Source: Bradyrhizobium oligotrophicum S58 (GTDB lineage Bacteria > Pseudomonadota > Alphaproteobacteria > Rhizobiales > Xanthobacteraceae). From it: a stretch of DNA of 64,000 nt. Below, piece by piece: positions 1 to 64,000 of this stretch. The DNA lies in NCBI RefSeq assembly GCF_000344805.1, contig NC_020453.1:6481001-6545000 (forward strand), written 5' to 3'. The notes beneath the pieces were generated by a model. The model had not been told where the DNA came from and did no database searches. It was given only the letters and a program-made list of their open reading frames with translations. A program made the position numbers and the translations under genes. Within the stretch, counting starts at the first letter, position 1; every line of letters starts with the position of its first letter.

Positions 1-170
1 CCAACGGTCTGGCGGACCGCTCGTCGATCAGCATCCACGTCTATGGCGGCAATATCGGCCGCATCCGCCGCGCGGTGTACGATGTGGAGACCGGCGCCGC
101 CCGAGACTTCATTTCCGGATATTCGAATGACACCGTCCCCAACCTCTGGCCCGACCGCACCACCGCCTGA
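1..170 (+). CDS. Cysteine dioxygenase-like cupin protein, C-terminal fragment
   Basis: Only the last 55 codons are in the window (reading frame from base 3, stop TGA at 168-170). The fragment contains SIHVYGGNIGRIRRAVYD and ends GYSNDTVPNLW. I recognise this as the C-terminal beta-strand region of bacterial cysteine dioxygenase-type cupins, which oxidise L-cysteine to cysteine sulfinate with a mononuclear iron. The upstream part with the metal-binding histidines is outside the window, so activity cannot be judged. Its end overlaps the next gene's start by 44 bases, and that gene is a sulfur-handling rhodanese protein, which supports a sulfur-metabolism pair. Confidence 0.72.
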   Translation, partial: NGLADRSSISIHVYGGNIGRIRRAVYDVETGAARDFISGYSNDTVPNLWPDRTTA

Positions 171-1746
171 CGGCGTCAGCATCATCACACCGACCGAATT
201 GCGGCGGCGCTGGCGCGCCGGCGAGGAGGTGGCGCTGTTCGATGTCCGCGAGGAGGGCCCCTACTCGCTGTCGCACCCGTTCTTCGCGGTGTCGCTGCCG
301 CTGTCGCAGATCGAGTTGCGCATCCTCGATCTCGCGCCGCGGCTGACGGCTCCGATCGTCGTCTATGATGACGGAGAAGGCTATGCCGTGCGCGCGGTGC
401 CGCGCATTCGCGCACTGGGCTACACTGACGTGTCAGTCCTCGAGGGCGGGCTGTCGGGCTATGCGCGCCAGGGCGAGGTGTTCCGCGATGTCAATGTGCC
501 GAGCAAGTCCTTTGGCGAATTGGTCGAGGCCATCAGGCACACGCCGTCGCTGTCGGCCGATGAGGCCAAGGCGCTGATCGAGCGCGAGTCGAATCTGGTC
601 GTGCTGGACGCCCGCCGCTTCGAGGAATATCGCACCATGAGCATCCCGCGCGGGGTCAGCGTCCCCGGCGGCGAGCTGGCGTTCCGGGCGCGGGAGCTCG
701 CGCCGTCGCCTGATACGACCATCATCGTCAACTGCGCTGGGCGGACGCGCTCGATCATCGGCACGCAATCACTGATCAATGCCGGGCTGCCGAACAAGAT
801 CTACGCGCTGCGCAACGGCACGATCGGCTGGACGCTGGCCGGCCATCAGGTCGAGCGCGGCAAGACCGCGCGTTTTCTCGACAGGCCGCAGACGAGCCAC
901 ACGGCGGCGCTGGACGACGCCAAGGCCTGGGCCGGGCGCGTCGGCGTCACGTTGCTCGATGCTGCGACGTTCGCGCGCTATCAGGCGGAAGCCGGCGCGC
1001 GTACGCTCTATTGCCTCGATGTGCGCACGCCGGAGGAATATCTGGCCGGCCATCCCGCCGGCTTTGCGTCGGCGCCGGGGGGACAATTGGTGCAGGCGAC
1101 CGACGAATGGGTCGGCGTGCGCGGTGCCCGCCTGGTGCTGTTCGACGATGACGGCGTGCGCGCGCGCATGACCGCGTCGTGGCTGAAGCAGATGGGCTGG
1201 GATGCGTCCGTCGTCGGGCCGGACGTTGTTACACCGACTCAGACTGCGGTCGTCGTGCCGCGCCGGCCGCCGCTGCCGGATCTCGGTGCAGCCACGATCA
1301 GTGTCACAGAGCTCGCGGCCGATCCCGCCGCGCGGACGATCGTCGATCTCTCGCGCAGTCCGGGCTACAAGGCCGGGCATATTCCGGGCGCACATTTCCT
1401 GCTGGCGTCGCGCTTTGCCGATGATCTCGCCAGGCTGCCGGGCAGCGGCGCTGTCGTGCTGACCAGCGATGACGGCGCCGAGGCGGCTTTCGCGCTGGCC
1501 GATGCACGGGCTGCGACGCGGCGCGAGATCCGCGTGCTCTCAGGCGGCACACGGGCGTGGATGGCAGCCGGCCACGCGTTGGAGACGGAGCGGCACGCGT
1601 GGATCTCGCTCGCCGACGACGTCTACAAGCGCCCCTATGAGGGCACAGACAACGCGGCCACGGCGATGCAGGCCTATATCGATTGGGAGCTGCAACTCGT
1701 CGCCCAGCTCGCCAACGACAGCGTGTCGAATTTCCACGTGGTGTAG
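127..1746 (+). CDS. Four-domain rhodanese-related sulfurtransferase
   Basis: Protein of 539 residues if translation starts at ATG 127; an upstream in-frame ATG at 43 would add 28 unlikely residues lying inside the preceding gene. Four rhodanese-like modules can be seen, at about residues 22-117, 143-243, 273-363 and 392-485, each with a LFDVREEG/VLDARRFEEYR-type strand-helix and a GGxxxW-type end. Only module 2 keeps the persulfide-carrying cysteine (C203 in NCAGRTRS). Modules 1 and 3 have Asp at that place and module 4 has Ser/Asp, so they are probably structural or regulatory. The protein likely moves sulfane sulfur, or processes products of the overlapping cysteine-dioxygenase-like enzyme. 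The substrate is unknown. No signal peptide is apparent, so it is probably cytoplasmic. Confidence 0.85.
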   Translation: MTPSPTSGPTAPPPDGVSIITPTELRRRWRAGEEVALFDVREEGPYSLSHPFFAVSLPLSQIELRILDLAPRLTAPIVVYDDGEGYAVRAVPRIRALGYTDVSVLEGGLSGYARQGEVFRDVNVPSKSFGELVEAIRHTPSLSADEAKALIERESNLVVLDARRFEEYRTMSIPRGVSVPGGELAFRARELAPSPDTTIIVNCAGRTRSIIGTQSLINAGLPNKIYALRNGTIGWTLAGHQVERGKTARFLDRPQTSHTAALDDAKAWAGRVGVTLLDAATFARYQAEAGARTLYCLDVRTPEEYLAGHPAGFASAPGGQLVQATDEWVGVRGARLVLFDDDGVRARMTASWLKQMGWDASVVGPDVVTPTQTAVVVPRRPPLPDLGAATISVTELAADPAARTIVDLSRSPGYKAGHIPGAHFLLASRFADDLARLPGSGAVVLTSDDGAEAAFALADARAATRREIRVLSGGTRAWMAAGHALETERHAWISLADDVYKRPYEGTDNAATAMQAYIDWELQLVAQLANDSVSNFHVV

Positions 1747-1757
1747 CTGTGATGAAT

Positions 1758-1876
1758 GCGTAGGGTGGGCAGAGACGCATTCGCGACGCGAATGCGGCGT
1801 GCCCACCGCACTACTACGCGGATCACGAAACATAGTGGGCACGCGCCGCCTTACGGCGGCGCTTTGCCCACCTACG
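1758..1876. repeat. Palindromic intergenic repeat, family A copy 1
   Basis: The outer arms GTAGGGTGGGCA and TGCCCACCTAC, with inner arms GCGTGCCCAC (1797-1806) and GTGGGCACGC (1835-1844), can fold into a long nested hairpin. It fills the space between two convergent genes, so it may also end transcription from both sides. A related copy lies at 48262-48351. Such GGGTGGGCA...TGCCCAC elements are, as far as I recall, dispersed in Bradyrhizobium genomes. Confidence 0.75.
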
Positions 1877-1909
1877 TCGCTACAGCATCACCGGGAGCTG
1901 CGCGCACAC

Positions 1910-3100
1910 TCAGCGGCGCTGGTTGTAGACGTCGATGCAGACGGCGCCGAGCAGCACCAGGCCCTTGATGACCTGCTGGTAGTCGATGCCGATGCCGAGG
2001 ATCGACATGCCGTTGTTCATCACGCCCATGATCATGGCGCCGATCACGGCGCCGCCGACCCGTCCCACGCCGCCATAGGCCGAGGCGCCGCCGATGAAGC
2101 AGGCCGCGATGACGTCGAGCTCGAAGCCGAGGCCGGCCTTGGGCGTGGCCGTATTGAGTCGCGCAGCGAAGATCAGACCCGCCAGCGCGGCCAGCACGCC
2201 CATATTGACGAAGGTCAGGAACACCAGCCGCTCGGTCTTGATGCCCGACAGCTTGGCCGCCTTGGCATTGCCGCCGACGGCATAGATCTGCCGGCCGACC
2301 ACGGTGCGCCGGGTCATGAAACCATAGAGCGCGATCAGCGCCGTCATGATGACGAGGACGTTCGGCAGGCCGCGATGCGACGCGATCAGGTAGGTGAAAT
2401 AGAGTAGCACGCCGGCCAGCACGACATTCTTCGCGGCGAAGAAGGCGAACGGCTCGACCTCGATGCCGTGCTCGACCTCGCGCGCGCGCCCCTTGACGCT
2501 GGCATAGACCAGGATGAGCGTCAGCACGGCGCCGATCGCGAGTGACGTCGGGTTGAGATTGCCCGCGCCTGTAATCAGCTCAGGAATGAAGCCGGACGAC
2601 AGCTTCTGGAACGTGCCCGGAAACGGCCCGACCGACTGCCCCTGCAGCAGCGCCAATGCCAGGCCCTTGAACACGAGCATGCCGGCCAAAGTGACGATGA
2701 AGGAGGGAATGCCGAAATACGCCACCCAATAGCCTTGTGCGGCGCCGATGGCACCGCCGACGATGAGGCAGGCGATGACCGCGAGCGGGAAGTCGATGTG
2801 ATAGCGCACCATCAGCACGGCCGCGACCGCGCCGACGAAGCCGGCGACCGATCCGACCGACAGGTCGATGTGCCCGGTGACGATGACGAGCAGCATGCCC
2901 AGCGCCATGATGACGATGTAGCTGTTCTGCAGCACGAGGTTGGTGAGGTTGAGCGGCTGCAGCAAGGTGCCGTCGGTCATGAACTGGAAGAACAGCATGA
3001 TGACGAACAGCGACAGCAGCATGCCGTAGCTGCGCAGATTGTTCTTCAGGAAGCCGCCATGCGACTTCTCCTCCGGGAGCGAAACCGTCTTGTCGGTCAT
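1910..3100 (-). CDS. gguB: Multiple-monosaccharide ABC transporter permease
   Basis: Protein of 396 residues, mostly hydrophobic, of the MglC/XylH-type inner-membrane permease family. The segment TGHIDLSVGSVAGF (about residues 75-88) and the SAYGGVGRVGGAVIGA segment near the C-terminus are typical of this family. ATG 3100 is chosen because GGAGGA stands 8 bases upstream; the longer open frame has an arginine-rich, non-permease N-terminus. The gene is last in the chvE-gguA-gguB operon, 22 bases after gguA. It forms the membrane channel for pentoses and hexoses delivered by ChvE. Confidence 0.93.
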   Translation of the reverse strand: MTDKTVSLPEEKSHGGFLKNNLRSYGMLLSLFVIMLFFQFMTDGTLLQPLNLTNLVLQNSYIVIMALGMLLVIVTGHIDLSVGSVAGFVGAVAAVLMVRYHIDFPLAVIACLIVGGAIGAAQGYWVAYFGIPSFIVTLAGMLVFKGLALALLQGQSVGPFPGTFQKLSSGFIPELITGAGNLNPTSLAIGAVLTLILVYASVKGRAREVEHGIEVEPFAFFAAKNVVLAGVLLYFTYLIASHRGLPNVLVIMTALIALYGFMTRRTVVGRQIYAVGGNAKAAKLSGIKTERLVFLTFVNMGVLAALAGLIFAARLNTATPKAGLGFELDVIAACFIGGASAYGGVGRVGGAVIGAMIMGVMNNGMSILGIGIDYQQVIKGLVLLGAVCIDVYNQRR

Positions 3101-3122
3101 TGGTGGTGTCCTCCCGACCGCT

Positions 3123-4673
3123 TTACGCGGCCGTCTCCTGGTTCTTGATGGCTTCGTTGCGCATGATGGCGCGCATGATCTTTTCCTGCGTCGCCTCCGA
3201 GCCGGCAAACTCGCCGACGAAGGCGCCGTCATTCATCACGCAGATGCGGTCGCAGATCCCGAGCAGCTCCGGCATCTCCGAGGAGATCACCACCACACCC
3301 CGGCCGGCATCGGCGAGCTCCTGGATGATACAGTAAATCTCATATTTTGCGCCAACATCGATGCCGCGCGTCGGCTCGTCCAGGATCAAGACCTTGGGAT
3401 CGGTCATCAGCCATTTCGAGAGCACGACCTTCTGCTGGTTGCCGCCGGAGAGCTGGCCGGCCTCCTGGTAGACGTCCGAGCAGCGGATCCGCATGCGGCC
3501 GCGGTAACCGGACGCCGCCTTCAGCTCGGCGATGTCGTCGATCACTCCCCTCGGCGCGACCTGGGCAAGGCTGGCGAGCGTGATGTTTTTGCGAACGTCG
3601 TCGGCGAGGACAAGCCCGAGCTGCTTGCGGTCCTCGGTGACGTAGGCGAGGCCGGCATCGATTGCGGCCGGCACGCTGGTGAGATGGACGTCATGGCCTT
3701 CGAGACGGGCGCGACCGGCGATGTTGACGCCCCAGGAGCGGCCAAACAGGCTCATGGCGAATTCGGTCCGTCCCGCCCCCATCAGGCCGGCAATGCCGAC
3801 AATCTCGCCGCGGCGCACCATGAAGTCGACGTTCTTGATCACCTGCCGGTCGGTATGCTGCGGATGGTAGACCGACCAGTTCTCGACCGTGAAGACGGGC
3901 TCGCCGATCTTGGGCTGCCGCTCCGGGAAGCGGTGCGCCATGTCGCGGTTGACCATGCTCTTGATGATCCGGTCCTCCAGCACCGGCTCGGCGCGGCAAT
4001 CGATGCTGTCGACGCTGCGTCCGTCGCGCAGCACCGTGATGCGGTCGGCGACCCGGGCGACCTCGTTCAGCTTGTGCGTGATCAGGATCGAGGAAATGCC
4101 CTGCTCGCGGAAGCTGACGAGGCGGTCGAGCAGCGCCTGACTGTCGGCCTCGTTCAGGCTCGCCGTCGGCTCGTCCAAGATCAGAAGCTTGACGCGCTTG
4201 GACAGCGCCTTGGCGATCTCGACCAGCTGCTGCTTGCCGACGCCGAGATCGGTGATCAGCGTATCCGGCGATTCCTTCAGGCCGACCTGGGCCAGCAATT
4301 GCTGGGTGCGCCGATAGACCTCGTCGCGGTCGATGACGCCGAAGCGTGACGGTGCATGCGACAGGAAGATGTTCTCGGCGATCGACATCAGCGGGATCAG
4401 CGCGAGTTCCTGGTGGATGATGATGATTCCGAGGGCCTCGGAATCGTTGATGTCGCGGAAACGCCGCTCCTCGCCCTCGAAAATGATCTGGCCCTCATAG
4501 CGGCCGTAGGGATAGACGCCGCTCAGCACCTTCATCAGCGTCGACTTGCCGGCGCCATTCTCGCCGACCAATGCGTGGATCTCGCCCGCCTCGACCGTGA
4601 AGCTGACGTCGCGGAGCGCCTGCACGCCCACGAAGCTCTTGCTGACGCTGCGCATCTCGAGGATTGCCGTCAT
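3123..4673 (-). CDS. gguA: Multiple-monosaccharide ABC transporter ATPase (tandem nucleotide-binding domains)
   Basis: Protein of 516 residues with two ABC ATPase halves, as in MglA/AraG/XylG. The first Walker A is GENGAGKST at residues 37-45, followed by LGVGKQQLVEIAKAL and the Walker B LILDEPTAS. The second half has an atypical P-loop region (GLMGAGRTEF) but a complete LSGGNQQKVVLSKWL signature and LILDEPTRGIDVG. That asymmetry is normal for sugar importers of this class. ATG 4673 begins MTAILEMRSV. It powers uptake of sugars bound by ChvE through GguB. A strong hairpin at 4716-4748 separates it from chvE. Confidence 0.94.
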   Translation of the reverse strand: MTAILEMRSVSKSFVGVQALRDVSFTVEAGEIHALVGENGAGKSTLMKVLSGVYPYGRYEGQIIFEGEERRFRDINDSEALGIIIIHQELALIPLMSIAENIFLSHAPSRFGVIDRDEVYRRTQQLLAQVGLKESPDTLITDLGVGKQQLVEIAKALSKRVKLLILDEPTASLNEADSQALLDRLVSFREQGISSILITHKLNEVARVADRITVLRDGRSVDSIDCRAEPVLEDRIIKSMVNRDMAHRFPERQPKIGEPVFTVENWSVYHPQHTDRQVIKNVDFMVRRGEIVGIAGLMGAGRTEFAMSLFGRSWGVNIAGRARLEGHDVHLTSVPAAIDAGLAYVTEDRKQLGLVLADDVRKNITLASLAQVAPRGVIDDIAELKAASGYRGRMRIRCSDVYQEAGQLSGGNQQKVVLSKWLMTDPKVLILDEPTRGIDVGAKYEIYCIIQELADAGRGVVVISSEMPELLGICDRICVMNDGAFVGEFAGSEATQEKIMRAIMRNEAIKNQETAA

Positions 4674-4715
4674 GGCCTTGTATCCCGCAACACTTGAGCT
4701 GAACTGGATGAGAGT

Positions 4716-4748
4716 GGCCGGCGAGCGCATTGGCCGCGCTCGCCGGCC
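4716..4748 (-). promoter_or_regulatory. Intercistronic hairpin between chvE and gguA
   Basis: A perfect 13-bp GC-rich stem (GGCCGGCGAGCGC pairing with GCGCTCGCCGGCC) with a 7-base loop lies 8 bases after the chvE stop. It has no T-run, so it is not a full terminator. Hairpins in this place commonly protect the binding-protein part of the message, so that more binding protein than ATPase and permease is made. The role here is inferred. Confidence 0.6.
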
Positions 4749-4756
4749 GGCCGATA

Positions 4757-5827
4757 TCACTCGACCTGCGACTTCTTGTAGTAGCCGCCTTCGATCAGGA
4801 CCTTCTCCCAATTGCTCTTGTCGACCACGACCGGCTTGAGCAGATAGGCAGGGACGACCTTGACGCCGTTGTTGTAGGTCTTGGTGTCGTTGACCTTGAC
4901 TTCCTTGCCGCTCAGCGAGGCGTCGACCATGTCGGCGGTCACCTTGGCGAGGTCGCGGGTGTCCTTGAAGATGGTCGAGTACTGGTCGCCACGCAGGATC
5001 GCCTTGACCGACGGCACCTCGGCATCCTGGCCGGAGATGATCGGCATCGGCTGGTTGCCGCTGCCATAGCCCACGCCCTTCAGGGACGAGATGATGCCGA
5101 TCGAGAGGCCGTCATAGGGCGACAGCACCGCGTCGACACGCTTGTTGCCGTAATAGGCGCTGAGCAGGTTGTCCATGCGGGCCTGGGCGGTGGCACCGTC
5201 CCAGCGCAGGGTCGCAACCTTGTCCATGCCCTTCTGGCCGGAGGCCACCACGAGCTTGCCGGAATCGAGGTAGGGCTGCAGCACGGACATGGCGCCGTTG
5301 TAGAAGAAGTAGGCGTTGTTGTCGTCCGGCGAACCGCCGAACAGCTCGATGTTGAACGGTCCCTTGCCGTCCTTCAGCCCGAGCTTGTCCACGATCGACT
5401 GCGCCTGCAGCACGCCGACCTGGAAGTTGTCGAAGGTCGCGTAGTAGTCGAGGTTCGGCGTGTCGCGGATCAGGCGGTCATAGGCGATCACGGTGATGCC
5501 CTTGGCCTTGGCCTGCTTCAGCACGTCCGACAGCGTGGTGCCGTCGATCGCGGCGATCACCAGCACCTTGGAGCCCTTGGTGACCATGTTCTCGATCTGA
5601 GAGAGCTGGTTCGGGATGTCGTCTTCGGCATATTGCAGGTCGGTGTTGTAGCCGCGCTCCTTCAGCACCTTCACGATGTTGTTGCCGTCGTCGATCCAGC
5701 GCGCCGACGACTTGGTCGGCATCGCGATGCCGACGGTCGCCTTGCTCTGGGCAAGCGCGGCGCTGGACAGCGCCACGGCGCCGAGGCCGGCCAGCGCGGC
5801 GGCCAAGATGGTCTTCATTCTCGACAT
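4757..5827 (-). CDS. chvE: Periplasmic multiple-sugar-binding protein ChvE
   Basis: Protein of 356 residues. It has an N-terminal signal peptide ([16 protein letters not shown]..., cleavage probably after ALA at about residue 26) and then [17 protein letters not shown], the start of the periplasmic-binding fold of ChvE/XylF-like proteins. Members of this family bind galactose, arabinose, glucose and xylose, and in Agrobacterium also signal to VirA. ATG 5827 has GGGAG 7 bases upstream. It heads chvE-gguA-gguB and lies directly downstream of a pentose/galactose catabolic operon, which fits those ligands. An upstream dyad at 5866-5889 may be the operator. Confidence 0.95.
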
Positions 5828-5865
5828 GTCTTCACTCCCTTTGAATTTTCGAATTTGGACAATGA

Positions 5866-5889
5866 ATACGCGATTGCGTATCTTGATAC
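5866..5889. promoter_or_regulatory. Candidate operator upstream of chvE
   Basis: Two overlapping dyads lie 39-62 bases upstream of the chvE start: ATACGCGATTGCGTAT (5866-5881, perfect 6-base arms) and GTATCTTGATAC (5878-5889, perfect 5-base arms). The position suits a repressor or activator of the chvE operon. The cognate regulator is not identifiable here. The GATACC edge recalls the uxu operator motif near 29.07 kb, but the similarity is short. Confidence 0.4.
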
Positions 5890-5936
5890 CAGATAGCTGT
5901 TAGACTGAACCAACGCTTGACTGATTGTTCCTCCTC

Positions 5937-6821
5937 TCAGGTGGAGAGCTTGACGTCGGGCTCGGCGCGGCCGCGCGTGCCCACATCCAGCAGGAAGGTT
6001 TGGCCATGGCCAGGGTCGGCCGCCTTGGCCGCCTCATCCATGTCCTGCCAGGCCGATGTGACCAGCAGCCGCGACAGGTCCGGGCCCACGAAGGCCGGGC
6101 AGCTCGCCTGGCTGGCCGGAACCGCAATGCTGCGCAGATGCTCGCCCTGCGAGCTATAGACATCGACGCAACCGCCGCCCCAGCGCGCGTTCCAGATCCG
6201 CCCCTCGACATCGACGACGGCGCCGTCGAGCCCGCCGATCCCGGTATGGCGCAGCAGCACCTCCGGCTCGCCGCGCGGCAGGCCTGTCTCCGGGTCGAGC
6301 ACGACGCGGTAGAGCACGTTCTCGTCCGTATCCGCGAAATAGCCGATTGTGCCATCCGGCGAGAAGCAGATCGCGTTGGGAATGGTGACGTTGGGGAACA
6401 ACTTGATGATTTCGCCGCGATGCAGCGCATAGATCGATCCCAGACCGCACTCGGCCCTGCGGCCCATGGTGCCGATCCAGAACGTACCGGAGGGATGGAC
6501 GCGCGAATCGTTCGACCGCGTCGCCGGATTGTCGGCCTCGAGCGGCAGATACAGCGACAGCGCGCCGTCCGCGATGGTGCGGATATAGAGTCCGTCCTCA
6601 GCCACGATCAGCTGCCTGTTGGCATCGATGCGGCCGAGCGCGCTCGCCATTTTCCCAAGCACGTGGCGTCGGACCGCGCCGCTGGCAATGGTCGCCTCGA
6701 ACAGCAGGCCTTCGCGGATATCGAACCACCAAGCGGTGTCGGTGTGGGGATCATAAGTCGGCCCCTCGCCGAGATGGCAGCGCTCGGCGCAGAGGATCGT
6801 GGTCGGCACCTGCTCCATCAT
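5937..6821 (-). CDS. araB: SMP-30/gluconolactonase family sugar lactonase (L-arabinolactonase-like)
   Basis: Protein of 294 residues of the six-bladed SMP-30/regucalcin fold. ERCHLGEGPTYDP near the N-terminus carries the metal-binding Glu, and SNDSRVHPSGTFWIGTMG, NAICFSPDGTIGYFADT and GGLDGAVVDVEGRIW supply the other conserved Asn/Asp positions. It hydrolyses sugar 1,4- or 1,5-lactones to the acids. Two adjacent ATGs (6821, 6818) exist; the first overlaps the galM stop as ATGA. It is the last gene of the operon and follows the dehydrogenase that would make its substrate, so L-arabino-/D-galactono-lactone is the inferred substrate. Confidence 0.85.
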   Translation of the reverse strand: MMEQVPTTILCAERCHLGEGPTYDPHTDTAWWFDIREGLLFEATIASGAVRRHVLGKMASALGRIDANRQLIVAEDGLYIRTIADGALSLYLPLEADNPATRSNDSRVHPSGTFWIGTMGRRAECGLGSIYALHRGEIIKLFPNVTIPNAICFSPDGTIGYFADTDENVLYRVVLDPETGLPRGEPEVLLRHTGIGGLDGAVVDVEGRIWNARWGGGCVDVYSSQGEHLRSIAVPASQASCPAFVGPDLSRLLVTSAWQDMDEAAKAADPGHGQTFLLDVGTRGRAEPDVKLST

Positions 6822-7900
6822 GCGGCCCCTCCCGCGATCGAGAAGCGATACACCGTCTCGTGGCGATAGACCTCGTCCGGCAACAGGCGCGCGCTCGGGA
6901 AATCCGGCCGGTTCGGCGCATCCGGCCACACTTGCGGCTCCAGACAGATGGCGTCGGATTGGCGATAGACCCGCCCCTTGCCGCTGACCGTCGCGTCGAT
7001 GTAGTTGCCGGAATAGATCTGAAGGCCGGGCTGATCCGTGAGCAGCTCCATGGCCCGCCCCGAGCGCGGTGATTCGAGCCGCGCCGCGAAGCGAACGCCG
7101 CTTCCCTCGCGCAGACAGAAATTGTGATCATAGCCACGGCCGCATCTGATCTGCGCATCGTCGGCGCGGATGCGCGCGCCGATCGGCTGTGCTTCGCGGA
7201 AATCGAACGGCGTGCCCTCGACGGCGTGCGGCGGTCCCTCCAGCGGAATCGCGGTCTCGTCGATCGCAAGATAGTGGTCCGCAGCCAGGGTCAGTCGATG
7301 ATCGAGAATGCCGGTGCCGGCCGCGAGGCCGTCGAGATTGAAGAAGCTGTGATTGGTGAGATTGACGACCGTCGCGCGGGTGGTGCGCGCGCTGAAGGTG
7401 ATGGCCAGTTCCATCGGCCCGGTCAGCTGATAGGTGACGCGGACATCGAGCCGGCCCGGATAGTTCGCCTCGCCATCCGGGCTGACATAGAGCATCGTGA
7501 CCGACGGCTGCGCGCCGCCTTCGGTCGCGACAATCTGCCAGAGCTTGCGGTCGAAACCGTCGGGCCCGCCATGGAGCGCATGCGCGCCATCATTGGCCTC
7601 CAGACGCACGTCCTGATCGTCGAGCGTAAAGCGCGCCTTGGCAATGCGATTGGCGTAGCGGCCGACGGTCGCGCCGAAATATTTCCGCAACAGCAGATAG
7701 CTCAGCAGATCGTCATGGCCGAGCACGATGTCATCGACACGGCCCTGCGCGTCAGGAACCAGCAGCGCCTGCAGCGCGGCGCCATAGGTGATAATGCGCG
7801 CCTCGAAGCCACCGGCGCCGCGCAACGTCACGCGCTCGACCTCGCGACCGTCCGGCAGCGTCCCGAACACGTTCCTGGTGATCCGTGCCTCATCCGTCAT
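6818..7900 (-). CDS. galM: Aldose 1-epimerase (mutarotase)
   Basis: Protein of 360 residues of the GalM family. It contains GRYANRIAKARFTLD, NDGAHALHGGPDGFDRKLWQ (family His), NLTNHSFFNLDG (second His) and YDHNFCL, ending with a QIYSGNYID segment with downstream acidic residues. It interconverts alpha and beta anomers of aldoses such as galactose or arabinose and so supplies the anomer used by the dehydrogenase encoded just upstream. ATG 7900 (MTDEARITRNVFG) follows that gene's stop by 4 bases, and the end overlaps the lactonase start. Confidence 0.93.
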   Translation of the reverse strand: MTDEARITRNVFGTLPDGREVERVTLRGAGGFEARIITYGAALQALLVPDAQGRVDDIVLGHDDLLSYLLLRKYFGATVGRYANRIAKARFTLDDQDVRLEANDGAHALHGGPDGFDRKLWQIVATEGGAQPSVTMLYVSPDGEANYPGRLDVRVTYQLTGPMELAITFSARTTRATVVNLTNHSFFNLDGLAAGTGILDHRLTLAADHYLAIDETAIPLEGPPHAVEGTPFDFREAQPIGARIRADDAQIRCGRGYDHNFCLREGSGVRFAARLESPRSGRAMELLTDQPGLQIYSGNYIDATVSGKGRVYRQSDAICLEPQVWPDAPNRPDFPSARLLPDEVYRHETVYRFSIAGGAA

Positions 7901-7904
7901 GGCT

Positions 7905-8831
7905 TCAGTCCTCGAACGGCTCGACGAGGGTGCGGCGGCCGAGCAGGAAGGCGTCGGCCACCAGCCGCAGCGGCGCGAGATCAACGTCGCTGACGCCGGT
8001 CTTCGTCAGCGCGACGAAGCGGCGATAAAGGCCGGGGTATTCGCGCTCCTTCTCGTCGACCATCAGCTGATCGTCCGCGGTCATGCGCGCGCCGCCCAGG
8101 GACAGCTTCAGCTGCCCGGTGTCGGTCTCGATCCGGATGTCCCAGCTCTGCGGTCCGGTCTGGCGGAAATCGAATTCGGCCGCGATCGGCAGGTCGCTGG
8201 CCGTGGTCAGCGACAGGTTGGCCGCAATCGGCGCCTGACGGTTGGACGGGAACGACAGCTCCGCCTCCGTCACGAACACCGGCTCGGGCAGGATGCGGGT
8301 CAGGATCGACAGCGCGTTGATGCCAGGATCGAACACGCCGAGCCCGCCCGGCTCCCAGATCCAGCCCTGCCCCGGATGCCAGACGCGCACGTCCTCCTTC
8401 CAGTCGATCCGCACGCTGCGGATCTGGCGCTGTGACAGCCATTCCCGCGCGGGCTCGACGGCCGGCGCGTAACGCGAATGCCAGGTCGCAAACAGCGTGC
8501 GCTGCTTGGCGGCGGCGAGCGCCATCAGCGGATCGAGCTCGGTGACGGCCGCGCCCGGCGGCTTCTCCAGCATCACATGCTTGCCGGCCTCGAGCGCCGC
8601 CAGCGCCTGCACGCGGCGCACCTGCGGCGGCGTGCACAAAGCAACCGCGTCGATCTCGGGTCCGTCGCGCAGCAGCTCCTCGATCGTGCCGAAATGCGGC
8701 AGGCCGGGCAGCGAAGCGTTGCGGCTCGCGACCGCGGTCAAAGTCACGCCCTCGGTGGCGGCGATCGCCGGGACGTGCTGATCCCGTGCGATCTTGCCGA
8801 AGCCGACGATGGCGACACGAAGCTCGCTCAT
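7905..8831 (-). CDS. araA: L-arabinose/D-galactose 1-dehydrogenase (Gfo/Idh/MocA family)
   Basis: Protein of 308 residues with the dinucleotide motif GFGKIARDQHVPAI at the N-terminus and the family EKPP motif (KHVMLEKPPGAA). The central WKEDVRVWHPGQGWIWEPGG and GVFDPGINALSI segments are, from memory, nearly those of the Azospirillum brasilense NAD(P)-dependent L-arabinose 1-dehydrogenase, and the length matches. It oxidises the sugar to its lactone, the first step of the non-phosphorylative pathway. Lactonase, aldonate dehydratase and KDA dehydratase genes surround it, which supports that role strongly. ATG 8831 lies one base after the preceding stop codon. Confidence 0.9.
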   Translation of the reverse strand: MSELRVAIVGFGKIARDQHVPAIAATEGVTLTAVASRNASLPGLPHFGTIEELLRDGPEIDAVALCTPPQVRRVQALAALEAGKHVMLEKPPGAAVTELDPLMALAAAKQRTLFATWHSRYAPAVEPAREWLSQRQIRSVRIDWKEDVRVWHPGQGWIWEPGGLGVFDPGINALSILTRILPEPVFVTEAELSFPSNRQAPIAANLSLTTASDLPIAAEFDFRQTGPQSWDIRIETDTGQLKLSLGGARMTADDQLMVDEKEREYPGLYRRFVALTKTGVSDVDLAPLRLVADAFLLGRRTLVEPFED

Positions 8832-8832
8832 C

Positions 8833-9762
8833 TCAGCGTCCCCAGCGCAGCACGACCGGATCGAGCCGCCGCGCAATGTCGATCAGGCCCTTTTGTGTCG
8901 CCGGATGAATCGCCGGCTGCGGACTGCGCAGCGTGTCGTGACGGATCACGCCGCCCTCCTTCATCAGGATCTTGCAGGTCGCAAGGCCGCACTGCCGGTT
9001 CTCGTAGTTGATCAACGGCAGCCAGCGCTCATAGGCCGCAGCCGCGGCGTCGCGGTCGCCCGCGAAATAAGGATCGATGATCTTGCGGATGCCGTCGGGA
9101 TAGCCGCCACCGGTCATCGCGCCCGTCGCGCCGGCGTCGAGATCGGCCATCAAGGTGATCGCCTCCTCGCCATCCCACGGCCCCTCGATCGCGGCACCAC
9201 CTGCCTCGATCAGCGCGCGCAGCTTGTCGGCCGCGCGCGGCACCTCGACCTTGAAGTAGGCGAGGTTCTCGATCTCCTTGGCCATGCGCACGAGCAGCGG
9301 CACCGACAGCGGCGTGCCGGCCACCGGCGCATCCTGCACCATGATCGGGATCGAGATCGCGTCGGAGACGCCGCGGTAGAATTCGTAGATCGAGGTATCA
9401 GGCACGCGGAAGGTGGCGCCGTGATAGGGCGGCATCACCATCACCATGGCAGCGCCCTTGTCCTGCGCGCGCCGTGAGCGCTCGGCACAGACGAAGGTCG
9501 AGAAATGCGTCGTCGTGACGATGATCGGCACGCGGCCGGCGACATGCTCCAGCACCGTGGTCATGACGAGATCGCGCTCGTCATCGGTCAGCACGAACTG
9601 CTCGGAGAAGTTGGCAAGGATGCAGATGCCGTGCGAACCGGCGTCGATCATGAAATCGATCGCGCGCTTCTGGCCGTCGAGATCGAGGCGGCCGTCAGCA
9701 TCGAAGATGGTCGGCGCCACCGGAAACACGCCCTTGTAGAGCTCTCTGGATGAAGCGGTCAT
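8833..9762 (-). CDS. araD: L-2-keto-3-deoxyarabonate dehydratase (DapA/DHDPS family)
   Basis: Protein of 309 residues with the TIM-barrel DHDPS fold. NFSEQFVLTDDER replaces the usual GTTGE loop, and K171 in YFKVEVPR is the expected Schiff-base lysine. Length and lysine position match, from memory, the A. brasilense L-KDA dehydratase, which makes alpha-ketoglutarate semialdehyde. It stands between the aldonate dehydratase and the sugar dehydrogenase genes. This araD is unrelated to ribulose-phosphate epimerase AraD of E. coli. An aldolase activity cannot be excluded from sequence alone. Confidence 0.88.
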   Translation of the reverse strand: MTASSRELYKGVFPVAPTIFDADGRLDLDGQKRAIDFMIDAGSHGICILANFSEQFVLTDDERDLVMTTVLEHVAGRVPIIVTTTHFSTFVCAERSRRAQDKGAAMVMVMPPYHGATFRVPDTSIYEFYRGVSDAISIPIMVQDAPVAGTPLSVPLLVRMAKEIENLAYFKVEVPRAADKLRALIEAGGAAIEGPWDGEEAITLMADLDAGATGAMTGGGYPDGIRKIIDPYFAGDRDAAAAAYERWLPLINYENRQCGLATCKILMKEGGVIRHDTLRSPQPAIHPATQKGLIDIARRLDPVVLRWGR

Positions 9763-9771
9763 GCGGCACCT

Positions 9772-11508
9772 CTAGTGATTGTCGCGCGGCACGGGCGAGC
9801 CGCTGCGACCGACCAGGAAATCGAAATCGACGCCGCGGTCGGCCTGCAGCACGTGATCGATGTAGAGCTTCTGATAGCCGCGCGCCGCATGCGGCTTGGG
9901 CGGCGTCCAGGCGGCGCGGCGCGCGGCCAGGTCCTCGTCGCTGACATGCAGATGCAGCGACCGGGCGGCAACGTCGAGCGTGATCATGTCGCCATTCTTC
10001 ACCAGCGCCAGCGGGCCGCCAACGGTCGCCTCCGGCGCGACGTGCAGCACCACGGTGCCATAGGCGGTGCCCGACATGCGGGCGTCAGAGATGCGGATCA
10101 TGTCGCGCACACCCTGGCGCAACACCTTGGCCGGCAGCGGCATGTTGCCGACCTCGGCCATCCCGGGATAGCCCTTCGGGCCGCAATTCTTCAGCACCAT
10201 GATGCAGGACGCATCGATGTCGAGGTTGTCGTCGTCGACAGCGTCATGCATCTCCTCGACGCTCTCGAACACGACCGCGCGTCCCGTGTGCTTCATCAGC
10301 TCCGGCGAGGCCGCCGACGGCTTGATGACGGCGCCGTTGGGCGCGAGATTGCCGGAGAGAATGGCAATGCCGCCTTCCGGCTTGAACGGTGCCTCGAACG
10401 GCGTGATGACCTCGGCGTTCCAGTTCGGCGCCGCGGCGACGTTGTCCCATAGGCTCTTGCCATTGATGGTGCGGGCGTCCTTGTGCAGCAGGCCGCGCTC
10501 GCCGAGCGCGCGCAGCACGGCCGGCAGGCCGCCGGCGTAGTAGAAATCCTCCATCAGGAAGCGGCCCGAAGGCATCAGGTCGACGAGGCAATGCACGTCG
10601 CGGGACAGCCGGTCGAAATCGTCCAATGTCAGCTCGACGCCGACGCGGCCGGCGATGGCGAGCAGATGCACCACCGCATTGGTCGATCCGCCGATCGCGG
10701 CCAGGGTGCGGATCGCATTCTCGAACGCCTGTCGCGTGAGGATGTCCGACGGCTTGAGATCCTCTCCGACCATCTCGACGATGCGCCGCCCGGCCATGCG
10801 CGCGAGCAGATTGCGCCGCGCGTCAGCGGCCGGAATCGCGGCATTCTCCGGCAGACCGATGCCAAGCGCCTCGACCATCGAGGCCATAGTGGAGGCCGTG
10901 CCCATCGTCATGCAGCTGCCGGCGGAGCGGTTCATCGCCGCCTCGGCCTCGTGGAATTCCGCCAGGGTGATCTCGCCGGCGCGCAGCTGCTCGCTCATCG
11001 AGATGATGTTGGTGCCGGAGCCGATGATCTGGCCGCGGTAGACGCCGCGCAGTTGCGGGCCGCCGGAGACGCCGATGGTCGGCAGGTCGGCGGAGGCCGC
11101 GCCCATCAGCAGCGCCGGCGTGGTCTTGTCGCAGCCCATCAGCAGCACGACGCCATCGAGCGGATGCGCGCGGATGGCCTCCTCGACGTCCATCGAGGCG
11201 AGGTTGCGGAACAGCATCGCCGTGGGGCGCATGGTCACCTCGCCGAGCGAGGACACCGGGAATTCGAGCGGATAGCCGCCGGCATCGAGCACACCCTGGC
11301 GGACGTGCTCGGCAATGACACGGAAATGCCCGTTGCAGGGCGTCAGCTCCGACCAGGTGTTGCAGATGCCGATGACCGGACGGCCTTCGAAGCGATCCTG
11401 CGGCGTGCCGCTGTTCTTCAGGAATGAGCGATAATAGAAGCCCATCTTGTCCTGGCGGCCGAACCACGCCTGGCTGCGCAGCTGCTTGTCTGACTTGTCG
11501 TTGCTCAT
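9772..11508 (-). CDS. araC: L-arabonate dehydratase (IlvD/Edd family, Fe-S)
   Basis: Protein of 578 residues of the dihydroxy-acid/6-phosphogluconate dehydratase family. The three cluster cysteines are C58 (ELTPCNGHF), C126 (LLMGCDKTT) and C199 (SAGSCMTMGTAS), the same spacing as in the [2Fe-2S] L-arabinonate dehydratase of Rhizobium. It removes water from L-arabonate (also D-fuconate/D-galactonate in relatives) to give 2-keto-3-deoxy acids. Its ATG overlaps the stop of the upstream regulator gene (ATGA). Exact substrate is inferred from the operon. Confidence 0.92.
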   Translation of the reverse strand: MSNDKSDKQLRSQAWFGRQDKMGFYYRSFLKNSGTPQDRFEGRPVIGICNTWSELTPCNGHFRVIAEHVRQGVLDAGGYPLEFPVSSLGEVTMRPTAMLFRNLASMDVEEAIRAHPLDGVVLLMGCDKTTPALLMGAASADLPTIGVSGGPQLRGVYRGQIIGSGTNIISMSEQLRAGEITLAEFHEAEAAMNRSAGSCMTMGTASTMASMVEALGIGLPENAAIPAADARRNLLARMAGRRIVEMVGEDLKPSDILTRQAFENAIRTLAAIGGSTNAVVHLLAIAGRVGVELTLDDFDRLSRDVHCLVDLMPSGRFLMEDFYYAGGLPAVLRALGERGLLHKDARTINGKSLWDNVAAAPNWNAEVITPFEAPFKPEGGIAILSGNLAPNGAVIKPSAASPELMKHTGRAVVFESVEEMHDAVDDDNLDIDASCIMVLKNCGPKGYPGMAEVGNMPLPAKVLRQGVRDMIRISDARMSGTAYGTVVLHVAPEATVGGPLALVKNGDMITLDVAARSLHLHVSDEDLAARRAAWTPPKPHAARGYQKLYIDHVLQADRGVDFDFLVGRSGSPVPRDNH

Positions 11509-12245
11509 TGCTGGTCCGTTCGTGCAGCCGATAGCGCATGGCGCCGCCGGCCGTTGTAGATGACTTCGATCATGGCCTCGGAGGCGGCCTCGGGGTCGCC
11601 GGCGGCGATCGCGTCGATGATGCGCTGGTGCCAGACCAGCACGGTGTCGCGATCGGCGGTCTCGACGGGCGCGCTCAGGACGAACGAGGCACGCAAAGCG
11701 GCTTCGATGACGGCGCCGATCGAGCGCATGAAGGGATTGCCCGAGGCATTGGCGATCGCGATGTGCAGGGCCAGGTCGGCCTCGGCGAAGGCGATCGACG
11801 TCGACGGCTCCCGCTCCATCTGCGCCATCGCCTTGCCCATCTCGACGAGATCGCCCTCGCTGCGCCGTTCCGCGGCGAGCGCCGCGGCACGCGGCTCGAT
11901 CGCAAGCCTGATCTCGGCGAGGTCGGAGAGGAAGCGCTTGTCGATGCCGGCATCGAGATGCCAGGCCAGCACGTCGGGATCGAACATGTTCCAGTCCGAG
12001 CGCCCGCGCACCACCGTGCCGACGCGGGCCTTGGTCGTCAGCAGCCCTTTGGCGACCAGCGTCTTGACGCTCTCGCGCAGCACCGGTCGCGACACTCCGA
12101 ACATCGCCGTCAATTCGGCGTCGCCGGGCAGCCGCGCGCCCTCGGCGTAGCGGCCGGCGATGATGTCGATGCCGATGCTGCGGGCGACCTCGGCATGGTT
12201 GGAGTGGGCGCGCCGGGTCGGAATGACGACGATGTGCGACGTCAT
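11505..12245 (-). CDS. GntR-family (FCD) transcriptional regulator of the arabinose operon
   Basis: Protein of 246 residues. A winged helix-turn-helix occupies about residues 20-80 (GARLPGDAELTAMFGVSRPVLRESVKTLVAKGLL), followed by an FCD all-helical ligand domain with the expected Asp/His positions (EADLALHIAIANASGNPF, WHQRIIDAIAAGDP). The gene lies inside the operon, overlapping both neighbours by ATGA, so it is probably autoregulated. A sugar acid such as L-arabonate or KDA is the likely effector. The TGACT/AGTCA elements at 16989-17010 are candidate binding sites. Confidence 0.88.
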   Translation of the reverse strand: MTSHIVVIPTRRAHSNHAEVARSIGIDIIAGRYAEGARLPGDAELTAMFGVSRPVLRESVKTLVAKGLLTTKARVGTVVRGRSDWNMFDPDVLAWHLDAGIDKRFLSDLAEIRLAIEPRAAALAAERRSEGDLVEMGKAMAQMEREPSTSIAFAEADLALHIAIANASGNPFMRSIGAVIEAALRASFVLSAPVETADRDTVLVWHQRIIDAIAAGDPEAASEAMIEVIYNGRRRHALSAARTDQQ

Positions 12246-13237
12246 GTCCGCGCCCCCACCGGCTTGGCCCCAGCGGGCTTGACGGACGAGCGGCGCGCGA
12301 GCGCCATCAGACCTTGCTGCAGCGCAATGAAAACGAACAACAGAACCCCCGTGGCGATCTTGGTCCACCAGCTCGACAGCGTACCGTCGAAATTGATGTA
12401 GGTCTGGATCATGCCCTGGATCAGGACGCCGAGGAAGGTGCCGATGACGGAGCCCTGCCCGCCCGTCAACAAGGTTCCGCCGATCACCACCGCCGCGATG
12501 GTGTCGAGTTCGACGCCGACGGCGGAAAGCGAATAGCCGGCGGCGGTATAGAAGGAGAAGACGATGCCGGCGAGCCCCGCAAGCACGCTCGACAGCATAT
12601 AGATGCGGATCGTCATCGGCCCCACTGGAATGCCCATCAGGGCGGTCGCGGCGCGACTGCCGCCGAGCGCGTAGACGTTGGCGCCGAACCTGGTGAGGTG
12701 CAGCAGCAGCGCGCAAAGCACCAGGATCACCAGCATCGCAATCGCGATCGCCGTGAGCCGCCCTCCCCCCGGCAGCCTGATCGCGAAGTCGGACACGGCG
12801 CTGTAGATCGGCGCGCTGATCGGGATCGATTCGGTCGACAGCAGGAAGCTGACGCCGCGGGCCAGGAACATGCCGGCGAGCGTCACGATGAAGGGCGGCA
12901 GATCGAAGACGTGGATCACCGCACCCATCGCGGCGCCGAACAGGGCGCAGAGCACCAGCACCAGCGCAAAGGCCGCGAACGGCGGAATGCCCCAGCGCTC
13001 GATGGCAAGCGCCACGAACACCGTGGTGAAGCCGATCACCGAACCGACCGACAGATCGATGCCGCCGGAGATGATGACGAAGGTCATGCCGGCCGCGACG
13101 ATGCCGAGGAAGGCGTTGTCGGTCAGCAGATTGGCGACGACGCGGGTCGAGGCGATGTTCGGGAACTGCAGCGCGCACAGCGCAAAGCCGGCGACGAGCA
13201 CGAAGGCGGTGATCGCAACCGAGGTTGAGGCCTTCAT
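12242..13237 (-). CDS. yjfF: Sugar ABC transporter permease, YjfF-like
   Basis: Protein of 331 residues with about eight hydrophobic segments and the family signature SGGIDLSVGSVIGF (about residue 57). It corresponds to YjfF of the E. coli YtfQRT-YjfF galactofuranose importer and would pair with the YtfT-like permease as a heterodimer. ATG 13237 (MKASTSVAITAF) overlaps the stop of the preceding permease as ATGA, and its own stop overlaps the regulator start. The longer open frame upstream reads through the other permease gene in the wrong frame and is discarded. Confidence 0.92.
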   Translation of the reverse strand: MKASTSVAITAFVLVAGFALCALQFPNIASTRVVANLLTDNAFLGIVAAGMTFVIISGGIDLSVGSVIGFTTVFVALAIERWGIPPFAAFALVLVLCALFGAAMGAVIHVFDLPPFIVTLAGMFLARGVSFLLSTESIPISAPIYSAVSDFAIRLPGGGRLTAIAIAMLVILVLCALLLHLTRFGANVYALGGSRAATALMGIPVGPMTIRIYMLSSVLAGLAGIVFSFYTAAGYSLSAVGVELDTIAAVVIGGTLLTGGQGSVIGTFLGVLIQGMIQTYINFDGTLSSWWTKIATGVLLFVFIALQQGLMALARRSSVKPAGAKPVGART

Positions 13238-14226
13238 GGTTTGGTCCTCCGCCAGCGCGCGGTGAAGCGCGAGAGATCGCCGAGCCGCGGCGACTGTGCC
13301 AGCAGGACGGCGAGAACGACCACGGCCTTGACCAGCAGATTGAGCTCCGGCGGATAGCCCGACAACAGAATGCCGGTGTTCATCGCCTGGATGATCAGCG
13401 CGCCGGCCACAGCCAGCACCAGGCTGAAGCGGCCCCCGAACAACGAGGTGCCGCCGATCACGACGGCCAGGATGGCATCGAGCTCGAGCCAGAGACCGGC
13501 ATTGTTGGCATCCGCGCCCATGATGTCGGCGGCCGCGATGACACCGGCGAGCGACGCGCAGAGGCCGCACCAGACATAGACCGACAGGATCATGGCACGA
13601 GTGCCGACGCCCGACAGCTCGCTCGCCCGCGCATTGCCGCCGGTCGCCTCGATCAGCAGCCCCAGCGCGCTGCCGCGCACGACGGCCGCCGTTACCAGCA
13701 GCATGCCGATCGCGATCACGATCGGCATCGGCAGGCCGAACACGGCGCCGTTGCCGATCCATACCAGATCGGGCGAGGTGAAGGTGACGATGCGCCCCTC
13801 GGTGATCAGTTGCGCGATGCCGCGCCCCGCCACCATCAGGATCAACGTGGCGACGATCGGCTGGATGCGCAGGATCGCGACGAGAATGCCGTTCCAGAGC
13901 CCGCAGACGAGACCCACGCCGAGCGCGGACGCGATCACCACCGGCAGCGAATGCGTATCGGCAAGGCTTGCCGCGGTGGCGCCGGCGATCGCCATGACGG
14001 CGCCGACCGAGAGATCGATGCCGCCGGTCGCGATCACCAGCACCATGCCGAGCGACAGCAGCGCCACCGGCGTGCCACGATTGAGCACGTCGATGACGCT
14101 GCCGAACAGCCGCCCATCCTGCAGATGCAGGTTGAAGAACTGCGGCGACACCGCGCGATCGATCATCAGGATCACGATCAGTGCAAAAGCTTGCGCAAGC
14201 CCGCGGCGCGGAATCCGGAGCGTCAT
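13234..14226 (-). CDS. ytfT: Sugar ABC transporter permease, YtfT-like
   Basis: Protein of 330 residues, highly hydrophobic, with ATGGIDLSVGAVMAIAG and a GGTSLFGGRFSLVLAVAGALI motif, both typical of the ribose/galactofuranose permease family. It begins at ATG 14226 (MTLRIPRRGLAQAF), overlapping the ATPase stop by ATGA, and ends overlapping the second permease start. Two different permease subunits with one ATPase and a YtfQ-type binding protein reproduce the E. coli galactofuranose importer composition. Confidence 0.92.
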   Translation of the reverse strand: MTLRIPRRGLAQAFALIVILMIDRAVSPQFFNLHLQDGRLFGSVIDVLNRGTPVALLSLGMVLVIATGGIDLSVGAVMAIAGATAASLADTHSLPVVIASALGVGLVCGLWNGILVAILRIQPIVATLILMVAGRGIAQLITEGRIVTFTSPDLVWIGNGAVFGLPMPIVIAIGMLLVTAAVVRGSALGLLIEATGGNARASELSGVGTRAMILSVYVWCGLCASLAGVIAAADIMGADANNAGLWLELDAILAVVIGGTSLFGGRFSLVLAVAGALIIQAMNTGILLSGYPPELNLLVKAVVVLAVLLAQSPRLGDLSRFTARWRRTKP

Positions 14227-15773
14227 GATGCGGCCTCGTGAACGGGCTCGGCATCGGCCGCGATGGCGGCGAGGATGCTGGAGACTTCGACCGCCTCGCC
14301 CTTGAGCTCCTCGACATGGGCGCGATCGCGCAGCACGACGACGCGATTGGAATAGGTCACGATCTCGTCGAGTTCCGATGAGATCACGAGCAGCGCCAGC
14401 CCCTGCTCGCACAGCTCGCGCACCAGGCGGATGATCTCGGCATGCGCTCCGACATCGATGCCGCGGGTCGGCTCGTCCAGCACGAGAAGCTTCGGCGAGG
14501 TGGCGAGCCAGCGCGCCAACAGCGCCTTCTGCTGATTGCCGCCCGACAGCAGCCCGATCGGCCGCTCCGGATCCGGCGGCCGGATGTCGAGCATGCGGAT
14601 GTAACGCATTGCGATCTCGTCCTGCTCACGCCGCGACAGCGGCCGGTGCAGGCCGCGCCGCGCCTGCAGCGCCAGCACGATGTTCTCGCGTACGGTGAGA
14701 TCGGCGACGATGCCTTCGGTCTTGCGCTCCTCCGGGCAGTAGCCGAAGCCGAGGCCGGCCGCATCGCGCGGCGAATTCAGCCTGATGGTCTCACCATTTA
14801 CGGTAGCCGTGCCGCTGTCGGCGCGCTCGGCGCCAAACACCAGCCGCGCTGTTTCGGTACGGCCGGACCCGAGCAGGCCGGCGAGCCCGACCACCTCGCC
14901 GCGGCGCAACTCGAGATCGAACGGGGCGAGGTAGCCCTGCTTGCCGTAGCCCTTGAAGCTGACGCAGACCTCGCGCGCCGTGTCCGGCTGGCTCGCCGCG
15001 CGTTCGTGGGTGGTCTCGGCGAGCTCGCGCCCCAGCATCATGCGGATCAGGTCGAGCCGCGGCAGATCGGCAATCTCGCGCGTGCCGATCAGGCGACCGT
15101 TGCGCAGCACGGTGACACGATTGCAGATCTCGTAGACCTGATCGAGGAAATGGCTGACGAAGACGATGCCGATGCCATCAGCCGCGAGCTTTCGCATCAC
15201 CTTGAACAGGATTTCGACCTCATGGCGGTCGAGACTGGCGGTGGGCTCGTCGAGAATGAGCACGCGCGCGGAGAGATCGACGGCGCGCGCGATCGCCGTG
15301 ATGTGCTGGACCGCGACCGAGTAACTCGCCAAGGGCGCGCCGACGTCGATATCGAGCCCGTAGTCGAGCAGCAGCGCGTGTGCGCGCCGCCGCATCTCGG
15401 CCTCGCGCACGACGCCGAACCGCGTTGGCTGCCGGCCGAGATAGAGATTTTGCGCCACCGAGAGGTTCGGCAGCAGATTCACTTCCTGATACACCGTCGC
15501 GATGCCGGCATCGACGGCGTCCTTCGCCGAGCGCGGCGCGATCTCCCGATCCGCGAGCCGGACGGAGCCGGCGTCCCGCGCGAACACGCCGGTGACCACC
15601 TTGATCAAGGTCGACTTGCCGGCGCCGTTCTCGCCGAGCAGCGCGTGGATCTCGCCCTCACCCAGGGTGAAGTCGACGTGATCAAGCGCCTTCAACGCGC
15701 CGAAGCTCTTGGTCAGGCCAAGGATCTCCAGAAGAGAGGGACGCGCCGCCGGCGGAGCTGAACTGTCAGACAT
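14223..15773 (-). CDS. ytfR: Sugar ABC transporter ATPase, YtfR-like (tandem domains)
   Basis: Protein of 516 residues with two ABC domains. The first P-loop is GENGAGKST (47-55) with Walker B VLILDEPTASLDRHE. The second half has GLAGLLGSGRTET in place of a canonical P-loop, then LSGGNQQKALLARWL and LLVLDEPTRGIDVGA. The first-domain signature is SYSVAVQHITAIARAVDL rather than LSGGQ, the degenerate form common in YtfR/AraG proteins. It energises the two permeases that follow. ATG 15773 lies 129 bases after the binding-protein stop, with a hairpin between. Confidence 0.93.
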   Translation of the reverse strand: MSDSSAPPAARPSLLEILGLTKSFGALKALDHVDFTLGEGEIHALLGENGAGKSTLIKVVTGVFARDAGSVRLADREIAPRSAKDAVDAGIATVYQEVNLLPNLSVAQNLYLGRQPTRFGVVREAEMRRRAHALLLDYGLDIDVGAPLASYSVAVQHITAIARAVDLSARVLILDEPTASLDRHEVEILFKVMRKLAADGIGIVFVSHFLDQVYEICNRVTVLRNGRLIGTREIADLPRLDLIRMMLGRELAETTHERAASQPDTAREVCVSFKGYGKQGYLAPFDLELRRGEVVGLAGLLGSGRTETARLVFGAERADSGTATVNGETIRLNSPRDAAGLGFGYCPEERKTEGIVADLTVRENIVLALQARRGLHRPLSRREQDEIAMRYIRMLDIRPPDPERPIGLLSGGNQQKALLARWLATSPKLLVLDEPTRGIDVGAHAEIIRLVRELCEQGLALLVISSELDEIVTYSNRVVVLRDRAHVEELKGEAVEVSSILAAIAADAEPVHEAAS

Positions 15774-15840
15774 GGCGAACTACTTGGGCGGGACCGGGAA
15801 GTCGACGCCCACACGGAGTGCGGACGTCAACGATTGATTT

Positions 15841-15889
15841 CCGTCGCCCTGGCCTGGGCGCAATTGCGCACGCGGCGCCAGGACGACGG
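15841..15889 (-). promoter_or_regulatory. Intercistronic hairpin between ytfQ and ytfR
   Basis: Arms CCGTCGCCCTGGC (15841-15853) and GCCAGGACGACGG (15877-15889) pair with one G-T/C mismatch. The loop itself contains the perfect palindrome GCGCAATTGCGC (15858-15869). It lies just past the ytfQ stop in the transcript and has no T-run. As after chvE, it may cap the binding-protein message and reduce expression of the ATPase and enzyme genes. The role is inferred. Confidence 0.55.
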
Positions 15890-15902
15890 CGATATCTTCA
15901 GC

Positions 15903-16868
15903 TCAGTAGCCCAAGCCCTTCTTGCTGTCGTAGACCTTCTGCGGATCGTCCGTTGCGGTGTAGAGCTTCGACTCGGTCTGGATCCACTTCGGCGGCGTGG
16001 TGCCCTTCTCCTTGAAGGCCACGATCGCATCGAACGCCGGGCCCGCCATGTTTGGCGTCAGCTCGACCGTTGCGTTCGCTTCGCCGGCAGCGATTGCCTT
16101 GAAGATGTCCGGCACGGCGTCGATCGAGACGGTCAGGATGTCCTTGCCCGGCTTGAGGCCGGCTTCCTTCATCGCCTGGATGGCGCCGACCATCATGTCG
16201 TCATTGTGGGCGTAGACCGCGCAGATCGACTTGCCGCCGTTCTCGGCCTTGATGAAGCTCTCCATCACCTCTTTGCCCTTGGCGCGGGTGAAGTCGCCGG
16301 TCTGGCTGCGCACCACCTTCAGGTTGGCGTTCTTGGCGACGACGGCGTCAAAACCCTTCTTGCGGTTGGTGGCGACGCTGGCGCCGACCGTGCCCTGCAG
16401 CTCGACGACGTTGCAGGCCTTGCCGCCGACGGTCTTGGCGAGCCACTCGCCGGCCACCTCGCCCTCATGCACGCTGTCGGAGGTCACCGCGGTCAGATAC
16501 AGATCCTTGCCCGAGGGATCGATGTCGCGGTCGAGCAGCACGACCGGGATCTTGGCTTCCTTGGCTTCCTTCAGCACGGCGTCCCAGCCCGAGGCCACGA
16601 CCGGTGCGAGGAAGATCGCGTCCACGCCCTGGGCGATGAAGGAGCGGATCGCCTTGATCTGGTTTTCCTGCTTCTGCTGCGCGTCGGCGATCTTCAGGTT
16701 GATCTTGCGCTTGGTGGCTTCCGACTTCGAGACCGAGGTCTCGGCGGCGCGCCAGCCGGATTCGGATCCGATCTGCGAGAAGCCAACAGTGAGTTCAGCT
16801 GCGCTGGCGGAAGTAGCAAGCAACAAGGCGGCCGTCGCCGAGGCCGCAAAGAGGGCTTTCAGGGTCAT
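15903..16868 (-). CDS. ytfQ: Galactofuranose/arabinofuranose-type periplasmic binding protein, YtfQ-like
   Basis: Protein of 321 residues. A signal peptide (MTLKALFAASATAALLLATSASA, cleavage near residue 23) precedes ELTVGFSQIGSESGWRAAE. The stretches KIADAQQKQENQIKAIRSF, CNVVELQGTVGASVA and VYAHNDDMMVGAIQA closely match E. coli YtfQ, which binds galactofuranose and also L-arabinofuranose-like rings. It is the first gene of the ten-gene operon ending with the arabinose pathway enzymes, so furanose arabinose or galactose is the likely cargo. ATG 16868 is preceded by GGGAGA 6 bases upstream. Confidence 0.94.
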   Translation of the reverse strand: MTLKALFAASATAALLLATSASAAELTVGFSQIGSESGWRAAETSVSKSEATKRKINLKIADAQQKQENQIKAIRSFIAQGVDAIFLAPVVASGWDAVLKEAKEAKIPVVLLDRDIDPSGKDLYLTAVTSDSVHEGEVAGEWLAKTVGGKACNVVELQGTVGASVATNRKKGFDAVVAKNANLKVVRSQTGDFTRAKGKEVMESFIKAENGGKSICAVYAHNDDMMVGAIQAMKEAGLKPGKDILTVSIDAVPDIFKAIAAGEANATVELTPNMAGPAFDAIVAFKEKGTTPPKWIQTESKLYTATDDPQKVYDSKKGLGY

Positions 16869-16988
16869 CAGGCGTTCTCTCCCAAAAAGTATCTGTTCTG
16901 GATGCGCCGCCGCGTTGAGCGGTGTCGTCGCACCTTTCCTCCAGCCTTGGCGGCCGGCGGCGCCCGTTATTCCACGGAACCTCGGGTC

Positions 16989-17010
16989 TGACTAGTCATA
17001 TTATTTGACT
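16989..17010. promoter_or_regulatory. Candidate operator with three TGACT/AGTCA elements upstream of ytfQ
   Basis: TGACTAGTCA (16989-16998) is a perfect 10-bp palindrome. Its right half AGTCA pairs again with TGACT (17006-17010) across a 7-base AT-rich spacer. The cluster lies about 125 bases upstream of the ytfQ start and downstream of a TTGACA-like -35 element. The GntR regulator encoded inside the operon is the obvious candidate to bind. This is seen only as symmetry; no binding data exist here. Confidence 0.45.
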
Positions 17011-17072
17011 GTAATACTTTTTGAGGACGCCCGCTTTGCGGTACGCGGACGTAGGCTGCCGGAGATCGTCGG

Positions 17073-17101
17073 CGGTTACAAACAAAATTTAAAGTTGTCA
17101 A
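17073..17101 (-). promoter_or_regulatory. Candidate promoter of the ytfQ-araB operon
   Basis: On the minus strand TTGACA (17101-17096) is a perfect -35 box, followed after 17 bases by TAACCG (17078-17073), a poor -10 box. It begins 7 bases after the stop of the aldolase gene, in the only AT-rich stretch of the gap, and would give a leader of about 200 bases crossing the TGACT elements. A start nearer ytfQ remains possible. Confidence 0.33.
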
Positions 17102-17107
17102 AAGCGA

Positions 17108-17749
17108 TCAGCGCAGCTTCGTTGCCTCGCGGGCGCGCTGCTCGATCGCAGCCCAGGCGCCGGCCTTGATGTCGGCCGCGGGGGCGATCCAGGAGCCGCC
17201 GATCGCAACCACCTTCTTGTGCGCGAGCCATTGCGCAGCGTTGCCGGCGTTGATGCCGCCGGTCGGGCAGAAGCGCACGTTCGGGAATGGCCCGGCCAGC
17301 GCATCCAGCGCGGCGAGCCCGCCGGCCGGCACCGCAGGGAAGAACTTCACCAGCTCATAACCTCGGGTCACGCAGGCGATCAGGTCGGACGCGGTCTGAA
17401 TGCCCGGCGCGAACGGCAGCTCGCCGGCATTGGCGGCGTCGAGCAAGCCGATCGACAGACCAGGGCTGATCGCGAAGGCGGCGCCGAGCCTGGCCGCACG
17501 CTCGTAGTCGGCCGGCGTCAGCACCGTGCCGATGCCGACGACGGCGTCCGCCACCTCGTTGATGATCGCGCGCGCGGCATCAAGCCCCGCCTGCGTTCGC
17601 AAGGTGATCTCGATGACCCGCAAGCCGCCAGCGACCAGCGCCCGCGCGAGCGGCACGGCATCCGCCGCGTCCTCGATCGTGATCACCGGAATCACCGGCG
17701 CCAGCGCGAACACGGCATCGAGCTTCGCGCGCTTGTCCAAATTGTTCAT
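17108..17749 (-). CDS. eda: 2-keto-3-deoxy-6-phosphogluconate / 4-hydroxy-2-oxoglutarate aldolase
   Basis: Protein of 213 residues (MNNLDKRAKLDAVFALAPVIPVITIED). The class I aldolase features are the Glu in IEITLRT, GIGTVLTP, and the Schiff-base lysine in YELVKFFPA, followed by RFCPTGGIN for phosphate binding. It splits KDPG into pyruvate and glyceraldehyde-3-phosphate. It is the last gene of the minus operon from 21.7 kb and follows KDG kinase, its substrate supplier. ATG 17749 shares one base with the kinase stop (TGATG). A GTG at 17752 is the alternative start. Confidence 0.93.
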   Translation of the reverse strand: MNNLDKRAKLDAVFALAPVIPVITIEDAADAVPLARALVAGGLRVIEITLRTQAGLDAARAIINEVADAVVGIGTVLTPADYERAARLGAAFAISPGLSIGLLDAANAGELPFAPGIQTASDLIACVTRGYELVKFFPAVPAGGLAALDALAGPFPNVRFCPTGGINAGNAAQWLAHKKVVAIGGSWIAPAADIKAGAWAAIEQRAREATKLR

Positions 17750-18693
17750 CACGCCTCGCTCATCGTCAGAATGTCCCGCGGCATCGCGGTGGCCGGGATC
17801 ACCGCGCCCGGCGCCATGATCACGGCGCCGGCGAGCCGGTGGCCGGCCAGCGCCGCCTTGCGGGGTGGCGCGCCATGGATGCGGGCGGCCAGATATCCGG
17901 CATTGAAGGAATCGCCCGCCGCCGTTGTGTCGATCGGCTTGAGCACCGCAGGCGGCGCGATGTCGACCAGCACACCATCGGCATGGATCAGGCAGCCACG
18001 CGCGCCGCGCTTGACGACGACCTCATTGACCCCGGCGTCCTTGAAACGACGCAGGCTGACGGAAGCATCGGCATCGCCGAACAGCATCTGCTCGTCCTCC
18101 AAGGTCGGCAGCGCGATGTCGACCAGCGGCAGGACGGCGCGGAACGCGCGTTGCGCCACCTCTCGGCTGGCCCAGCCGCGCGGCCGGTAGTTGCCGTCGA
18201 AGACCACGCGCGCGCCGCGCTTGCGCGCCACAGTCAAGAGCTCGCGCAGCTTGGCCTTGCCCGTCTCGCCATAGAGCGAGAGGCTGATGCCGGAGAGATA
18301 GATCCAGTCGAAGCGGGACAGCCGGTCGAGCATGTCGCGGTCGGCGCGATCGAACAGTTCGCGCGCCGGCGCGCGGTCACGCCAATACAGGAAGCTGCGC
18401 TCGCCCTTGGCATCGCGCTCGATCATGTACAGGCCGGGCACGCGGCCCTCGACCTTCAGCACCTCGGAGGTGTCGATGCCCTCGGCCTGCCAGGCCGCCA
18501 GCATCATTGCACTCAGGGGATCATCGCCGAGCGCGGTCACGTAGGAGGTGGGCACGCCGAGCCGCGCCAGATAGAGCGCCGTGTTGAGCGTGTCGCCGCC
18601 AAAGCCGCGCCGGAACAGCGAACCGTCCTCCTGCGCAAACTCCACCATGCACTCTCCGATGCAGGCGACTTTCATCGGCGTCAATCCATCCAT
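17749..18693 (-). CDS. kdgK: 2-keto-3-deoxygluconate kinase (PfkB family)
   Basis: Protein of 314 residues. The PfkB features are GFGGDTLNTALYLARLG near the N-terminus and DTTAAGDSFNAGYLAA with the catalytic Asp near the C-terminus. It phosphorylates KDG to KDPG for the adjacent aldolase. Candidate starts are ATG 18693 (MDGLTPMKVACIGE), which overlaps the previous stop as TGATG, and ATG 18675. It connects both the sugar-acid dehydratase in this operon and the hexuronate module at 24-31 kb with the Entner-Doudoroff pathway. Confidence 0.93.
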   Translation of the reverse strand: MDGLTPMKVACIGECMVEFAQEDGSLFRRGFGGDTLNTALYLARLGVPTSYVTALGDDPLSAMMLAAWQAEGIDTSEVLKVEGRVPGLYMIERDAKGERSFLYWRDRAPARELFDRADRDMLDRLSRFDWIYLSGISLSLYGETGKAKLRELLTVARKRGARVVFDGNYRPRGWASREVAQRAFRAVLPLVDIALPTLEDEQMLFGDADASVSLRRFKDAGVNEVVVKRGARGCLIHADGVLVDIAPPAVLKPIDTTAAGDSFNAGYLAARIHGAPPRKAALAGHRLAGAVIMAPGAVIPATAMPRDILTMSEA

Positions 18694-19724
18694 CAAAACG
18701 TCAAATGAACCTTCATCGACCGGCTTCGATCGCTGGCGAGCTCGAAGGCGGCGACCGCCTGCTCGAACGGCAGCACAGCCGAGATCAGCGGCTTGACGTC
18801 CAGCAGCCCCTCGCCCATCAGCCGCAGCGCCAGCTCGAATTCGCGGTCGAACCGGAAGGTGCCGCGCAATTGCAGCTCCTTCGTGACCAGCGTATTGACC
18901 GGCAAAGTCATTTCGCCGCCGAGCCCGAGCTGGACGATGACGCCGCCGGGCCTCATGACGTCGAGCGCGGACCGCAATGCGGCCTGGTTGCCGGACGCCT
19001 CGAACAGTACGTCGAATGTGCCCTTCCCGGCCCGCCACGGATCCAGCGCCGACGGCTCCGCTCCGACATTGAACGCATGGCTTGCACCGAGCGTGCGCGC
19101 CACCGCGAGCGGCGCGTCGGCGACATCGGTCACCACGATCTCGGCCGCGCCGCCAAAACGCGCCACCAGGATCGACAGCGCGCCGATCGGGCCACAGCCG
19201 GTCACCAGCACGCGCTTGCCGAGCAGCGAGCCGGCCTGGTGCGCGGCATGCAGACAGACCGACAGCGGCTCGGCCATCGCAGCTTCACTTGGCGACAGCG
19301 ACGGCGCGATGGGCACGGCCTGAGAGGCATCGACGGTGACGAATTCGCGGAAGCCGCCCTGCACATGCGGATCGCGCATCGCGCTGCCCATGAAGCGCAT
19401 GTCGAGGCACTGGTTGCGCAGCCCCTCGCGGCAATAGCTGCATTTGCCGCATGGCAGGCTCGGATTGACGGCGACGCGCGTGCCCTCGGCGAGACCGGTC
19501 ACGCCGGCGCCGACCGCGGCGATGACACCAGCGATTTCGTGCCCCAACGCCATCGGCTGCTTGATGCGCACGGTGCCGAAGCCGCCGTGATGATAATAGT
19601 GCAGATCCGAGCCGCAGATGCCGCCGGCCTCGATCTTGACCCGGACCTCGCCCGCTCCGGGCGCCGGGTCGGGAAAGCTGTCGATGCGCAGATCCCTGGG
19701 CGCATGAATTACGACGGCACGCAT
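18693..19724 (-). CDS. idnD: L-idonate 5-dehydrogenase-like zinc-dependent dehydrogenase
   Basis: Protein of 343 residues of the medium-chain dehydrogenase family. It has the catalytic-zinc motifs GICGSDLHYYHHGG and LGHEIAG, the four structural-zinc cysteines in CGKCSYCREGLRNQC, and the NAD loop VTGCGPIGAL. The HYYHHGGFG stretch is characteristic, as I recall, of L-idonate 5-dehydrogenases. Together with the following SDR (gluconate 5-dehydrogenase type) it would turn L-idonate into 5-ketogluconate and then D-gluconate. L-gulonate or another hexonate is possible. ATG 19724 begins MRAVVIHAP. Confidence 0.82.
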   Translation of the reverse strand: MRAVVIHAPRDLRIDSFPDPAPGAGEVRVKIEAGGICGSDLHYYHHGGFGTVRIKQPMALGHEIAGVIAAVGAGVTGLAEGTRVAVNPSLPCGKCSYCREGLRNQCLDMRFMGSAMRDPHVQGGFREFVTVDASQAVPIAPSLSPSEAAMAEPLSVCLHAAHQAGSLLGKRVLVTGCGPIGALSILVARFGGAAEIVVTDVADAPLAVARTLGASHAFNVGAEPSALDPWRAGKGTFDVLFEASGNQAALRSALDVMRPGGVIVQLGLGGEMTLPVNTLVTKELQLRGTFRFDREFELALRLMGEGLLDVKPLISAVLPFEQAVAAFELASDRSRSMKVHLTF

Positions 19725-19752
19725 GGCTGGTCCTTTCTCGTCCCGTCCGATC

Positions 19753-20520
19753 CTACATCGCCGCCAGCATGCCGCCATCGACATAGATGGTCTGGCCGTT
19801 GACGTAGGTGGAGGCATCAGAAGCCAGGAAGATCGCCGTGCCGACCAGTTCGTCGGGGCGGCCCCAGCGCTTGGACGGGATGCGCGACATTAACCAATTG
19901 TTGAAATCGGGATTGCTCATCAGTGCCTGGTTCATGTCGGTCAGCATGTAGCCCGGACCGATCGCATTGGCCTGGATGCCGTGCGCGGCCCATTCGACAG
20001 CCATGGCCTTGGTCAGATTGCGGATGCCGCCTTTGGCCGCAGTGTACGGCCCCACGGTGGGGCGCGCCAGCTCGCTCGCCAGCGAGCCGATATTGATGAT
20101 CTTGCCGCTCCCCCGCGGGATCATCCGCTTGGCCGCCTCGCGCCCGATCACGAAGGCGCCGGTGAGGTTGGTCTCGATGACGCGGCGCCACTCGTCGGTG
20201 GTGAACTCGACCAGCGGCTTGCGGTGCTGGATGCCGGCATTGTTGACGAGGATGTCGATCGCGATCCCCTCGGCATCGAAGCGCGCGAAGGCGCTGACGA
20301 CGGCATCCTCGTCGGTCACGTTGAAGGGACAGGCCTCGGCCTGATGGCCGGCGGCGCGGAATTCCTCCACCGCCGCCTGCGTGCGCGCGGGATCAGTACC
20401 GTTGATGACGAGCCGCGCGCCGGCCTTGGCAAAGCCCTCCGCGATGGCGCGGCCGAGGCCACGCGAGGACCCGGTCACCAGGGCGGTCTTGCCGGAGAGA
20501 TCGAAAAGCGACGTCGACAT
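19753..20520 (-). CDS. idnO: Gluconate 5-dehydrogenase-like SDR
   Basis: Protein of 255 residues (MSTSLFDLSGKTALVTGSSRGLG). The classical SDR features are TGSSRGLG for cofactor, NNAG, Ser in NIGSLASE, and YTAAK. The body, including RWGRPDELVGTAIFLASDASTYVNGQ, matches gluconate 5-dehydrogenases (5-ketogluconate reductases). It sits 28 bases before idnD. A GTG at 20532 overlapping the upstream stop as GTGA is an alternative start that would add four residues. Confidence 0.87.
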   Translation of the reverse strand: MSTSLFDLSGKTALVTGSSRGLGRAIAEGFAKAGARLVINGTDPARTQAAVEEFRAAGHQAEACPFNVTDEDAVVSAFARFDAEGIAIDILVNNAGIQHRKPLVEFTTDEWRRVIETNLTGAFVIGREAAKRMIPRGSGKIINIGSLASELARPTVGPYTAAKGGIRNLTKAMAVEWAAHGIQANAIGPGYMLTDMNQALMSNPDFNNWLMSRIPSKRWGRPDELVGTAIFLASDASTYVNGQTIYVDGGMLAAM

Positions 20521-20528
20521 GTTTTCAC

Positions 20529-21731
20529 TCACGCGTTGCTGCGGCGGACGGTCAGGTCGGAGCGCTCGAACACCGCGGGCAGCAGATCGACGCCGAGGCC
20601 CGGCCCTTCCATCGGATAGACGTAACCATCCTTGATCAGCGGCATCGTCGTGACAAGCTCGTTGTACCAGCCCTTGTAGAAGGCGCGCACCGATTCCTGG
20701 ATCAGGGTGTTGGGCTGGCTGAACGACATGTGCACCGCCGCGATGAAGCCGACCGGGCCGATGCAGTCATGCGGCGCAAACGGGCGGTGATAGGTTTCGG
20801 CCATCGCCGCGATCTTGCGCCCCTCGGTGAGACCGCCGGTCCAGCACAGGTCTGCCATGACCACATGCGCGGCGTCGCGGTCGAGCATGTCCTTGTAGGG
20901 GTAGCGCGAGCCGAGCGTCTCGCTCGCGGTGACCCAGACATGGGTCGAGCGGGCATATTCGGCCAGCGCCTGCGGTGAATTCATGCGGATCGGATCCTCG
21001 TACCAGGTCGGCTGATAGTCCTCCAGCACGCGAGCGATCTGCTTGGCGGTCGGCAGATTCCACAGCGAGTGGAACTCGACCATGATCTCCATCCGGTCGC
21101 CGACCGCGCGTCTGATCTTCTCGAACGGCGCGACGGCCTGCTTCATCTGCGCCGCCGTGATGTAGAGACCCTGGTTCTCCTGCGCCGCCGGATCGAACGG
21201 CCAGATCTTCATCGCCGAGATCCCGCTTTCGAGCAGGCTCTCGGCGAGTTGGTCGGCGCGGTTCATGAAGCCGTCGAGGTCCTCATACTGGCTGTCCGTC
21301 CCGAGGCTCCAGTTGGAGACTGGGCTGATATTGGTCGAGCGCACGTAGCGCGTGCCGGCGCAGGTGTTGTAGATGCGCTGCTTGTCACGGCAGAGGCCGC
21401 CGAGCATCTGGTGCACCGGCTGGCCGCACACCTTGCCGAACAGATCCCACAGCGCGATGTCGATCGCGGAGGCCGCGCGATATTCGACGCCGGTGGACGA
21501 TTGCGCCATCGGCAGGTTCAGCATGTCGCGGTGGATGGCCTCGATCCGCAGCGGATCGCGTCCGAGCAGGCGACCGGCAAAGGTGTCGTGAATCTGGGCT
21601 TCGACGGCGCCGGCGCCGTAGAACGTCTCTCCAAGCCCGATCACGCCGGCATCGGTGTGGACGCGGACCCAGATGACGTTGGCGAATTCTTCCGTTCGCA
21701 ATGTCTCGATCGCGGTGATCTTCACGCTCAT
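20529..21731 (-). CDS. Enolase-superfamily sugar-acid dehydratase (mandelate racemase subgroup)
   Basis: Protein of 400 residues. The N-terminal capping domain is followed by a barrel with the likely acid/base motif AMKIWPFD, metal ligands in MVEFHSLWNL, WYEDPIRM and TASETLGSR, and the C-terminal FAPHDCIGPVG His-Asp. The set resembles mannonate/galactonate/gluconate dehydratases of the family. It would convert an aldonate into a 2-keto-3-deoxyaldonate for the KDG kinase downstream. Which aldonate cannot be told; the idonate/gluconate enzymes next to it make gluconate or an epimer plausible. It is the first gene of the operon, with GGGAGGAG just before ATG 21731. Confidence 0.8.
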   Translation of the reverse strand: MSVKITAIETLRTEEFANVIWVRVHTDAGVIGLGETFYGAGAVEAQIHDTFAGRLLGRDPLRIEAIHRDMLNLPMAQSSTGVEYRAASAIDIALWDLFGKVCGQPVHQMLGGLCRDKQRIYNTCAGTRYVRSTNISPVSNWSLGTDSQYEDLDGFMNRADQLAESLLESGISAMKIWPFDPAAQENQGLYITAAQMKQAVAPFEKIRRAVGDRMEIMVEFHSLWNLPTAKQIARVLEDYQPTWYEDPIRMNSPQALAEYARSTHVWVTASETLGSRYPYKDMLDRDAAHVVMADLCWTGGLTEGRKIAAMAETYHRPFAPHDCIGPVGFIAAVHMSFSQPNTLIQESVRAFYKGWYNELVTTMPLIKDGYVYPMEGPGLGVDLLPAVFERSDLTVRRSNA

Positions 21732-21789
21732 CTCCTCCCGCCGTTTTGCTCGTATTGGACCGTTGGGCCGACGCCAGCCATACGCTCTC

Positions 21790-21805
21790 TTGTAATATAT
21801 CACAA
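21790..21805. promoter_or_regulatory. Candidate GntR operator in the divergent promoter region
   Basis: TTGTAATATATCACAA is a 16-bp near-perfect palindrome (two symmetric mismatches) lying between the divergent dehydratase gene and the GntR gene. It sits in the only AT-rich part of the 148-base gap. The TTGT...ACAA form is usual for FCD-type GntR sites. It is the best candidate site for the regulator encoded at 21880. Confidence 0.5.
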
Positions 21806-21879
21806 TATGTTTAAGGTGACCGCCGTGCCGCGCCGAAGACGTGGCCTGGGGATATCAGGGAAACACCAGGGGGACACGC

Positions 21880-22632
21880 ATGGCGCGCCGCAAAGCCTCG
21901 CTGAAGGCGGTGACCGAGGACGACGCGCCCAGGCAGAACCGGGTCAATCTGTTCGAGCTTGCCTATCAGCGGATCGAGGATCTGCTTGTCAATTGCGAGC
22001 TCAAGCCGGGCCGCCTGCTCACGGTCCTGGACCTGCAGAGCATCACCGGCTGCGGCCGCACGCCGGTGCACAGCGCCGTCAATCTGCTGGCCGCCGACAC
22101 GCTGATCCTGATCCGGCCGCGCCACGGCCTGCAGATCGCGCCGATCGATCTGGCGCGCGAGCGCCTGCTGCTCGGACTGCGACGCGACATGGAGCGGTTC
22201 GTGATCCGCCTTGCCGCCGAGCGCGCCTCGCTGTCCCACCGCAACCAGATGCTGCACATCGAGCGCCTGCTGCGTGAACGGCGTTCGACGTTGTCGATCG
22301 ACGAGTTCAACAAGCTCGACCGCAGGATCGACGCGCTGATCCTCGCCGCGAGCGGGGAACCTTTCCTGACCCATACGATGCGGCCGCTGCACACGATCTA
22401 CCGCCGCATCGGCTTCATCTATCACCGCCTGCTCGCCGATCATGCCGATCTGACTGGAACCATCGACCGCCACGTCGCCATTCTCAACACCGTCGCCAAC
22501 CGGCATGCGGAGCGCGCCGTCACAGCGAGCGATGCGTTGATCGATTTCATGGGCCAGATGTTCGAGGACATGGAAGCCGGCATCGATCCCCGCCTGCTCG
22601 ACTGCAGCATCGAGCCGCTACCGGGCGCCTGA
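21880..22632 (+). CDS. GntR-family transcriptional regulator
   Basis: Protein of 250 residues. Residues about 15-80 form a GntR winged helix (LAYQRIEDLLVNCELKPGRLLTVLDLQSITGCGRTPVHSAVNLL, given in part: LQSITGCGRTPVHSAVNLL). A helical FCD-like effector domain follows, though the canonical metal His residues are less clear (DRRIDALILAASGEPF). ATG 21880 has AGGGGGA 4 bases upstream; a GTG at 21841 would add 13 residues. It is divergent from the dehydratase-idnOD-kdgK-eda operon and precedes an MFS transporter by 33 bases, so it probably controls both. Confidence 0.85.
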   Translation: MARRKASLKAVTEDDAPRQNRVNLFELAYQRIEDLLVNCELKPGRLLTVLDLQSITGCGRTPVHSAVNLLAADTLILIRPRHGLQIAPIDLARERLLLGLRRDMERFVIRLAAERASLSHRNQMLHIERLLRERRSTLSIDEFNKLDRRIDALILAASGEPFLTHTMRPLHTIYRRIGFIYHRLLADHADLTGTIDRHVAILNTVANRHAERAVTASDALIDFMGQMFEDMEAGIDPRLLDCSIEPLPGA

Positions 22633-22665
22633 CACTTCATCGCGACAACATACGGGAGGAACGAC

Positions 22666-24036
22666 ATGTCCATAACGACCGCGGACGCGCCACATCAGGT
22701 GGCGATCGATGGCGCCGTGCGCCATCTGGTTCAGAACTACAGCCCGAAAGGCAGCCGTGTCGGCTGGCTGATGATGGCCTCGATCCTGGTCGAGGCCTGG
22801 GATCTCTACTCGATCGCCTTCGTGCTGATCTTCATCAAGGAGCAGTACAATCCCGGCGCGCTGGAACTCGGCCTCGCTGCAGCCGGCACGCAGGGCGGCG
22901 CCCTGGTCGGTGCGCTGCTCGGCGGCTGGTTGTCCGACAAGATCGGCCGCCGCTGGATGTTCCTGGGGACGATGACGATGTTCGTCGTGCTCGCGCTGGC
23001 GCAGGCCTTCGTGCCCAACATGACCTGGCTGATCGTCGTGCGCTTCCTGCTCGGCGTCCCGCTCGGCAGCGACATCTCGACCGGCTACACCTACATCATG
23101 GAGTCGATGGCCAAGGGCGAGCGCGAGGTGATGGGCAACCGCTGGCAGTTCATGTTCGCCGTCGGAGAAGTCCTGACCCTCGGCGTCATCGCGATCTTCA
23201 TCGTCGCCGAAATCAACCACGAAACCTTGTGGCGGGTCACGCTCGGCCTCGGCGCGGTGCCGGCGCTCATCATCCTGTTCCTGCGCCATGACGTCCCCGA
23301 AACCGCCGTGTGGCTGGTGCAGCACGGCCGCTTCCGCGAAGCCAAGGCGGTGGCCCGGGACATGTACAATGACGACCTCGCGATGCTGCCGGACCAGGAC
23401 GCCGTGGTGCCGAAGCCGCAGCCGCTCAGCTTCCTGGCCGATTTGCGCAAGGACCCGATCCGCTGGCGCGCCACGCTCTATGGCTGGATCGCCTGCTTCG
23501 CCCAGGCGAGCGAGTTCTCGACCTTCGCGTTCTACCTGCCGGTCATGTTCGCCATGGTCGGCGTCTCCAGCCTGCTCGGCAACAACCTGGTCACGATGGC
23601 GCTGTTCAGCTTCGCCGCGATCTCCGGCTGGGTCGGGCCGCTGCTGACGCCGAAGATCGGCCATCGCGGCATCGGCATTGCCGGCTTTTCCATCGTACTG
23701 GTGTCACTGCTGGTCGCCGCGGGCGCGCTGTATACCGACCACAAATACATCCTGCCATTTGCGGCGGCCGGCATGTTGTGGGGCCATTACTGGGATGCGT
23801 CGAACTGCATGACGATTCCGACCATGGTGGCCAAGCCGAAATATCGCGGCACCGCGAGCGGCTTCGCCTACATGTTCGTCAAGCTGCCGTCGTTCCTGGC
23901 GATCTTCCTGTTCCCGTCCTTGTTCGGGGCGATCGGCCAGGCCAACGCAACCTTGTTCGTCGCGATCTTCCCGCTGATCGGGCTGCTCGCCGCGATCTTC
24001 ATCCTGCCGGAAGTCTACGGCTACGAGCACGATTGA
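22666..24036 (+). CDS. MFS sugar or sugar-acid transporter
   Basis: Protein of 456 residues with about 12 membrane helices. It carries the MFS loop motif GGWLSDKIGRRWM after helix 2 and RFLLGVPLGSDISTGYTYIME in helix 4, as in the sugar-porter/metabolite-proton symporter group. GGGAGGA lies 8 bases before ATG 22666. Context next to the GntR gene and the aldonate-catabolic operon suggests import of an aldonate or a related acid. Substrate is not determinable from sequence. Confidence 0.87.
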   Translation: MSITTADAPHQVAIDGAVRHLVQNYSPKGSRVGWLMMASILVEAWDLYSIAFVLIFIKEQYNPGALELGLAAAGTQGGALVGALLGGWLSDKIGRRWMFLGTMTMFVVLALAQAFVPNMTWLIVVRFLLGVPLGSDISTGYTYIMESMAKGEREVMGNRWQFMFAVGEVLTLGVIAIFIVAEINHETLWRVTLGLGAVPALIILFLRHDVPETAVWLVQHGRFREAKAVARDMYNDDLAMLPDQDAVVPKPQPLSFLADLRKDPIRWRATLYGWIACFAQASEFSTFAFYLPVMFAMVGVSSLLGNNLVTMALFSFAAISGWVGPLLTPKIGHRGIGIAGFSIVLVSLLVAAGALYTDHKYILPFAAAGMLWGHYWDASNCMTIPTMVAKPKYRGTASGFAYMFVKLPSFLAIFLFPSLFGAIGQANATLFVAIFPLIGLLAAIFILPEVYGYEHD

Positions 24037-24045
24037 CAAGAAAGT

Positions 24046-24072
24046 GCGGAGCCGCCGACGACGCGGCTCCGC
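24046..24072. terminator. Bidirectional hairpin terminator between MFS gene and uxuA
   Basis: A perfect 10-bp stem, GCGGAGCCGC with GCGGCTCCGC and a 7-base loop, lies between two convergent stops. In the minus direction it is followed by ACTTTCTTG, in the plus direction by CCTTCTCTC, so both T-tracts are weak. Placement between convergent genes supports a shared terminator. Confidence 0.65.
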
Positions 24073-24079
24073 CCTTCTC

Positions 24080-25276
24080 TCACACCGGCAAGCGGTTGAT
24101 GGCCGCGACCGCGGTCATCACGCCGCGGATCTCGGCAAGGCCCTTGAGCCGGCCGACGAGAGGATAGCCGGGATGCGTGCCGCGGCCGATGTCGTCGGCC
24201 AGCTCATGGCCGTGATCGGGACGGAACGGGATCCGCCAGTCCGGCTCGCCCTCGGCCTTGCGGCGGGCCTGCTCCTTCAACAAGGTCGTCACCACCGCGA
24301 CCATGTCGACGTCGCCGCGCAGATGCTCGGCCTCCATGAATGAGCCGTCCAGCATCTTGGTGACGTTGCGCAAGTGCACGAAGCGGATGTGCGCGGCAAA
24401 ACGTTCGGCCAGCGCCGGCACGTTGTTGTGGCCGCCGGCGCCGAGCGCGCCGGTGCAGAAGGTGAGGCCGTTGGCCTTCGACGGGGCGGCATCGACGATG
24501 AATTGCAGATCGTCGGCGCTCGAGACCACGCGCGGCAGCCCGAAGAGGTCACGCGGCGGATCGTCGGGATGGACGCAGAGGCTGACGCCGCATTCCTCCG
24601 CCGTTGGCGCCACCTCGCGCAGGAAACGCGCGTAGTTGGCGCGCAGCTCGGCATGGCCGATGCCGCGATATTTGTCCAGCATGCGGCGCAGGCCGGGCAC
24701 GTCGTACCGATCATAGGCGCCGGGTAATCCCGCCATGATGGTCGCGAGCAGGCGGTCCTTGTCGGACAAGGACGCCTGCGCCACCCAGGCCTTGGCGCGG
24801 TCAAGCACGTCGGCGGAGAACTCCGCCTCGGCACCCGGCCGCTGCAGGATGTAGCAGTCGAACGCGGCGAGACGGTCGAGATCGAAGCGCAGCGCGGTCG
24901 AGCCGCCGGGCAGGCGGAAGGCGAGCTCGGTGCGGGTCCAGTCCAGCACCGCCATGAAATTGTAGCAGACGGTCGTGACGCCGCAGGCGGCGAGATTGCG
25001 CAGCGACTGCCGGTAATTGTCGAACAGCTCCGTGAGGTCGCCCTCGCCGAGCTTGATCGCCTCCGACACCGGCAGGCTCTCGACCACGCTCCAGCGCAGC
25101 CGCAGCGACGAGTCGCCTTCGATCAGGCCGATGCGCTTGACGATCTCGTCCGTGCTCCACACCACGCCATAGGGGATGTGATGCAGCGCCGTCACGATGC
25201 CGGTGGCGCCGGTCTGGCGCACCTGCGGCAGGGTGATGGGATCATCCGGTCCGAACCATCGCCACGTCTGTTCCAT
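24080..25276 (-). CDS. uxuA: Mannonate dehydratase
   Basis: Protein of 398 residues of the UxuA TIM-barrel family (MEQTWRWFGPDDPITLPQVRQ). Family residues are visible in TALHHIPYGVVW, CVHPDDPPRDLFGLPR, FCTGALGA, RFVHLRNV and FRPDHGHEL. It dehydrates D-mannonate to KDG in glucuronate catabolism. ATG 25276 has GAGAGG 8 bases upstream; a GTG three codons earlier is less well placed. It is downstream of the GntR gene and TRAP transporter on the same strand. kdgK and eda at 17-18.7 kb can use its product. Confidence 0.94.
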   Translation of the reverse strand: MEQTWRWFGPDDPITLPQVRQTGATGIVTALHHIPYGVVWSTDEIVKRIGLIEGDSSLRLRWSVVESLPVSEAIKLGEGDLTELFDNYRQSLRNLAACGVTTVCYNFMAVLDWTRTELAFRLPGGSTALRFDLDRLAAFDCYILQRPGAEAEFSADVLDRAKAWVAQASLSDKDRLLATIMAGLPGAYDRYDVPGLRRMLDKYRGIGHAELRANYARFLREVAPTAEECGVSLCVHPDDPPRDLFGLPRVVSSADDLQFIVDAAPSKANGLTFCTGALGAGGHNNVPALAERFAAHIRFVHLRNVTKMLDGSFMEAEHLRGDVDMVAVVTTLLKEQARRKAEGEPDWRIPFRPDHGHELADDIGRGTHPGYPLVGRLKGLAEIRGVMTAVAAINRLPV

Positions 25277-25311
25277 GTCGTCCACCTCTCAAAAACAATG
25301 TCGACGTCCGA

Positions 25312-26034
25312 TCAGCGCCGCCGTCGCGCCCGCGTGCGCGGCTCGGCCTCAGCCAGCTCCTCCTGACGCGCAAAGATGCCGTCGGCGCGGCGGAAGACCT
25401 CGCGCAGATGGCGCCGCATCGCGGCGACCGCCTGGGCCTCGTTGCAGGCCGCCAGCCCGTCCAGGATCTCCTGATGCTGCGCGATCAGGAGCGGAATATG
25501 GCCGGCGTCCTCGATCAAGGTCAGATGACGGACCCGGTCGAAATGGACTTTGGTTTGGCGGATCACCTGCCAGACATGCGGATGGCGGCTGGTGCGGGCG
25601 ATGGTCTGGTGGAACGCCTCGTCATGGGCGTAGAACTCCGCCGGCGTCGCCGCCGCCTTCTGCTTCTCGATCAGATCGTTCAACTCGCGCAGCGCCGTCG
25701 CATCGATGTAGCGCACGGCCTCGGCAACCAGCGCGCATTCCAGATGCTCGCGAATGAACTGAGCTTCGCCGAAGGCCTCGCGCGATACTGGCGCCACCAC
25801 GCTGCCGCTCTGCGGATAGATGCGCACGAGGTCGACATCGGCAAGCTTGATCAGCGCCTCGCGCACCGGGGTGCGGCTGACGCCGAGCCGCTCGCACAAA
25901 TCGAGCTCGGCCATCGGCGTCCCCGGCGGCAGCGCGCCGGAAACGATGTCCTCGAGCAGCCGTTCATAGACCTGGTCGGCGAGCCGGCCGGCCTTGCCAT
26001 CCATTTTCGTGAGACGTGTCAGATCGTCATCCAT
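25312..26034 (-). CDS. GntR-family (FCD) regulator of the hexuronate genes
   Basis: Protein of 240 residues. The winged helix (GTPMAELDLCERLGVSRTPVREALIKLADVDL, about residues 35-75) is followed by an FCD domain with the metal-binding pattern YAHDEAFHQTIARTSRHP and LLIAQHQEILDGL, and an Arg-rich tail. It lies between the TRAP transporter and uxuA on the same strand and likely represses the module until a hexuronate intermediate binds. The GGATACC/GGTATC elements near 29.05-29.11 kb are candidate sites. Confidence 0.88.
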   Translation of the reverse strand: MDDDLTRLTKMDGKAGRLADQVYERLLEDIVSGALPPGTPMAELDLCERLGVSRTPVREALIKLADVDLVRIYPQSGSVVAPVSREAFGEAQFIREHLECALVAEAVRYIDATALRELNDLIEKQKAAATPAEFYAHDEAFHQTIARTSRHPHVWQVIRQTKVHFDRVRHLTLIEDAGHIPLLIAQHQEILDGLAACNEAQAVAAMRRHLREVFRRADGIFARQEELAEAEPRTRARRRR

Positions 26035-26052
26035 GGCGGCACTCTATCCGAT

Positions 26053-27915
26053 TCACAGGAAGCCGATCGATATCCATGGCAGGAACACGATGAGCAGCAG
26101 CGCGATCAGCAGCGCGGCGAGATGCGGCCAGACATGGCGGATCACCTCGTCGGGCGAGGCGCGGCCGATGGCGCAGGCGAGATAGAAGCCGACACCGAAG
26201 GGCGGCGTGAACAGGCCGAGCCCCATCGCGAACACGGCGATGATGGCATAGTGCACCTCGTGCACGCCCATCATGCGCGCGATCGGGAATAGCAGCGGTC
26301 CGAACAGCACCACCGCCGGCACGCCTTCGAGCACGCTGCCGAGCACGACGAAGGCGAGCGCCGAGATCAGCAGAAAACCCCAGCGGCCGCCGGGCACGGC
26401 CACCATGAGGTCAACGAGCTGCTGCGAGAAGCCGGACTGGGTCAGCGCCCACGCCATGCCGGTCGCGGCGCCCACCACCAGCAGGATCGCGCCGGACAGC
26501 GACGCCGTATCGACCAGGATCGGATAGACCCGCTTCCAGTCGAACTGGCGGTAGAAGAAGATGCCGACCAGCACGGTGTAGATGACGCCGATGGCCGCGA
26601 CCTCGGTCGCGGTGGCGACGCCCTCGACCACCGCCGAGCGGATCACGATCGGCAGGCCCAGGCCGGGGATGGCAATCGCGAACAGCCGCAATCTCGTCTT
26701 GGCATCGTAGCGCTGCGCGCCGCTCATGTCCTCCTTGCGGGTCTGCAGAAAGACTACCACGGAGAGCGCGATCAGGCCGACGACCGCCGGCAGCAGGCCG
26801 CCGGTGAACAGCGCCGCGATCGACACGCCGGTGACCGATCCCACAGTGATCAGCACGATCGAGGGCGGGATCGTCTCCGACATCACGGCGGAGGCCGACA
26901 GCAGTGACACCAGGTCGCCTTCCGAGCTGCCGCGCTGCTTCATCTCCGGAAACAGCGCCGGCGCGACCGCGGCCATGTCGGCCGCCTTGGCGCCGGAGAT
27001 GCCGGACACCAGGTACATCGCGCCGAGCAGCACATATTGCAGGCCGCCGCGCATGTGACCGATCAGCGAGACCAGGAACAGGATCATCGCCCGTGCCAGC
27101 CCGGCGATCTCGATCAGGGCGCCGAGCAGCACGAACATCGGCACCGCGAGCAGCACCATGTGCGACATGCCCTCGCTGACCCGGCCGGGCACGATCAGCA
27201 CCGGCACCGTGGTGCTGAAATGCAGATAGGCAACGGTGGCGAGCAGGAAGCTGAAGGCGATCGGGGTGCCGATCACCATCGCGGCTGCGACGAGAACGAA
27301 GAAGAAGATCAGGAGATTGTAGTTGCCGAGATCCTCCAGCACGGGCGCCGCGGCGTAGAGCAGGCCCGCGCCCGCCAGCACCAGCGCCAGCGCGCCGACG
27401 ATCTGCAACGGGCTCGCCTGCTGGATCAACCGGTCGACGGCGGTGAGCAGCATCAGCAGCACGCCGACCAGCATCGCCGCCTCGCGATAGCCTTCACTGA
27501 TCTCCAGCACCGGCATGTTGCTGATCAAGTGGCTTTCGACATGGTGCCAGGACGGCATCACCAGCGCCACCAGCACGGCGCAGACCAGCATCAGGCCGAG
27601 CGCGTCGGTGCGCGCCCGCCACGCCGGCGACAGATTGCGGACGAAGGCGGTGAGCCGCATGTGCTCGGCGCGCCGCAGCGCGACGACGGCGCCGAGCATC
27701 GCGAGCCAGACGAACAGCACGGTGGCGAGCTCGTCGGACCAGATCAGCGGTGCATTGAAGAGGTAGCGAGCGGCAGTGGCCGTGCCGAGCAGGACCAGCT
27801 CGGCGACGACGAGCGCCGCGGCCAGTGCCTCCACCGTGCGGCCGAGCAGATGATCGAAACGCGCAAAAGCGCCATGCGACGGCACAGCGGTCGTCGCTGT
27901 CATGTCAACGGCCAT
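26053..27915 (-). CDS. TRAP transporter fused small and large membrane subunits (DctQM)
   Basis: Protein of 620 residues. Residues about 1-190 form the four-helix DctQ part (WSDELATVLFVWLAMLGAVVAL is typical). Residues about 200-620 form the DctM part with many helices, including PIAFSFLLATVAYL, KAADMAAVAPALFPEM, LLSASAVMSETIPPSI and GLFTPPFGVGFYLACAIG. Natural QM fusions are common. ATG 27915 follows GGGGAGGG. With the DctP gene upstream it makes a sodium-driven importer, probably for a hexuronate, judged by the uxu genes around it. Confidence 0.92.
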   Translation of the reverse strand: MAVDMTATTAVPSHGAFARFDHLLGRTVEALAAALVVAELVLLGTATAARYLFNAPLIWSDELATVLFVWLAMLGAVVALRRAEHMRLTAFVRNLSPAWRARTDALGLMLVCAVLVALVMPSWHHVESHLISNMPVLEISEGYREAAMLVGVLLMLLTAVDRLIQQASPLQIVGALALVLAGAGLLYAAAPVLEDLGNYNLLIFFFVLVAAAMVIGTPIAFSFLLATVAYLHFSTTVPVLIVPGRVSEGMSHMVLLAVPMFVLLGALIEIAGLARAMILFLVSLIGHMRGGLQYVLLGAMYLVSGISGAKAADMAAVAPALFPEMKQRGSSEGDLVSLLSASAVMSETIPPSIVLITVGSVTGVSIAALFTGGLLPAVVGLIALSVVVFLQTRKEDMSGAQRYDAKTRLRLFAIAIPGLGLPIVIRSAVVEGVATATEVAAIGVIYTVLVGIFFYRQFDWKRVYPILVDTASLSGAILLVVGAATGMAWALTQSGFSQQLVDLMVAVPGGRWGFLLISALAFVVLGSVLEGVPAVVLFGPLLFPIARMMGVHEVHYAIIAVFAMGLGLFTPPFGVGFYLACAIGRASPDEVIRHVWPHLAALLIALLLIVFLPWISIGFL

Positions 27916-27987
27916 TCCACCCTCCCCGCAATGTCTGCCCATGTCCGCGATTCGCGGACATGCATCACCGACGCAACCGCGACCCGC

Positions 27988-29004
27988 TCAGAGCTGCCCG
28001 ACGGACTTCTCCAGCAGCCCCCAGGCGTCGGCGCCGAACTTAGTCTTCCATTCGGTGTAGAAGCCGGCGGTGCGCAGCGCGTCGCGGAACGGCTTGGTGT
28101 CGACCTTGTTGAAGGTGACGCCGGAGGCCTGCATCTCGGCCTGCGCCTTCTCGTTGAAGCTCTGGATGTCCTGGCGCTCCTTGAGGGCCGCATCAGACAG
28201 CGCAGCGGTGACGGCGTCGCGGACGTCGGCAGGCATGCCATTCCAGCGCGCTGCATTGGCGAAGATGTAGTGGCCGTCCCAGATGTGGCCCGAGAGCGCG
28301 ATGTACTTCTGCACCTCGTAGAGCTTGGCGCTCTGAATCAGCGCCAGTGGATTCTCCTGACCATCGACGATGCGGGTCTGCAGCGCCGCATAGAGCTCGC
28401 CGAAATTGATCGGCGTCGGCGCAGCACCGAGCGTCTTGAACAGCGTCACCCACAACGGATTGCCGGGCACGCGGATCTTGAAACCCTTGAGGTCGTCGGG
28501 CGAGGCGATCGGCTTGGCGCCGGAGGTGATGTTGCGATAGCCGTTGTCGAGGCACTTCGGCAGCACGTGCAGGCCGACCTTGGCGAACTCGCCGCGCACA
28601 TGGTTGCCGAGATCGCCATCCATCGCCGACCACACCTGGTCATAGCTCTCGAACGCAAAGGCGATTGCATTGATGCCGCCGATCGGCACCACGGTCTGAT
28701 TCACGCCTGATGTCGACATGAAGTCGAGCGCGCCGCTGCGAACTTGCGAGAACATGTCGGGCTCGCTGCCGAGCTGGCTGTTCGGATAGACCTGCAGGTC
28801 GACCAGACCATTGGTCTGCTTCTTGATGAGCTCGGACGCTTCGATGATTCTGATAACGCCGGGATGGGTGGCCGGAAACGCCGTGCCGTAGCGCAGGCGG
28901 TACTTGGCGGACTGGGCGTGGGCCGGGCCAAACGCCAGGGCCGAGGCCCCCGCGAGCGCGGTACCGACGAAGCTGCGACGGGACATGGATGTGGGCAAAG
29001 ACAT
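27988..29004 (-). CDS. TRAP transporter periplasmic solute-binding protein (DctP)
   Basis: Protein of 338 residues of the DctP family. The N-terminus MSLPTSMSRRSFVGTALAG carries a twin-arginine motif (SRRSFVG) before a hydrophobic stretch ending AHAQ, so Tat export is likely. Family sites include PNSQLGSEPDMFSQVRSGALDF, FKIRVPGNPLW (with the ligand-binding Arg) and ARIVDGQENPL. ATG 29004 has GGGAGG 7 bases upstream. It is first in the minus operon dctP-dctQM-gntR-uxuA and probably binds a hexuronate or hexonate. Confidence 0.93.
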   Translation of the reverse strand: MSLPTSMSRRSFVGTALAGASALAFGPAHAQSAKYRLRYGTAFPATHPGVIRIIEASELIKKQTNGLVDLQVYPNSQLGSEPDMFSQVRSGALDFMSTSGVNQTVVPIGGINAIAFAFESYDQVWSAMDGDLGNHVRGEFAKVGLHVLPKCLDNGYRNITSGAKPIASPDDLKGFKIRVPGNPLWVTLFKTLGAAPTPINFGELYAALQTRIVDGQENPLALIQSAKLYEVQKYIALSGHIWDGHYIFANAARWNGMPADVRDAVTAALSDAALKERQDIQSFNEKAQAEMQASGVTFNKVDTKPFRDALRTAGFYTEWKTKFGADAWGLLEKSVGQL

Positions 29005-29054
29005 TGGCAAACCTCCCCTGCCGGCCCGCTACGGGGCCTTTTGTATGTCATTCC

Positions 29055-29113
29055 GGTATCTCAAGCCTATAATGGATACCAAAATACGTTTCAATAGATA
29101 ACTTGTATCCAAG
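29055..29113. promoter_or_regulatory. Operator cluster (GGTATC/GGATACC) in the uxu divergent promoter
   Basis: Three related elements occur in the gap between dctP and the plus-strand dehydrogenase: GGTATC (29055-29060), TGGATACCA (29073-29081, a 9-base dyad) and CTTGTATCCAAG (29102-29113, arms CTTG/CAAG). They overlap the predicted promoters on both strands, the usual layout for repression by a GntR (UxuR/ExuR-like) protein. Assignment to the regulator at 25312 is inferred. Confidence 0.5.
29066..29094 (-). promoter_or_regulatory. Predicted promoter of the dctP-uxuA operon
   Basis: Minus-strand -35 TTGAAA (29094-29089) and -10 TATAGG (29071-29066) are separated by 17 bases. The TGGATACCA element lies between them. 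The distance to ATG 29004 is about 60 bases. Confidence 0.5.
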
Positions 29114-29131
29114 TTTTGGGATTGCTATACG
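29103..29131 (+). promoter_or_regulatory. Predicted promoter of the plus-strand dehydrogenase/uxuB genes
   Basis: The -35 TTGTAT (29103-29108) and -10 TATACG (29126-29131) are 17 bases apart and sit 47 bases upstream of the preferred GTG start. The -35 box is embedded in the CTTGTATCCAAG dyad, so binding of a repressor there would block it. Confidence 0.45.
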
Positions 29132-29177
29132 ACGCCGGCTCACGGTCGAGATGAGCGCTGAAGGGACGGAGGGACGC

Positions 29178-30188
29178 GTGAAGAGCCTCGTGGTGGAGCG
29201 GCCCGGCCGCCTGTCGATCGAAACGCGCCCCATTCCCGAGCCCGCTTCCGGCGAGATCAGGATCAAGGTCGAGCGGGCCGGCATCTGCGGCTCCGACATC
29301 CACATCCTGCACGGCAGCAACCCGTTCGCGCGCTATCCGCGCGTGATCGGCCATGAGTTCTTCGGCCGCATCGACAAGCTCGGCGACGGCGTCGACGCAC
29401 TGCTTGGCGCCCGCGTTGTCGTCAACCCCGTCGTCGCCTGCGGCCGCTGCTATCCCTGCTCGGTCGGCCGCCCCAATGTCTGCGCTCAGCTCGCCGTGCT
29501 CGGCGTCCACCGCGACGGCGGCTTTTCCGAATATGCCTGCGTACCCGCCACGAACGCGCACCTGCTGCCTGATGGCGTCGACGACGACAAGGCGCCGCTG
29601 GTCGAGCCGTTCTCGATCGCTGCCAACATCACCGACCACACAGGCGTGTTCGCTTCCGACGTCGCGCTGGTCTATGGCGCCGGCCCGATCGGTCTGACCG
29701 TGATCCAGGTGCTCAAGCACGTCTATGGCGTGAAGCAGCTGATCGTCACCGACCGCATCGATTCCCGGCTCGAGGCCGCGCGGCACAACGGCGCCGACCG
29801 CGTCATCAACACCGCGAACACCGCCCTGCCCGCAGCGCTGGCGGAGATCGATCTGAAGCCAACCTTGATCATCGACGCCGCCTGCCATCCCGCCATTCTC
29901 GCCGAGGCGATCGAGATCGCATCGCCGGCCGCGCGCATCGGCCTGCTCGGCTTCTCGGCGGAGCCATCGACCATCGTGCAGCAGAAGGTCACCGCCAAGG
30001 AGCTCGCGATCCACGCCTCGAGGCTCAACAGCGGCAAGTTCGCCAAGGTCATCGACTGGTTCGCACGCGGCACCTTGCAGCCGGAGCGCCTGATCACCCA
30101 CCGCTACGGGCTCGACGCCTACGCCACCGCGTTCGACACGTTCGAGCACAACCAGACCGAATGCTGCAAAGTGCAGCTCATCTTCTGA
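29178..30188 (+). CDS. Zinc-dependent sugar-acid dehydrogenase (RspB/L-galactonate or L-gulonate 5-dehydrogenase-like)
   Basis: Protein of 336 residues from GTG 29178, chosen because GGAGGG stands 4 bases upstream and relatives begin MKSxxxE; ATG 29151 would add nine residues. Motifs are GICGSDIHILHG, IGHEFFG, structural zinc cysteines in CGRCYPCSVGRPNVC, and VYGAGPIGL for NAD. The closest remembered relatives are E. coli RspB and YjjN (L-galactonate 5-dehydrogenase). It lies head-to-head with the hexuronate TRAP operon and 14 bases before a fructuronate-reductase-like gene, so it likely oxidises an L-hexonate to a 5-keto acid. Confidence 0.8.
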   Translation: MKSLVVERPGRLSIETRPIPEPASGEIRIKVERAGICGSDIHILHGSNPFARYPRVIGHEFFGRIDKLGDGVDALLGARVVVNPVVACGRCYPCSVGRPNVCAQLAVLGVHRDGGFSEYACVPATNAHLLPDGVDDDKAPLVEPFSIAANITDHTGVFASDVALVYGAGPIGLTVIQVLKHVYGVKQLIVTDRIDSRLEAARHNGADRVINTANTALPAALAEIDLKPTLIIDAACHPAILAEAIEIASPAARIGLLGFSAEPSTIVQQKVTAKELAIHASRLNSGKFAKVIDWFARGTLQPERLITHRYGLDAYATAFDTFEHNQTECCKVQLIF

Positions 30189-30202
30189 CAAGCCGACACG
30201 CC

Positions 30203-31684
30203 ATGGACCGCCTCAGCCCCACGACGCTCCACCGCCTGCCCATCGGCATTCTCAAGCCGGACTACGACCGCGCGAGAGTCGCGACCGGCATCGTCCATCT
30301 CGGGCTCGGCGCATTCCATCGGGCTCATCAGGCCGTCTACACAGATGCACTGCTGAAAGAGGATCCGCGCTGGGGCATCCTTGGCGTCTCCCTGCGCTCG
30401 CCAGAAACGCGCAATGCGCTGGCGCCGCAAGGCGGGCTCTACAGCGTGACGGCGAGCGACGGCGCCGGTCATCAGCGCCGCGTCATCGGCGCGCTGACCG
30501 GCCTTGCCGTCGCACCGGAAGATCCCGCGGGCCTGCTCGCTGATCTCGCCGATCCCCGCGTGCGCATCGTCTCCACCACCGTTACCGAGAAGGGCTACAG
30601 CCACGATCCGGCAACCGGCGCACTGCGCGCCGACGATCCCGACATCCGTCACGACAGCGCCAATCTCGGCCATCCCCGCAGCACGCTCGGATTCATCGTC
30701 GGCGGCCTGCGGCTGCGACGGCAGCAGGGCCTGCCGCCCTTCGCGGTGCTGGCCTGCGACAATCTTCCGGCCAACGGCCACACCTTGCGCGGCCTCGTCA
30801 TCGCCTTCGCCGCGTTGATCGACCGCGATCTCGCGGCATGGATCGAAGGCGAGGTCCGCTTTCCTTCGACCATGGTCGACCGCATCGTGCCGGCCACGAC
30901 CGATGCAGACCGCGCCGAGATCGGCGCCGCGCTCGGGCTCGACGATGCCTGGCCTGTCGTGAGCGAGCCGTTCAGCCAATGGGTCATCGAGGACGATTTC
31001 GGCGGCGACCGTCCGGCCTGGGACCTGAGCGGCGCGCAGTTCGTGCGCGACGTCGCGCCGTTCGAGCTGATGAAGCTCAGGCTGCTCAACGGCGCGCATT
31101 CGACGCTCGCCTACCTCGGCTACCTCATGGGATGTCCGACGGTCGCAGCCGCGATGGCCGAGCCCGATCTCGCCGGCCTCGTCGCGGACATGATGCGCGA
31201 GGAGGTCACGCCGACCCTGCCGGCGCTCGACGGCTTCGATGTCGCGACCTATCACGCCGCGCTGCTGCAGCGCTTCCGCAATCCCGCGCTCAAGCACCGG
31301 ACCGCGCAGATCGCGATGGACGGCACGCAAAAACTGCCGCAGCGGCTGCTCGGCACCATCCGCGACCGCCTGGCGCGCGGCCTGCCGATCACCCGCCTCG
31401 CGCTCGCCGTCGCCGCCTGGTTGCGCTACGTCAGCGGCACCGACGAGCAGGGCCAGCCGATCGACTTGCGCGATCCGCTGTCTCAGCGCCTGCGCGCGCT
31501 CGCCGACGAGGCCGGCCCGGTCGCGCACCGACTCGCGCCGGCGCTGCTGTCGCTCACCCCGGTGTTCGGCAATGATCTGCCGAAAGATTCCCGCTTCTCG
31601 TCAGCGGTGGAGTTGGCGCTCGATCGCCTGTTCCGGAACGGGACCCGCGCGACGGTCGAACATATCAGGCAGTCGGCGCGCTGA
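30203..31684 (+). CDS. uxuB: Mannitol dehydrogenase family protein, fructuronate reductase-like
   Basis: Protein of 493 residues of the polyol-specific long-chain dehydrogenase family. The N-terminus has VHLGLGAFHRAHQAVYTD. The catalytic lysine is in ELMKLRLLNGAHSTLAYLG (pattern KxxxxNxxH), and CDNLPANG is conserved. In UxuB it reduces D-fructuronate to D-mannonate, the substrate of the uxuA product encoded on the other side of the module. A mannitol or arabitol dehydrogenase role is the alternative. ATG 30203 has only a poor ribosome site, so coupling with the gene ahead is possible. Confidence 0.85.
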   Translation: MDRLSPTTLHRLPIGILKPDYDRARVATGIVHLGLGAFHRAHQAVYTDALLKEDPRWGILGVSLRSPETRNALAPQGGLYSVTASDGAGHQRRVIGALTGLAVAPEDPAGLLADLADPRVRIVSTTVTEKGYSHDPATGALRADDPDIRHDSANLGHPRSTLGFIVGGLRLRRQQGLPPFAVLACDNLPANGHTLRGLVIAFAALIDRDLAAWIEGEVRFPSTMVDRIVPATTDADRAEIGAALGLDDAWPVVSEPFSQWVIEDDFGGDRPAWDLSGAQFVRDVAPFELMKLRLLNGAHSTLAYLGYLMGCPTVAAAMAEPDLAGLVADMMREEVTPTLPALDGFDVATYHAALLQRFRNPALKHRTAQIAMDGTQKLPQRLLGTIRDRLARGLPITRLALAVAAWLRYVSGTDEQGQPIDLRDPLSQRLRALADEAGPVAHRLAPALLSLTPVFGNDLPKDSRFSSAVELALDRLFRNGTRATVEHIRQSAR

Positions 31685-31745
31685 TCGACACCTCGCTTCG
31701 ACAGGCCGTCAGATCGGCTCGTTCTAGGGTGGCAGCGGGCGGGGC

Positions 31746-33407
31746 TCACGCCGGCAGCAACTCAGCCGGCGCGGCGATATGCGGCACGGCGTCGACCAGT
31801 TCGCGCGTGTAGTCGGTCTGCGGGTTGGCGAACAGCGCGCGGCTCTCGCCCTGCTCGACGATGACGCCGGTACGCAGCACGATGGTGCGGTCGCACATCA
31901 TGCGCACGACGTTGAGGTCGTGGCTGACGAACAGGAAGGCCAGATTGTCCTCGCGCCGGAGCCGGTTGAGGAGCTGCAGCACCACGGCCTGCACGGAGAC
32001 GTCAAGCGCCGCGGTCGGCTCGTCCAGCACCAGCAGCCGCGGCTTGCAGGCGATGGCGCGGGCGATGCCGACCCGGGCCTTCTGGCCGCCAGAGAGCTGA
32101 TGCGGAAAACGCGGCAGCAGCTCACGCGGGAGGCCAACGCGATCGGCGCATTCCTCGACGCGCTGGCGCAGACGGTCGCCGCCGCGCATGTTCAGCAGCC
32201 GGAGCAAGGGATGGGCGATGCAGTCGAACGCGGTGTAGCGCGGGTTGAGGCTGTCGTTCGGATCCTGGAAGACGATCTGGATGTCTTTCCTCAACGCGGA
32301 GCGGTGGAAGTCGCGTGCCGGGATCTGTCCGATCGATTGCCCGTCGAACAGGATCTCGCCGTCGCTTGGGTCGATGAGACGGCAGATCATCCGCGACGTC
32401 GTACTCTTGCCCGAGCCGCTTTCGCCGACCAGGCCGACGCTTTCACCGCCGCGCATCGTCATTGAGAAATCGGCAACCCCGACCGTGCCATCATCGAAGC
32501 GCTTGCCGATGGCCTTGACGTCGAGCAGCAACGGCGTGCCGTGTGGCGGAGGTGGCAGCTCAGCGACATCGACCAATGGAATGCGCTCGCCATCCGGCAC
32601 CAGGTCCTCGATGCGCGAGGACGCCGTCGGCGACGCCGCGACCAGGCGCTTGGTGTAGGGATGCTGCGGACGGTGGAACAGCGTCAGCGGCGCGGCCTCC
32701 TCGACCAGCCGGCCCTGCTCCATCACGACGACGCGCGCGCAATAGCGTGCGGCGAGCCCGAGATCATGGGTGATCAGGATGGTCGCCATGCCGCGCTCGG
32801 CCGCGATATGCGCGAGCAGGTCCATCACCACCTTTTGCGTGGTGACGTCGAGGCCGGTGGTCGGCTCGTCGGCAATCAGGAGCTGCGGACTGCAGGAGAT
32901 CGCAATCGCGATCATCACGCGCTGGCACATGCCGCCGGACAGCTCGTGCGGATAGGCACTCATGCGCCGCTCGGGATCGCGGATCTGCACGGCGCGCAGC
33001 AGCTGCAACGCCTCGGCCTGCGCCTCCCGCCGCGACAGGCGGCGATGGGCGAGGATCGCATCCGCGATCTGCTGGCCGATGGTGCGGATCGGGTTGAGCG
33101 CCGCACGCGGATTCTGGAAGATCATCGCCATCGCGGCGCCATGCAGGCTGCGCAGATCGGCGCTGCCGGCGCGGGTGATGTCCTGGCCCTTGAAGCGGAT
33201 GCGGCCATCGGTGATGCGGCCGGCCTTGTCGAGCAGATGGGTGATGGCGAAGCCGGTCACCGATTTTCCGGAGCCGCTCTCGCCGACCAGCCCCAGCATC
33301 TCGCCCGGCTTGAGCGACAGCGAGACGCCGCGCACGGCCTCGACGAAGCCGCGGCGGGTCGAGAACGTCACCTTGAGATTTTCGAGCTCCAGCAGCGGCG
33401 CCGTCAT
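31746..33407 (-). CDS. Peptide/nickel-type ABC transporter ATPase, fused DppD-DppF
   Basis: Protein of 553 residues with two full ABC domains, each with GESGSGKS P-loops (first near residue 43, second near 325), signatures YPHELSGGMCQRVMIA and FPHQLSGGQKARVGIA, and Walker B LLIADEPTTGLDV and LLVLDEPTAALDV. Each half ends with the oligopeptide-type extension (HPYTKRLVAASP, TDYTRELVDAVP). ATG 33407 begins MTAPLLELENLKV. The tandem repeat ahead supplies an in-frame alternative ATG at 33434 that would add nine residues (MLGASGDAH). It serves the DppABC system upstream. Confidence 0.92.
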   Translation of the reverse strand: MTAPLLELENLKVTFSTRRGFVEAVRGVSLSLKPGEMLGLVGESGSGKSVTGFAITHLLDKAGRITDGRIRFKGQDITRAGSADLRSLHGAAMAMIFQNPRAALNPIRTIGQQIADAILAHRRLSRREAQAEALQLLRAVQIRDPERRMSAYPHELSGGMCQRVMIAIAISCSPQLLIADEPTTGLDVTTQKVVMDLLAHIAAERGMATILITHDLGLAARYCARVVVMEQGRLVEEAAPLTLFHRPQHPYTKRLVAASPTASSRIEDLVPDGERIPLVDVAELPPPPHGTPLLLDVKAIGKRFDDGTVGVADFSMTMRGGESVGLVGESGSGKSTTSRMICRLIDPSDGEILFDGQSIGQIPARDFHRSALRKDIQIVFQDPNDSLNPRYTAFDCIAHPLLRLLNMRGGDRLRQRVEECADRVGLPRELLPRFPHQLSGGQKARVGIARAIACKPRLLVLDEPTAALDVSVQAVVLQLLNRLRREDNLAFLFVSHDLNVVRMMCDRTIVLRTGVIVEQGESRALFANPQTDYTRELVDAVPHIAAPAELLPA

Positions 33408-33523
33408 GTGCGCATCCCCGGATGCGCCGAGCATTCTGTCGTCTGAGGAGACATCATGTGCGCATCCGGGGATGCGCCGAGCATTCTGTCATCTGAGGAG
33501 ACATCATGTGCGCATCCGGGGAT
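33405..33523. repeat. 50-bp tandem repeat, 2.4 copies, at the dppC/dppDF junction
   Basis: Copies at 33405-33454 and 33455-33504 and a 19-base partial copy at 33505-33523. Each contains a hairpin of the GCGCATCC/GGATGCGC type. The first copy has the inverse centre (CC instead of GG), so the 18-base core is flipped relative to the others. The repeat carries the dppC stop at one end and the dppDF start at the other, which suggests duplication of an original ATGA overlap. Confidence 0.9.
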
Positions 33524-34370
33524 CGAGGATGTCGCGCAGTCCGTCGCCGAGCAGATTAAAGCAAAGCACGGCGCTCATCAGCGCGAGGCCGGGAAACGCC
33601 ACCAACCACCAGCGCCCGGTGGAGATGAAGCGCGCGCCCTCGGCGACCATGATGCCCCATTCCGGCGTCGGCGGCTTGACGCCGAGACCGATGAAGGAGA
33701 GCCCCGCGGCGTTGAGGATCGCCCAGCCGAGATTGAGCGACACCTGCACCGCCATCGCCGGCAGCACGTTCGGCAGCAGGAAGCGCAGCACCACCGCGAC
33801 ATGGCTTTCGCCGCAGGCCCGAGCGGCCTCGACCCAGCCGACGTTCCGGCGGATGTTCACTTCTGCGCGGGCGAAGCGGATGTAGAACGGCAGGTTGATG
33901 ATCGCGGTCGCGATCACGATATTCTCGACGCGGTTGCCGAGCGCGGCGACCATCGCCATCGCCAGCACGAACAGCGGGAACGCCATCAGCACGTCGACGA
34001 AGCGGCCGACCGCCTTGTCGAGCCGGCCGCCGCCATAGCCGCACAAAGCGCCGATCACCGAGCCGATTGCGAACGACACGGCCACCGCGGTCACGGCAAT
34101 CGTGAGATCGAGCCGGCTCGCGACGATCAGGCGGCTCAGCACGTCGCGGCCCAGTTGGTCTGTGCCGAACCAATGCGCCGCGCTCGGCGGCTGCAGCGCC
34201 GCCGGGACGTTGGACGCGATCGGATCGTAAGGCGCGAGCCACGGCGCAAAGATCGCTATCAAGGCGAGCAGCAGCGCGCCACAAGCCGCGATCGCCGTCA
34301 CGGGATTGCCGCGCAGCACGAAGGCGGCGTGGCGCAAAGTCGATGAGGTCTCGATCGTGCTCATGCTCAT
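33504..34370 (-). CDS. dppC: Peptide-type ABC transporter permease, DppC-like
   Basis: Protein of 288 residues with six hydrophobic segments. It has the DppC features LAPYDPIASNVPAALQPPSAAHWFGTDQLGRDVLSR (in short HWFGTDQLGRDVLSR) and the ATPase-coupling loop EAARACGESHVAVVLRFLLPN. ATG 34370 overlaps the dppB stop as ATGA. The C-terminus GLRDILDPRMRT lies within the tandem repeat, and the stop is the first base group of a full copy. Confidence 0.92.
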   Translation of the reverse strand: MSMSTIETSSTLRHAAFVLRGNPVTAIAACGALLLALIAIFAPWLAPYDPIASNVPAALQPPSAAHWFGTDQLGRDVLSRLIVASRLDLTIAVTAVAVSFAIGSVIGALCGYGGGRLDKAVGRFVDVLMAFPLFVLAMAMVAALGNRVENIVIATAIINLPFYIRFARAEVNIRRNVGWVEAARACGESHVAVVLRFLLPNVLPAMAVQVSLNLGWAILNAAGLSFIGLGVKPPTPEWGIMVAEGARFISTGRWWLVAFPGLALMSAVLCFNLLGDGLRDILDPRMRT

Positions 34371-35398
34371 GCGACCGTCGCCCGGGGATCGGCGATACCG
34401 TAGAGCAGGTCGACCAGGAGATTGACGATCACGAAGATCGTCGCCATCAGCAGCACAAAGCCCTGCACCGGCGCGTAGTCCGAGACCAGGAGCGCATCGA
34501 GCGCGTAGGACGCGACGCCGGGCCAGGAGAACACCTTCTCGACCAGCACGTTCGCGCCCAGCATGGTCGAGAACACGATGCCGGCGATGGTGATGACCGG
34601 CAGGACGGCGTTGCGCAGCGCGTAGGTCACGACGATGCGCCACCACGACAGCCCGACCGAGCGCGCCGTGCGGATGAAATCGCTGCCGAGCGACACCAGC
34701 ATCGAGGCGCGGGTGATGCGCGCCAAGGGCGCGATCACGAACAGCGCCATCGTGAAGGCCGGCAGCATCAGCTGCCGCGCCGCCGCCGACCAGCCGTCGA
34801 GATCGCCGGCGAGCAGGAAGTCGATCAGCAGGAAACCGGTGCGCGACGGCGGCAGAGTGGTGAAGATGTCGATCCGTCCTGTGGGGTCCGGGGCGAAGCC
34901 GAGCAGATAGTAGAACACGTAGATCAGCAGCAGGCCGGAGACGAAGGTCGGCACGCAGACGCCGAGCGAACAGAACAGCCGCACGCCATGATCGAGCAGC
35001 GATCCCGGACGGAGCGCCGCGACGACACCGAGCGGCACCGCCGAGACCAGCGCGATCAGCAGCGCCGTCAAGGTCAGCTCCAGCGAGGCCGGCAGCCGCT
35101 CCTTGAGATCCTTGGCCACCGCCTGCCCGGTCATCATCGAGCGGCCGAGATTGCCGCGGGCGACGTCGGCGAGATAGATCGCCAGCTGGTTCGGCAGCGG
35201 CTTGTCCAGCCCGAGCTGCCGGCGGATCACCTCGATCTCCTCCTGGCCGGCATTGGGGCCCGAGGCGAAGAACACCGCGGGATCACCCGGCAGCACGCGC
35301 ATCAAGAGGAAGGTGAAGACCAGCACGCCGAACAGCGCCGGCAGCGACGAGACGAAGCGCCGTCCCGCCCGAGCCAAGGTCGCGCCGATCGTGCCCAT
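34367..35398 (-). CDS. dppB: Peptide-type ABC transporter permease, DppB-like
   Basis: Protein of 343 residues with an N-terminal helix, a long periplasmic loop (RRQLGLDKPLPNQLAIYLADVARGNLGRS region) and five further helices. The coupling loop is FIRTARSVGLSWWRIVVTYALRNAVLP. ATG 35398 has GGAGG 4 bases upstream. It lies 17 bases after dppA and translationally couples to dppC. Confidence 0.92.
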   Translation of the reverse strand: MGTIGATLARAGRRFVSSLPALFGVLVFTFLLMRVLPGDPAVFFASGPNAGQEEIEVIRRQLGLDKPLPNQLAIYLADVARGNLGRSMMTGQAVAKDLKERLPASLELTLTALLIALVSAVPLGVVAALRPGSLLDHGVRLFCSLGVCVPTFVSGLLLIYVFYYLLGFAPDPTGRIDIFTTLPPSRTGFLLIDFLLAGDLDGWSAAARQLMLPAFTMALFVIAPLARITRASMLVSLGSDFIRTARSVGLSWWRIVVTYALRNAVLPVITIAGIVFSTMLGANVLVEKVFSWPGVASYALDALLVSDYAPVQGFVLLMATIFVIVNLLVDLLYGIADPRATVA

Positions 35399-35415
35399 GG
35401 TCCTCCGCCGCCCCT

Positions 35416-37035
35416 CTATTTGCGGCTCAGGTTACGATAATCGACTTGCCGGGTGAACTGGTAGACGTAGCCGTCCACCGTCGGCTGCATCACCGCGTCC
35501 TGCGCCGCCTGCCAGATCGGGATCTGGAACATCTGGTCGAAATGGATGGCGTTGAGCTCCTTGCCCTCTTCCTCGTATTTCGCCTTGTCGGCCTCGAAGC
35601 GCGCCGCCTGGGCCACCTTCTCGAGCTCGGCATTGTCGGTGGAGGAGTAGTTCCAGCGCTGCTTGCCGGTGTAGAAGTTGCGGTAGAAGTAATCGGTCGA
35701 GGGCAGCCAGGCGACGATGCCTTCGGTGAAGAACGGCAGCTTCTTCTCGTTGATCGCGGTCGACATCTGCGCGTCCGGCAGCTTCTGGATGTCCACCGTG
35801 ATGCCGATCTTGCCGAGTTGCTCCTTCACCAGCGCCGCCATCGGCTCGGCGGTCGCGGCCTGGCCGACATTGAAGCTGAAGGTGGTCGCGAAACCCTCGG
35901 GCAGTCCGGCCTCCTTCAGATAGGCCTTGGCTTTCTCCAGATCGAGCTTGATCGGCTGCGGGATCGGATAGCCGCCGCTCGGCGGCTTGCCGTCGGCCCA
36001 GGTCGCACCGTAGAGCGGCGCGCCACGGCCGAACAGCGCCGCCTTGAACATGTCGTCATAGGGCAGCGCATAGGCGATGGCGCGGCGCACATTGACGTTG
36101 TCGAACGGCGGAATGGTGTTGTTCATCGAGATGAAGGTCACCGCATTGTATTGCGGCGTCGAGATCACCTTCAGCTTGCCCTTGCCTTCGAGCGCCTGCA
36201 CGTCGCTGGCCTGGAGGTCGATGACGAGATCGGCATCGCCGCGCTCGACCAGATTGGCGCGCGTCGCCGGCTCGGGCACCGACTGGATGATCAGCCGCTT
36301 GAACGCCGCCGGCTTGTCCGCCGTGCCGCGATTCCAGGCGTCATTGCGCTTGGCGATCACCTGCTCGCCCGGCTTGAAGGTCTCGACGATGTAGGCGCCG
36401 CTGCCGGCCGCGTTCTCCTTGGTCCAGTTCAGCGCCCACGGATCCTCGGCGGTCGCATGCGCCTTGGCGAGCTTGGAGTTGATGATGATCGGATAGACGG
36501 TCGCAAGGTTCGGCAGCGCCAGCTTGTCCGGCTTCGGCAGCGTCACTTCGATGGTCAAGGGATCGATCACCTTGAACTGATCCGCCGAGGTCAGCGAGCC
36601 CGTCAATAGCTGCGCCTTGCCGAGGATCGGCGCGGTGACGCAACGGTCGAGCGACCATTTGACATCCTCGGCCGTGACCGGCGAGCCGTCCTGGAATTTT
36701 GCGTCGGGCCGCAGCTTGAAGGTGATCTTCAAGCCGTCGGGACTGACCTGAAAGGATTCGGCGAGCTCCCCGGTGATGGTGTCCAGATCGAACACCCATT
36801 TACCATTGAGCTGCTTGCGACCGAACGACACCAAGCGATCGTAGCTCGACATCGACAGCGCGAAAGCCTCGCGCGTCGAGCCCGGAATGTTCGGATCGAG
36901 CGTGTTGACGGTGGCGCCGGTGACGTAGCGCAGGGTTTCGGCGCGGCTCTGCGCATGCGCAGCCGGCGCGGCGAACGTCACTGCGAGCAAGGCGGACGCC
37001 GCGAACAACGAACGTTTGGACATCATGTAGCTCAT
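35416..37035 (-). CDS. dppA: Peptide-type ABC transporter substrate-binding protein (SBP_bac_5)
   Basis: Protein of 539 residues. A Sec signal (MSKRSLFAASALLAVTFAAPAAHAQ) precedes the family-5 binding fold, with TLDPNIPGSTREAF, YDRLVSFG, FKLRPDAKFQDGSPVTAEDVKWSLDR and GSGAYIVETFKPGEQV. The start is taken at ATG 37035 (MSYMMSKRS); ATGs at 37026 and 37023 are alternatives. Binding proteins of this group take up peptides, but also opines, nickel chelates and other amides, so the ligand is open. A consensus sigma-54 promoter lies 77-92 bases upstream, which points to nitrogen control. Confidence 0.93.
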   Translation of the reverse strand: MSYMMSKRSLFAASALLAVTFAAPAAHAQSRAETLRYVTGATVNTLDPNIPGSTREAFALSMSSYDRLVSFGRKQLNGKWVFDLDTITGELAESFQVSPDGLKITFKLRPDAKFQDGSPVTAEDVKWSLDRCVTAPILGKAQLLTGSLTSADQFKVIDPLTIEVTLPKPDKLALPNLATVYPIIINSKLAKAHATAEDPWALNWTKENAAGSGAYIVETFKPGEQVIAKRNDAWNRGTADKPAAFKRLIIQSVPEPATRANLVERGDADLVIDLQASDVQALEGKGKLKVISTPQYNAVTFISMNNTIPPFDNVNVRRAIAYALPYDDMFKAALFGRGAPLYGATWADGKPPSGGYPIPQPIKLDLEKAKAYLKEAGLPEGFATTFSFNVGQAATAEPMAALVKEQLGKIGITVDIQKLPDAQMSTAINEKKLPFFTEGIVAWLPSTDYFYRNFYTGKQRWNYSSTDNAELEKVAQAARFEADKAKYEEEGKELNAIHFDQMFQIPIWQAAQDAVMQPTVDGYVYQFTRQVDYRNLSRK

Positions 37036-37111
37036 CGCCCCTGTTCCCTCGGTAGTCTCGAAATCCGGGACCAAATCCCCTGCCAGCAGTCACCGGCGAC
37101 CCCAGCGCAGC

Positions 37112-37127
37112 AGCAAATCACGTGCCA
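37112..37127 (-). promoter_or_regulatory. Sigma-54 (-24/-12) promoter of dppABC-DF
   Basis: Reading on the minus strand, TGGCACGTGATTTGCT fits the RpoN consensus TGGCACG-N4-TTGCW at every fixed position. Transcription would begin near 37101, giving a leader of about 66 bases before ATG 37035. No NtrC-type enhancer was recognised nearby. Confidence 0.8.
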
Positions 37128-37184
37128 TCGAAGATGACGAGAGGGTTCTGATTGATGCGGCGCCGCACGCGCGCGCGGGAAGGT

Positions 37185-38612
37185 TCAGCGCTCGGCTGCG
37201 GCATCACGCCGAACGGTGGCCTGCTTCACGTCGTAGACTTGGAAGGCCGCCCAATGCGCGTCGATGTCGGCCTTGAACAGCCCCCGCGTCAGGCCGTGCA
37301 CCAGCTTCGGCACCGCGGTCGTCATCGCGTTGATGGACGAGCCCGACGCGCCGAAGCTCATCGTGGATGCGATGGCGAATACGTGGATGTCGCTGATCCA
37401 CGGCGTCTCGCCTTGCCTGCGCTCACACAACGCATAGTCGTCGGCGAGGTAGGGGAAAGCGCCGAGCCGCTCGTTGCGCTCGCTTCCATCAGGCGTGTAG
37501 CGATCGGACCATCGGGCGATGTTCGCGGCAAAGCGCCTCAATTCCGGACGCTGCGTAAAATCCATCGTGATGCCGGTGGCGCCGATCACGAAATCGGCCA
37601 TGATCTCGCCCTTCGCCGTCTGCAGCACCAAGCCATCAGCGGTGTCCCGCGCGCTCACGACGGGCGCTCCCTCATGCAGATGGAACACGGAATGAACGGC
37701 GCAGCGATCATAGGTGTGCTGCGGAAAGCCCTCGCGCAATTCGAGGACCGCGCGCATGAAGCGCCAGCGCCAGGCATCGTCGAGCTCGGAGAAATGCCGG
37801 AGGAAGCCGCGGAACGTCAGCCAGCGATACGGCTGGATCAGCTGGATCTCGGCACGGCGGCACAGCAGATCGACGCGCGCGGCGCCCGCCTCGAGCGCGA
37901 CGGCCGCATTGTCGAAGGCCGACGCACCGGCGCCGATCACCGCCACACGGCGGCCGCGTAACGCACCGAAGTCGATCTCCGTCCCCGAATGAACGCAGCG
38001 CGTCGCCGGCAGATGGCGCAGCGGCGCCGGAATGCTCCAACCGCCCATGCCTTCCTGTCCGGTTGCCAGCACGATCTTGCGCGCATACAGCACCGTCTCG
38101 CCATCCTTGCTGCGCACCGTCGCCCGCAGCAGGCCGTCGGCCGCCGGCGCGATGTCGACGACCTCGCAGCCGTTGCGGACGGGAAGGTCGAGCACCTCGC
38201 GATACCACACGAGGTACGCTGCCCAATATTCGCGCGGAATGAGATCAAGATCGCGCCAGCTCTGTTCGCCGAATTTCGCCTCGTGCCACGCCTGATAGGT
38301 CAGACTCGGAATGTCGAGATCCGGTCCGGTGAAGTCCTTCGGGCTGCGCAAGGTCGGCATGCGCGCATAGGTCCGCCAAGGCCCTTCACGGCCGTGCTGC
38401 GCCTTGTCGAGCACCAGGATGTTGGTGACGCGCGAGCGCAGCAGCCCGAACGCGGTCGCCAGTCCCGACTGCCCGCCACCGACGATCAGCACATCGACGG
38501 CAGGTTGGCCGTCGGGACCGGTCCGCGGCTTCAGCCATTGCGCACTCGGATGCGCAATCCTTGCGAGATCGGCGCGGACTTGCGCAGTGAGCACGGCCAG
38601 ATCGCTGCTCAT
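37185..38612 (-). CDS. FAD/NAD(P)-binding monooxygenase-like oxidoreductase
   Basis: Protein of 475 residues. The first Rossmann motif is VLIVGGGQSGLATAFGLL (42-59) for FAD and the second is VAVIGAGASAFDNAAVAL for NAD(P), with ATG near IGATGITMDF, as in flavin-containing monooxygenases. The FMO fingerprint is only partial (CVHSGTEIDF). It could hydroxylate or Baeyer-Villiger-oxidise a nitrogenous or carbonyl compound. ATG 38612 overlaps the SDR stop (ATGA), so the two are co-translated. The substrate is unknown; the hydantoinase and peptide-type transporter nearby suggest a role in modifying an imported amide. Confidence 0.8.
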   Translation of the reverse strand: MSSDLAVLTAQVRADLARIAHPSAQWLKPRTGPDGQPAVDVLIVGGGQSGLATAFGLLRSRVTNILVLDKAQHGREGPWRTYARMPTLRSPKDFTGPDLDIPSLTYQAWHEAKFGEQSWRDLDLIPREYWAAYLVWYREVLDLPVRNGCEVVDIAPAADGLLRATVRSKDGETVLYARKIVLATGQEGMGGWSIPAPLRHLPATRCVHSGTEIDFGALRGRRVAVIGAGASAFDNAAVALEAGAARVDLLCRRAEIQLIQPYRWLTFRGFLRHFSELDDAWRWRFMRAVLELREGFPQHTYDRCAVHSVFHLHEGAPVVSARDTADGLVLQTAKGEIMADFVIGATGITMDFTQRPELRRFAANIARWSDRYTPDGSERNERLGAFPYLADDYALCERRQGETPWISDIHVFAIASTMSFGASGSSINAMTTAVPKLVHGLTRGLFKADIDAHWAAFQVYDVKQATVRRDAAAER

Positions 38613-39370
38613 GCTGCCAGCCAGCCGCCGTCGACCGGCAGCACGATGCCGGTCGTGAACGAAGCCTCGTCGCTGGCGAGAAACAGCGCCGCGGCGGCGA
38701 CTTCGTCGGCCTCGCCGAAGCGCTTCATGGCATGGCGCTGGCGCGAGGCTTCGCGCACGGCTTGCGAATCGGCATGGCGGGCGAAGCTCCTGCGCAGCAG
38801 CGGCGTGTCGATCGCGCCCGGCGCCAGCGCATTGACGCGGATGCCGTCGGGCGCGAAGTCGACCGCCATCGTCCGCGTCAGGCTGATGATCGCGCCCTTG
38901 GCTGCGATATAGGCGCTGTTGCCCTTGCCGCCGGCGACAGCGAGTTGCGACGCCACGGTGATGATGGACCCTGACTTTTGCCGCTGCATGATCGGCACCG
39001 CGACCTTGGCCCACAGCCAGGTGCCGCCGACATTGGCGCTGAACACTGCATCCCAATCGGCGGGATCGGTGCTGACGACGGTGCCGCCACAGGAGAAGCC
39101 GGCCGCGGTCATCAGCACGTCGAGGCGGCCGCGCGTCGCAGTCACGCTCTCGATCGTCGACCGGGCGAAGTCGGCGTCGCCGACATCGCCGACATGGACG
39201 CTGCCGTCGCCCCCTGCGGCGCGCAGCATTGCGAGCGTCTCGGCAGCGCCTGCAGCATCGCGATCGACCAGCGCGAGATGCGCGCCTTCGCGCGCGAACA
39301 TTGCCGCACTGGCGCGCCCGATGCCCGAGCCACCGCCAGTGATGACCGCGACCTTTCCCGCCAGCCTCAT
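38609..39370 (-). CDS. Short-chain dehydrogenase/reductase
   Basis: Protein of 253 residues (MRLAGKVAVITGGGSGIGRASA). SDR features are TGGGSGIG, VGDVGD, catalytic Ser in TVASQLAV and YIAAK. The usual NNAG is MTAAG here, a mild deviation. ATG 39370 lies one base after the epimerase stop; an ATG at 39391 inside that gene is the alternative. It is flanked by an epimerase-type gene and a flavoprotein gene in an overlapping operon. Substrate unknown. Confidence 0.87.
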   Translation of the reverse strand: MRLAGKVAVITGGGSGIGRASAAMFAREGAHLALVDRDAAGAAETLAMLRAAGGDGSVHVGDVGDADFARSTIESVTATRGRLDVLMTAAGFSCGGTVVSTDPADWDAVFSANVGGTWLWAKVAVPIMQRQKSGSIITVASQLAVAGGKGNSAYIAAKGAIISLTRTMAVDFAPDGIRVNALAPGAIDTPLLRRSFARHADSQAVREASRQRHAMKRFGEADEVAAAALFLASDEASFTTGIVLPVDGGWLAA

Positions 39371-39371
39371 C

Positions 39372-40343
39372 TCAGTCTCTCCCGTATTCATCGAACCAGC
39401 GGCCGAAATGCTCGGCGGACGCTGCGCAATCGAAACGCGCGCGCCAAGCGAACTCGTCCGCCAACCGCGTCGTCGACAGGCGTCCACGGTTCGGCGCAAA
39501 CACCGGCACGGTCGGCGCTTCGTCCCGGTCCGCTAGCCGGCAGACGAAGCCGGGCCGGTCTAGCGCGAAGGCGCGGCCCCAAGCTTCAGCCGTGAACGTG
39601 GCTTCGTTGGAAATGTTGTAGAGCGTGTGCTGCGGCCGCTCCGCCGCCAGCAACAAGCAGACGGCATCGGCGACATCGACTGCGTAGACCCAGTCCTTGT
39701 CGCCCGGCTCGTTCAAAAATGCCGGCTCGTTGCGCGCGCAGCAGGTTGCGATCAGCGCCTGCGGCGACGGCGTGTCACGCACGCCGCCGCCACGCTCGAA
39801 CGGGCCGAACACCGCCGAAAGTCTCACGCTGATCACGTCGGTCTGCCACAGATCCGACAGCCGCGCGGCGACGCGCTCGGAGGCAAACTTGCTGATCGCA
39901 TAGAGCGACACCGGCTCGCATGGCGTGGTCTCCTCCAGCACGGCGAAGCGCTGGCCGCTGGCGCCATAGGCGGCCGCCGATGACAGGTTGATCACGCGGC
40001 GGACATCGGCGCTGCGCGCAGCCTGCAGGATCGGCACCTGCGCCAGCAGGTTGACCGCGAGAATGCGCTCGGGGTCGGCGGCATCGCGCTCAGGACCCGC
40101 GGTGATCGCCGCCCCCAGCACGACGGCATCGCAGCCGCCGGCTACGGCGGCCGCGACAGCGCTCGCGTCGGTGACATCGCCGGTGATGACGTGCAGACGC
40201 TCACCATGCGACGCGAAGGCGCGCTGCGCGGCCTTCGGCAAGGGAGCCGCATCGAAGATGGTCACGACATGCCCGCGCTCGAGCAGACCTTGCGCGACGT
40301 TGAGCCCGACGAAGCCCGCGCCACCGAAGATCAGGACATGCAT
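39372..40343 (-). CDS. NAD-dependent epimerase/dehydratase family protein
   Basis: Protein of 323 residues of the extended SDR family: GGAGFVGLNVAQGLLERGH for NAD, INLSSAAAYG, and the catalytic pair in LYAISKFASERVA. The C-terminal half (GDKDWVYAVDVADAV, YNISNEATFTAEAWG) fits sugar or uronate dehydrogenases/epimerases. It starts the three-gene set epimerase-SDR-flavoprotein. A repeat-filled gap of 234 bases separates it from the hydantoinase on the same strand, so it may be a continuation of that operon. Confidence 0.84.
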   Translation of the reverse strand: MHVLIFGGAGFVGLNVAQGLLERGHVVTIFDAAPLPKAAQRAFASHGERLHVITGDVTDASAVAAAVAGGCDAVVLGAAITAGPERDAADPERILAVNLLAQVPILQAARSADVRRVINLSSAAAYGASGQRFAVLEETTPCEPVSLYAISKFASERVAARLSDLWQTDVISVRLSAVFGPFERGGGVRDTPSPQALIATCCARNEPAFLNEPGDKDWVYAVDVADAVCLLLAAERPQHTLYNISNEATFTAEAWGRAFALDRPGFVCRLADRDEAPTVPVFAPNRGRLSTTRLADEFAWRARFDCAASAEHFGRWFDEYGRD

Positions 40344-40398
40344 GGAATCGCCCCTTCCCCGCGCACCGATCGAAGATGGGCATCCAGCTCTCTCCACA

Positions 40399-40521
40399 CG
40401 TCATGGCCGGGCGCCGTCCCGGCCATCCACGTCGTTCGTCGTCGAGAGAAGGTGGATGCCCGGGCCTTCGCCGCGCTGAAGGGGCTTCGGCCCCGCAGGC
40501 GGGTCAAGCCCGAGCATGACG
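40399..40521. repeat. Palindromic intergenic repeat, family C-like
   Basis: Bounded by CGTCATG (40399-40405) and CATGACG (40515-40521), with internal complementary parts GGCCGGGC...GTCCCGGCC and GGGGCTTCGGCCCC. It fills the gap between the epimerase and hydantoinase genes. The GGGTCAAGCCCGAGCATGACG ending is a form I recall from many Bradyrhizobium intergenic spaces. Confidence 0.7.
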
Positions 40522-40577
40522 ACTGAGTACGATGTGAAAGCGAGACCATCACGAGCGATTTCACCGCGCCCTTATCT

Positions 40578-42047
40578 TCACAGCAGCTTCGCCCCGAAAT
40601 TCTGTTCGGGATCCATGTCTGGCACCAGGCGCCCGATCGGCTTCGCGGCCTCGCCGCCGCTGCGCGCGAGGAACTGGCCGGAGCCCGGCCGCGCTGAGAT
40701 CTTGCCGCCGTCGACGATGACGCGGCCGCGGGACAGCACCGTCACCGGCCAGCCCTGCACGCTACGGCCGGCAAACGGCGTGTAGCCGGCAAGGTCATGC
40801 ATCATGGCATCGCTGATGGTGACGCGCTTGTCCGGATCCCACAGCGCGATGTCGGCATCGGCGCCGATCGCGATCGCGCCTTTCTTCGGATGCAGATTGT
40901 AGATCTTCGCTGGCGCCGTCGCGGTGAGCTCGACGAACTTGTTGAGGCCGAGCCGCCCCTTCGACACCATCGCATCGAACAGCAGCGGCAACCGCAGCTC
41001 CAGCCCCGGCAGGCCGTTGGCGACCTGCTTGAAATTGGGATTGGGGCCGGCGCGCAGCTTGCCGGTCTCGTCGAACCGGTACGGCGCGTGGTCAGACGAG
41101 ATGGTCTGCAGATCGCCGAGCGACAACGCCTGCCACAGCGCCTCCTGGTCGGGCGCGCGGCGCGGCGGCGGGCTGCACATCCACTTCGCGCCCTCGATGC
41201 CGGGCTTGTCGAGATCCTCAGCCGTCATGAACAGATATTGCGGACAGGTTTCCGCGAACACCTTCAGTCCCTGCCCGCGCGCATCGCGGATCACCTTGGC
41301 GCCCTCAGCCGTCGAGACGTGGAAGATCATGATCGGCTGATCGACCAGCGCGGCCATGCCGATGAGACGGTTGAAGGCCTCGGCTTCGGAGAAGCGGGCG
41401 TGGCTGATGGCATGATATTTCGGCGCGGTGTAGCCGCGCGCCAGCAGCCGCTTGACCATCCAGGAGATGATGCCGTGGTTCTCGGCGTGCGCACACAGCA
41501 TCGCGCCGCCCTCGCGCGCGGCGACGAGAATGTCGAGCAGCGGCTCGTCATCGATCTTGAGTCGGTCATAGGTCATGAAGATCTTGATCGAGCCGTGGCC
41601 CTGGCGGATCAGTGCCGGCAGGTCGCGCTCCAGCGTCTCCCTGGTCGGATCGGCGACGATCATGTGGAACGCGTAGTCGATGACCGCGCCCTTGCGCGCC
41701 AGCCCGTGATAGTCCTCGACCACCTGCGACAGCTGCATCCCGACATGCTGGGCCGCGAATGAGATCACGCTGGTGGTGCCGCCGAACGCGGCGGAGGTGG
41801 TGGCGCTCTCGAACGTGTCGGCGTTGACGATGCCCGCCGCCGACAGCTGCTCGATATGGCAATGGCTGTCGACGCCGCCAGGCAGCACGAACTTGCCGCG
41901 CGCATCGATCTCGCGCTTGGCGGGCCCAAGGCCGCGGCCGATCGCCGCGATGCTCTCGCCTGATATGGCGATATCGGCCTCGAACATGTCGGTCGTGGTG
42001 GCGACGCGCCCTCCCCGGATGATCAGGTCATAGGCCGGCTCGGTCAT
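40578..42047 (-). CDS. Dihydropyrimidinase/D-hydantoinase-type cyclic amidohydrolase
   Basis: Protein of 489 residues of the cyclic amidohydrolase family. All binuclear-metal ligands can be placed: H62 and H64 (DSHCHIEQ), carbamylated K155 (SIKIFMTY), H187 (CAHAENHG), H243 (FHVSTAEG) and D319 (SSDHAPY). It opens dihydropyrimidines or 5-substituted hydantoins to N-carbamoyl amino acids. GAGGAG lies 6 bases upstream of ATG 42047. It is divergent from an Asp/hydantoin racemase gene and close to two N-carbamoylase-like genes, the classic hydantoin-utilisation set. A weak -24/-12 element lies at 42120-42135. Confidence 0.93.
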   Translation of the reverse strand: MTEPAYDLIIRGGRVATTTDMFEADIAISGESIAAIGRGLGPAKREIDARGKFVLPGGVDSHCHIEQLSAAGIVNADTFESATTSAAFGGTTSVISFAAQHVGMQLSQVVEDYHGLARKGAVIDYAFHMIVADPTRETLERDLPALIRQGHGSIKIFMTYDRLKIDDEPLLDILVAAREGGAMLCAHAENHGIISWMVKRLLARGYTAPKYHAISHARFSEAEAFNRLIGMAALVDQPIMIFHVSTAEGAKVIRDARGQGLKVFAETCPQYLFMTAEDLDKPGIEGAKWMCSPPPRRAPDQEALWQALSLGDLQTISSDHAPYRFDETGKLRAGPNPNFKQVANGLPGLELRLPLLFDAMVSKGRLGLNKFVELTATAPAKIYNLHPKKGAIAIGADADIALWDPDKRVTISDAMMHDLAGYTPFAGRSVQGWPVTVLSRGRVIVDGGKISARPGSGQFLARSGGEAAKPIGRLVPDMDPEQNFGAKLL

Positions 42048-42119
42048 CGCGATCTCCTCGTCAGTTCTGCCATATGGAACACCGCGTCGTTGCGGGGCGC
42101 CGTCGCGTCAGCGCATGAT

Positions 42120-42135
42120 GGCATCATCGGCACCA
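42120..42135 (-). promoter_or_regulatory. Weak sigma-54-like element upstream of the hydantoinase gene
   Basis: On the minus strand TGGTGCCGATGATGCC keeps the essential GG and GC at the right spacing but departs from consensus in four other places. A transcript would start near 42109, about 60 bases before ATG 42047. It overlaps the 13-base dyad ATGATGGCATCAT at 42115-42127. Proximity to the good element on the other strand is the main reason to report it. Confidence 0.35.
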
Positions 42136-42147
42136 TTGCGTCATCCG

Positions 42148-42163
42148 TGGCATAGTGATTGCC
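42148..42163 (+). promoter_or_regulatory. Sigma-54 (-24/-12) promoter of the racemase gene
   Basis: TGGCATAGTGATTGCC agrees with TGGCAY-N5-TTGC, with GG and GC ten bases apart as required. Transcription would start near 42174, about 30 bases upstream of ATG 42203. Confidence 0.7.
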
Positions 42164-42202
42164 TGTCACGCGCCGTCAACACAGAAGAAGCAGGTCCCTC
42201 CC

Positions 42203-42862
42203 ATGTCCCGCCCGCGCATCACCGTGATCAACCCGAACTCCAACCAGATGGTCACGGATGGGCTCGCCGCGGCACTGACGCCACTGATGTTTGCGGACGG
42301 ACCGGAGATCGTTTGCGAGACCTTGAAGGAAGGGCCGTTCGGCGTCGAGAGCCAGAAGGACGCTGACAGCGTCACCCTACCGCTGCGGCGTTTCGTCGAG
42401 GGCGACAATGCATCGAGCGCCTTCGTGATCGCCTGCTACAGCGACCCGGGACTGCATGTCTGCCGCGAGGCCACGACGCGCCCGGTACTCGGCATCGCCG
42501 AGTGCGGCGTGCTGACCGCGCTGACCCGCGCCGACACGTTCGGCGTGATCGCGATCGCGCAGCGCTCGATCCGCCGCCACATCCGCTATCTCCGCCAGAT
42601 GGGGCTGATGGACCGGCTCGCCGCCGAGCGGCCGCTCGACATGACGGTCGCGGAAACCGCTTCAGGCGAAGGCACCCTGGCAAAGATGATCGCGGTCGGC
42701 CGCGCGCTGAAGGACGAAGACGGCGCCGGCGCCATCGTCATGGGCTGCGCCGGCATGGCGCGCCATCGCAAGAACCTCGAGGACGCGCTCGGCATTCCCG
42801 TCATCGACCCGACCCAGGCCGCGGTGACGATGGCGCTGGGCGCGGTGGCGTTTGCGGGGTGA
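42203..42862 (+). CDS. Asp/Glu/hydantoin racemase family protein
   Basis: Protein of 219 residues. The two catalytic cysteines expected in the family are C78 (FVIACYSDPG) and C182 (VMGCAGM), and INPNSNQMVTDG at the N-terminus fits hydantoin racemases. It would interconvert D and L forms of 5-substituted hydantoins so that a stereospecific hydantoinase/carbamoylase pair can use both. Allantoin racemase and aspartate racemase are alternatives. The ribosome site before ATG 42203 is weak. Confidence 0.88.
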   Translation: MSRPRITVINPNSNQMVTDGLAAALTPLMFADGPEIVCETLKEGPFGVESQKDADSVTLPLRRFVEGDNASSAFVIACYSDPGLHVCREATTRPVLGIAECGVLTALTRADTFGVIAIAQRSIRRHIRYLRQMGLMDRLAAERPLDMTVAETASGEGTLAKMIAVGRALKDEDGAGAIVMGCAGMARHRKNLEDALGIPVIDPTQAAVTMALGAVAFAG

Positions 42863-42906
42863 GTAGCGATTTCGGGCAGGCTCCGCTGACTGCGCCATAT
42901 TAAGCT

Positions 42907-43021
42907 GTCGTCCCGGCCTTGAGCCGGGACCCATAACCACCGTCCGTGGTGAGGCAGGCAACTGCCAGTTACGTCCCTCGATAGCTTCCGCGGTATGGGT
43001 CCCCGCGTTCGCGGGGACGAC
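42907..43021. repeat. Palindromic intergenic repeat, family C
   Basis: Outer arms GTCGTCCCGGC-type (42907 onward) and GCGGGGACGAC (to 43021), with second-level arms GGGACCCATA and TATGGGTCCC. It fills the gap between two convergent genes (racemase and amidase) and may terminate both. This form is, from memory, frequent in Bradyrhizobium. Confidence 0.7.
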
Positions 43022-43091
43022 ACCATTATTGTAGCGCTTTAGAGCACAACAACCTTGTATGGCTCATCTCATCAGCTCAGACAGCGCCGCT

Positions 43092-44018
43092 TCACTCCGG
43101 GGGCACCGCGCCCGTCCGACTCGTGATCAAACCATAATGCTCGATGCGGCGATGCCGGGCGAAGTCGAAGATCGTTTCCTTGCCGAACCTGGTCGCATCG
43201 AGGTCGCACGGCACCACCAGCACCTCGTCCCCTTCCGTCACCGCCTCAGCGACGATCTCGCCATCGGGATTGACGATCAGGCTACCGCCGAACAGCGCAT
43301 GCCCGTCCTCGACGCCGGCCTTGGCGACGGCCACAACCCAGCAGGAGTTCTGATAGGCGCCGGCCTGCACGGAAAGACGATTGTGAAACAGTCGCTGCGT
43401 GACGCCTTCGGCCGGCTTCTGCGCATTCACCGACGGCGTGTTGTAGCCGAGCACGACCATCTCGACGCCCTGCAGGCCCATCACGCGATAGGTCTCCGGC
43501 CAGCGGCGATCGTTGCAGATCGCCATGCCGATGATGCCGCCGAGATTGCGCCACACCGGAAAACCGAGATCGCCCGGCTCGAAATAGCGCTTTTCCAGAT
43601 GCTGATGGCTGCGCTCGGTATCGTATTCGACATGCCCGGGCAGATGCACCTTGCGGTACTTGCCGACGATATTGCCATCACGGTCGGTCATGATCGCCGT
43701 GTTGAAATGATGTCCATCCGGCGTGAGCTCGGCATAGCCAAAGTTCATCGCGATGCTGTGTTGCCTGGCCCGGTCGAACAGCGGCTGCACGGCCGCGTTC
43801 GGCATCGTCGTTTCGAACCAGGCGTCGACTTCCCTCTGATCCTCCATGTACCAGCGCGGAAAGAACGTCGTCAGCGCCAGCTCGGGATAGACGATGAGAT
43901 CGGCGCCCTTGCGCTTGGCCTCGTCGAGCAGCGCGATCATGCGCGCCACGACCGCCTCACGGCTGTCGGCCCGCTGAATCGGTCCCATCTGGGCGGCGGC
44001 AACGTTGATGACGCGCAT
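43092..44018 (-). CDS. Carbon-nitrogen hydrolase, N-carbamoyl-D-amino acid hydrolase-like
   Basis: Protein of 308 residues of the nitrilase superfamily. The catalytic triad is E46 (VYPELALTTFFPRW), K123 (YRKVHLPGH) and C168 (AICNDRRWPE). The TTFFPRW and LPGH contexts and the length match D-carbamoylases, which turn N-carbamoyl-D-amino acids into D-amino acids, CO2 and ammonia. GGAG lies 5 bases upstream of ATG 44018. It is downstream of the CodA-like gene with a hairpin repeat between. A close paralogue lies at 56137-57087. Confidence 0.9.
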   Translation of the reverse strand: MRVINVAAAQMGPIQRADSREAVVARMIALLDEAKRKGADLIVYPELALTTFFPRWYMEDQREVDAWFETTMPNAAVQPLFDRARQHSIAMNFGYAELTPDGHHFNTAIMTDRDGNIVGKYRKVHLPGHVEYDTERSHQHLEKRYFEPGDLGFPVWRNLGGIIGMAICNDRRWPETYRVMGLQGVEMVVLGYNTPSVNAQKPAEGVTQRLFHNRLSVQAGAYQNSCWVVAVAKAGVEDGHALFGGSLIVNPDGEIVAEAVTEGDEVLVVPCDLDATRFGKETIFDFARHRRIEHYGLITSRTGAVPPE

Positions 44019-44043
44019 GATTGATCTCCGATTTAAGTTCCAC

Positions 44044-44118
44044 CGTCATTGCGAGCGAAGCGAAGCAATCCAGGGCCGCGCAAGAACTCTGGATTGCTTC
44101 GCTTCGCTCGCAATGACG
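44044..44118. repeat. Palindromic intergenic repeat, family B copy 1
   Basis: A perfect 30-bp inverted repeat (44044-44073 with 44089-44118) and a 15-base loop. The arm begins CGTCATTGCGAGCGAAGCG. It lies between the CodA-like gene and the downstream amidase gene, where it could stabilise or weaken the joint message. A less perfect copy is at 48165-48245. Confidence 0.9.
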
Positions 44119-44153
44119 CGTGTTGAAACACCTTCATTCGATGACCGCCTTCG

Positions 44154-45383
44154 TCACACCGGCCGATGCAGCACCGGCCGGGTGCGCGAGAACGACGGGC
44201 GGCCGCGCTTGAGGCCCCACAACGGCTGCGCCAGGGTCGCGATCGCCTCGGTCGGACTGCGCGCATCGATGCAGACGAGATCGGCCGGTACACCGACCTT
44301 GATGCCGTAATCACGAAGCCGCATCAGCTTCGCCGCATCGTGCGTGACCATGTCGAGGCAGCCGGCGAGATGATCACCCCGCGAGACGTGGCAGACATTG
44401 GCATAGAGGTTGGCCATCCGGATCAGCGAGCCGTCGCCATACGGCGTGAACGGGTTGAGCACGTTGTTGGTCGAGATCGAGCAGGTGACGCCCGCGGCGC
44501 GCAGCGGCTCCAGCGGCACCACGCCGCGCGGGATCGCACGATCCTGCCGGCGCCCCATCAGATGCAGGTCGGTCGAGGGCAGCACGGTGACCGCGACCCC
44601 GGCATTGGCGAGCTGTCCGGCGATCGCATTGAAGCGGTCAGGCGGTAGCAGTGACAGCTGCGTGACATGGCCGACCGCGACGCGGCCGCCCCAGCCATAC
44701 TCCTCGGTCTTGCGGCAGACATATTCGATCTGCATGTGATCGAGCGTCTCGGCGAGATCGAGATGCATGTCGATATCGACATCGAACTCGCGCGCGATCG
44801 CGAAGATGCGATCGATCTGCGCCGGCGGATCGGTGTCGAAATAGGGCGCGGCACCGATGGTGCGCGCGCCCCGGCGCAGGCCTTCGATCAGCAGTTCCTC
44901 GGTCCCGGGATAATTGGTGAGACCTTCCTGCGGAAACACGCAGATCTCGAGATCGAGTGCCCAGGCATAGTCGCGCGCGAGCTGCTGGATCGCTTCGAAG
45001 CCAATGAAGCCGATGCCGGGATCGAGCTCGACATGCGTGCGCATGCGCATCGTGCCGTGGCTGACGCAGCGCTCCACGGTCTGCTTCGCCCTGGTGTAGA
45101 CGTCGTCCGCCGTGAAGTTGCACTTCGCCGCTGCCGTCTCGCGGACGGCTTCAGCGACCGTCCCTTCCCTGATGGTGCAGCGATCGAGGATGCAGGTCTT
45201 GTCGAGATGGATATGGGTCTCGATCAGGCCGGGGACGAGCAAGCAATGTTCGGCGTCACGCTCCTCGCCTTCCGCCCGCAACGAAGATTCGATTGCGACG
45301 ATCGAGCCGTTGGCGATGCCGATATCGGCGCGCCGCAGCTCGCTTTGCTGCGCCAGCACCGCGTTGCGTATGATCAGGTCCAT
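44154..45383 (-). CDS. Cytosine deaminase-like amidohydrolase with altered active site
   Basis: Protein of 409 residues, alignable over most of its length with E. coli CodA (ETHIHLDKTC, RTHVELDPG, FPQEGLTNYPGTEELL). Metal histidines are present at H57, H59, H207 and H239. However, the CodA catalytic Glu (HCDE) is HLDL here (L210), and the HDD pair containing the metal-bound Asp is NN (N306, N307). So deamination by the CodA mechanism is doubtful; hydrolysis of another amide, or a lost activity, is possible. It heads a short minus operon with the amidase at 43092, behind a consensus sigma-54 promoter. Confidence 0.82.
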   Translation of the reverse strand: MDLIIRNAVLAQQSELRRADIGIANGSIVAIESSLRAEGEERDAEHCLLVPGLIETHIHLDKTCILDRCTIREGTVAEAVRETAAAKCNFTADDVYTRAKQTVERCVSHGTMRMRTHVELDPGIGFIGFEAIQQLARDYAWALDLEICVFPQEGLTNYPGTEELLIEGLRRGARTIGAAPYFDTDPPAQIDRIFAIAREFDVDIDMHLDLAETLDHMQIEYVCRKTEEYGWGGRVAVGHVTQLSLLPPDRFNAIAGQLANAGVAVTVLPSTDLHLMGRRQDRAIPRGVVPLEPLRAAGVTCSISTNNVLNPFTPYGDGSLIRMANLYANVCHVSRGDHLAGCLDMVTHDAAKLMRLRDYGIKVGVPADLVCIDARSPTEAIATLAQPLWGLKRGRPSFSRTRPVLHRPV

Positions 45384-45442
45384 GCCGTCTTCGCCGCCGA
45401 GGAGTCCATCCGGGCGCCAAGCTGGCGGCCCGGCGGCAAAAA

Positions 45443-45458
45443 GGCAAGCGCCGTGCCA
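45443..45458 (-). promoter_or_regulatory. Sigma-54 (-24/-12) promoter of the CodA-like gene
   Basis: On the minus strand TGGCACGGCGCTTGCC matches TGGCACG-N4-TTGC without mismatch. Start of transcription is expected near 45432, about 49 bases before ATG 45383. It shares the 258-base divergent gap with the urc1 promoter. Confidence 0.78.
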
Positions 45459-45534
45459 GAGCCGGACGCTGCGTCGCAAAGCCGGCGCGTGCCAGACACT
45501 GTTCGTTTACAAATAGACGATGGTCCGGAACCAC

Positions 45535-45562
45535 TTGTTTGGCGGGGAAAAACTGCTATATT
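45535..45562 (+). promoter_or_regulatory. Predicted sigma-70-type promoter of the urc operon
   Basis: TTGTTT (45535-45540) and TATATT (45557-45562) are 16 bases apart. The expected start is at about 45568-45570, on top of the ATG of a 25-codon leader ORF, so the leader message may lack a 5' untranslated part. Confidence 0.5.
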
Positions 45563-45567
45563 GGTTT

Positions 45568-45645
45568 ATGGAAAACGTGAACGCGTTCTGCTCAGGCCCG
45601 TCGTCAAGGCGGGCCGTTGCCGTTTTGGGGGTCGCTGTCCGATGA
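45568..45645 (+). CDS. Possible 25-residue leader peptide overlapping urc1
   Basis: An ATG at 45568 opens a 25-codon frame (MENVNAFCSGPSSRRAVAVL...) whose TGA overlaps the urc1 start as ATGA. Inside it lies the hairpin GGCCCG/CGGGCC (45595-45615), followed 7 bases later by TTTT, similar to an attenuator. No ribosome site precedes it, but the predicted transcript start coincides with the ATG. It may couple or gate translation of urc1. It could equally be chance. Confidence 0.35.
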   Translation: MENVNAFCSGPSSRRAVAVLGVAVR

Positions 45646-46898
45646 CTCGCTCCAACCGTACGGATCACATCCGCCTGACCTCCCACCCGGTGCCAGGCGC
45701 CAAGCATAATTTCCCGCTCCAATGGGGCGCGGAGAACGCGCGCGAGCGCGGCCCGATCATCGGCACGGTGTCGCGTCCGCAGGACCGAAACGTGATCGGC
45801 AGCCATGGCGGCTCCTACACGGTCTATCGCGCGCTCGCGGTATCATCGGGCGCGCTCGATCCGATCCGCCGCCCCGATCTCACCAACACCCATCCCGCCG
45901 CCACCATAGGCCCGTTCGGGCAATGGCGCGACCCGGCCAAGATCGTCGCGCTCGATCCCTGGGGCCATCTGGTGGCGGAGAATTTCGGCGGCGAGATCGC
46001 GGAAGGCATCGACATCCGGCCGACCATCGCGGTGACCAAGGCGCGGATCGAGCTGCCGGAGCTGCATGCGGCGCTCGCCGCCAGGCGCCTGGTTCATGAC
46101 GGCGACGTCGTGCATGCCAATGGCAGCGTATCGGTGGTCAAGATCGCGATCGACCCGGTTTGGTACCTGCCCGGCGTCGCCGCGCGCTTCGGCACCAGCG
46201 AGACCAATCTGCGCCGCGGCCTGTTCGAGCAGACCGGCGGCATGTATCCGGAGCTGGTGACGCGGCCGGACCTGCAGGTCTTCCTGCCGCCGATCGGCGG
46301 CACCACGGTCTATCTGTTCGGCGACGTCACCAAGCTGAATGACGCGAGAACGAAGATCACGTGTCGCGTGCATGACGAGTGCAACGGCTCCGACGTGTTC
46401 GGCTCCGACATCTGCACCTGCCGTCCCTATCTGATCCACGGCATCGAGGAATGCGTTGCCGCGGGGCAGAACGGCGGCCTCGGCATCATCGTCTACAACC
46501 GCAAGGAAGGCCGCGCACTCGGCGAAGTCACGAAGTTCCTGGTCTACAACGCACGCAAGCGCCAGGAGGATGGCGATGCCGCGGCCGCCTATTTCGAGCG
46601 CACCGAATGCGTCGCCGGCGTGCAGGATGCACGCTTCCAGCAACTGATGCCCGACGTCATTCATTGGCTCGGCATCACGCGCATCGATCGCTTCATCTCG
46701 ATGAGCGACATGAAGCATGATGCGCTGGTCGGGCAAGGCGTCGACATCGTCGAGCGCGTGCCGATCCCGGACGAGTTGATCCCGGCCGACGCCCATGTCG
46801 AGATGGCCGCGAAGAAGGCCGCCGGCTATTTCTCGCTGGAGCCGCAGAAGCCGCAAGAGCTCGGCGACACCGTCGGCCGCCCGCTCGAGAAGTACTGA
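45642..46898 (+). CDS. urc1: Uracil-catabolism protein URC1 (GTP cyclohydrolase II-like)
   Basis: Protein of 418 residues. The C-terminal half (about 225-390) is a RibA-type fold with the three zinc cysteines C247, C258 and C260 (HDECNGSDVFGSDICTC) and YNRKEGRALGEVTK in place of the RQEGRGIGL loop. The N-terminal 220 residues are not in riboflavin-pathway RibA but are typical of the URC1 branch, known from the second pyrimidine-degradation pathway of yeasts and some bacteria. The following URC4 and uracil phosphoribosyltransferase genes fix the assignment. It likely attacks a uracil-ribotide derivative rather than GTP. Confidence 0.88.
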   Translation: MTRSNRTDHIRLTSHPVPGAKHNFPLQWGAENARERGPIIGTVSRPQDRNVIGSHGGSYTVYRALAVSSGALDPIRRPDLTNTHPAATIGPFGQWRDPAKIVALDPWGHLVAENFGGEIAEGIDIRPTIAVTKARIELPELHAALAARRLVHDGDVVHANGSVSVVKIAIDPVWYLPGVAARFGTSETNLRRGLFEQTGGMYPELVTRPDLQVFLPPIGGTTVYLFGDVTKLNDARTKITCRVHDECNGSDVFGSDICTCRPYLIHGIEECVAAGQNGGLGIIVYNRKEGRALGEVTKFLVYNARKRQEDGDAAAAYFERTECVAGVQDARFQQLMPDVIHWLGITRIDRFISMSDMKHDALVGQGVDIVERVPIPDELIPADAHVEMAAKKAAGYFSLEPQKPQELGDTVGRPLEKY

Positions 46899-46909
46899 GC
46901 GCCGGGATC

Positions 46910-48133
46910 ATGGACGACGTCGCCTATCTCCTCTCGGCCCGCGCGGTGCGCGAGCGCGCGCATCAGATGCTTGCGCTCGGCCTCGAAGACAGGCTGCCGC
47001 ATTTTCGCATCGAGCTCGCGAAGCTCGATGCGGTCGCCGAGCTCGTGCTCGATGTGACAAACAAGGCCTATCCTGATGGCCGGGTGCCGTTCCATTCGCG
47101 TTGGCGGCACTTCGTGGTTGGTGGCGCCGATCGCTGGGATGCCATCGCCGCCAAGGTGGAGTGGCCGAATGCGGCGACGCGTGCGCGCGCCGATTTCGAT
47201 CTCGCCATCACCAGCGTGCTGCTCGATGCCGGCGCCGGTGCGGCCTGGCGCTATCATGACGCAGTGACCGGGGCGCGCATCGGCCGCTCCGAGGGGCTGG
47301 CGCTGGCGAGCCTCGATATGTTCGCGAGGGGCGCGCTCTCGGTCGATCCGAACGACCCGCTGCGGGCCGATGCGGCCAGACTGCAGCGGCTCACCGTCGC
47401 CGATCTCGAACGCGGTTTCCAGGTCGGCGCCGACAATCCGCTGGTCGGACTGGAAGGCCGTGTCGCGCTGCTGCGCCGGCTTGGCGAGGTCGCGGCCGCA
47501 AAGCCGGACATCTTCGGCGTGCAGAATGGCCCGCGCCCCGGCGGTCTGTTCGATCAGCTCGCGGCCGGGGCGACGGACGGTCACATCGAAGCCGCCGAGA
47601 TCTTGCAGCAGGTGCTGCTGCAGCTCGGCCCGATCTGGCCGTCACGCCTGACCTTGGACGGCACCGCTCTCGGCGATTGCTGGCGCCATCCGTCACTCGT
47701 GACCGGGGACGCGACCACTGGTCTCGTCCCGCTGCACAAGCTGTCGCAATGGCTGAGCTATTCGCTGATCGAACCACTGCAGCGCGCTGGTCTCGTTGTC
47801 GACGAGATCGACGGCCTTACGGGCCTCGCCGAATACCGCAATGGCGGTCTGTTCGTCGACGGCGGCGTGCTGAGCTTGCGCGACCCCGCCGATGCTGAAC
47901 GTGCGCATGCGGTGGACTCGCCGCTGGTGGTGGAATGGCGCGCGCTGACGGTTGCCCTGCTCGACCGCCTCGCCGCGCTGATCCGCCAGCGCACCGGCCA
48001 GACCGCCGAGCAACTGCCGCTGGCACGGATCCTCGAAGGCGGCAGCTGGGCGGCCGGCCGCAAGCTCGCCTTCGCCCGCCGTCCGGACGGCTCGCCGCCG
48101 CTGAAGGTGATCAGCGACGGCACGGTGTTTTAA
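46910..48133 (+). CDS. urc4: Uracil-catabolism protein URC4 (URC4/Urg3, DUF1688)
   Basis: Protein of 407 residues recognised as the URC4/Urg3 family (DUF1688): YPDGRVPFHSRWRHF, GRSEGLALASLDMF, PLHKLSQWLSYSLIEPLQ and YRNGGLFVDGGVL are family blocks as I recall them. The biochemical reaction is not established; genetically it is needed to degrade uracil in the URC pathway. It starts 11 bases after urc1. No signal peptide or membrane segment is apparent. Confidence 0.9.
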   Translation: MDDVAYLLSARAVRERAHQMLALGLEDRLPHFRIELAKLDAVAELVLDVTNKAYPDGRVPFHSRWRHFVVGGADRWDAIAAKVEWPNAATRARADFDLAITSVLLDAGAGAAWRYHDAVTGARIGRSEGLALASLDMFARGALSVDPNDPLRADAARLQRLTVADLERGFQVGADNPLVGLEGRVALLRRLGEVAAAKPDIFGVQNGPRPGGLFDQLAAGATDGHIEAAEILQQVLLQLGPIWPSRLTLDGTALGDCWRHPSLVTGDATTGLVPLHKLSQWLSYSLIEPLQRAGLVVDEIDGLTGLAEYRNGGLFVDGGVLSLRDPADAERAHAVDSPLVVEWRALTVALLDRLAALIRQRTGQTAEQLPLARILEGGSWAAGRKLAFARRPDGSPPLKVISDGTVF

Positions 48134-48140
48134 GGGGTTT

Positions 48141-48165
48141 GGAGCAAGCTCGCGGACCTTGCTCC
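48141..48165 (+). terminator. Hairpin just after urc4
   Basis: GGAGCAAG (48141-48148) pairs with CTTGCTCC (48158-48165), an 8-bp stem with a 9-base loop, 8 bases past the urc4 stop. There is no T-run, and a second, larger palindromic repeat begins at its last base. It may reduce read-through into the uracil phosphoribosyltransferase gene. Confidence 0.45.
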
Positions 48166-48245
48166 GTCGTTGCGAGCGCAGCGAAGCAATCCAGGGCCAA
48201 ACAGGAAGCCTGGATTGCTTCGTCGCTTCTCTCCTCGCAATGACG
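48165..48245. repeat. Palindromic intergenic repeat, family B copy 2
   Basis: Arms CGTCGTTGCGAGCGCAGCG... (from 48165) and ...CTCGCAATGACG (to 48245) resemble the 44044 copy, but the right arm carries a small insertion (CGTCGCTTCTCTCCTCGC). This gives an imperfect stem. Confidence 0.8.
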
Positions 48246-48261
48246 AAGCTGATCAGTTGCA

Positions 48262-48351
48262 CGTAGGATGGGCAAAGCGCAGCGTGCCCACCCTTCCGAG
48301 CTGAGCTAAAATCGCGGTGGGCACGGCGCTTCGCGCCTTTGCCACCTCACG
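48262..48351. repeat. Palindromic intergenic repeat, family A copy 2
   Basis: CGTAGGATGGGCA...GCGTGCCCACC on the left and GGTGGGCACGGC...GCCACCTCAC on the right resemble the element at 1758-1876. It ends directly before the ribosome site of the uracil phosphoribosyltransferase gene, so the two repeats B and A together fill the urc4-upp gap. Confidence 0.7.
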
Positions 48352-48363
48352 GAGATGAAAGCC

Positions 48364-48993
48364 ATGGAAGGCGTCACGGTCGTTGATCATCCGCTGGTGC
48401 AGCACAAGCTGACCCTGATCCGCGACAAGTCGATCTCGACCAAATCGTTCCGCGAGCTGCTGAAGGAGATCGGCATGCTCCTGTGCTACGAGGTCACCCG
48501 CGACCTGCCGCTGACGGAGGTCGAGGTCGAGACGCCGCTGGCGCGAATGCAGTCGGCCAAGATCGCCGGCAAGAAGCTGGTGTTCGTGCCGGTGCTGCGC
48601 GCCGGCGTCACCTTCGTCGACGGCATGCTCGACCTCGTGCCGACCGCCCGCGTCGCCCATATCGGGCTCTACCGCGAGCCGCAGACGTTCACGGCGGTCG
48701 AGTACTTCTTCAAGGCGCCTTCCGATCTGCACGAGCGCCTCGCTGTGGTCGTCACGCCGGTGCTGGCGACCGGCAACAGCGCGGTGGCCGCGGTCGACCG
48801 GCTCAAGGAGCGCGGCGCCAAGGACATTCGCATGGTGTGCATGATTGCGGCCCCCGAAGGCGTCGAGCGCGTGCGCGGCCTGCATCCTGATGTCACCATG
48901 TGGACGGCTGCGATCGACGAGGGTCTCGACGACGACGCCTTCATCGTCCCCGGCCTCGGCGACGCCGGCGACCGCGCCTACGGCACGCGGTAG
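48364..48993 (+). CDS. upp: Uracil phosphoribosyltransferase (URC6-like)
   Basis: Protein of 209 residues ([23 protein letters not shown]), collinear with E. coli Upp. The uracil-binding end [17 protein letters not shown] is intact. The PRPP loop is [13 protein letters not shown], with T131 where the family has Asp (DPMLATGGS), and the REPQTFTA stretch replaces RNEETLEP. It makes UMP from uracil and PRPP, or in the URC pathway provides the ribotide for URC1/URC4. ATG 48364 is preferred over 48355 because GGAG stands 8 bases upstream. Confidence 0.9.
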
Positions 48994-48999
48994 CTGCAG

Positions 49000-50373
49000 T
49001 CAGCCGGCAAAAGCCGCCTGCGCCTCCGGCAGCGCCCAGATCTTTTCGATCGCGGCGGCACCTGCCGCGGTGATCGCAGCCTCGTCACCGTGAAGATAGC
49101 GGCCGTCGTGAATCAGCAGCCGGCCGTCGACCATCACTTGGTCGATATTGGCGCGGTTGGCGAGCGCGATCAGGCCGCGGCGCGGATCGTGCAGCGGCTG
49201 GAGATGCGGATGGGTCATGTCGACGACCGTCAGGTCGGCAGTCGCGCCCTGCTCTATCACGCCGAGATCGGGCCGCTTGATCATCGCGGCGGCGGTCGCA
49301 GTGACCGCGTCGATCAGCTCCGGCGCGCTCGCCGTCTCGGCATTTCCCGAAGCAATCTTGGAGATCATCGACGCCGCGTTGAGCTCGCCGAGCAGGTCCA
49401 TGTTGTAGCCGTCGGTGCCCACGGCGGTGCGCACGCCGTGCGCGGCGAAGCGGCCGAAGGCGGCGGTGACGCCGGCGCGGGCGAAGACGCGCGGGCAGTT
49501 CAGCACGCCGGCGCCGCGCGCCGCCATCAGCTTCAGGTCCGCATCGGTCGAGGCATGGCAGTGCGCCGCCAGCAGATCGGGGCCGAGCAGGCCGAGCCAG
49601 TCGAGATATTCGGCCGGCGTGCGGCCGCCATAGCGCTGCGCGATGGTCGCCACCTCGCCCGCGCTCTGCGCCATGTGGGTGGTGATGGGAACGTCCAGCT
49701 CGCGGGCACGCGCGGCGGTGGCGCGTAACAGATCAGGCCCGCAGGTGTCGGTCGCATGCGGGCTCATCGCGAGGCGAATGCGGCCATCGCCCTGCCCGTG
49801 CCAGCGCTGGTAGAGCGCGTTCCAGATCGCCAAGTCGGCCTCGCCGTCATCGCCGGCATAGTGCACGACGCCATCGGCGTCGGCCTTGGCGTCCGATGTC
49901 GAGAACAGATAGGGCGCGCCGTAGAAGCGCAGGCCCATCTCGCAGGCGGCATCGAACAGCTCCGGAATGGCGCTGCGGAACGGCTCCATCACCGTGGTCG
50001 CACCACCCTTCAGCAGTTGCAGCACGCCCATGCGGCCGATCGCCAGCCGCTCCTCCGACGTCAGGATCGCAGCGCCGCGCTTGGAGAGCGGCAGCAGCAC
50101 AGTGTAGACGATGCTCTTGTTGTTGCGCCGGCCGTTGCCGTCCTCCGTCAAGGTGCGCGCGATCGCCTCGCTGAAAATGTGGTTGTGCAGATTCAGCAGG
50201 CCCGGCAGCACGAAGCGGCCGGGGTGGTCGAACACCTCGTCCGCCGCCGGCCTGTCGGGCGTGATCGCCGCGATGCGCGTGCCCTCCACCAGCACCCAAT
50301 GGTCGCGCAGCACATGCTGCGCGCCGTCCTTGCGCGTCAGCACGTAGCTGCCGAAGATCGCCGTCGTGCTCAT
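49000..50373 (-). CDS. Amidohydrolase, ATZ/TRZ-guanine deaminase superfamily
   Basis: Protein of 457 residues. Metal-site motifs are H63-x-H65 (NLHNHIFSEA), H233 (THMAQSAGE), H271/H273 (AAHCHAST) and D321 (VGTDGYNMD). The Glu usual in the HxxE step is Gln (Q236), so classic deamination is uncertain. The ligand may be a purine, triazine or other N-heterocycle. It is last in an eight-gene amide/amino-acid uptake operon, overlapping the orphan binding-protein gene by ATGA. Its stop is only 6 bases from the convergent upp stop. Confidence 0.84.
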   Translation of the reverse strand: MSTTAIFGSYVLTRKDGAQHVLRDHWVLVEGTRIAAITPDRPAADEVFDHPGRFVLPGLLNLHNHIFSEAIARTLTEDGNGRRNNKSIVYTVLLPLSKRGAAILTSEERLAIGRMGVLQLLKGGATTVMEPFRSAIPELFDAACEMGLRFYGAPYLFSTSDAKADADGVVHYAGDDGEADLAIWNALYQRWHGQGDGRIRLAMSPHATDTCGPDLLRATAARARELDVPITTHMAQSAGEVATIAQRYGGRTPAEYLDWLGLLGPDLLAAHCHASTDADLKLMAARGAGVLNCPRVFARAGVTAAFGRFAAHGVRTAVGTDGYNMDLLGELNAASMISKIASGNAETASAPELIDAVTATAAAMIKRPDLGVIEQGATADLTVVDMTHPHLQPLHDPRRGLIALANRANIDQVMVDGRLLIHDGRYLHGDEAAITAAGAAAIEKIWALPEAQAAFAG

Positions 50374-51953
50374 GCGGGCCTCACGTTCCAGAACACGGCG
50401 GTGCCGTCGAGGATGCCGGTGATGCTCTTGCGATACGCCGTCGGCTGCTTGTAGAGGCCTATCGGGTAGTATGGTATCTCCTCGAACGCCAGCGCCTGGA
50501 CGTCGCGGCAGATGCGCTGCTGCGCGGCGAGATCCGGCGCCGCCAGCCACTGCGCGCGCAATGCGCCCATCTTCTCGCTCTTGTACCAGCCGGCGACCGC
50601 GCCCTCGCCGCGCAGATTGGTGTTGCCGGCCGGAGTGAGCCAGTCGATGCCCTGCCAATTGCCGACCGCCGCGCTCCAACCGCCCTTGTCGACCGGGTCC
50701 TTCTTGAGCTGCCGCTGCAGCACGGCGGCAAAATCTAGCGCGACATATTCGACATTCATGCCGGCCCGCCGCATCATGTCGGCGGCAACCTCGCCGAGCG
50801 GCCGCTGCGCCTGGGAATTGGCCGGCACCAACAGCACCACCTTCTCGCCATTGTACCCGGCGGCCCTCAGCTCGGCCTTGACCTTGTCGTAGTTGCGCGG
50901 CCCCCGAAACACGTCGAGCCCGACGTCGCTCGCCATCGGCGTATCGGGCGCAAAGAAGCCGAGCGGCGAATACTGATAGGCCGGATCGCTGCCCGCAACC
51001 GCCGTCATGAACGCAACCTGATCGATCGCGCCCAGCAGCGCGCGCCGGATCGCGGGATTGTCGAACGGCGGCTGCAGATGGTTGACGCGCATCATGCACG
51101 CATAGCCGCGCGGGTCGAGAATGCGCGTCGTGATATCGCCCTCGCCCTTGAGCACGGGCAGGAGATCGTGAGGCGTGGTCTCCTGCCAGTCCTGCTCGTC
51201 GGTGCGCAGCGCGGCCGCAGCGGTGCCGGCGTCGGGCATCGTCGACCACAAGACACGATCGTAGTGCACGATCTTTGGCCCCGCGGTCCAATCCGGCTTG
51301 CCGTCCGTGCGCGGCTGATAGCGCTCGAACTTCGCGTAGACGTTGCGGATGCCCTGCACGCGCTCGTCCTTGACGAAGCGGAACGGACCGCTGCCAACGA
51401 CCTCGGTCAGCGCCTTCATCGGGTCCTGGCTCGCCAGCCGCTCCGGCATCATGAAGGCCGGCTGCACCGCAGCCTTGCCGAGCCCCTGTGGCAGCAGCGG
51501 GAACGGCCGCTTCAGCCGGAAGCGAATGGTCCTGTCGTCGGGCGCCGACAGCTCATCCGTCGCTGCGATCAGCTCGGCGCCAAAACCGTCGCGGCCGGCC
51601 CAGCGCCGAATGCTCGCTGTGCAGTCGCGCGCCAGCACCTTCTCGCCGTCGTGCCAGAACAGGCCGTCACGCAGCGTCAGGTCCCATTGCCTGCTGTCGT
51701 TGGACACGACGTGGCCCGACACCATCTGCGGCGAGACCTCGAGCGCGGCGTTCATGCCGTACAGCGTGTCGTAGACCATGAAGCCATGGTTGCGCGACAC
51801 CTGCGCGGTCGAGAAGATCGGATCGAGGAAGGCAAGATCGATCACCGGAACGAAGCGCAGCGTCGTCTGCGCTTCCGCGCGAACGATACCGGGCATCGAC
51901 AGTAGCGGCAGGCTTGCAGAGGCGCCAAGAAAGGACCGGCGGGAGATCGGCAT
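50370..51953 (-). CDS. Orphan peptide-type substrate-binding protein (SBP_bac_5)
   Basis: Protein of 527 residues. The N-terminus MPISRRSFLGASASLPLLSMPGIVRAEA has a twin-arginine motif (SRRSFLG), suggesting Tat export. The fold is family 5 (FLDPIFSTAQVSRNH, LTLRDGLFWHDGEKVLARDCTASIRRW, GSGPFRFVKDERV). No DppB/C/D/F genes are adjacent; it lies between a deacetylase-like gene and an amidohydrolase gene. It may lend its ligand to the Dpp system at 31.7-37 kb or act as a sensor protein. Confidence 0.88.
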   Translation of the reverse strand: MPISRRSFLGASASLPLLSMPGIVRAEAQTTLRFVPVIDLAFLDPIFSTAQVSRNHGFMVYDTLYGMNAALEVSPQMVSGHVVSNDSRQWDLTLRDGLFWHDGEKVLARDCTASIRRWAGRDGFGAELIAATDELSAPDDRTIRFRLKRPFPLLPQGLGKAAVQPAFMMPERLASQDPMKALTEVVGSGPFRFVKDERVQGIRNVYAKFERYQPRTDGKPDWTAGPKIVHYDRVLWSTMPDAGTAAAALRTDEQDWQETTPHDLLPVLKGEGDITTRILDPRGYACMMRVNHLQPPFDNPAIRRALLGAIDQVAFMTAVAGSDPAYQYSPLGFFAPDTPMASDVGLDVFRGPRNYDKVKAELRAAGYNGEKVVLLVPANSQAQRPLGEVAADMMRRAGMNVEYVALDFAAVLQRQLKKDPVDKGGWSAAVGNWQGIDWLTPAGNTNLRGEGAVAGWYKSEKMGALRAQWLAAPDLAAQQRICRDVQALAFEEIPYYPIGLYKQPTAYRKSITGILDGTAVFWNVRPA

Positions 51954-51976
51954 CAGATGTCCTCACTACGTGTCTA

Positions 51977-52861
51977 TCAGGCGGTCGCCGCCTCGTGGCG
52001 CTGATAGTTCGCGGCGATCTCCGCGCCGGTCGTGATCCAGACATCCTGGCACGACTTGGCGTAGGTCAGGAACTCGCGCAGTAGCCGAAAGCGCATCGGC
52101 CGCCCCGAGACCTGCGGATGCAGCACGGTGGTCACCATCGCGCCCCAATCTCTGACCTCGTCGAGCTCGTCCTTCCACATCGACAGCACGTGCTCCCTCG
52201 GAAAGATCGAGCGCGGCGAGAAGCGCGCCGACAGGCCGTGCATCCAGTCGTCATAGCTCGCGGTGACCGGAATCTCGATCGTGCCCTGCTTGCCGTCGGC
52301 GAGACGGTGGCGATAGGGCCTGACATCGTCGCGGAACGAGGAGGTGTAGACGATGCCCTGGCGCACCAGCGCCACGCGCAGTTCCTCGCAGAACTCGCCG
52401 AACGGCGCGCGATAGCCGATCGGGCGGACGCCTAGCCGGCGCTGAAGCGCCTCGAAGCCGCGCTCGATCTCCTCGATGATGAAGGGATCGCCGGGATCGG
52501 GCAGCAGATGGTGATAGCCGTGATGGCCAATCTCATGACCCGCCTTGAGCACGGCTTCCGCCATCGCCGGGTGCGCGTCGACCGCCCATCCTGTGATGAA
52601 GAACGTCGCCTTCAGATCGAGGTCGGCAAGCAGTTCGAGCAGCTTTGGCGTGCCGACGCGCGCCTCGTAGCCGCCAAAACTCATCGTGACCAGGCGCGCC
52701 GCATGCGCCGGGTCCTTCGAGGTCCAGGCGCTCTCGGCGTCGATGTCGAACGACAGGAACATCGCCGCCTTGTAGGGCGCGGGCCATGGATACTCGGGCG
52801 CCGGCGGCGCCGTGTTGGAGGGAATGAGCGGGATGGCTGCGAGCGCCTTACTGTCCGGCAT
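51977..52861 (-). CDS. Polysaccharide-deacetylase-fold hydrolase, candidate cyclic-imide/ureide hydrolase
   Basis: Protein of 294 residues of the CE4/NodB fold: D39 and D41 (SFDIDAESAW), H113...H117 (GHEIGHHGYHH), GYRAPFGEF and HPQVSGRPMRF. No signal peptide is seen, so it acts in the cytoplasm, unlike most cell-wall deacetylases. The sequence resembles H. pylori PgdA-type and imidase/PuuE-type members, which open cyclic imides or allantoin. In an operon of amidases and amide transport genes, hydrolysis of a cyclic ureide is the better guess. Its start overlaps the previous gene by 14 bases. Confidence 0.82.
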   Translation of the reverse strand: MPDSKALAAIPLIPSNTAPPAPEYPWPAPYKAAMFLSFDIDAESAWTSKDPAHAARLVTMSFGGYEARVGTPKLLELLADLDLKATFFITGWAVDAHPAMAEAVLKAGHEIGHHGYHHLLPDPGDPFIIEEIERGFEALQRRLGVRPIGYRAPFGEFCEELRVALVRQGIVYTSSFRDDVRPYRHRLADGKQGTIEIPVTASYDDWMHGLSARFSPRSIFPREHVLSMWKDELDEVRDWGAMVTTVLHPQVSGRPMRFRLLREFLTYAKSCQDVWITTGAEIAANYQRHEAATA

Positions 52862-53666
52862 TGATCATCACCTTCTCGATCGCGTTATCGCTGAGCTTCC
52901 ACTTCGAAAGCAGCGCCTTGTAGCTGCCGTCGGCGATCAGCGCCTCCAGCGCAGCACGCAGCGCCTCGCGCAGCTCCTCCGCCTTCACCGGCGTCGCGAG
53001 CCCGGTATACTGAAAGGCGATGGGCGTCCCGACCGGCACATAGGTGTTCGGCTCGAGATCTATGATGTAGGGCAAGGTCTCGTTACCCTGCACGGCGGCG
53101 TCGATGCGACCCTGCTTCAGCTGCGTCCGCGCATCGGCCGAGCCTTCGGTGCCGACGAACTCGATTGGAGTCGCGCCGCAGTTCTTCTCGCTCCAGGCCG
53201 CGATGTCCTTCGGGAACATCGTGCGCCTGGAGGCGCCGACCTTCTTGCCGCACAGCGCCGCCGGCTCCTTGAACTCGGCGGCGCGCGAGGCCTGCACGAA
53301 GAAGCGCGGGCCGCTGCGCAAGTAGTCGATGAAGCTCGCGGTCTCCTGCCGGCTCTTGAGGTCGGTCATACCGGTCAGGATGATGTCGAAGCGCTGGGTG
53401 GCGAGGCCGGGCATCAGCTGGTCGAAGCTGGTCTCCTGCCACACCGCCTTGACGCCGAGCTTCTTCGCCAGCGCCTCGCCGAGCTCGACGTCGAATCCGG
53501 TCAAGGTCGCGGTCGCCGGATCCTTGAACTCCATCGGCGGATAGTTCGGCACCACGGCGATGCGCAGGCCGTTCTGCTTGATCTCGGCCGGCAGCTCGGC
53601 CGCAGCACTTGCCGCCCCCATCGCCGCGCTCGCGACGGCCGCCAACATGATCGACTTGAACTTCAT
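52848..53666 (-). CDS. Polar amino-acid ABC transporter binding protein (family 3)
   Basis: Protein of 272 residues. A signal peptide (MKFKSIMLAAVASAAMGAASAAA) precedes the family-3 fold: VVPNYPPMEFKDPATATLTGFDVELGEALAKKLG, SFDQLMPGLATQRFDIILTGMTDLKSRQ and KVGASRRTMFPKD (quoted in part). The ligand is probably an amino acid or a carbamoyl/amide derivative. GGGGTGAG lies before ATG 53666. A second related binding protein is encoded at 55289, so this transporter has two receptors. Confidence 0.9.
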   Translation of the reverse strand: MKFKSIMLAAVASAAMGAASAAAELPAEIKQNGLRIAVVPNYPPMEFKDPATATLTGFDVELGEALAKKLGVKAVWQETSFDQLMPGLATQRFDIILTGMTDLKSRQETASFIDYLRSGPRFFVQASRAAEFKEPAALCGKKVGASRRTMFPKDIAAWSEKNCGATPIEFVGTEGSADARTQLKQGRIDAAVQGNETLPYIIDLEPNTYVPVGTPIAFQYTGLATPVKAEELREALRAALEALIADGSYKALLSKWKLSDNAIEKVMINAGQ

Positions 53667-53670
53667 GATC

Positions 53671-54435
53671 TCACCCCACTTCAGCCGCCAGAAATGCCTT
53701 GGTCCGAGGCTCGCGCGGCGCGCGCAGCACCTCGCGGGCCGGGCCGCTCTCCACGATCACGCCCTGGTCCATGTAGACCACGCGGTCGGCGACCTCGCGC
53801 GCAAAGCCGAGCTCATGGGTCACCACCAGCATCGTCATGCCCGATGTCGCGAGCTCTTTCATCACGGCGAGCACCTCGCCGACCAATTCAGGATCGAGCG
53901 CCGAGGTCGGCTCGTCGAACAGCACGAGCCGGGGCTTCATCGCGAGCGCCCGCGCAATCGCGACGCGCTGCTGCTGGCCGCCTGAGAGTTGCGACGGATA
54001 GGACTGCGCCTTGTCCGCGAGGCCGACCCTGCGCAGCAGCGCCATCGCCTCATCCTTGGCTTCGGCGACGCCACGCCTCTGTACCTGCACCGGTCCTTCG
54101 ATGACGTTCTCCAGCGCCGTCATGTGCGGAAACAGATTGAAGCGCTGGAACACCATGCCGCAGGCGAGGCGCTGCCGCGCGATTTCGCGTTCCGACAGCC
54201 GATGCAGCCGGCCATCCCTCTCGTTGTACCCGAGCAGGTCGCCATCGAGCCAGATGCCGCCGCTATCAGCCGTGGTCAGCTGGTTGACGCAGCGGAGCAA
54301 GGTGGTCTTGCCGGAGCCGGACTGTCCGATCAGGCAAACGACCTCGCCTTCGAAGACATCGAGCGAGACCTGCTTCAGCGCCTGGAACTCACCGAAGCGC
54401 TTGCTCAATTGTCGGATGGCGACCAGCGGTCTCAT
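53671..54435 (-). CDS. Polar amino-acid ABC transporter ATPase
   Basis: Protein of 254 residues, GlnQ/HisP-like: Walker [11 protein letters not shown]-loop [18 protein letters not shown], signature [15 protein letters not shown], Walker [14 protein letters not shown] and the switch His in [19 protein letters not shown] 54435 shares a base with the permease stop (TGATG), and the stop is 4 bases before the next gene. Confidence 0.95.
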
Positions 54436-55292
54436 CAGCGGCCGCCTCGCGCTATGCCGCGAGCAAAACGGCGTTCGAGCAGCATCTGCAAAGGCGTCAG
54501 GATGGAGACCACGAGCAGATACCACAGGCCCGCGACGATCAGGAGCTCGATGACGCGCGAATTGGCGTAATAAATGTTCTCGGCCGAATGCAGCACTTCC
54601 GGATACTGGATCACGCTGGCGAGCGAGGTGGCCTTGACCAGGCCGATGAACTCGTTGCCGAGCGGCGGGATCACCACCCGCATGGCCTGCGGCAGGATGA
54701 TCCGGCGCAGCGCCTGCAGCCTGCCCATGCCGATGGCCTGGGCCGCCTCGTATTGGCCGATGTCGACCGAGAGCAGGCCTGCGCGCATCACCTCGGAGGT
54801 GTAGGCGCCCTGGTTGATGCCGAGCCCGAGTAGCGCGGCCAGAAACGGCGTCATCACGTCGACGGCGCGTGCGCTCCACAGGCCGGGAATGCCGATGGTC
54901 GGAAACACCAGTGCGAGATTGAACCACAGCAACAACTGGAGAATCAGCGGCGTGCCGCGGAACAACCAGGTGTAGCCGGCGGCGACCGATCGCAGCACTG
55001 GATTGGGCGACAGCCGCATGATCGCGACGACCACGCCGAGCACGATGCCGAGCGCCATCGCCGCGATCGCCATGACCATGGTGTTGACGATGCCGCGCAG
55101 GATGACCGGCGCTGTGATGAAACGCTCGACATACGACCATTCGATCTGGCCCTTCGCAAAGGCGCGGCCGATCGCGACGAAAATGACGACGATGACGGCC
55201 GCCGCGAGCCAGCGGCCCCAATGCGGCTGCCGCGCGACCTCGTGCCCGGACAGATCCGGAAAGCCGTCGGCCAGCGCCTCAGTGCGGCTCAT
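54435..55292 (-). CDS. Polar amino-acid ABC transporter permease
   Basis: Protein of 285 residues with about five helices of the HisMQ type ([34 protein letters not shown], coupling loop [24 protein letters not shown]). It is the only permease in the operon, so the channel is probably a homodimer. ATG 55292 overlaps the binding-protein stop (ATGA). Confidence 0.93.
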
Positions 55293-56110
55293 TGCGGCGC
55301 CGCGTTGAGCATGGGCTCGCGCACCGCATTGGCGCCGAGGCCCCATGTGTCGAGGACGGCCTTGTAGCTGCCATCGGCGATCATCGCCTTGAGCTGATCA
55401 GTGACCAGCTCGCGCAAGCCTGCGTCGTCCTTGCGGAACATGATGCCTTGATACCCGAAAGCGATCGGCTCACCGACGATGCGGTACTTGTCCGCCTCCT
55501 GCGACTGCGCATAGGGCAAGGTCTCGCTGCCCTGCACGGCCGCGTCGATGCGGCCCTGCTTGAGCTGATTGCGGACGTCGATCGAGTTCTCGCCGGGCAC
55601 ATATTGCGCCGCCGGCTTGCCGGCAGCCTCGCAAACCGCCCTGCTCCACTTCTCGATCTCCTGCGGGAAGCTGGTCGAGCGCGTGGTGCCGATCTTCCGG
55701 CCGCAGAGATCGGTCGCGGCCTTGGCATCGCTCTCCGCCAGCACGAAGAATTGCGGGCCGGTGACGAGATAGTCGACGAAATCGGCGGCCTCCCGCCGCG
55801 AGGCGCGGTCGGAAATGCCGGAGATGATGAAGTCGGCGCGCCTGGTCTGCAGCGATGGGATCAGCTCGGCGAACGGCGTCTCGCTCCAGACGATCTTGAG
55901 GCCCAGCCGCTTCGCCAGCGCATTGGCGAGATCGATGTCGAGCCCTTTCAGCTCGTTGGTGGCAGGGTCGTGATATTCCATCGGCGCGTAGGTCGAGTTG
56001 ACCGTGAGCTTCAGGACGCCTGCCTGTTTGATCTCAGCGGGCAGCTCGGCGGCACCGGCCGCTGCGAGCGACGCGAGGGTGACGAGACCGGCAAACAACG
56101 AACGGCGCAT
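55289..56110 (-). CDS. Polar amino-acid ABC transporter binding protein (second copy)
   Basis: Protein of 273 residues, a paralogue of the 52848 protein. Its signal peptide (MRRSLFAGLVTLASLAAAGA) is followed by ELPAEIKQAGVLKLTVNSTYAPMEYHD, LKGLDIDLANALAKRLGL and QGRIDAAVQGSETLPYAQS (quoted in part). ATG 56110 is preferred; ATG 56128 would add six residues. Two binding proteins for one channel would widen the ligand range, for instance to both an amino acid and its carbamoyl form. Confidence 0.9.
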   Translation of the reverse strand: MRRSLFAGLVTLASLAAAGAAELPAEIKQAGVLKLTVNSTYAPMEYHDPATNELKGLDIDLANALAKRLGLKIVWSETPFAELIPSLQTRRADFIISGISDRASRREAADFVDYLVTGPQFFVLAESDAKAATDLCGRKIGTTRSTSFPQEIEKWSRAVCEAAGKPAAQYVPGENSIDVRNQLKQGRIDAAVQGSETLPYAQSQEADKYRIVGEPIAFGYQGIMFRKDDAGLRELVTDQLKAMIADGSYKAVLDTWGLGANAVREPMLNAAPQ

Positions 56111-56136
56111 GCTGCGACACTTCCCCATGCGAGCAA

Positions 56137-57087
56137 CTAATCGACCGCAACCGGCTCGACCACGCCGGCGCGCTCGGTGATGACCTTGTACTGGTCCGGC
56201 CGGCGATGCGCCGCGAAGTTGAACATCTTGTCCTTGCCCTGCCGGCACAGGTCGAGATCGATGTCGGCAACGATGATCTCGTCGGCCAGCGTCGTCGCCT
56301 GCGCGACGATGCGGCCATTGGGATCGACGATGCAGGAGCCGCCGATCAGACCGCTGCCGTCCTCGTCGCCGGCCTTGGCGACCGCGATCGCCCAGGTCGC
56401 GTTCATATAGGCATTGGCCTGCGCCACCAGCGTCGAGTGAAAGGTGCGCAGCGAGGCATTTTCGGTGCTGCCGCCGTTCGGGTCATAGGCCGCGGAATTG
56501 TAGCCGACGCAGACCAGCTCGACGCCCTGCAGTCCGAGCACGCGCCACGATTCCGGCCAGCGCCGGTCGTTGCAGATCATCATGCCCATGATGGCGCCGC
56601 CCCATGCGTCATCGGTCCGCACCGCGGGAAAGCCGAGATCGCCATAGCCGAAATAGCGCTTCTCGAGTTGCTGATACTTGGCGCCCGGGCGCGGCTCGAC
56701 CGAGCCCGGCAGATGCACCTTGCGATATTTGCTGATGATCTGCCCGTCGCAGTCGACGAGGATGGAGCTGTTGAAGCGCCGGCCATCCGCCGTCAGCTCG
56801 GCATAGCCGACATAGAAGCCGACGCGAAGCGCGCGCGCCCTGTCGAACAGCGCCGCGACCGAGGCGTTCGGCATGCTGCGCTCGAAATGGCCGTCCAGTT
56901 CGTCACCGTCGAGAATCCAGCGCGGGAAGAAGGTCGTGAACGCGAGTTCCGGAAACACCACCAGCTTCGCGCCCTGGGCGGCTGCCTGCTCCAAGAGCCC
57001 GATCATGCGCGACAGCGTGTGCTCGCGGCTGTCGGCCCGCTGGGTCGGCCCCATCTGGGCGGCGGCGGCGCGGAAGATACGACTCAA
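56137..57087 (-). CDS. Carbon-nitrogen hydrolase, N-carbamoyl-D-amino acid hydrolase-like (second copy)
   Basis: Protein of 316 residues, paralogous to the amidase at 43092. The triad is E47 (VFPELAFTTFFPRW), K123 (YRKVHLPGS) and C172 (MICNDRRWPE). The start is TTG 57087, with GGAGG 6 bases upstream; no ATG fits the conserved AAAQMGPTQRADSRE N-terminus. It is the first gene of the eight-gene operon, so the imported ligands are probably N-carbamoyl or amide compounds. LysR control from the divergent gene is likely. Confidence 0.88.
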   Translation of the reverse strand: MSRIFRAAAAQMGPTQRADSREHTLSRMIGLLEQAAAQGAKLVVFPELAFTTFFPRWILDGDELDGHFERSMPNASVAALFDRARALRVGFYVGYAELTADGRRFNSSILVDCDGQIISKYRKVHLPGSVEPRPGAKYQQLEKRYFGYGDLGFPAVRTDDAWGGAIMGMMICNDRRWPESWRVLGLQGVELVCVGYNSAAYDPNGGSTENASLRTFHSTLVAQANAYMNATWAIAVAKAGDEDGSGLIGGSCIVDPNGRIVAQATTLADEIIVADIDLDLCRQGKDKMFNFAAHRRPDQYKVITERAGVVEPVAVD

Positions 57088-57121
57088 ACTCTGCCTCCAA
57101 TCTATGCGTCATGCCTTTTCG

Positions 57122-57142
57122 GCGGGCGGCAGGACCGCCCGC
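57122..57142. promoter_or_regulatory. GC-rich hairpin in the amidase leader region
   Basis: GCGGGCGG pairs with CCGCCCGC around a 5-base loop, 35-55 bases upstream of the TTG start, inside the divergent gap. No T-run follows on either strand, so it is not a terminator. It may be a structured leader or chance in GC-rich DNA. Confidence 0.3.
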
Positions 57143-57265
57143 TGCGACGCGCAAAAGAAGGATCAATGAAGCTAAACCGGCGCAGGAATTGCAACCAGTC
57201 GGGACGGGCTCGGTCTATGATATTTTGGCCGAGACCATCACCCGGGCTTATAGGGCGACCATGCC

Positions 57266-58249
57266 ATGAACCTGCGCCAGCTGGAGATCCTGCGGGCGGT
57301 CATCCGCCACCACACCACGGTCGCCGCCGCCGAGGAGCTCGCGCTGTCGCAGCCCGCGATCAGCAACGCGCTGAAGACCATGGAGGCGCAGGCCGGCTTC
57401 ACGCTGTTCGAGCGCGTCAACAACCGGCTGTTCCCGACGCCCGAGGCGATGGCGCTGTATGAGGAAAGCGAGGCGATCTTCACCTTGCATGCACGGCTCG
57501 AAAGCCGCGTGCGTGACCTGCGCGAGCAGCGCACCGGTCATCTCTCGATCGTGGCGACGCCGCCGCTCGCCTACAGCATCATTCCGCCGACCCTGTCGGG
57601 TTTTCTGCGGCGGCGACCGCAGACGCGGATGTTCTTCGACGTCAGGCGCTATGAGGGGGTCATCGAGGGCGTGCTCGGCAACGTCGCCGAACTCGGCTTC
57701 GCGCTCGGCCTGTCCGATCATCCCGGCATTGCGCATGAGGTCGTGCACACCGGCGAGATGGTGTGCGTGATGCCGCCGCGGCATCCGCTGGCGGAACGCG
57801 ATGTGATCTCCGCGCGGGATCTGGCGGGCTTTCCGCTGATCGGGCTGGAGCGCGGCACGCGCCTCGGCGAAGCCGTGCGCGACAGCTTCCGGCAGGCCGA
57901 CGCCGACTTCCAGCCGACCGTCGAGGTGCGCTACTGCAACACGGCTTGCGTGCTCGCCGCTGCCGGCGTCGGCATTGCCGTGGTCGATCCGTTCTCGCCG
58001 CGCCAGGGCGGCCATGACCTTGCGGTGCGGCCATTCACGCCGAGCACGAAAGTCTCGGCCTACATGCTCTGGTCTGAGGCGAAGCCGCTGTCGAATCTTG
58101 CCAAGACGTTTCGCAACGAGGTGAGGAATGCGAGCCGGACTCTCGCGGAGAGCACCGAGCCGATCGCTTCCGCATCGCTGCCCAATACAGCGCCCTCTCC
58201 CCTTGCGGGAGAGGGCATCACCGGACCATCCACATGTTCGATTGGGTGA
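57266..58249 (+). CDS. LysR-family transcriptional regulator
   Basis: Protein of 327 residues. The LysR helix-turn-helix fills residues 1-60 (MNLRQLEILRAVIRHHTTVAAAEELALSQPAISNALK, abbreviated: AAAEELALSQPAISNALK), followed by a two-lobed effector domain (RTGHLSIVATPPLAYSIIPPTL, GVGIAVVDPFSPRQ). The start is ATG 57266; ATG 57261 is out of frame. The last roughly 20 residues (NTAPSPLAGEGITGPSTCSIG) are encoded by a palindromic repeat and are probably an acquired tail. It is divergent from the amidase/ABC operon, the normal layout of a LysR activator and its target. Confidence 0.91.
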   Translation: MNLRQLEILRAVIRHHTTVAAAEELALSQPAISNALKTMEAQAGFTLFERVNNRLFPTPEAMALYEESEAIFTLHARLESRVRDLREQRTGHLSIVATPPLAYSIIPPTLSGFLRRRPQTRMFFDVRRYEGVIEGVLGNVAELGFALGLSDHPGIAHEVVHTGEMVCVMPPRHPLAERDVISARDLAGFPLIGLERGTRLGEAVRDSFRQADADFQPTVEVRYCNTACVLAAAGVGIAVVDPFSPRQGGHDLAVRPFTPSTKVSAYMLWSEAKPLSNLAKTFRNEVRNASRTLAESTEPIASASLPNTAPSPLAGEGITGPSTCSIG

Positions 58250-58349
58250 GGGGTATCTCTCCAAAAGCAAAACTCGTCGAGACATACCCCTCACCCGAGT
58301 GAGTTTGCTGCTCCGTCCTGCATGCCCTCTCCCGCAAGGGGAGAGGGCG
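58191..58349. repeat. Nested palindromic repeat (family D) entering the LysR gene
   Basis: The outer blocks 58191-58218 and 58322-58349 are reverse complements (CGCCCTCTCCCCTTGCGGG type). Each block also folds on itself. An inner pair, GGGTGAGGGGTAT (58244-58256) and ATACCCCTCACCC (58284-58296), is perfect. The LysR stop codon lies inside the inner left arm. This CCCTCTCCC...GGGTGAGGGG element is widely dispersed in proteobacteria. Confidence 0.88.
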
Positions 58350-58502
58350 AATTAACGGCAACCGCGGCCGCGATTAGATCTGAAATACTCCCCCCATGCG
58401 TCTGAGCATCAGCAAAGGCGCATTGGTGAATTTTGGCGACCACTTATAATAAGTAGAGTCTGGCATCCTCACAGCACCAAGGCCCGCGCACAGCACGCAA
58501 CC

Positions 58503-58745
58503 TTACGCGCGCGCCAGCTCGATGTCGTGGGTCTGCTTCGTCTCGGCGTCATACACCTTGATCTGCAGCATCGGGAACCTGCGCTTCAGATCGTGCGCGC
58601 CGTTATGCGCGCCATCCTTGGTCTTGAACTCGGTCTTGATCTGACCATCGACCACGACCGCATAGCCGCTCAGCGGCAGGTCGTTGCCGGACTTCTCTTG
58701 AGCAGTTTTGTTGTGAACAGACTTCTCTTGGGCAGACTTGAGCAT
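58503..58745 (-). CDS. Small hypothetical protein
   Basis: Protein of 80 residues (MLKSAQEKSVHNKTAQEKSGND...), with a basic, soluble composition and no membrane segment. The N-terminal part contains a doubled AQEKS block arising from a 30-bp imperfect direct repeat (58691-58735). The rest (YAVVVDGQIKTEFKTKDGA, LKRRFPMLQIKVYDAE) looks like a real folded domain with alternating strands. I recall similar unannotated proteins in Bradyrhizobium but know no function. An ATG inside the repeat region or just after it could be the original start. Confidence 0.6.
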   Translation of the reverse strand: MLKSAQEKSVHNKTAQEKSGNDLPLSGYAVVVDGQIKTEFKTKDGAHNGAHDLKRRFPMLQIKVYDAETKQTHDIELARA

Positions 58746-59842
58746 TGCGAGCCGACGTCGATTCGTGAGTTGAGGGGCATCGAGTGCGCCAGTGTCTGCG
58801 CCTCGAACGACTCCGATCTAAGGTGAGTCTGTCGCGCGGAGCAAGCGAAGACGCGTTCTGCACAAGCAGGGCGATTACGGTTCAACCTGATGGCGCAGTG
58901 GCGCCTTGCGATGATCTCGGGATGTTCCCAGACGATCCTCTCCCTTTCGAACACGTTGCGAACCTCCCTTGCAGCCGTCCTTCGCGACACACGCCTGCGG
59001 CTGCTCCTTAGAATGACGACCCAAGGCGCAGCGAGATGTTCGCCCTCATGGTGAGGAGCACCGCTTGCGCGCGCAACTCGAATCATGCAGCCGAACAACC
59101 GAACCACACCGACGAAACAGCATGCCGGCCATGCGCGAATTGCCCGTCGTGCCATTCTGCCGCAAACAAATCGCTTGCGCCGTCGGGCAAATCACCTCCA
59201 CATTTCCGCGCATCCCGCCTCATGAAGAGGGGCGTGTCGCGAACGTCACGAGACGTGGAGTGCGGGATGCGATGGACGCGACGAGCCGCAGCGGGTGTCA
59301 TGCCTGCGGACGAACGGCACGGAGCGGACGGCGAAGTCGCATGGTCCTGACGCCGCGACGCTGGCGTCAAGCTCGCGATGAGGTTTCGGCCTCGCGCGGG
59401 CGACGGTGGCAAGAAAGCCCGTTCACCGGGGAGACTGCGTATAAGCCGTAACACCATCGCGCAGGGAGGGCCGGGATGTCTCGGCCGAACCTGTGGTTCC
59501 TGCCCCGTGCATTCTTTCCGCACGGGGGCCATGGGGGCGGCGAGCTCCCGGCCTTCCCTGCGCCCTCTCACTCAAGAGGGTCCCCGTCTTGCAAGACTCG
59601 GGCGCGATGGGCGCCGCGAGATCGCGACGCCCTGTTTGTAGATGTCCTGATTGTCGATGCGCTGTTTGTCAGAGTGAACTGCTGATCATCGGCGCGTGCC
59701 GTATACGGCGCCACAGCGATCCCCGTAAAATGACGGGCAGCTGCCGGCCGCTGGTAGCCGCTTCGGCGGCACTGGGATCGTAAATGCCCGCGCCGGGCAT
59801 TGACCCGCCATTTACCTCACGGTCCGACCACGACATCGTGAT
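58746..59842. other. About 1.1 kb without a credible gene
   Basis: Short open frames occur on both strands but have no family likeness, ribosome site or codon pattern to support them. The sequence reads like decayed repetitive DNA: stretches such as CCGTCGGGCAAATCACC and TCTCGGCCGAACCTGTGG belong, as far as I recall, to common non-coding Bradyrhizobium repeats. One neat hairpin, AATGCCCG-CGC-CGGGCATT, is at 59783-59801. Confidence 0.55.
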
Positions 59843-59856
59843 TTGATGCAAGTCAA
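59843..59856. promoter_or_regulatory. FNR/FixK/NnrR-type box
   Basis: TTGATGCAAGTCAA fits TTGAT-N4-ATCAA with one mismatch. A -10 candidate TATTGA (59881-59886) would put transcription start near 59892, so the box would be centred at about -42, the activating position for CRP/FNR-type proteins. It precedes the DUF2267 gene by 117 bases. Confidence 0.65.
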
Positions 59857-59973
59857 CACGCCCGACCCGGACGCACCACCTATTGACAAGGCGTCCAAGC
59901 GAATCAGGCGTTGCCATTACTCGTTCGGCGTCCCCTCGAACGGTCCTATGCACTTGTCATCATGGAGAACCAC

Positions 59974-60408
59974 ATGAGCGAGCTCGGCGTGACCGCCCTG
60001 GATCACACCGTCCAGGAAACCAACATCTGGCTGAAGGCGGTCGAGCAGAGGCTCGGGCTCGCGAGCCGGCAGCAGGCCTACAACGCACTGCGTGCAGTCC
60101 TGCATGTCCTGCGCGACCGTATGCCGATGGCCGTCGCCGTGAATTTCGGCGTCCAGTTGCCGATGCTCATTCGCGGCATCTACTACGAAGGCTGGCACCA
60201 CGCGGCGACGCCGACCAAGGACCGCCATCTCGAATATTTCGTCGACGACATCTTCCGTCAGCTGCCGCCGCATTTCCCGGTCGATCCGCTCAGGGCGGCG
60301 CGCGGCATCTTCGAAATTCTCTGGGAGAAGCTCGATCCCGGCGAGTTCGACAAGCTGATGGCCCACCTGCCGGTGCCGCTGCGCAATTTGCGCGAGCCGG
60401 CGACCTGA
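59974..60408 (+). CDS. DUF2267 domain protein
   Basis: Protein of 144 residues (MSELGVTALDHTVQETNIWLKAVEQRLGLASRQQAYNALRAVLHVLRDR in part). It has the DUF2267 pattern: paired helices with QAYNALRAVLHVLRDRMP, QLPMLIRGIYYEGW and HFPVDPLRAARGIFEILWEKLDPGEFDKL (partly quoted). Function is unknown. GGAG stands 6 bases before ATG 59974; ATG 59962 is an alternative. The FNR-type box upstream and the convergent nor genes suggest induction at low oxygen. Confidence 0.85.
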   Translation: MSELGVTALDHTVQETNIWLKAVEQRLGLASRQQAYNALRAVLHVLRDRMPMAVAVNFGVQLPMLIRGIYYEGWHHAATPTKDRHLEYFVDDIFRQLPPHFPVDPLRAARGIFEILWEKLDPGEFDKLMAHLPVPLRNLREPAT

Positions 60409-60459
60409 AGACGGTTCGAAGGGTATTCGACGCAACCGATTAGTTGCTAGTTGCGCCCA

Positions 60460-62373
60460 TCAATGCGCCAGCTGCCGGTACAGCGCCGGCAGCGCGGCGG
60501 GCAGACGGCGGATGTTGCCGACAATGGCGTAGCCGCCGCGGCCGAACAGCGTTGGGAAATACGACTGCGCCGACGCGTCGATGGTCACGCCGAACACGGC
60601 CACGCCGCTGCGCCGCGCCTCCTGCACAGCCTTGTGCGTGTCCTCGATCGCGAAGCGGCCCTCATAGTGGTCGATGTCGTTGGGCTTGCCGTCGGTCAAC
60701 ACCAGCAGCAGGCGCTTGCGCTCCGGACGCTCGGCGAGTTCGCCGGCCGCGTGACGCACAGCGGTGCCGATGCGCGTGTAGTAGCCCGGCCTGAGCGCGC
60801 CGATGCGGCGCTCGACCTGCCCGCTCATCGGTTCGCCGAACGCCTTGACGGTCTCGAGGCGAACCCAGGAATTGCGCCGAGAGGTGAAGGTCAGAATGCT
60901 GTGGCTGTCGCCACAGGCCGAAAGGCCATGGGCCAGCACCAGCAGCGCCTCCTTCTCGACGTCGAGCACGCGAACGCCGTCGATCCACGCATCGGTGGAC
61001 AGAGAGACGTCGACCAGCAAGGTCACCGCGAGATCGTGCGCGAGCGGCCGCATCGCCAGATAGACTCGATCGAGGCCGACGTGGCCGGCATTGAGATCGC
61101 TGCGCGCGCGCACCAGCGCATCGATGTCGAGATCGTGGCCGTCAGCCTGTGCGCGCATCACCTCGTGGCGCGGCCGCAAGGTCTCGAACCTGCGCCGTAC
61201 GCTGCGGATGCGCCGGCGCATCGCATCGTCAGGCGTCCAGCTCTCGCCCGTCTCGGCGGCGTCGCCGGTGACGACGCGGCAATGGTCCGGCAGGTAGGCG
61301 CCGCTGCGGTAATTCCATTCGGGATACAGTCGGCCACTGTCGAGCCTCGCAGTGTCGACTGCCTCCGGCGGCAGGTCGAGATCGAATTTCAGCTTGCTCG
61401 CCGGCCGCCCCTTGCGCCTGGAGATCGCGAGCTCATCCAGATCGTCGGCCGCCTTGCGGGCGTCGTCCTCGTCGGTGTCGTCGGAGGGACGATCGACATT
61501 CACCATCTCCGCCATCGCGAGGATCTTCTCGAAGCGGTTGAGGATGAACGGATCGCGCTTGGCAGAGTCGTCGCGCTCGCGGCGCGCAAGGCGCTTGCGG
61601 GTGTCAGCCGCGCTGGCCTCCTCCGCCGGCGTCTGCGTCTCCTCATCACCGCGCGCAGCCGCGACGGCTTCGCGGCTCCAGCAATCGCCCCACAATGGGC
61701 ACGGCAGCATCGGCCGATAGCCGGGCGGTGCGACATCCGGCAAGGCGCCGTCGGCAATCACGGCATTCCACAGCGCTCCGCTGGGCGGCGCGCCGGCGCC
61801 GAGCAGCGCCATGACGATGCGTTCGACCTGCTGCTCGAGCCGCGGCAGCGGCCGCTGCGGCCGGGTGGCTGCGAGCGCTTCGGCGAGTTGCGCATGGGTG
61901 CTGGTCAGCCCCGGGAAGCGCGCCAGGACGAGCGCGGTGGTCTCGCCGGCACGACGCAGGGCGAGGAGATCACGCTGCAGCGGATCGGTCTGCGTGATCG
62001 GCTCGACCGGCATGGTCGCAAACCAGGCCGCGAGCCATTGGTACAGCTTCACATTGAGCGCGCGGTCCGGCAGCAGCGCGATGGTCTCGGGCAGAAACAC
62101 GGTGGCGCCGTCGCGCCCGGCATGGTCGAGGCATTCGTCACCGAGCCCGATGCGCTGGCGCCAGCCGAGCCGGTGGCCCGACTTGCGCGCCTTGGCCCCT
62201 GCGATCTGCACGCCGGTCTCGCCGCCGAGCGCGCGGAACATCACGGCGACGCGGCCGCTGATGTCGGCGAGCGCCACAGCATGCTCGGGATGGACCGGAT
62301 AGCTCGACGTGCTGCCGACAAGGCGATGCCAGGCGCGGCCGACGGTCTCCTCCAGTTCGAGGAAGTCGAGCAT
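60460..62373 (-). CDS. norD: Nitric oxide reductase activation protein NorD
   Basis: Protein of 637 residues. The C-terminal von Willebrand A domain begins LAVTLLVDVSLSTDAW, with the MIDAS residues D455, S457 and S459. GTAVRHAAGELAERPERKRLLLVLTDGKPNDIDHYEG (in part, LLLVLTDGKPNDIDHYEG) completes it. An acidic, charged middle (about 240-320) joins it to the N-terminal part. It works with the NorQ AAA+ ATPase to insert or activate the NorB iron centre. It is last of norBQD here, starting 4 bases after norQ. Its stop is 51 bases from the DUF2267 stop. Confidence 0.94.
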   Translation of the reverse strand: MLDFLELEETVGRAWHRLVGSTSSYPVHPEHAVALADISGRVAVMFRALGGETGVQIAGAKARKSGHRLGWRQRIGLGDECLDHAGRDGATVFLPETIALLPDRALNVKLYQWLAAWFATMPVEPITQTDPLQRDLLALRRAGETTALVLARFPGLTSTHAQLAEALAATRPQRPLPRLEQQVERIVMALLGAGAPPSGALWNAVIADGALPDVAPPGYRPMLPCPLWGDCWSREAVAAARGDEETQTPAEEASAADTRKRLARRERDDSAKRDPFILNRFEKILAMAEMVNVDRPSDDTDEDDARKAADDLDELAISRRKGRPASKLKFDLDLPPEAVDTARLDSGRLYPEWNYRSGAYLPDHCRVVTGDAAETGESWTPDDAMRRRIRSVRRRFETLRPRHEVMRAQADGHDLDIDALVRARSDLNAGHVGLDRVYLAMRPLAHDLAVTLLVDVSLSTDAWIDGVRVLDVEKEALLVLAHGLSACGDSHSILTFTSRRNSWVRLETVKAFGEPMSGQVERRIGALRPGYYTRIGTAVRHAAGELAERPERKRLLLVLTDGKPNDIDHYEGRFAIEDTHKAVQEARRSGVAVFGVTIDASAQSYFPTLFGRGGYAIVGNIRRLPAALPALYRQLAH

Positions 62374-62377
62374 TGGC

Positions 62378-63187
62378 TCACCCGATCACGGCGTGCGCGA
62401 CCTCGCGCAAGCCAGCCTTGACGTCAGCGTCATCGGTCAACGGCTCGATCATCGCCGCAAGCACGGCGTCGGCGACCGGCGTGCCGGCCGCGATCAGGGT
62501 CGCGCAATAGACCAGGAGCCGGGTCGAGACGCCCTCCTCCAGATCATGGCCCTGCAGCGCACGGAAGCGATGCGCGAGCGCCACCAGCGGCCGCACGCGC
62601 TCCGGCGACAGCCCGCTCTCGGCCGCGACCACCGCGATCTCCTGCTCGGCCGGCAGGAAGCCGAACTCGATCGCGATGAAGCGCTGCCGCGTCGACGGCT
62701 TCAGCGCCTTGTGCAGCGACTGATAGCCCGGATTATACGACACCACGAGCATGAAGCCGTCGGGCGCAATCAGCTCCTCGCCGGTGCGCTCCAGGGGGAG
62801 GATGCGGCGATCATCGGTGAGAGGATGCAGCACGACGGTGACGTCCTTGCGCGCCTCGACCACCTCGTCGAGATAGCAGATGCCGCCCTCGCGCACCGCG
62901 CGGGTCAGCGGGCCGTCGGTCCACACGGTGTCGCCGCCCTTGAGCAGATAACGCCCGGTCAGATCGGCGGCGGTGAGATCATCGTGACAGGCTACGGTGT
63001 GCAGCGGGAGGCCGAGCCGCGCCGCCATGTGGGCAACGAAGCGGGTCTTGCCGCAACCGGTCGGGCCCTTCAGCAGCACCGGCAGGCGATGCCGGAACGC
63101 ATGTTCGAACAGCGCGCATTCATTTGAGGTCGGCGTGTACGAGGGAAGCGAAAGGGCGGTATCGATCGCGTGCAGCGCGGGCTTCAT
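62378..63187 (-). CDS. norQ: Nitric oxide reductase activation ATPase NorQ (MoxR-type AAA+)
   Basis: Protein of 269 residues. Walker A is GPTGCGKT (41-48), Walker B is ICYLDEV (D107, E108), and an Arg-finger region is near PSTRQRFIAIEFG. It remodels the NO reductase complex together with NorD. ATG 63187 has GGAGAG 6 bases upstream; a GTG two codons earlier is less likely. It lies 60 bases after norB. Confidence 0.95.
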   Translation of the reverse strand: MKPALHAIDTALSLPSYTPTSNECALFEHAFRHRLPVLLKGPTGCGKTRFVAHMAARLGLPLHTVACHDDLTAADLTGRYLLKGGDTVWTDGPLTRAVREGGICYLDEVVEARKDVTVVLHPLTDDRRILPLERTGEELIAPDGFMLVVSYNPGYQSLHKALKPSTRQRFIAIEFGFLPAEQEIAVVAAESGLSPERVRPLVALAHRFRALQGHDLEEGVSTRLLVYCATLIAAGTPVADAVLAAMIEPLTDDADVKAGLREVAHAVIG

Positions 63188-63247
63188 GATCACTCTCCGT
63201 ATCAGGGGGATGCAGGCGGCGGCATCGAGGCCGCCGCCTGCGGGATT

Positions 63248-64000
63248 TCACTCCGCCGGCTGCAGCGCGCCGGGGAGCGCAGCCTCCTTGGTGCGGCCGG
63301 GCACCAGCACGGCCCAGACGAACATCAGCGCCGCGATCGCCACGAACACGCCCGAGCCGAGCCGCACCCAGTAGAACATCGCGAGCTGGTCCTGCACGTC
63401 CATGTAGCTCTGGCCGAGCACGCGCTGCAGATGCACCTGGATGATGCCGGCGAAGGTGAGCGCGAAGGTCATCACCATCATCGCCGTGCACATGATCCAG
63501 AAGCTCGCCATCGAGAGCCACTGGTTGTAGGGCGCACGCTGGCGCAGCTGCGGCACCGCATAGGCCATCACGGCGAGGTTGAGCATCACATAGGCGCCGA
63601 AGAAGGCGAGATGGCCGTGCGCCGCGGTGACCTGGGTGCCGTGGGTGTAGTAGTTCACTGATGACAGCGTATGCAGGAAGCCCCACACGCCGGCGCCGAG
63701 GAACGCCATCACCGAGCAGCCGACCGACCACAACAGCGCGGCACGGTTGGGATGCCTGCGGCCGGCCTTGAGCGTCATCTGCACCGTGAAGACGACCATG
63801 GTGAAGAACGGCGCGACTTCGAGCGTGGAGAACAGCGAGCCGATCCACTGCCAATAGCCGGGGGCGCCGATCCAGTAGAAGTGATGGCCGGTGCCGAGGA
63901 TACCCGAAAACAGGGCCAGCCCGACGATGACATAGAGCCACTTCTCGACCACCTCGCGATCGATGCCGTTGAGCTTGATCATCAGGAAGGCCAGCACCGA
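63248..64000 (-). CDS. norB: Nitric oxide reductase large subunit NorB, C-terminal part
   Basis: The last 250 residues of an integral membrane protein; the N-terminal half is beyond the window end. GTGHHFYWIG holds the paired histidines of the non-haem iron site, and HGHLAFFGAYVMLNLAVMAY holds the haem-ligand histidine region. At least five hydrophobic segments are visible. NorB with NorC reduces NO to N2O in the cytoplasmic membrane. The organism probably has the full norCBQD operon. Confidence 0.95.
   Translation of the reverse strand, partial: SVLAFLMIKLNGIDREVVEKWLYVIVGLALFSGILGTGHHFYWIGAPGYWQWIGSLFSTLEVAPFFTMVVFTVQMTLKAGRRHPNRAALLWSVGCSVMAFLGAGVWGFLHTLSSVNYYTHGTQVTAAHGHLAFFGAYVMLNLAVMAYAVPQLRQRAPYNQWLSMASFWIMCTAMMVMTFALTFAGIIQVHLQRVLGQSYMDVQDQLAMFYWVRLGSGVFVAIAALMFVWAVLVPGRTKEAALPGALQPAE

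Follow-up and report, generated by a model that had tools for sequence, protein, structure and literature searches.

The genes between a peptide-type ABC importer and a CodA-like amidohydrolase in Bradyrhizobium oligotrophicum S58 raise the question of whether uptake, hydantoin opening, and racemization are jointly controlled by sigma-54 (RpoN). An earlier reading of the sequence alone had placed these functions, on account of several -24/-12 sites, in one regulon for the scavenging of cyclic ureides. The locus was analyzed here within a window of 64 kb, i.e., the whole stretch of DNA under study. It is best read as a sigma-54-driven importer operon, its SBP_bac_5 gene being among five in the genome that have a promoter match of this kind, together with two more promoters that are limited to some clades.

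Gene content of the locus

The features of the locus are compiled in Table 1. The putative promoter of dppA heads a peptide-type ABC importer operon of the order dppA-B-C-DF. The DppA protein scored under the cut-off of each of the ten NCBIfam families listed for it. Both halves of the fused ATPase scored, and the protein was above several NCBIfam cut-offs, including NikD, NikE, and CntD/CntF, so that the ATPase matches name no ligand. The FAD/NAD(P)-dependent oxidoreductase gene was found to adjoin dppA in most relatives.

Table 1. Genes and putative sigma-54 promoters of the studied locus (window coordinates).
Feature	Position	Strand	Evidence
Fused dppD-dppF type ATPase	31746..33434	-	Two PF00005 stretches and oligo_HPY
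dppC-type permease	33504..34391	-	PF00528, PF12911
dppB-type permease	34367..35398	-	PF00528, PF19300
dppA, extracellular solute-binding protein family 5	35416..37035	-	PF00496, E 6.6e-88
Putative sigma-54 -24/-12 promoter of the dppABC(DF) operon	37112..37127	-	TGGCACGTGATTTGCT; 19.2 bits, best in window
FAD/NAD(P)-dependent oxidoreductase, directly upstream of the dppA promoter	37185..38612	-	PF13738, PF13454
SDR oxidoreductase	38609..39370	-	PF13561; NF004791 over cut-off
NAD-dependent epimerase/dehydratase family protein	39372..40343	-	PF01370
D-hydantoinase/dihydropyrimidinase; no own sigma-54 site	40578..42047	-	TIGR02033, 612.9 bits (cut-off 393); 1nfg D-hydantoinase, 386 bits
Putative -24/-12 promoter of the racemase gene	42148..42163	+	TGGCATAGTGATTGCC; 15.4 bits
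Hydantoin/allantoin-type racemase, Asp/Glu racemase superfamily	42203..42862	+	PF01177; putative hydantoin racemase 3qvj, 92 bits
D-carbamoylase (N-carbamoyl-D-amino-acid hydrolase family)	43092..44018	-	6lei, 414.8 bits; 1erz, 344 bits
CodA/AtzC-like amidohydrolase without key CodA residues	44154..45383	-	1k6w, 172 bits
Putative -24/-12 promoter of the CodA-like amidohydrolase gene	45443..45458	-	TGGCACGGCGCTTGCC; 16.1 bits

Furthermore, the hydantoin-utilization triad of D-hydantoinase, D-carbamoylase, and hydantoin racemase was present, the racemase match (92 bits) being the weakest. As judged from these matches, the three enzymes are the classical D-hydantoinase/hydantoin racemase/D-carbamoylase set, with a predicted activity on 5-substituted hydantoins. 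The best NCBIfam match of the D-carbamoylase, N-carbamoylputrescine amidase, was far under its cut-off (139.7 versus 410).

Catalysis by CodA involves Glu217 and the pair Asp313-Asp314. In the alignment of the CodA-like protein with 1k6w, the former is replaced by Leu and the latter by Asn-Asn, which also occupies this position in 118 of 120 close relatives. An assignment as a plain cytosine deaminase was discarded because these residues are not retained; the protein also scored under the cytosine deaminase family cut-offs. In the clade of the window, its gene adjoins a URC-type pyrimidine cluster. Neither Rfam models nor a tRNA search gave hits in the window at the thresholds used.

Sigma-54-type sites in the window

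Four RpoN sites had been claimed in the sequence-only reading. Those in front of dppA, the racemase gene, and the CodA-like gene were recovered exactly as stated (19.2, 15.4, and 16.1 bits, respectively), whereas the one proposed for the hydantoinase gene (42120..42135, minus strand, TGGTGCCGATGATGCC) reached 2.55 bits and was rejected. All three remaining sites feature GG at -24 and GC at -12 with ten bases in between, are intergenic, and lie on the correct strand at 76 (dppA), 39 (racemase), and 59 nt (CodA-like) from the start codon, the last distance being based on the ATG at 45383. A mechanical ORF with a TTG start at 45479 overlaps the CodA-like site; the ATG was preferred.

Exact matches to TGGCAYRNNNNTTGC occurred three times in the window, all of them being the claimed sites, compared to 0.10 expected from shuffles, none of 100 of which reached three. 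This 30-fold excess counts against the racemase and CodA-like sites being chance matches. With a weight matrix built from assumed base frequencies, the same sites obtained the highest scores over all positions of both strands, followed by 13.1 bits for the next-best position. A second-order Markov null model predicted 0.62 matches of at least 15.4 bits in 64 kb, and three were reached in none of 100 runs. The earlier view that three correctly placed and oriented sites are unlikely by chance thus held, and many equally good matches inside genes, which had been named as its possible refutation, did not appear in the window. The whole-window scan suggested earlier returned the three sites as its best scores, but the excess was gone when one mismatch to TGGCAYRNNNNTTGC was allowed (6 found versus 4.77 expected). 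The motif test concerns matches in sequence, RpoN-dependence of transcription in strain S58 being predicted.

Conservation of the sites in related loci

Footprinting was performed on 80 loci out of 388 relatives found. Genes with less than 150 nt of upstream DNA, identity below 50%, or coverage below 40% were dropped before counting, n accordingly varying by gene. In total, 149 sites of at least 14 bits were detected in the 80 loci, including 66 before dppA, 28 before the racemase gene, and 6 before the CodA-like gene.

The dppA site was kept in all 66 related loci having usable upstream DNA, although these loci are mutually related and 37 share one identical 16-mer, corresponding to fewer than 66 independent cases. 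Nine positions of the site (TGGC and TTGCT) were invariant, the average identity being 0.50 in the 25 bases before and 0.70 in the 20 bases after it. Among close dppA homologues (at least 74% identity), the site was present in 13 of 13, the window's own included, with 13.7 to 19.2 bits in five genera. All six paralogues at 56-61% identity were without it, and all eleven at 40-43% had sites of at least 14.5 bits, eight of which retain the GC of the -12 element.

The racemase site was found in 29 of the 80 loci and was absent, at 11 bits, in 51. All 46 japonicum-type loci (L079-L124) lacked it, and L045 and L051 had degenerate versions. GGCA and TTGC were retained in all 29 counted loci, the surroundings averaging 0.56-0.58 identity. 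Outside the genus, none of 28 racemase relatives featured an upstream site (the set of 30 loci further comprised the window and one genome of the same genus), and an ancient origin of the sigma-54 control over the racemase was therefore not supported. In the intergenic region preceding the racemase gene of L150, a -24/-12 match is oriented toward an apparent LysR regulator, as judged by eye.

Of the 80 loci, some of them short, only 7 were found to contain the CodA-like gene. Its site was present in six of the seven and in all six orthologues with 87-92% identity. Among more distant homologues from the rest of the family (53-57% identity, from 30 matches examined among those listed), 26 of 29 scored 9.4 bits or less, and the remaining three, all from one other genus, had strong sites. 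Ancestral sigma-54 control of the CodA-like family was not supported in view of the 26 low scores.

Given the patchy distribution of the latter two sites, only the dppA promoter may be functional, the racemase and CodA-like matches being decayed or accidental and a local regulon not existing. The missing or degenerate racemase site in the japonicum-type loci, L045, and L051, its absence in the 28 other-genus relatives, and strong matches inside genes (the relatives' SDR gene holds 16, 15.2-bit ones among them) are in line with this explanation. It is nevertheless improbable, considering the GGCA and TTGC elements retained within diverged surroundings, the CodA-like site in every close orthologue, and the 30-fold excess in the window. 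With good confidence, all three sites represent sigma-54 promoters, which are of unequal spread. The racemase and CodA-like sites proved to be confined to some relatives.

A joint cyclic-ureide regulon that unites all three sites with the intervening genes, as proposed earlier, appears unlikely. It would agree with three correctly oriented sites within 8.4 kb and with the racemase gene being accompanied by the hydantoinase gene in 78 and by the D-carbamoylase gene in 79 of the 80 loci. However, none of 78 hydantoinase upstream regions carried a site of at least 13 bits (one at 11 bits or more), and a match preceded the D-carbamoylase gene in 1 of 79 loci, so that neither hydantoin opening nor the D-carbamoylase could be retained as regulon members. 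The rarity of the CodA-like gene, its missing CodA residues, and the putative nature of the importer ligand also argue against it. The distribution indicates that sigma-54 covers uptake first and, in some clades, racemization, and not ring opening as such.

Sigma-54-type sites elsewhere in the genome

Exact matches numbered 37 genome-wide, compared to 11 for the reversed pattern. A same-strand ORF start followed within 350 nt in 35 of the 37 and in 2 of the 11, both of the latter starts lying inside the very gene that contains the match. Five of the 28 SBP_bac_5 genes in the genome carry an exact site, with approximately 0.02 expected by our own calculation. Further sites lie in front of urtA, Hydantoinase_A, an amidase, a BMP-type binding protein, nifH, nifB, and a formate/nitrite transporter. 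Concerning the targets of the 37 sites, 20 downstream proteins and two more were Pfam-scanned, the five SBP_bac_5 targets were assigned by coordinates, and the rest were named by eye or left unnamed; L005 and L018 had no Pfam match at 1e-10. Many targets of the other sites are general nitrogen-scavenging genes. The locus would be one of several nitrogen-scavenging importers placed under sigma-54 in this genome. Given the conservation of its dppA site in several genera, it is very probably part of a wider sigma-54 program that has been recognized before.

Proposed regulation and candidate activators

The promoter before dppA, present in every close dppA homologue examined from Bradyrhizobium and four further genera, would drive the importer operon. 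A second promoter would be present in some Bradyrhizobium lineages before the divergently oriented racemase gene and a third, in the window's own clade, before the CodA-like gene, the hydantoinase and D-carbamoylase genes having no conserved site. Sigma-54 RNA polymerase would be held as a closed complex until an activator encoded elsewhere opens it. The importer may then take in a peptide-like or ureide compound, and the hydantoinase, racemase, and D-carbamoylase may convert 5-substituted hydantoins to D-amino acids, NH3, and CO2.

NtrC typically binds TGCACC-N5-GGTGCA and NifA binds TGT-N10-ACA. Upstream of the three window sites, no NtrC box with three or fewer mismatches was found, each having four, the commonest value in shuffles; in the same test, the urtA upstream region had two. 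The upstream regions of the relatives likewise contained no NtrC box with two or fewer mismatches. The NifA box was perfect at all six nif-region sites and at 0 of 31 other genome sites, the window sites included. A de novo search in 18 chosen nitrogen-type upstream regions gave at most three shared perfect dyads, no more than in base-shuffled sequences. Perfect GCAC-N5-GTGC was observed in 12 of 29 racemase upstream regions and in 0 of 66 dppA and 0 of 6 CodA-like ones. A search of the window revealed no sigma-54 activator gene, and the closest one lies about 74 kb past its end. Nitrogen control, named besides effector control in the sequence-only reading, thus gained no backing from an NtrC box above shuffle level or from an activator gene in the window.

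NtrC acting under nitrogen limitation is still the likeliest activator, with somewhat less than an even chance of being the right one. A possible but less probable solution is control by a sigma-54 activator, dedicated or orphan, that responds to a substrate instead of nitrogen status; this is compatible with the proposed promoters and differs in the activation step only. It would fit the missing NtrC box at the three sites where NifA boxes are perfect in the nif region, the racemase-upstream GCAC-N5-GTGC, and the 11 strong activators of the genome (profile scan leaving out L033 and L036), which include at least one unnamed NtrC-like response regulator (L034, under the NtrC cut-off). The distance to the nearest activator gene, the zero counts of GCAC-N5-GTGC before dppA and the CodA-like gene, and the general nitrogen-scavenging character of many of the other targets speak against it. 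On a larger scale, a set of SBP_bac_5 importers of this bacterial family and their catabolic neighbors may form a sigma-54 regulon under a non-NtrC activator using neither NtrC nor NifA boxes, in which the importer promoter travels with the operon across genera and catabolic genes, such as those for the racemase and the CodA-like protein, are recruited by lineage; this we regard as rather doubtful.

Which activator runs the nitrogen-scavenging importers of Bradyrhizobium can be tested directly with a single promoter and a small number of activator deletions. The dppA promoter is suited to this, being conserved in five genera with a core invariant within the 66 nearest loci, and its homologues provide a natural comparison (close ones with the site, 56-61% paralogues without, and 40-43% paralogues with it). 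The other two sites suggest that sigma-54 control over catabolic genes was gained or lost in particular lineages.

Comparison with known systems

The hyu genes of Agrobacterium encode the classical pathway of D-hydantoinase, D-carbamoylase, and hydantoin racemase. The same three enzyme families are found side by side in S58, which adds a peptide-family ABC importer and putative sigma-54 promoters. The system had been considered undescribed; this could not be upheld, since the enzyme set is known and since both RpoN boxes in front of hydantoin genes and peptide importers of Bradyrhizobium that depend on RpoN have been published (PMC5979394, PMC12316311, PMC13207237). The comparative sigma-54 regulon survey among these provides family-level statistics and no locus, ‘Bradyrhizobium’ being absent from its main text (PMC12316311). 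In Bradyrhizobium sp. DOA9, peptide importers with -24/-12 boxes were reduced in rpoN mutants and were termed nitrogen scavenging, resembling the S58 locus (PMC13207237). However, the DOA9 dppA ortholog (L104) carries the site, yet is missing from the RpoN target table (Table 1 of PMC13207237), which, like the absence of the racemase site in 51 of 80 loci and 28 of 28 other-genus relatives, counts against our preferred explanation. Paraburkholderia phymatum possesses an RpoN-linked hydantoinase operon (Bphy_6150-52), and the same article also cites a gene for hydantoin utilization in B. diazoefficiens (PMC5979394). An RpoN box before hydantoin genes in rhizobia is common to P. phymatum and the locus studied here. 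In the former, it precedes the hydantoinase operon (PMC5979394), whereas the putative boxes of the latter lie before the importer operon and, in certain clades, also before the racemase gene, but not before the hydantoinase gene.

Probable Sigma-54 Promoters in the Window

The three −24/−12 sigma-54 (RpoN) sites proposed by the sequence-only reading in front of dppA, the racemase and the CodA-like gene match the sequence in coordinates and strand. All positions of the 64 kb window were scored on both strands with a weight matrix of sigma-54 promoter frequencies not fitted on these data, and the three sites ranked first to third, followed by a position with 13.1 bits. The claim that three such matches are improbable by chance was also borne out: the exact pattern TGGCAYRNNNNTTGC occurred three times in the window vs. 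0.10 times expected from 100 dinucleotide shuffles, and, under a second-order Markov null, 0.62 matches of 15.4 bits would be expected per window, with three reached in none of 100 runs. The excess disappeared when one mismatch was permitted (six matches vs. 4.77 expected). A weaker fourth site, claimed in front of the hydantoinase (42120–42135), was ruled out with a score of only 2.55 bits, and none of the 78 hydantoinase upstream regions of relatives contained a site at 13 bits.

Features of the locus (positions in the window; sites scored by weight matrix)
Feature	Position	Strand	Observation
dppA site	37112–37127	−	19.2 bits
Repeat-like element	40397–40525		Between hydantoinase and epimerase; by eye
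Hydantoinase gene	40578–42047	−	D-hydantoinase/dihydropyrimidinase
Racemase site	42148–42163	+	15.4 bits
Racemase gene	42203–42862	+	Hydantoin/allantoin-racemase type protein
D-carbamoylase gene	43092–44018	−	Nearest: N-carbamoyl-D-amino-acid hydrolases (414.8 and 344 bits)
Repeat-like element	44049–44116		Long inverted repeat between D-carbamoylase and CodA-like genes; by eye
CodA-like site	45443–45458	−	16.1 bits
Candidate URC-type cluster	45642–48993		GTP_CH_N/GTP cyclohydrolase II-like, DUF1688 and uracil phosphoribosyltransferase in a row
Second nitrogen-scavenging block	49000–58249		Amidohydrolase, SBP_bac_5, PuuE-like deacetylase; by eye, amino-acid ABC genes, second carbon–nitrogen hydrolase, LysR regulator

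The best N-carbamoylputrescine amidohydrolase chain reached about 75 bits against the D-carbamoylase. The importer headed by dppA is of the SBP_bac_5 class, and no ligand could be assigned to it. Its fused ATPase exceeds the nickel, staphylopine and further cut-offs simultaneously, which we read as uninformative on the ligand.

Conservation in Related Loci

The comparison drew on 80 loci that surround a racemase homologue, 76 with the label Bradyrhizobium; in most of them the gene order is dppDF-C-B-A, oxidoreductase, SDR, epimerase, hydantoinase / racemase / D-carbamoylase. All 66 loci usable for dppA (65 labelled Bradyrhizobium and one, L085, labelled Frankia) have a site of 13 bits or more ahead of this gene. 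These sites comprise 15 distinct 16-mers with invariant TGGC and TTGCT, and mean identity is 0.50 in the 25 bases before and 0.70 in the 20 bases after them; the 66 cases are not independent, because one 16-mer is common to 37. The racemase site (at least 11 bits) was found in 29 of the 80 loci; the 46 that we term japonicum-type (L079–L124) all lack it. Six of the seven loci with the CodA-like gene carry its site, the exception (L052) having only a 53% relative. At 13 bits, no site was detected upstream of the epimerase (0/73), oxidoreductase (0/69), SDR (0/72), dppDF (0/61), dppB (0/64) and 49000 amidohydrolase (0/11), and the D-carbamoylase had one in 1 of 79 loci.

Across the 1.53 Mb of all loci, 149 sites reached 14 bits. 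Sixty-six preceded dppA, 28 the racemase, six the CodA-like gene and one the D-carbamoylase; the rest lay within the SDR gene (16, the 14 printed being antisense), within other genes (six) or elsewhere (26). Given the 16 matches inside the SDR gene, a high score by itself is therefore no proof of a promoter. In B. ivorense (L061), no dpp operon was found beside the hydantoinase; in its place stands a different binding-protein gene, by eye of the SBP_bac_5 kind, with its own −24/−12 site (8169, − strand, 18.6 bits).

Searching 149 family genomes with dppA gave 27 with a match at the set threshold, and 30 loci were examined. All 13 homologues of at least 74% identity, spanning five genera including that of the window, possess a site (13.7–19.2 bits, 20–79 nt before the gene). 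Paralogues at 56–61% had none (0/6), and all 11 at 40–43% score at least 14.5 bits, three of them (L188, L191 and L195) with GA not GC at −12, so that eight of the 11 conform to the strict rule. Not every member of the genus has the importer: among seven same-genus genomes sampled, three had a close dppA homologue, two only the 42% kind and two none at the threshold. Outside the genus, the racemase site was absent in 28/28 loci. CodA-like homologues at 53–57% had no site in 26 of 29 cases, the remaining three, all from one other genus, having strong sites of their own.

The three promoters stand and the original observation is real; the regulon is less uniform and smaller than first proposed. 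The suggested joint regulon of uptake, hydantoin opening, racemisation and amidase genes survives in part: the conserved sigma-54 target is uptake, only some lineages include racemisation and the CodA-like gene, and neither the opening of the ring nor carbamoyl cleavage is directly included.

Genome-Wide Background and Activator

Within the 8.26 Mb genome (window at 6481001–6545000), the exact pattern had 37 matches vs. 11 for the backward-read pattern. A same-strand coding ORF start followed within 350 nt in 35 of the 37, the two without one being L013, which belongs to the nif region, and L019, which lies antisense within a gene; only 2 of the 11 backward controls had a downstream start, each inside the match-bearing gene. 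Mechanical ORFs cover eight of the 37. Two of these eight, L010 and L019, are antisense; the other six, which include the CodA-like site, share the strand of the ORF and have a later start further downstream that could be used. Genes following the sites include nifH, nifB, a homocitrate-synthase-like gene and a PTS IIA protein, transport functions (UrtA, a formate/nitrite transporter, BMP and other binding proteins) and enzymes (Hydantoinase_A, an amidase and an isochorismatase-type hydrolase). Five of the 28 SBP_bac_5 genes have an exact site (dppA and those after L003, L006, L025 and L127), compared to a chance expectation of about 0.02 under random placement (37 × 28 × 350/16.5 million).

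The testable question posed by the locus is which activator drives the promoters. Eleven strong sigma-54 activators were detected in the genome, curated models identifying L031 as NifA, L032 as NtrC and L041 as NtrX; the window itself contains none, the nearest being located about 74 kb beyond its right end. As a positive control, a perfect NifA box (TGT-N10-ACA) precedes all six nif-region sites and none of the 31 others. The suggested search for NtrC boxes was unproductive at dppA, the racemase and the CodA-like gene, with four mismatches each, the commonest shuffle value; the box before urtA has two. Among the relatives, none of the 66 dppA, 29 racemase and 6 CodA-like upstream regions held a box with at most two mismatches, and eight had one with three. 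A perfect GCAC-N5-GTGC lies ahead of the −24 element in 12 of the 29 racemase upstream regions (within L057–L077) and may represent an activator site confined to one lineage. NtrC, which the sequence does not directly support, is our tentative first choice as activator of the three sites, given the many nitrogen-scavenging genes among the targets of the other sites.

CodA-like Gene and Its Neighbours

The CodA-like protein (44154–45383) aligns to E. coli cytosine deaminase with Leu at Glu217 and Asn-Asn at Asp313-Asp314, which we take to be key residues of CodA. Of 120 close relatives, 118 have Asn-Asn, and the remaining two did not fit the search expression. The family is large (at least 8000 candidate relatives scored), and its function is unassigned. 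The gene adjoins GTP_CH_N, DUF1688 and UPRT domain genes running divergently from it, the first of which, urc1, lacks a sigma-54 site at 13 bits in all 15 relatives. URC1 and URC4 presumably correspond to the GTP_CH_N and DUF1688 families. Judged from its domains, this row is a candidate URC-type pyrimidine degradation cluster, resembling the URC set known for pyrimidine breakdown in yeast, as described in PMC7530994. In the second nitrogen-scavenging block, sigma-54 scores did not exceed 9.9 bits.

Comparison with Published RpoN Targets

Full-text searches of openly licensed papers turned up no description of the locus as a sigma-54 target. The finding is ordinary in its kind and has good support. 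According to PMC5979394, an RpoN box precedes a hydantoinase operon of Paraburkholderia phymatum, and a hydantoin-utilization gene that RpoN directly targets in B. diazoefficiens is cited there. The enriched sigma-54 targets of a 2025 survey include COGs for hydantoin racemase and for ABC transport (PMC12316311), and the NtrC regulon table for B. cenocepacia lists a dihydropyrimidinase gene with −3.7 (PMC5491218). In Bradyrhizobium DOA9, several peptide importers were reported in 2026 to be down in rpoN mutants, with boxes given for some (PMC13207237). Table 1 of that study does not include the box of DOA9's own dppA orthologue (L104); the box that it gives before BRADOA9_v1_40023, TGGCACGAACCTTGC, is identical to that of the 40–43% dppA paralogues L192–L194 (PMC13207237).
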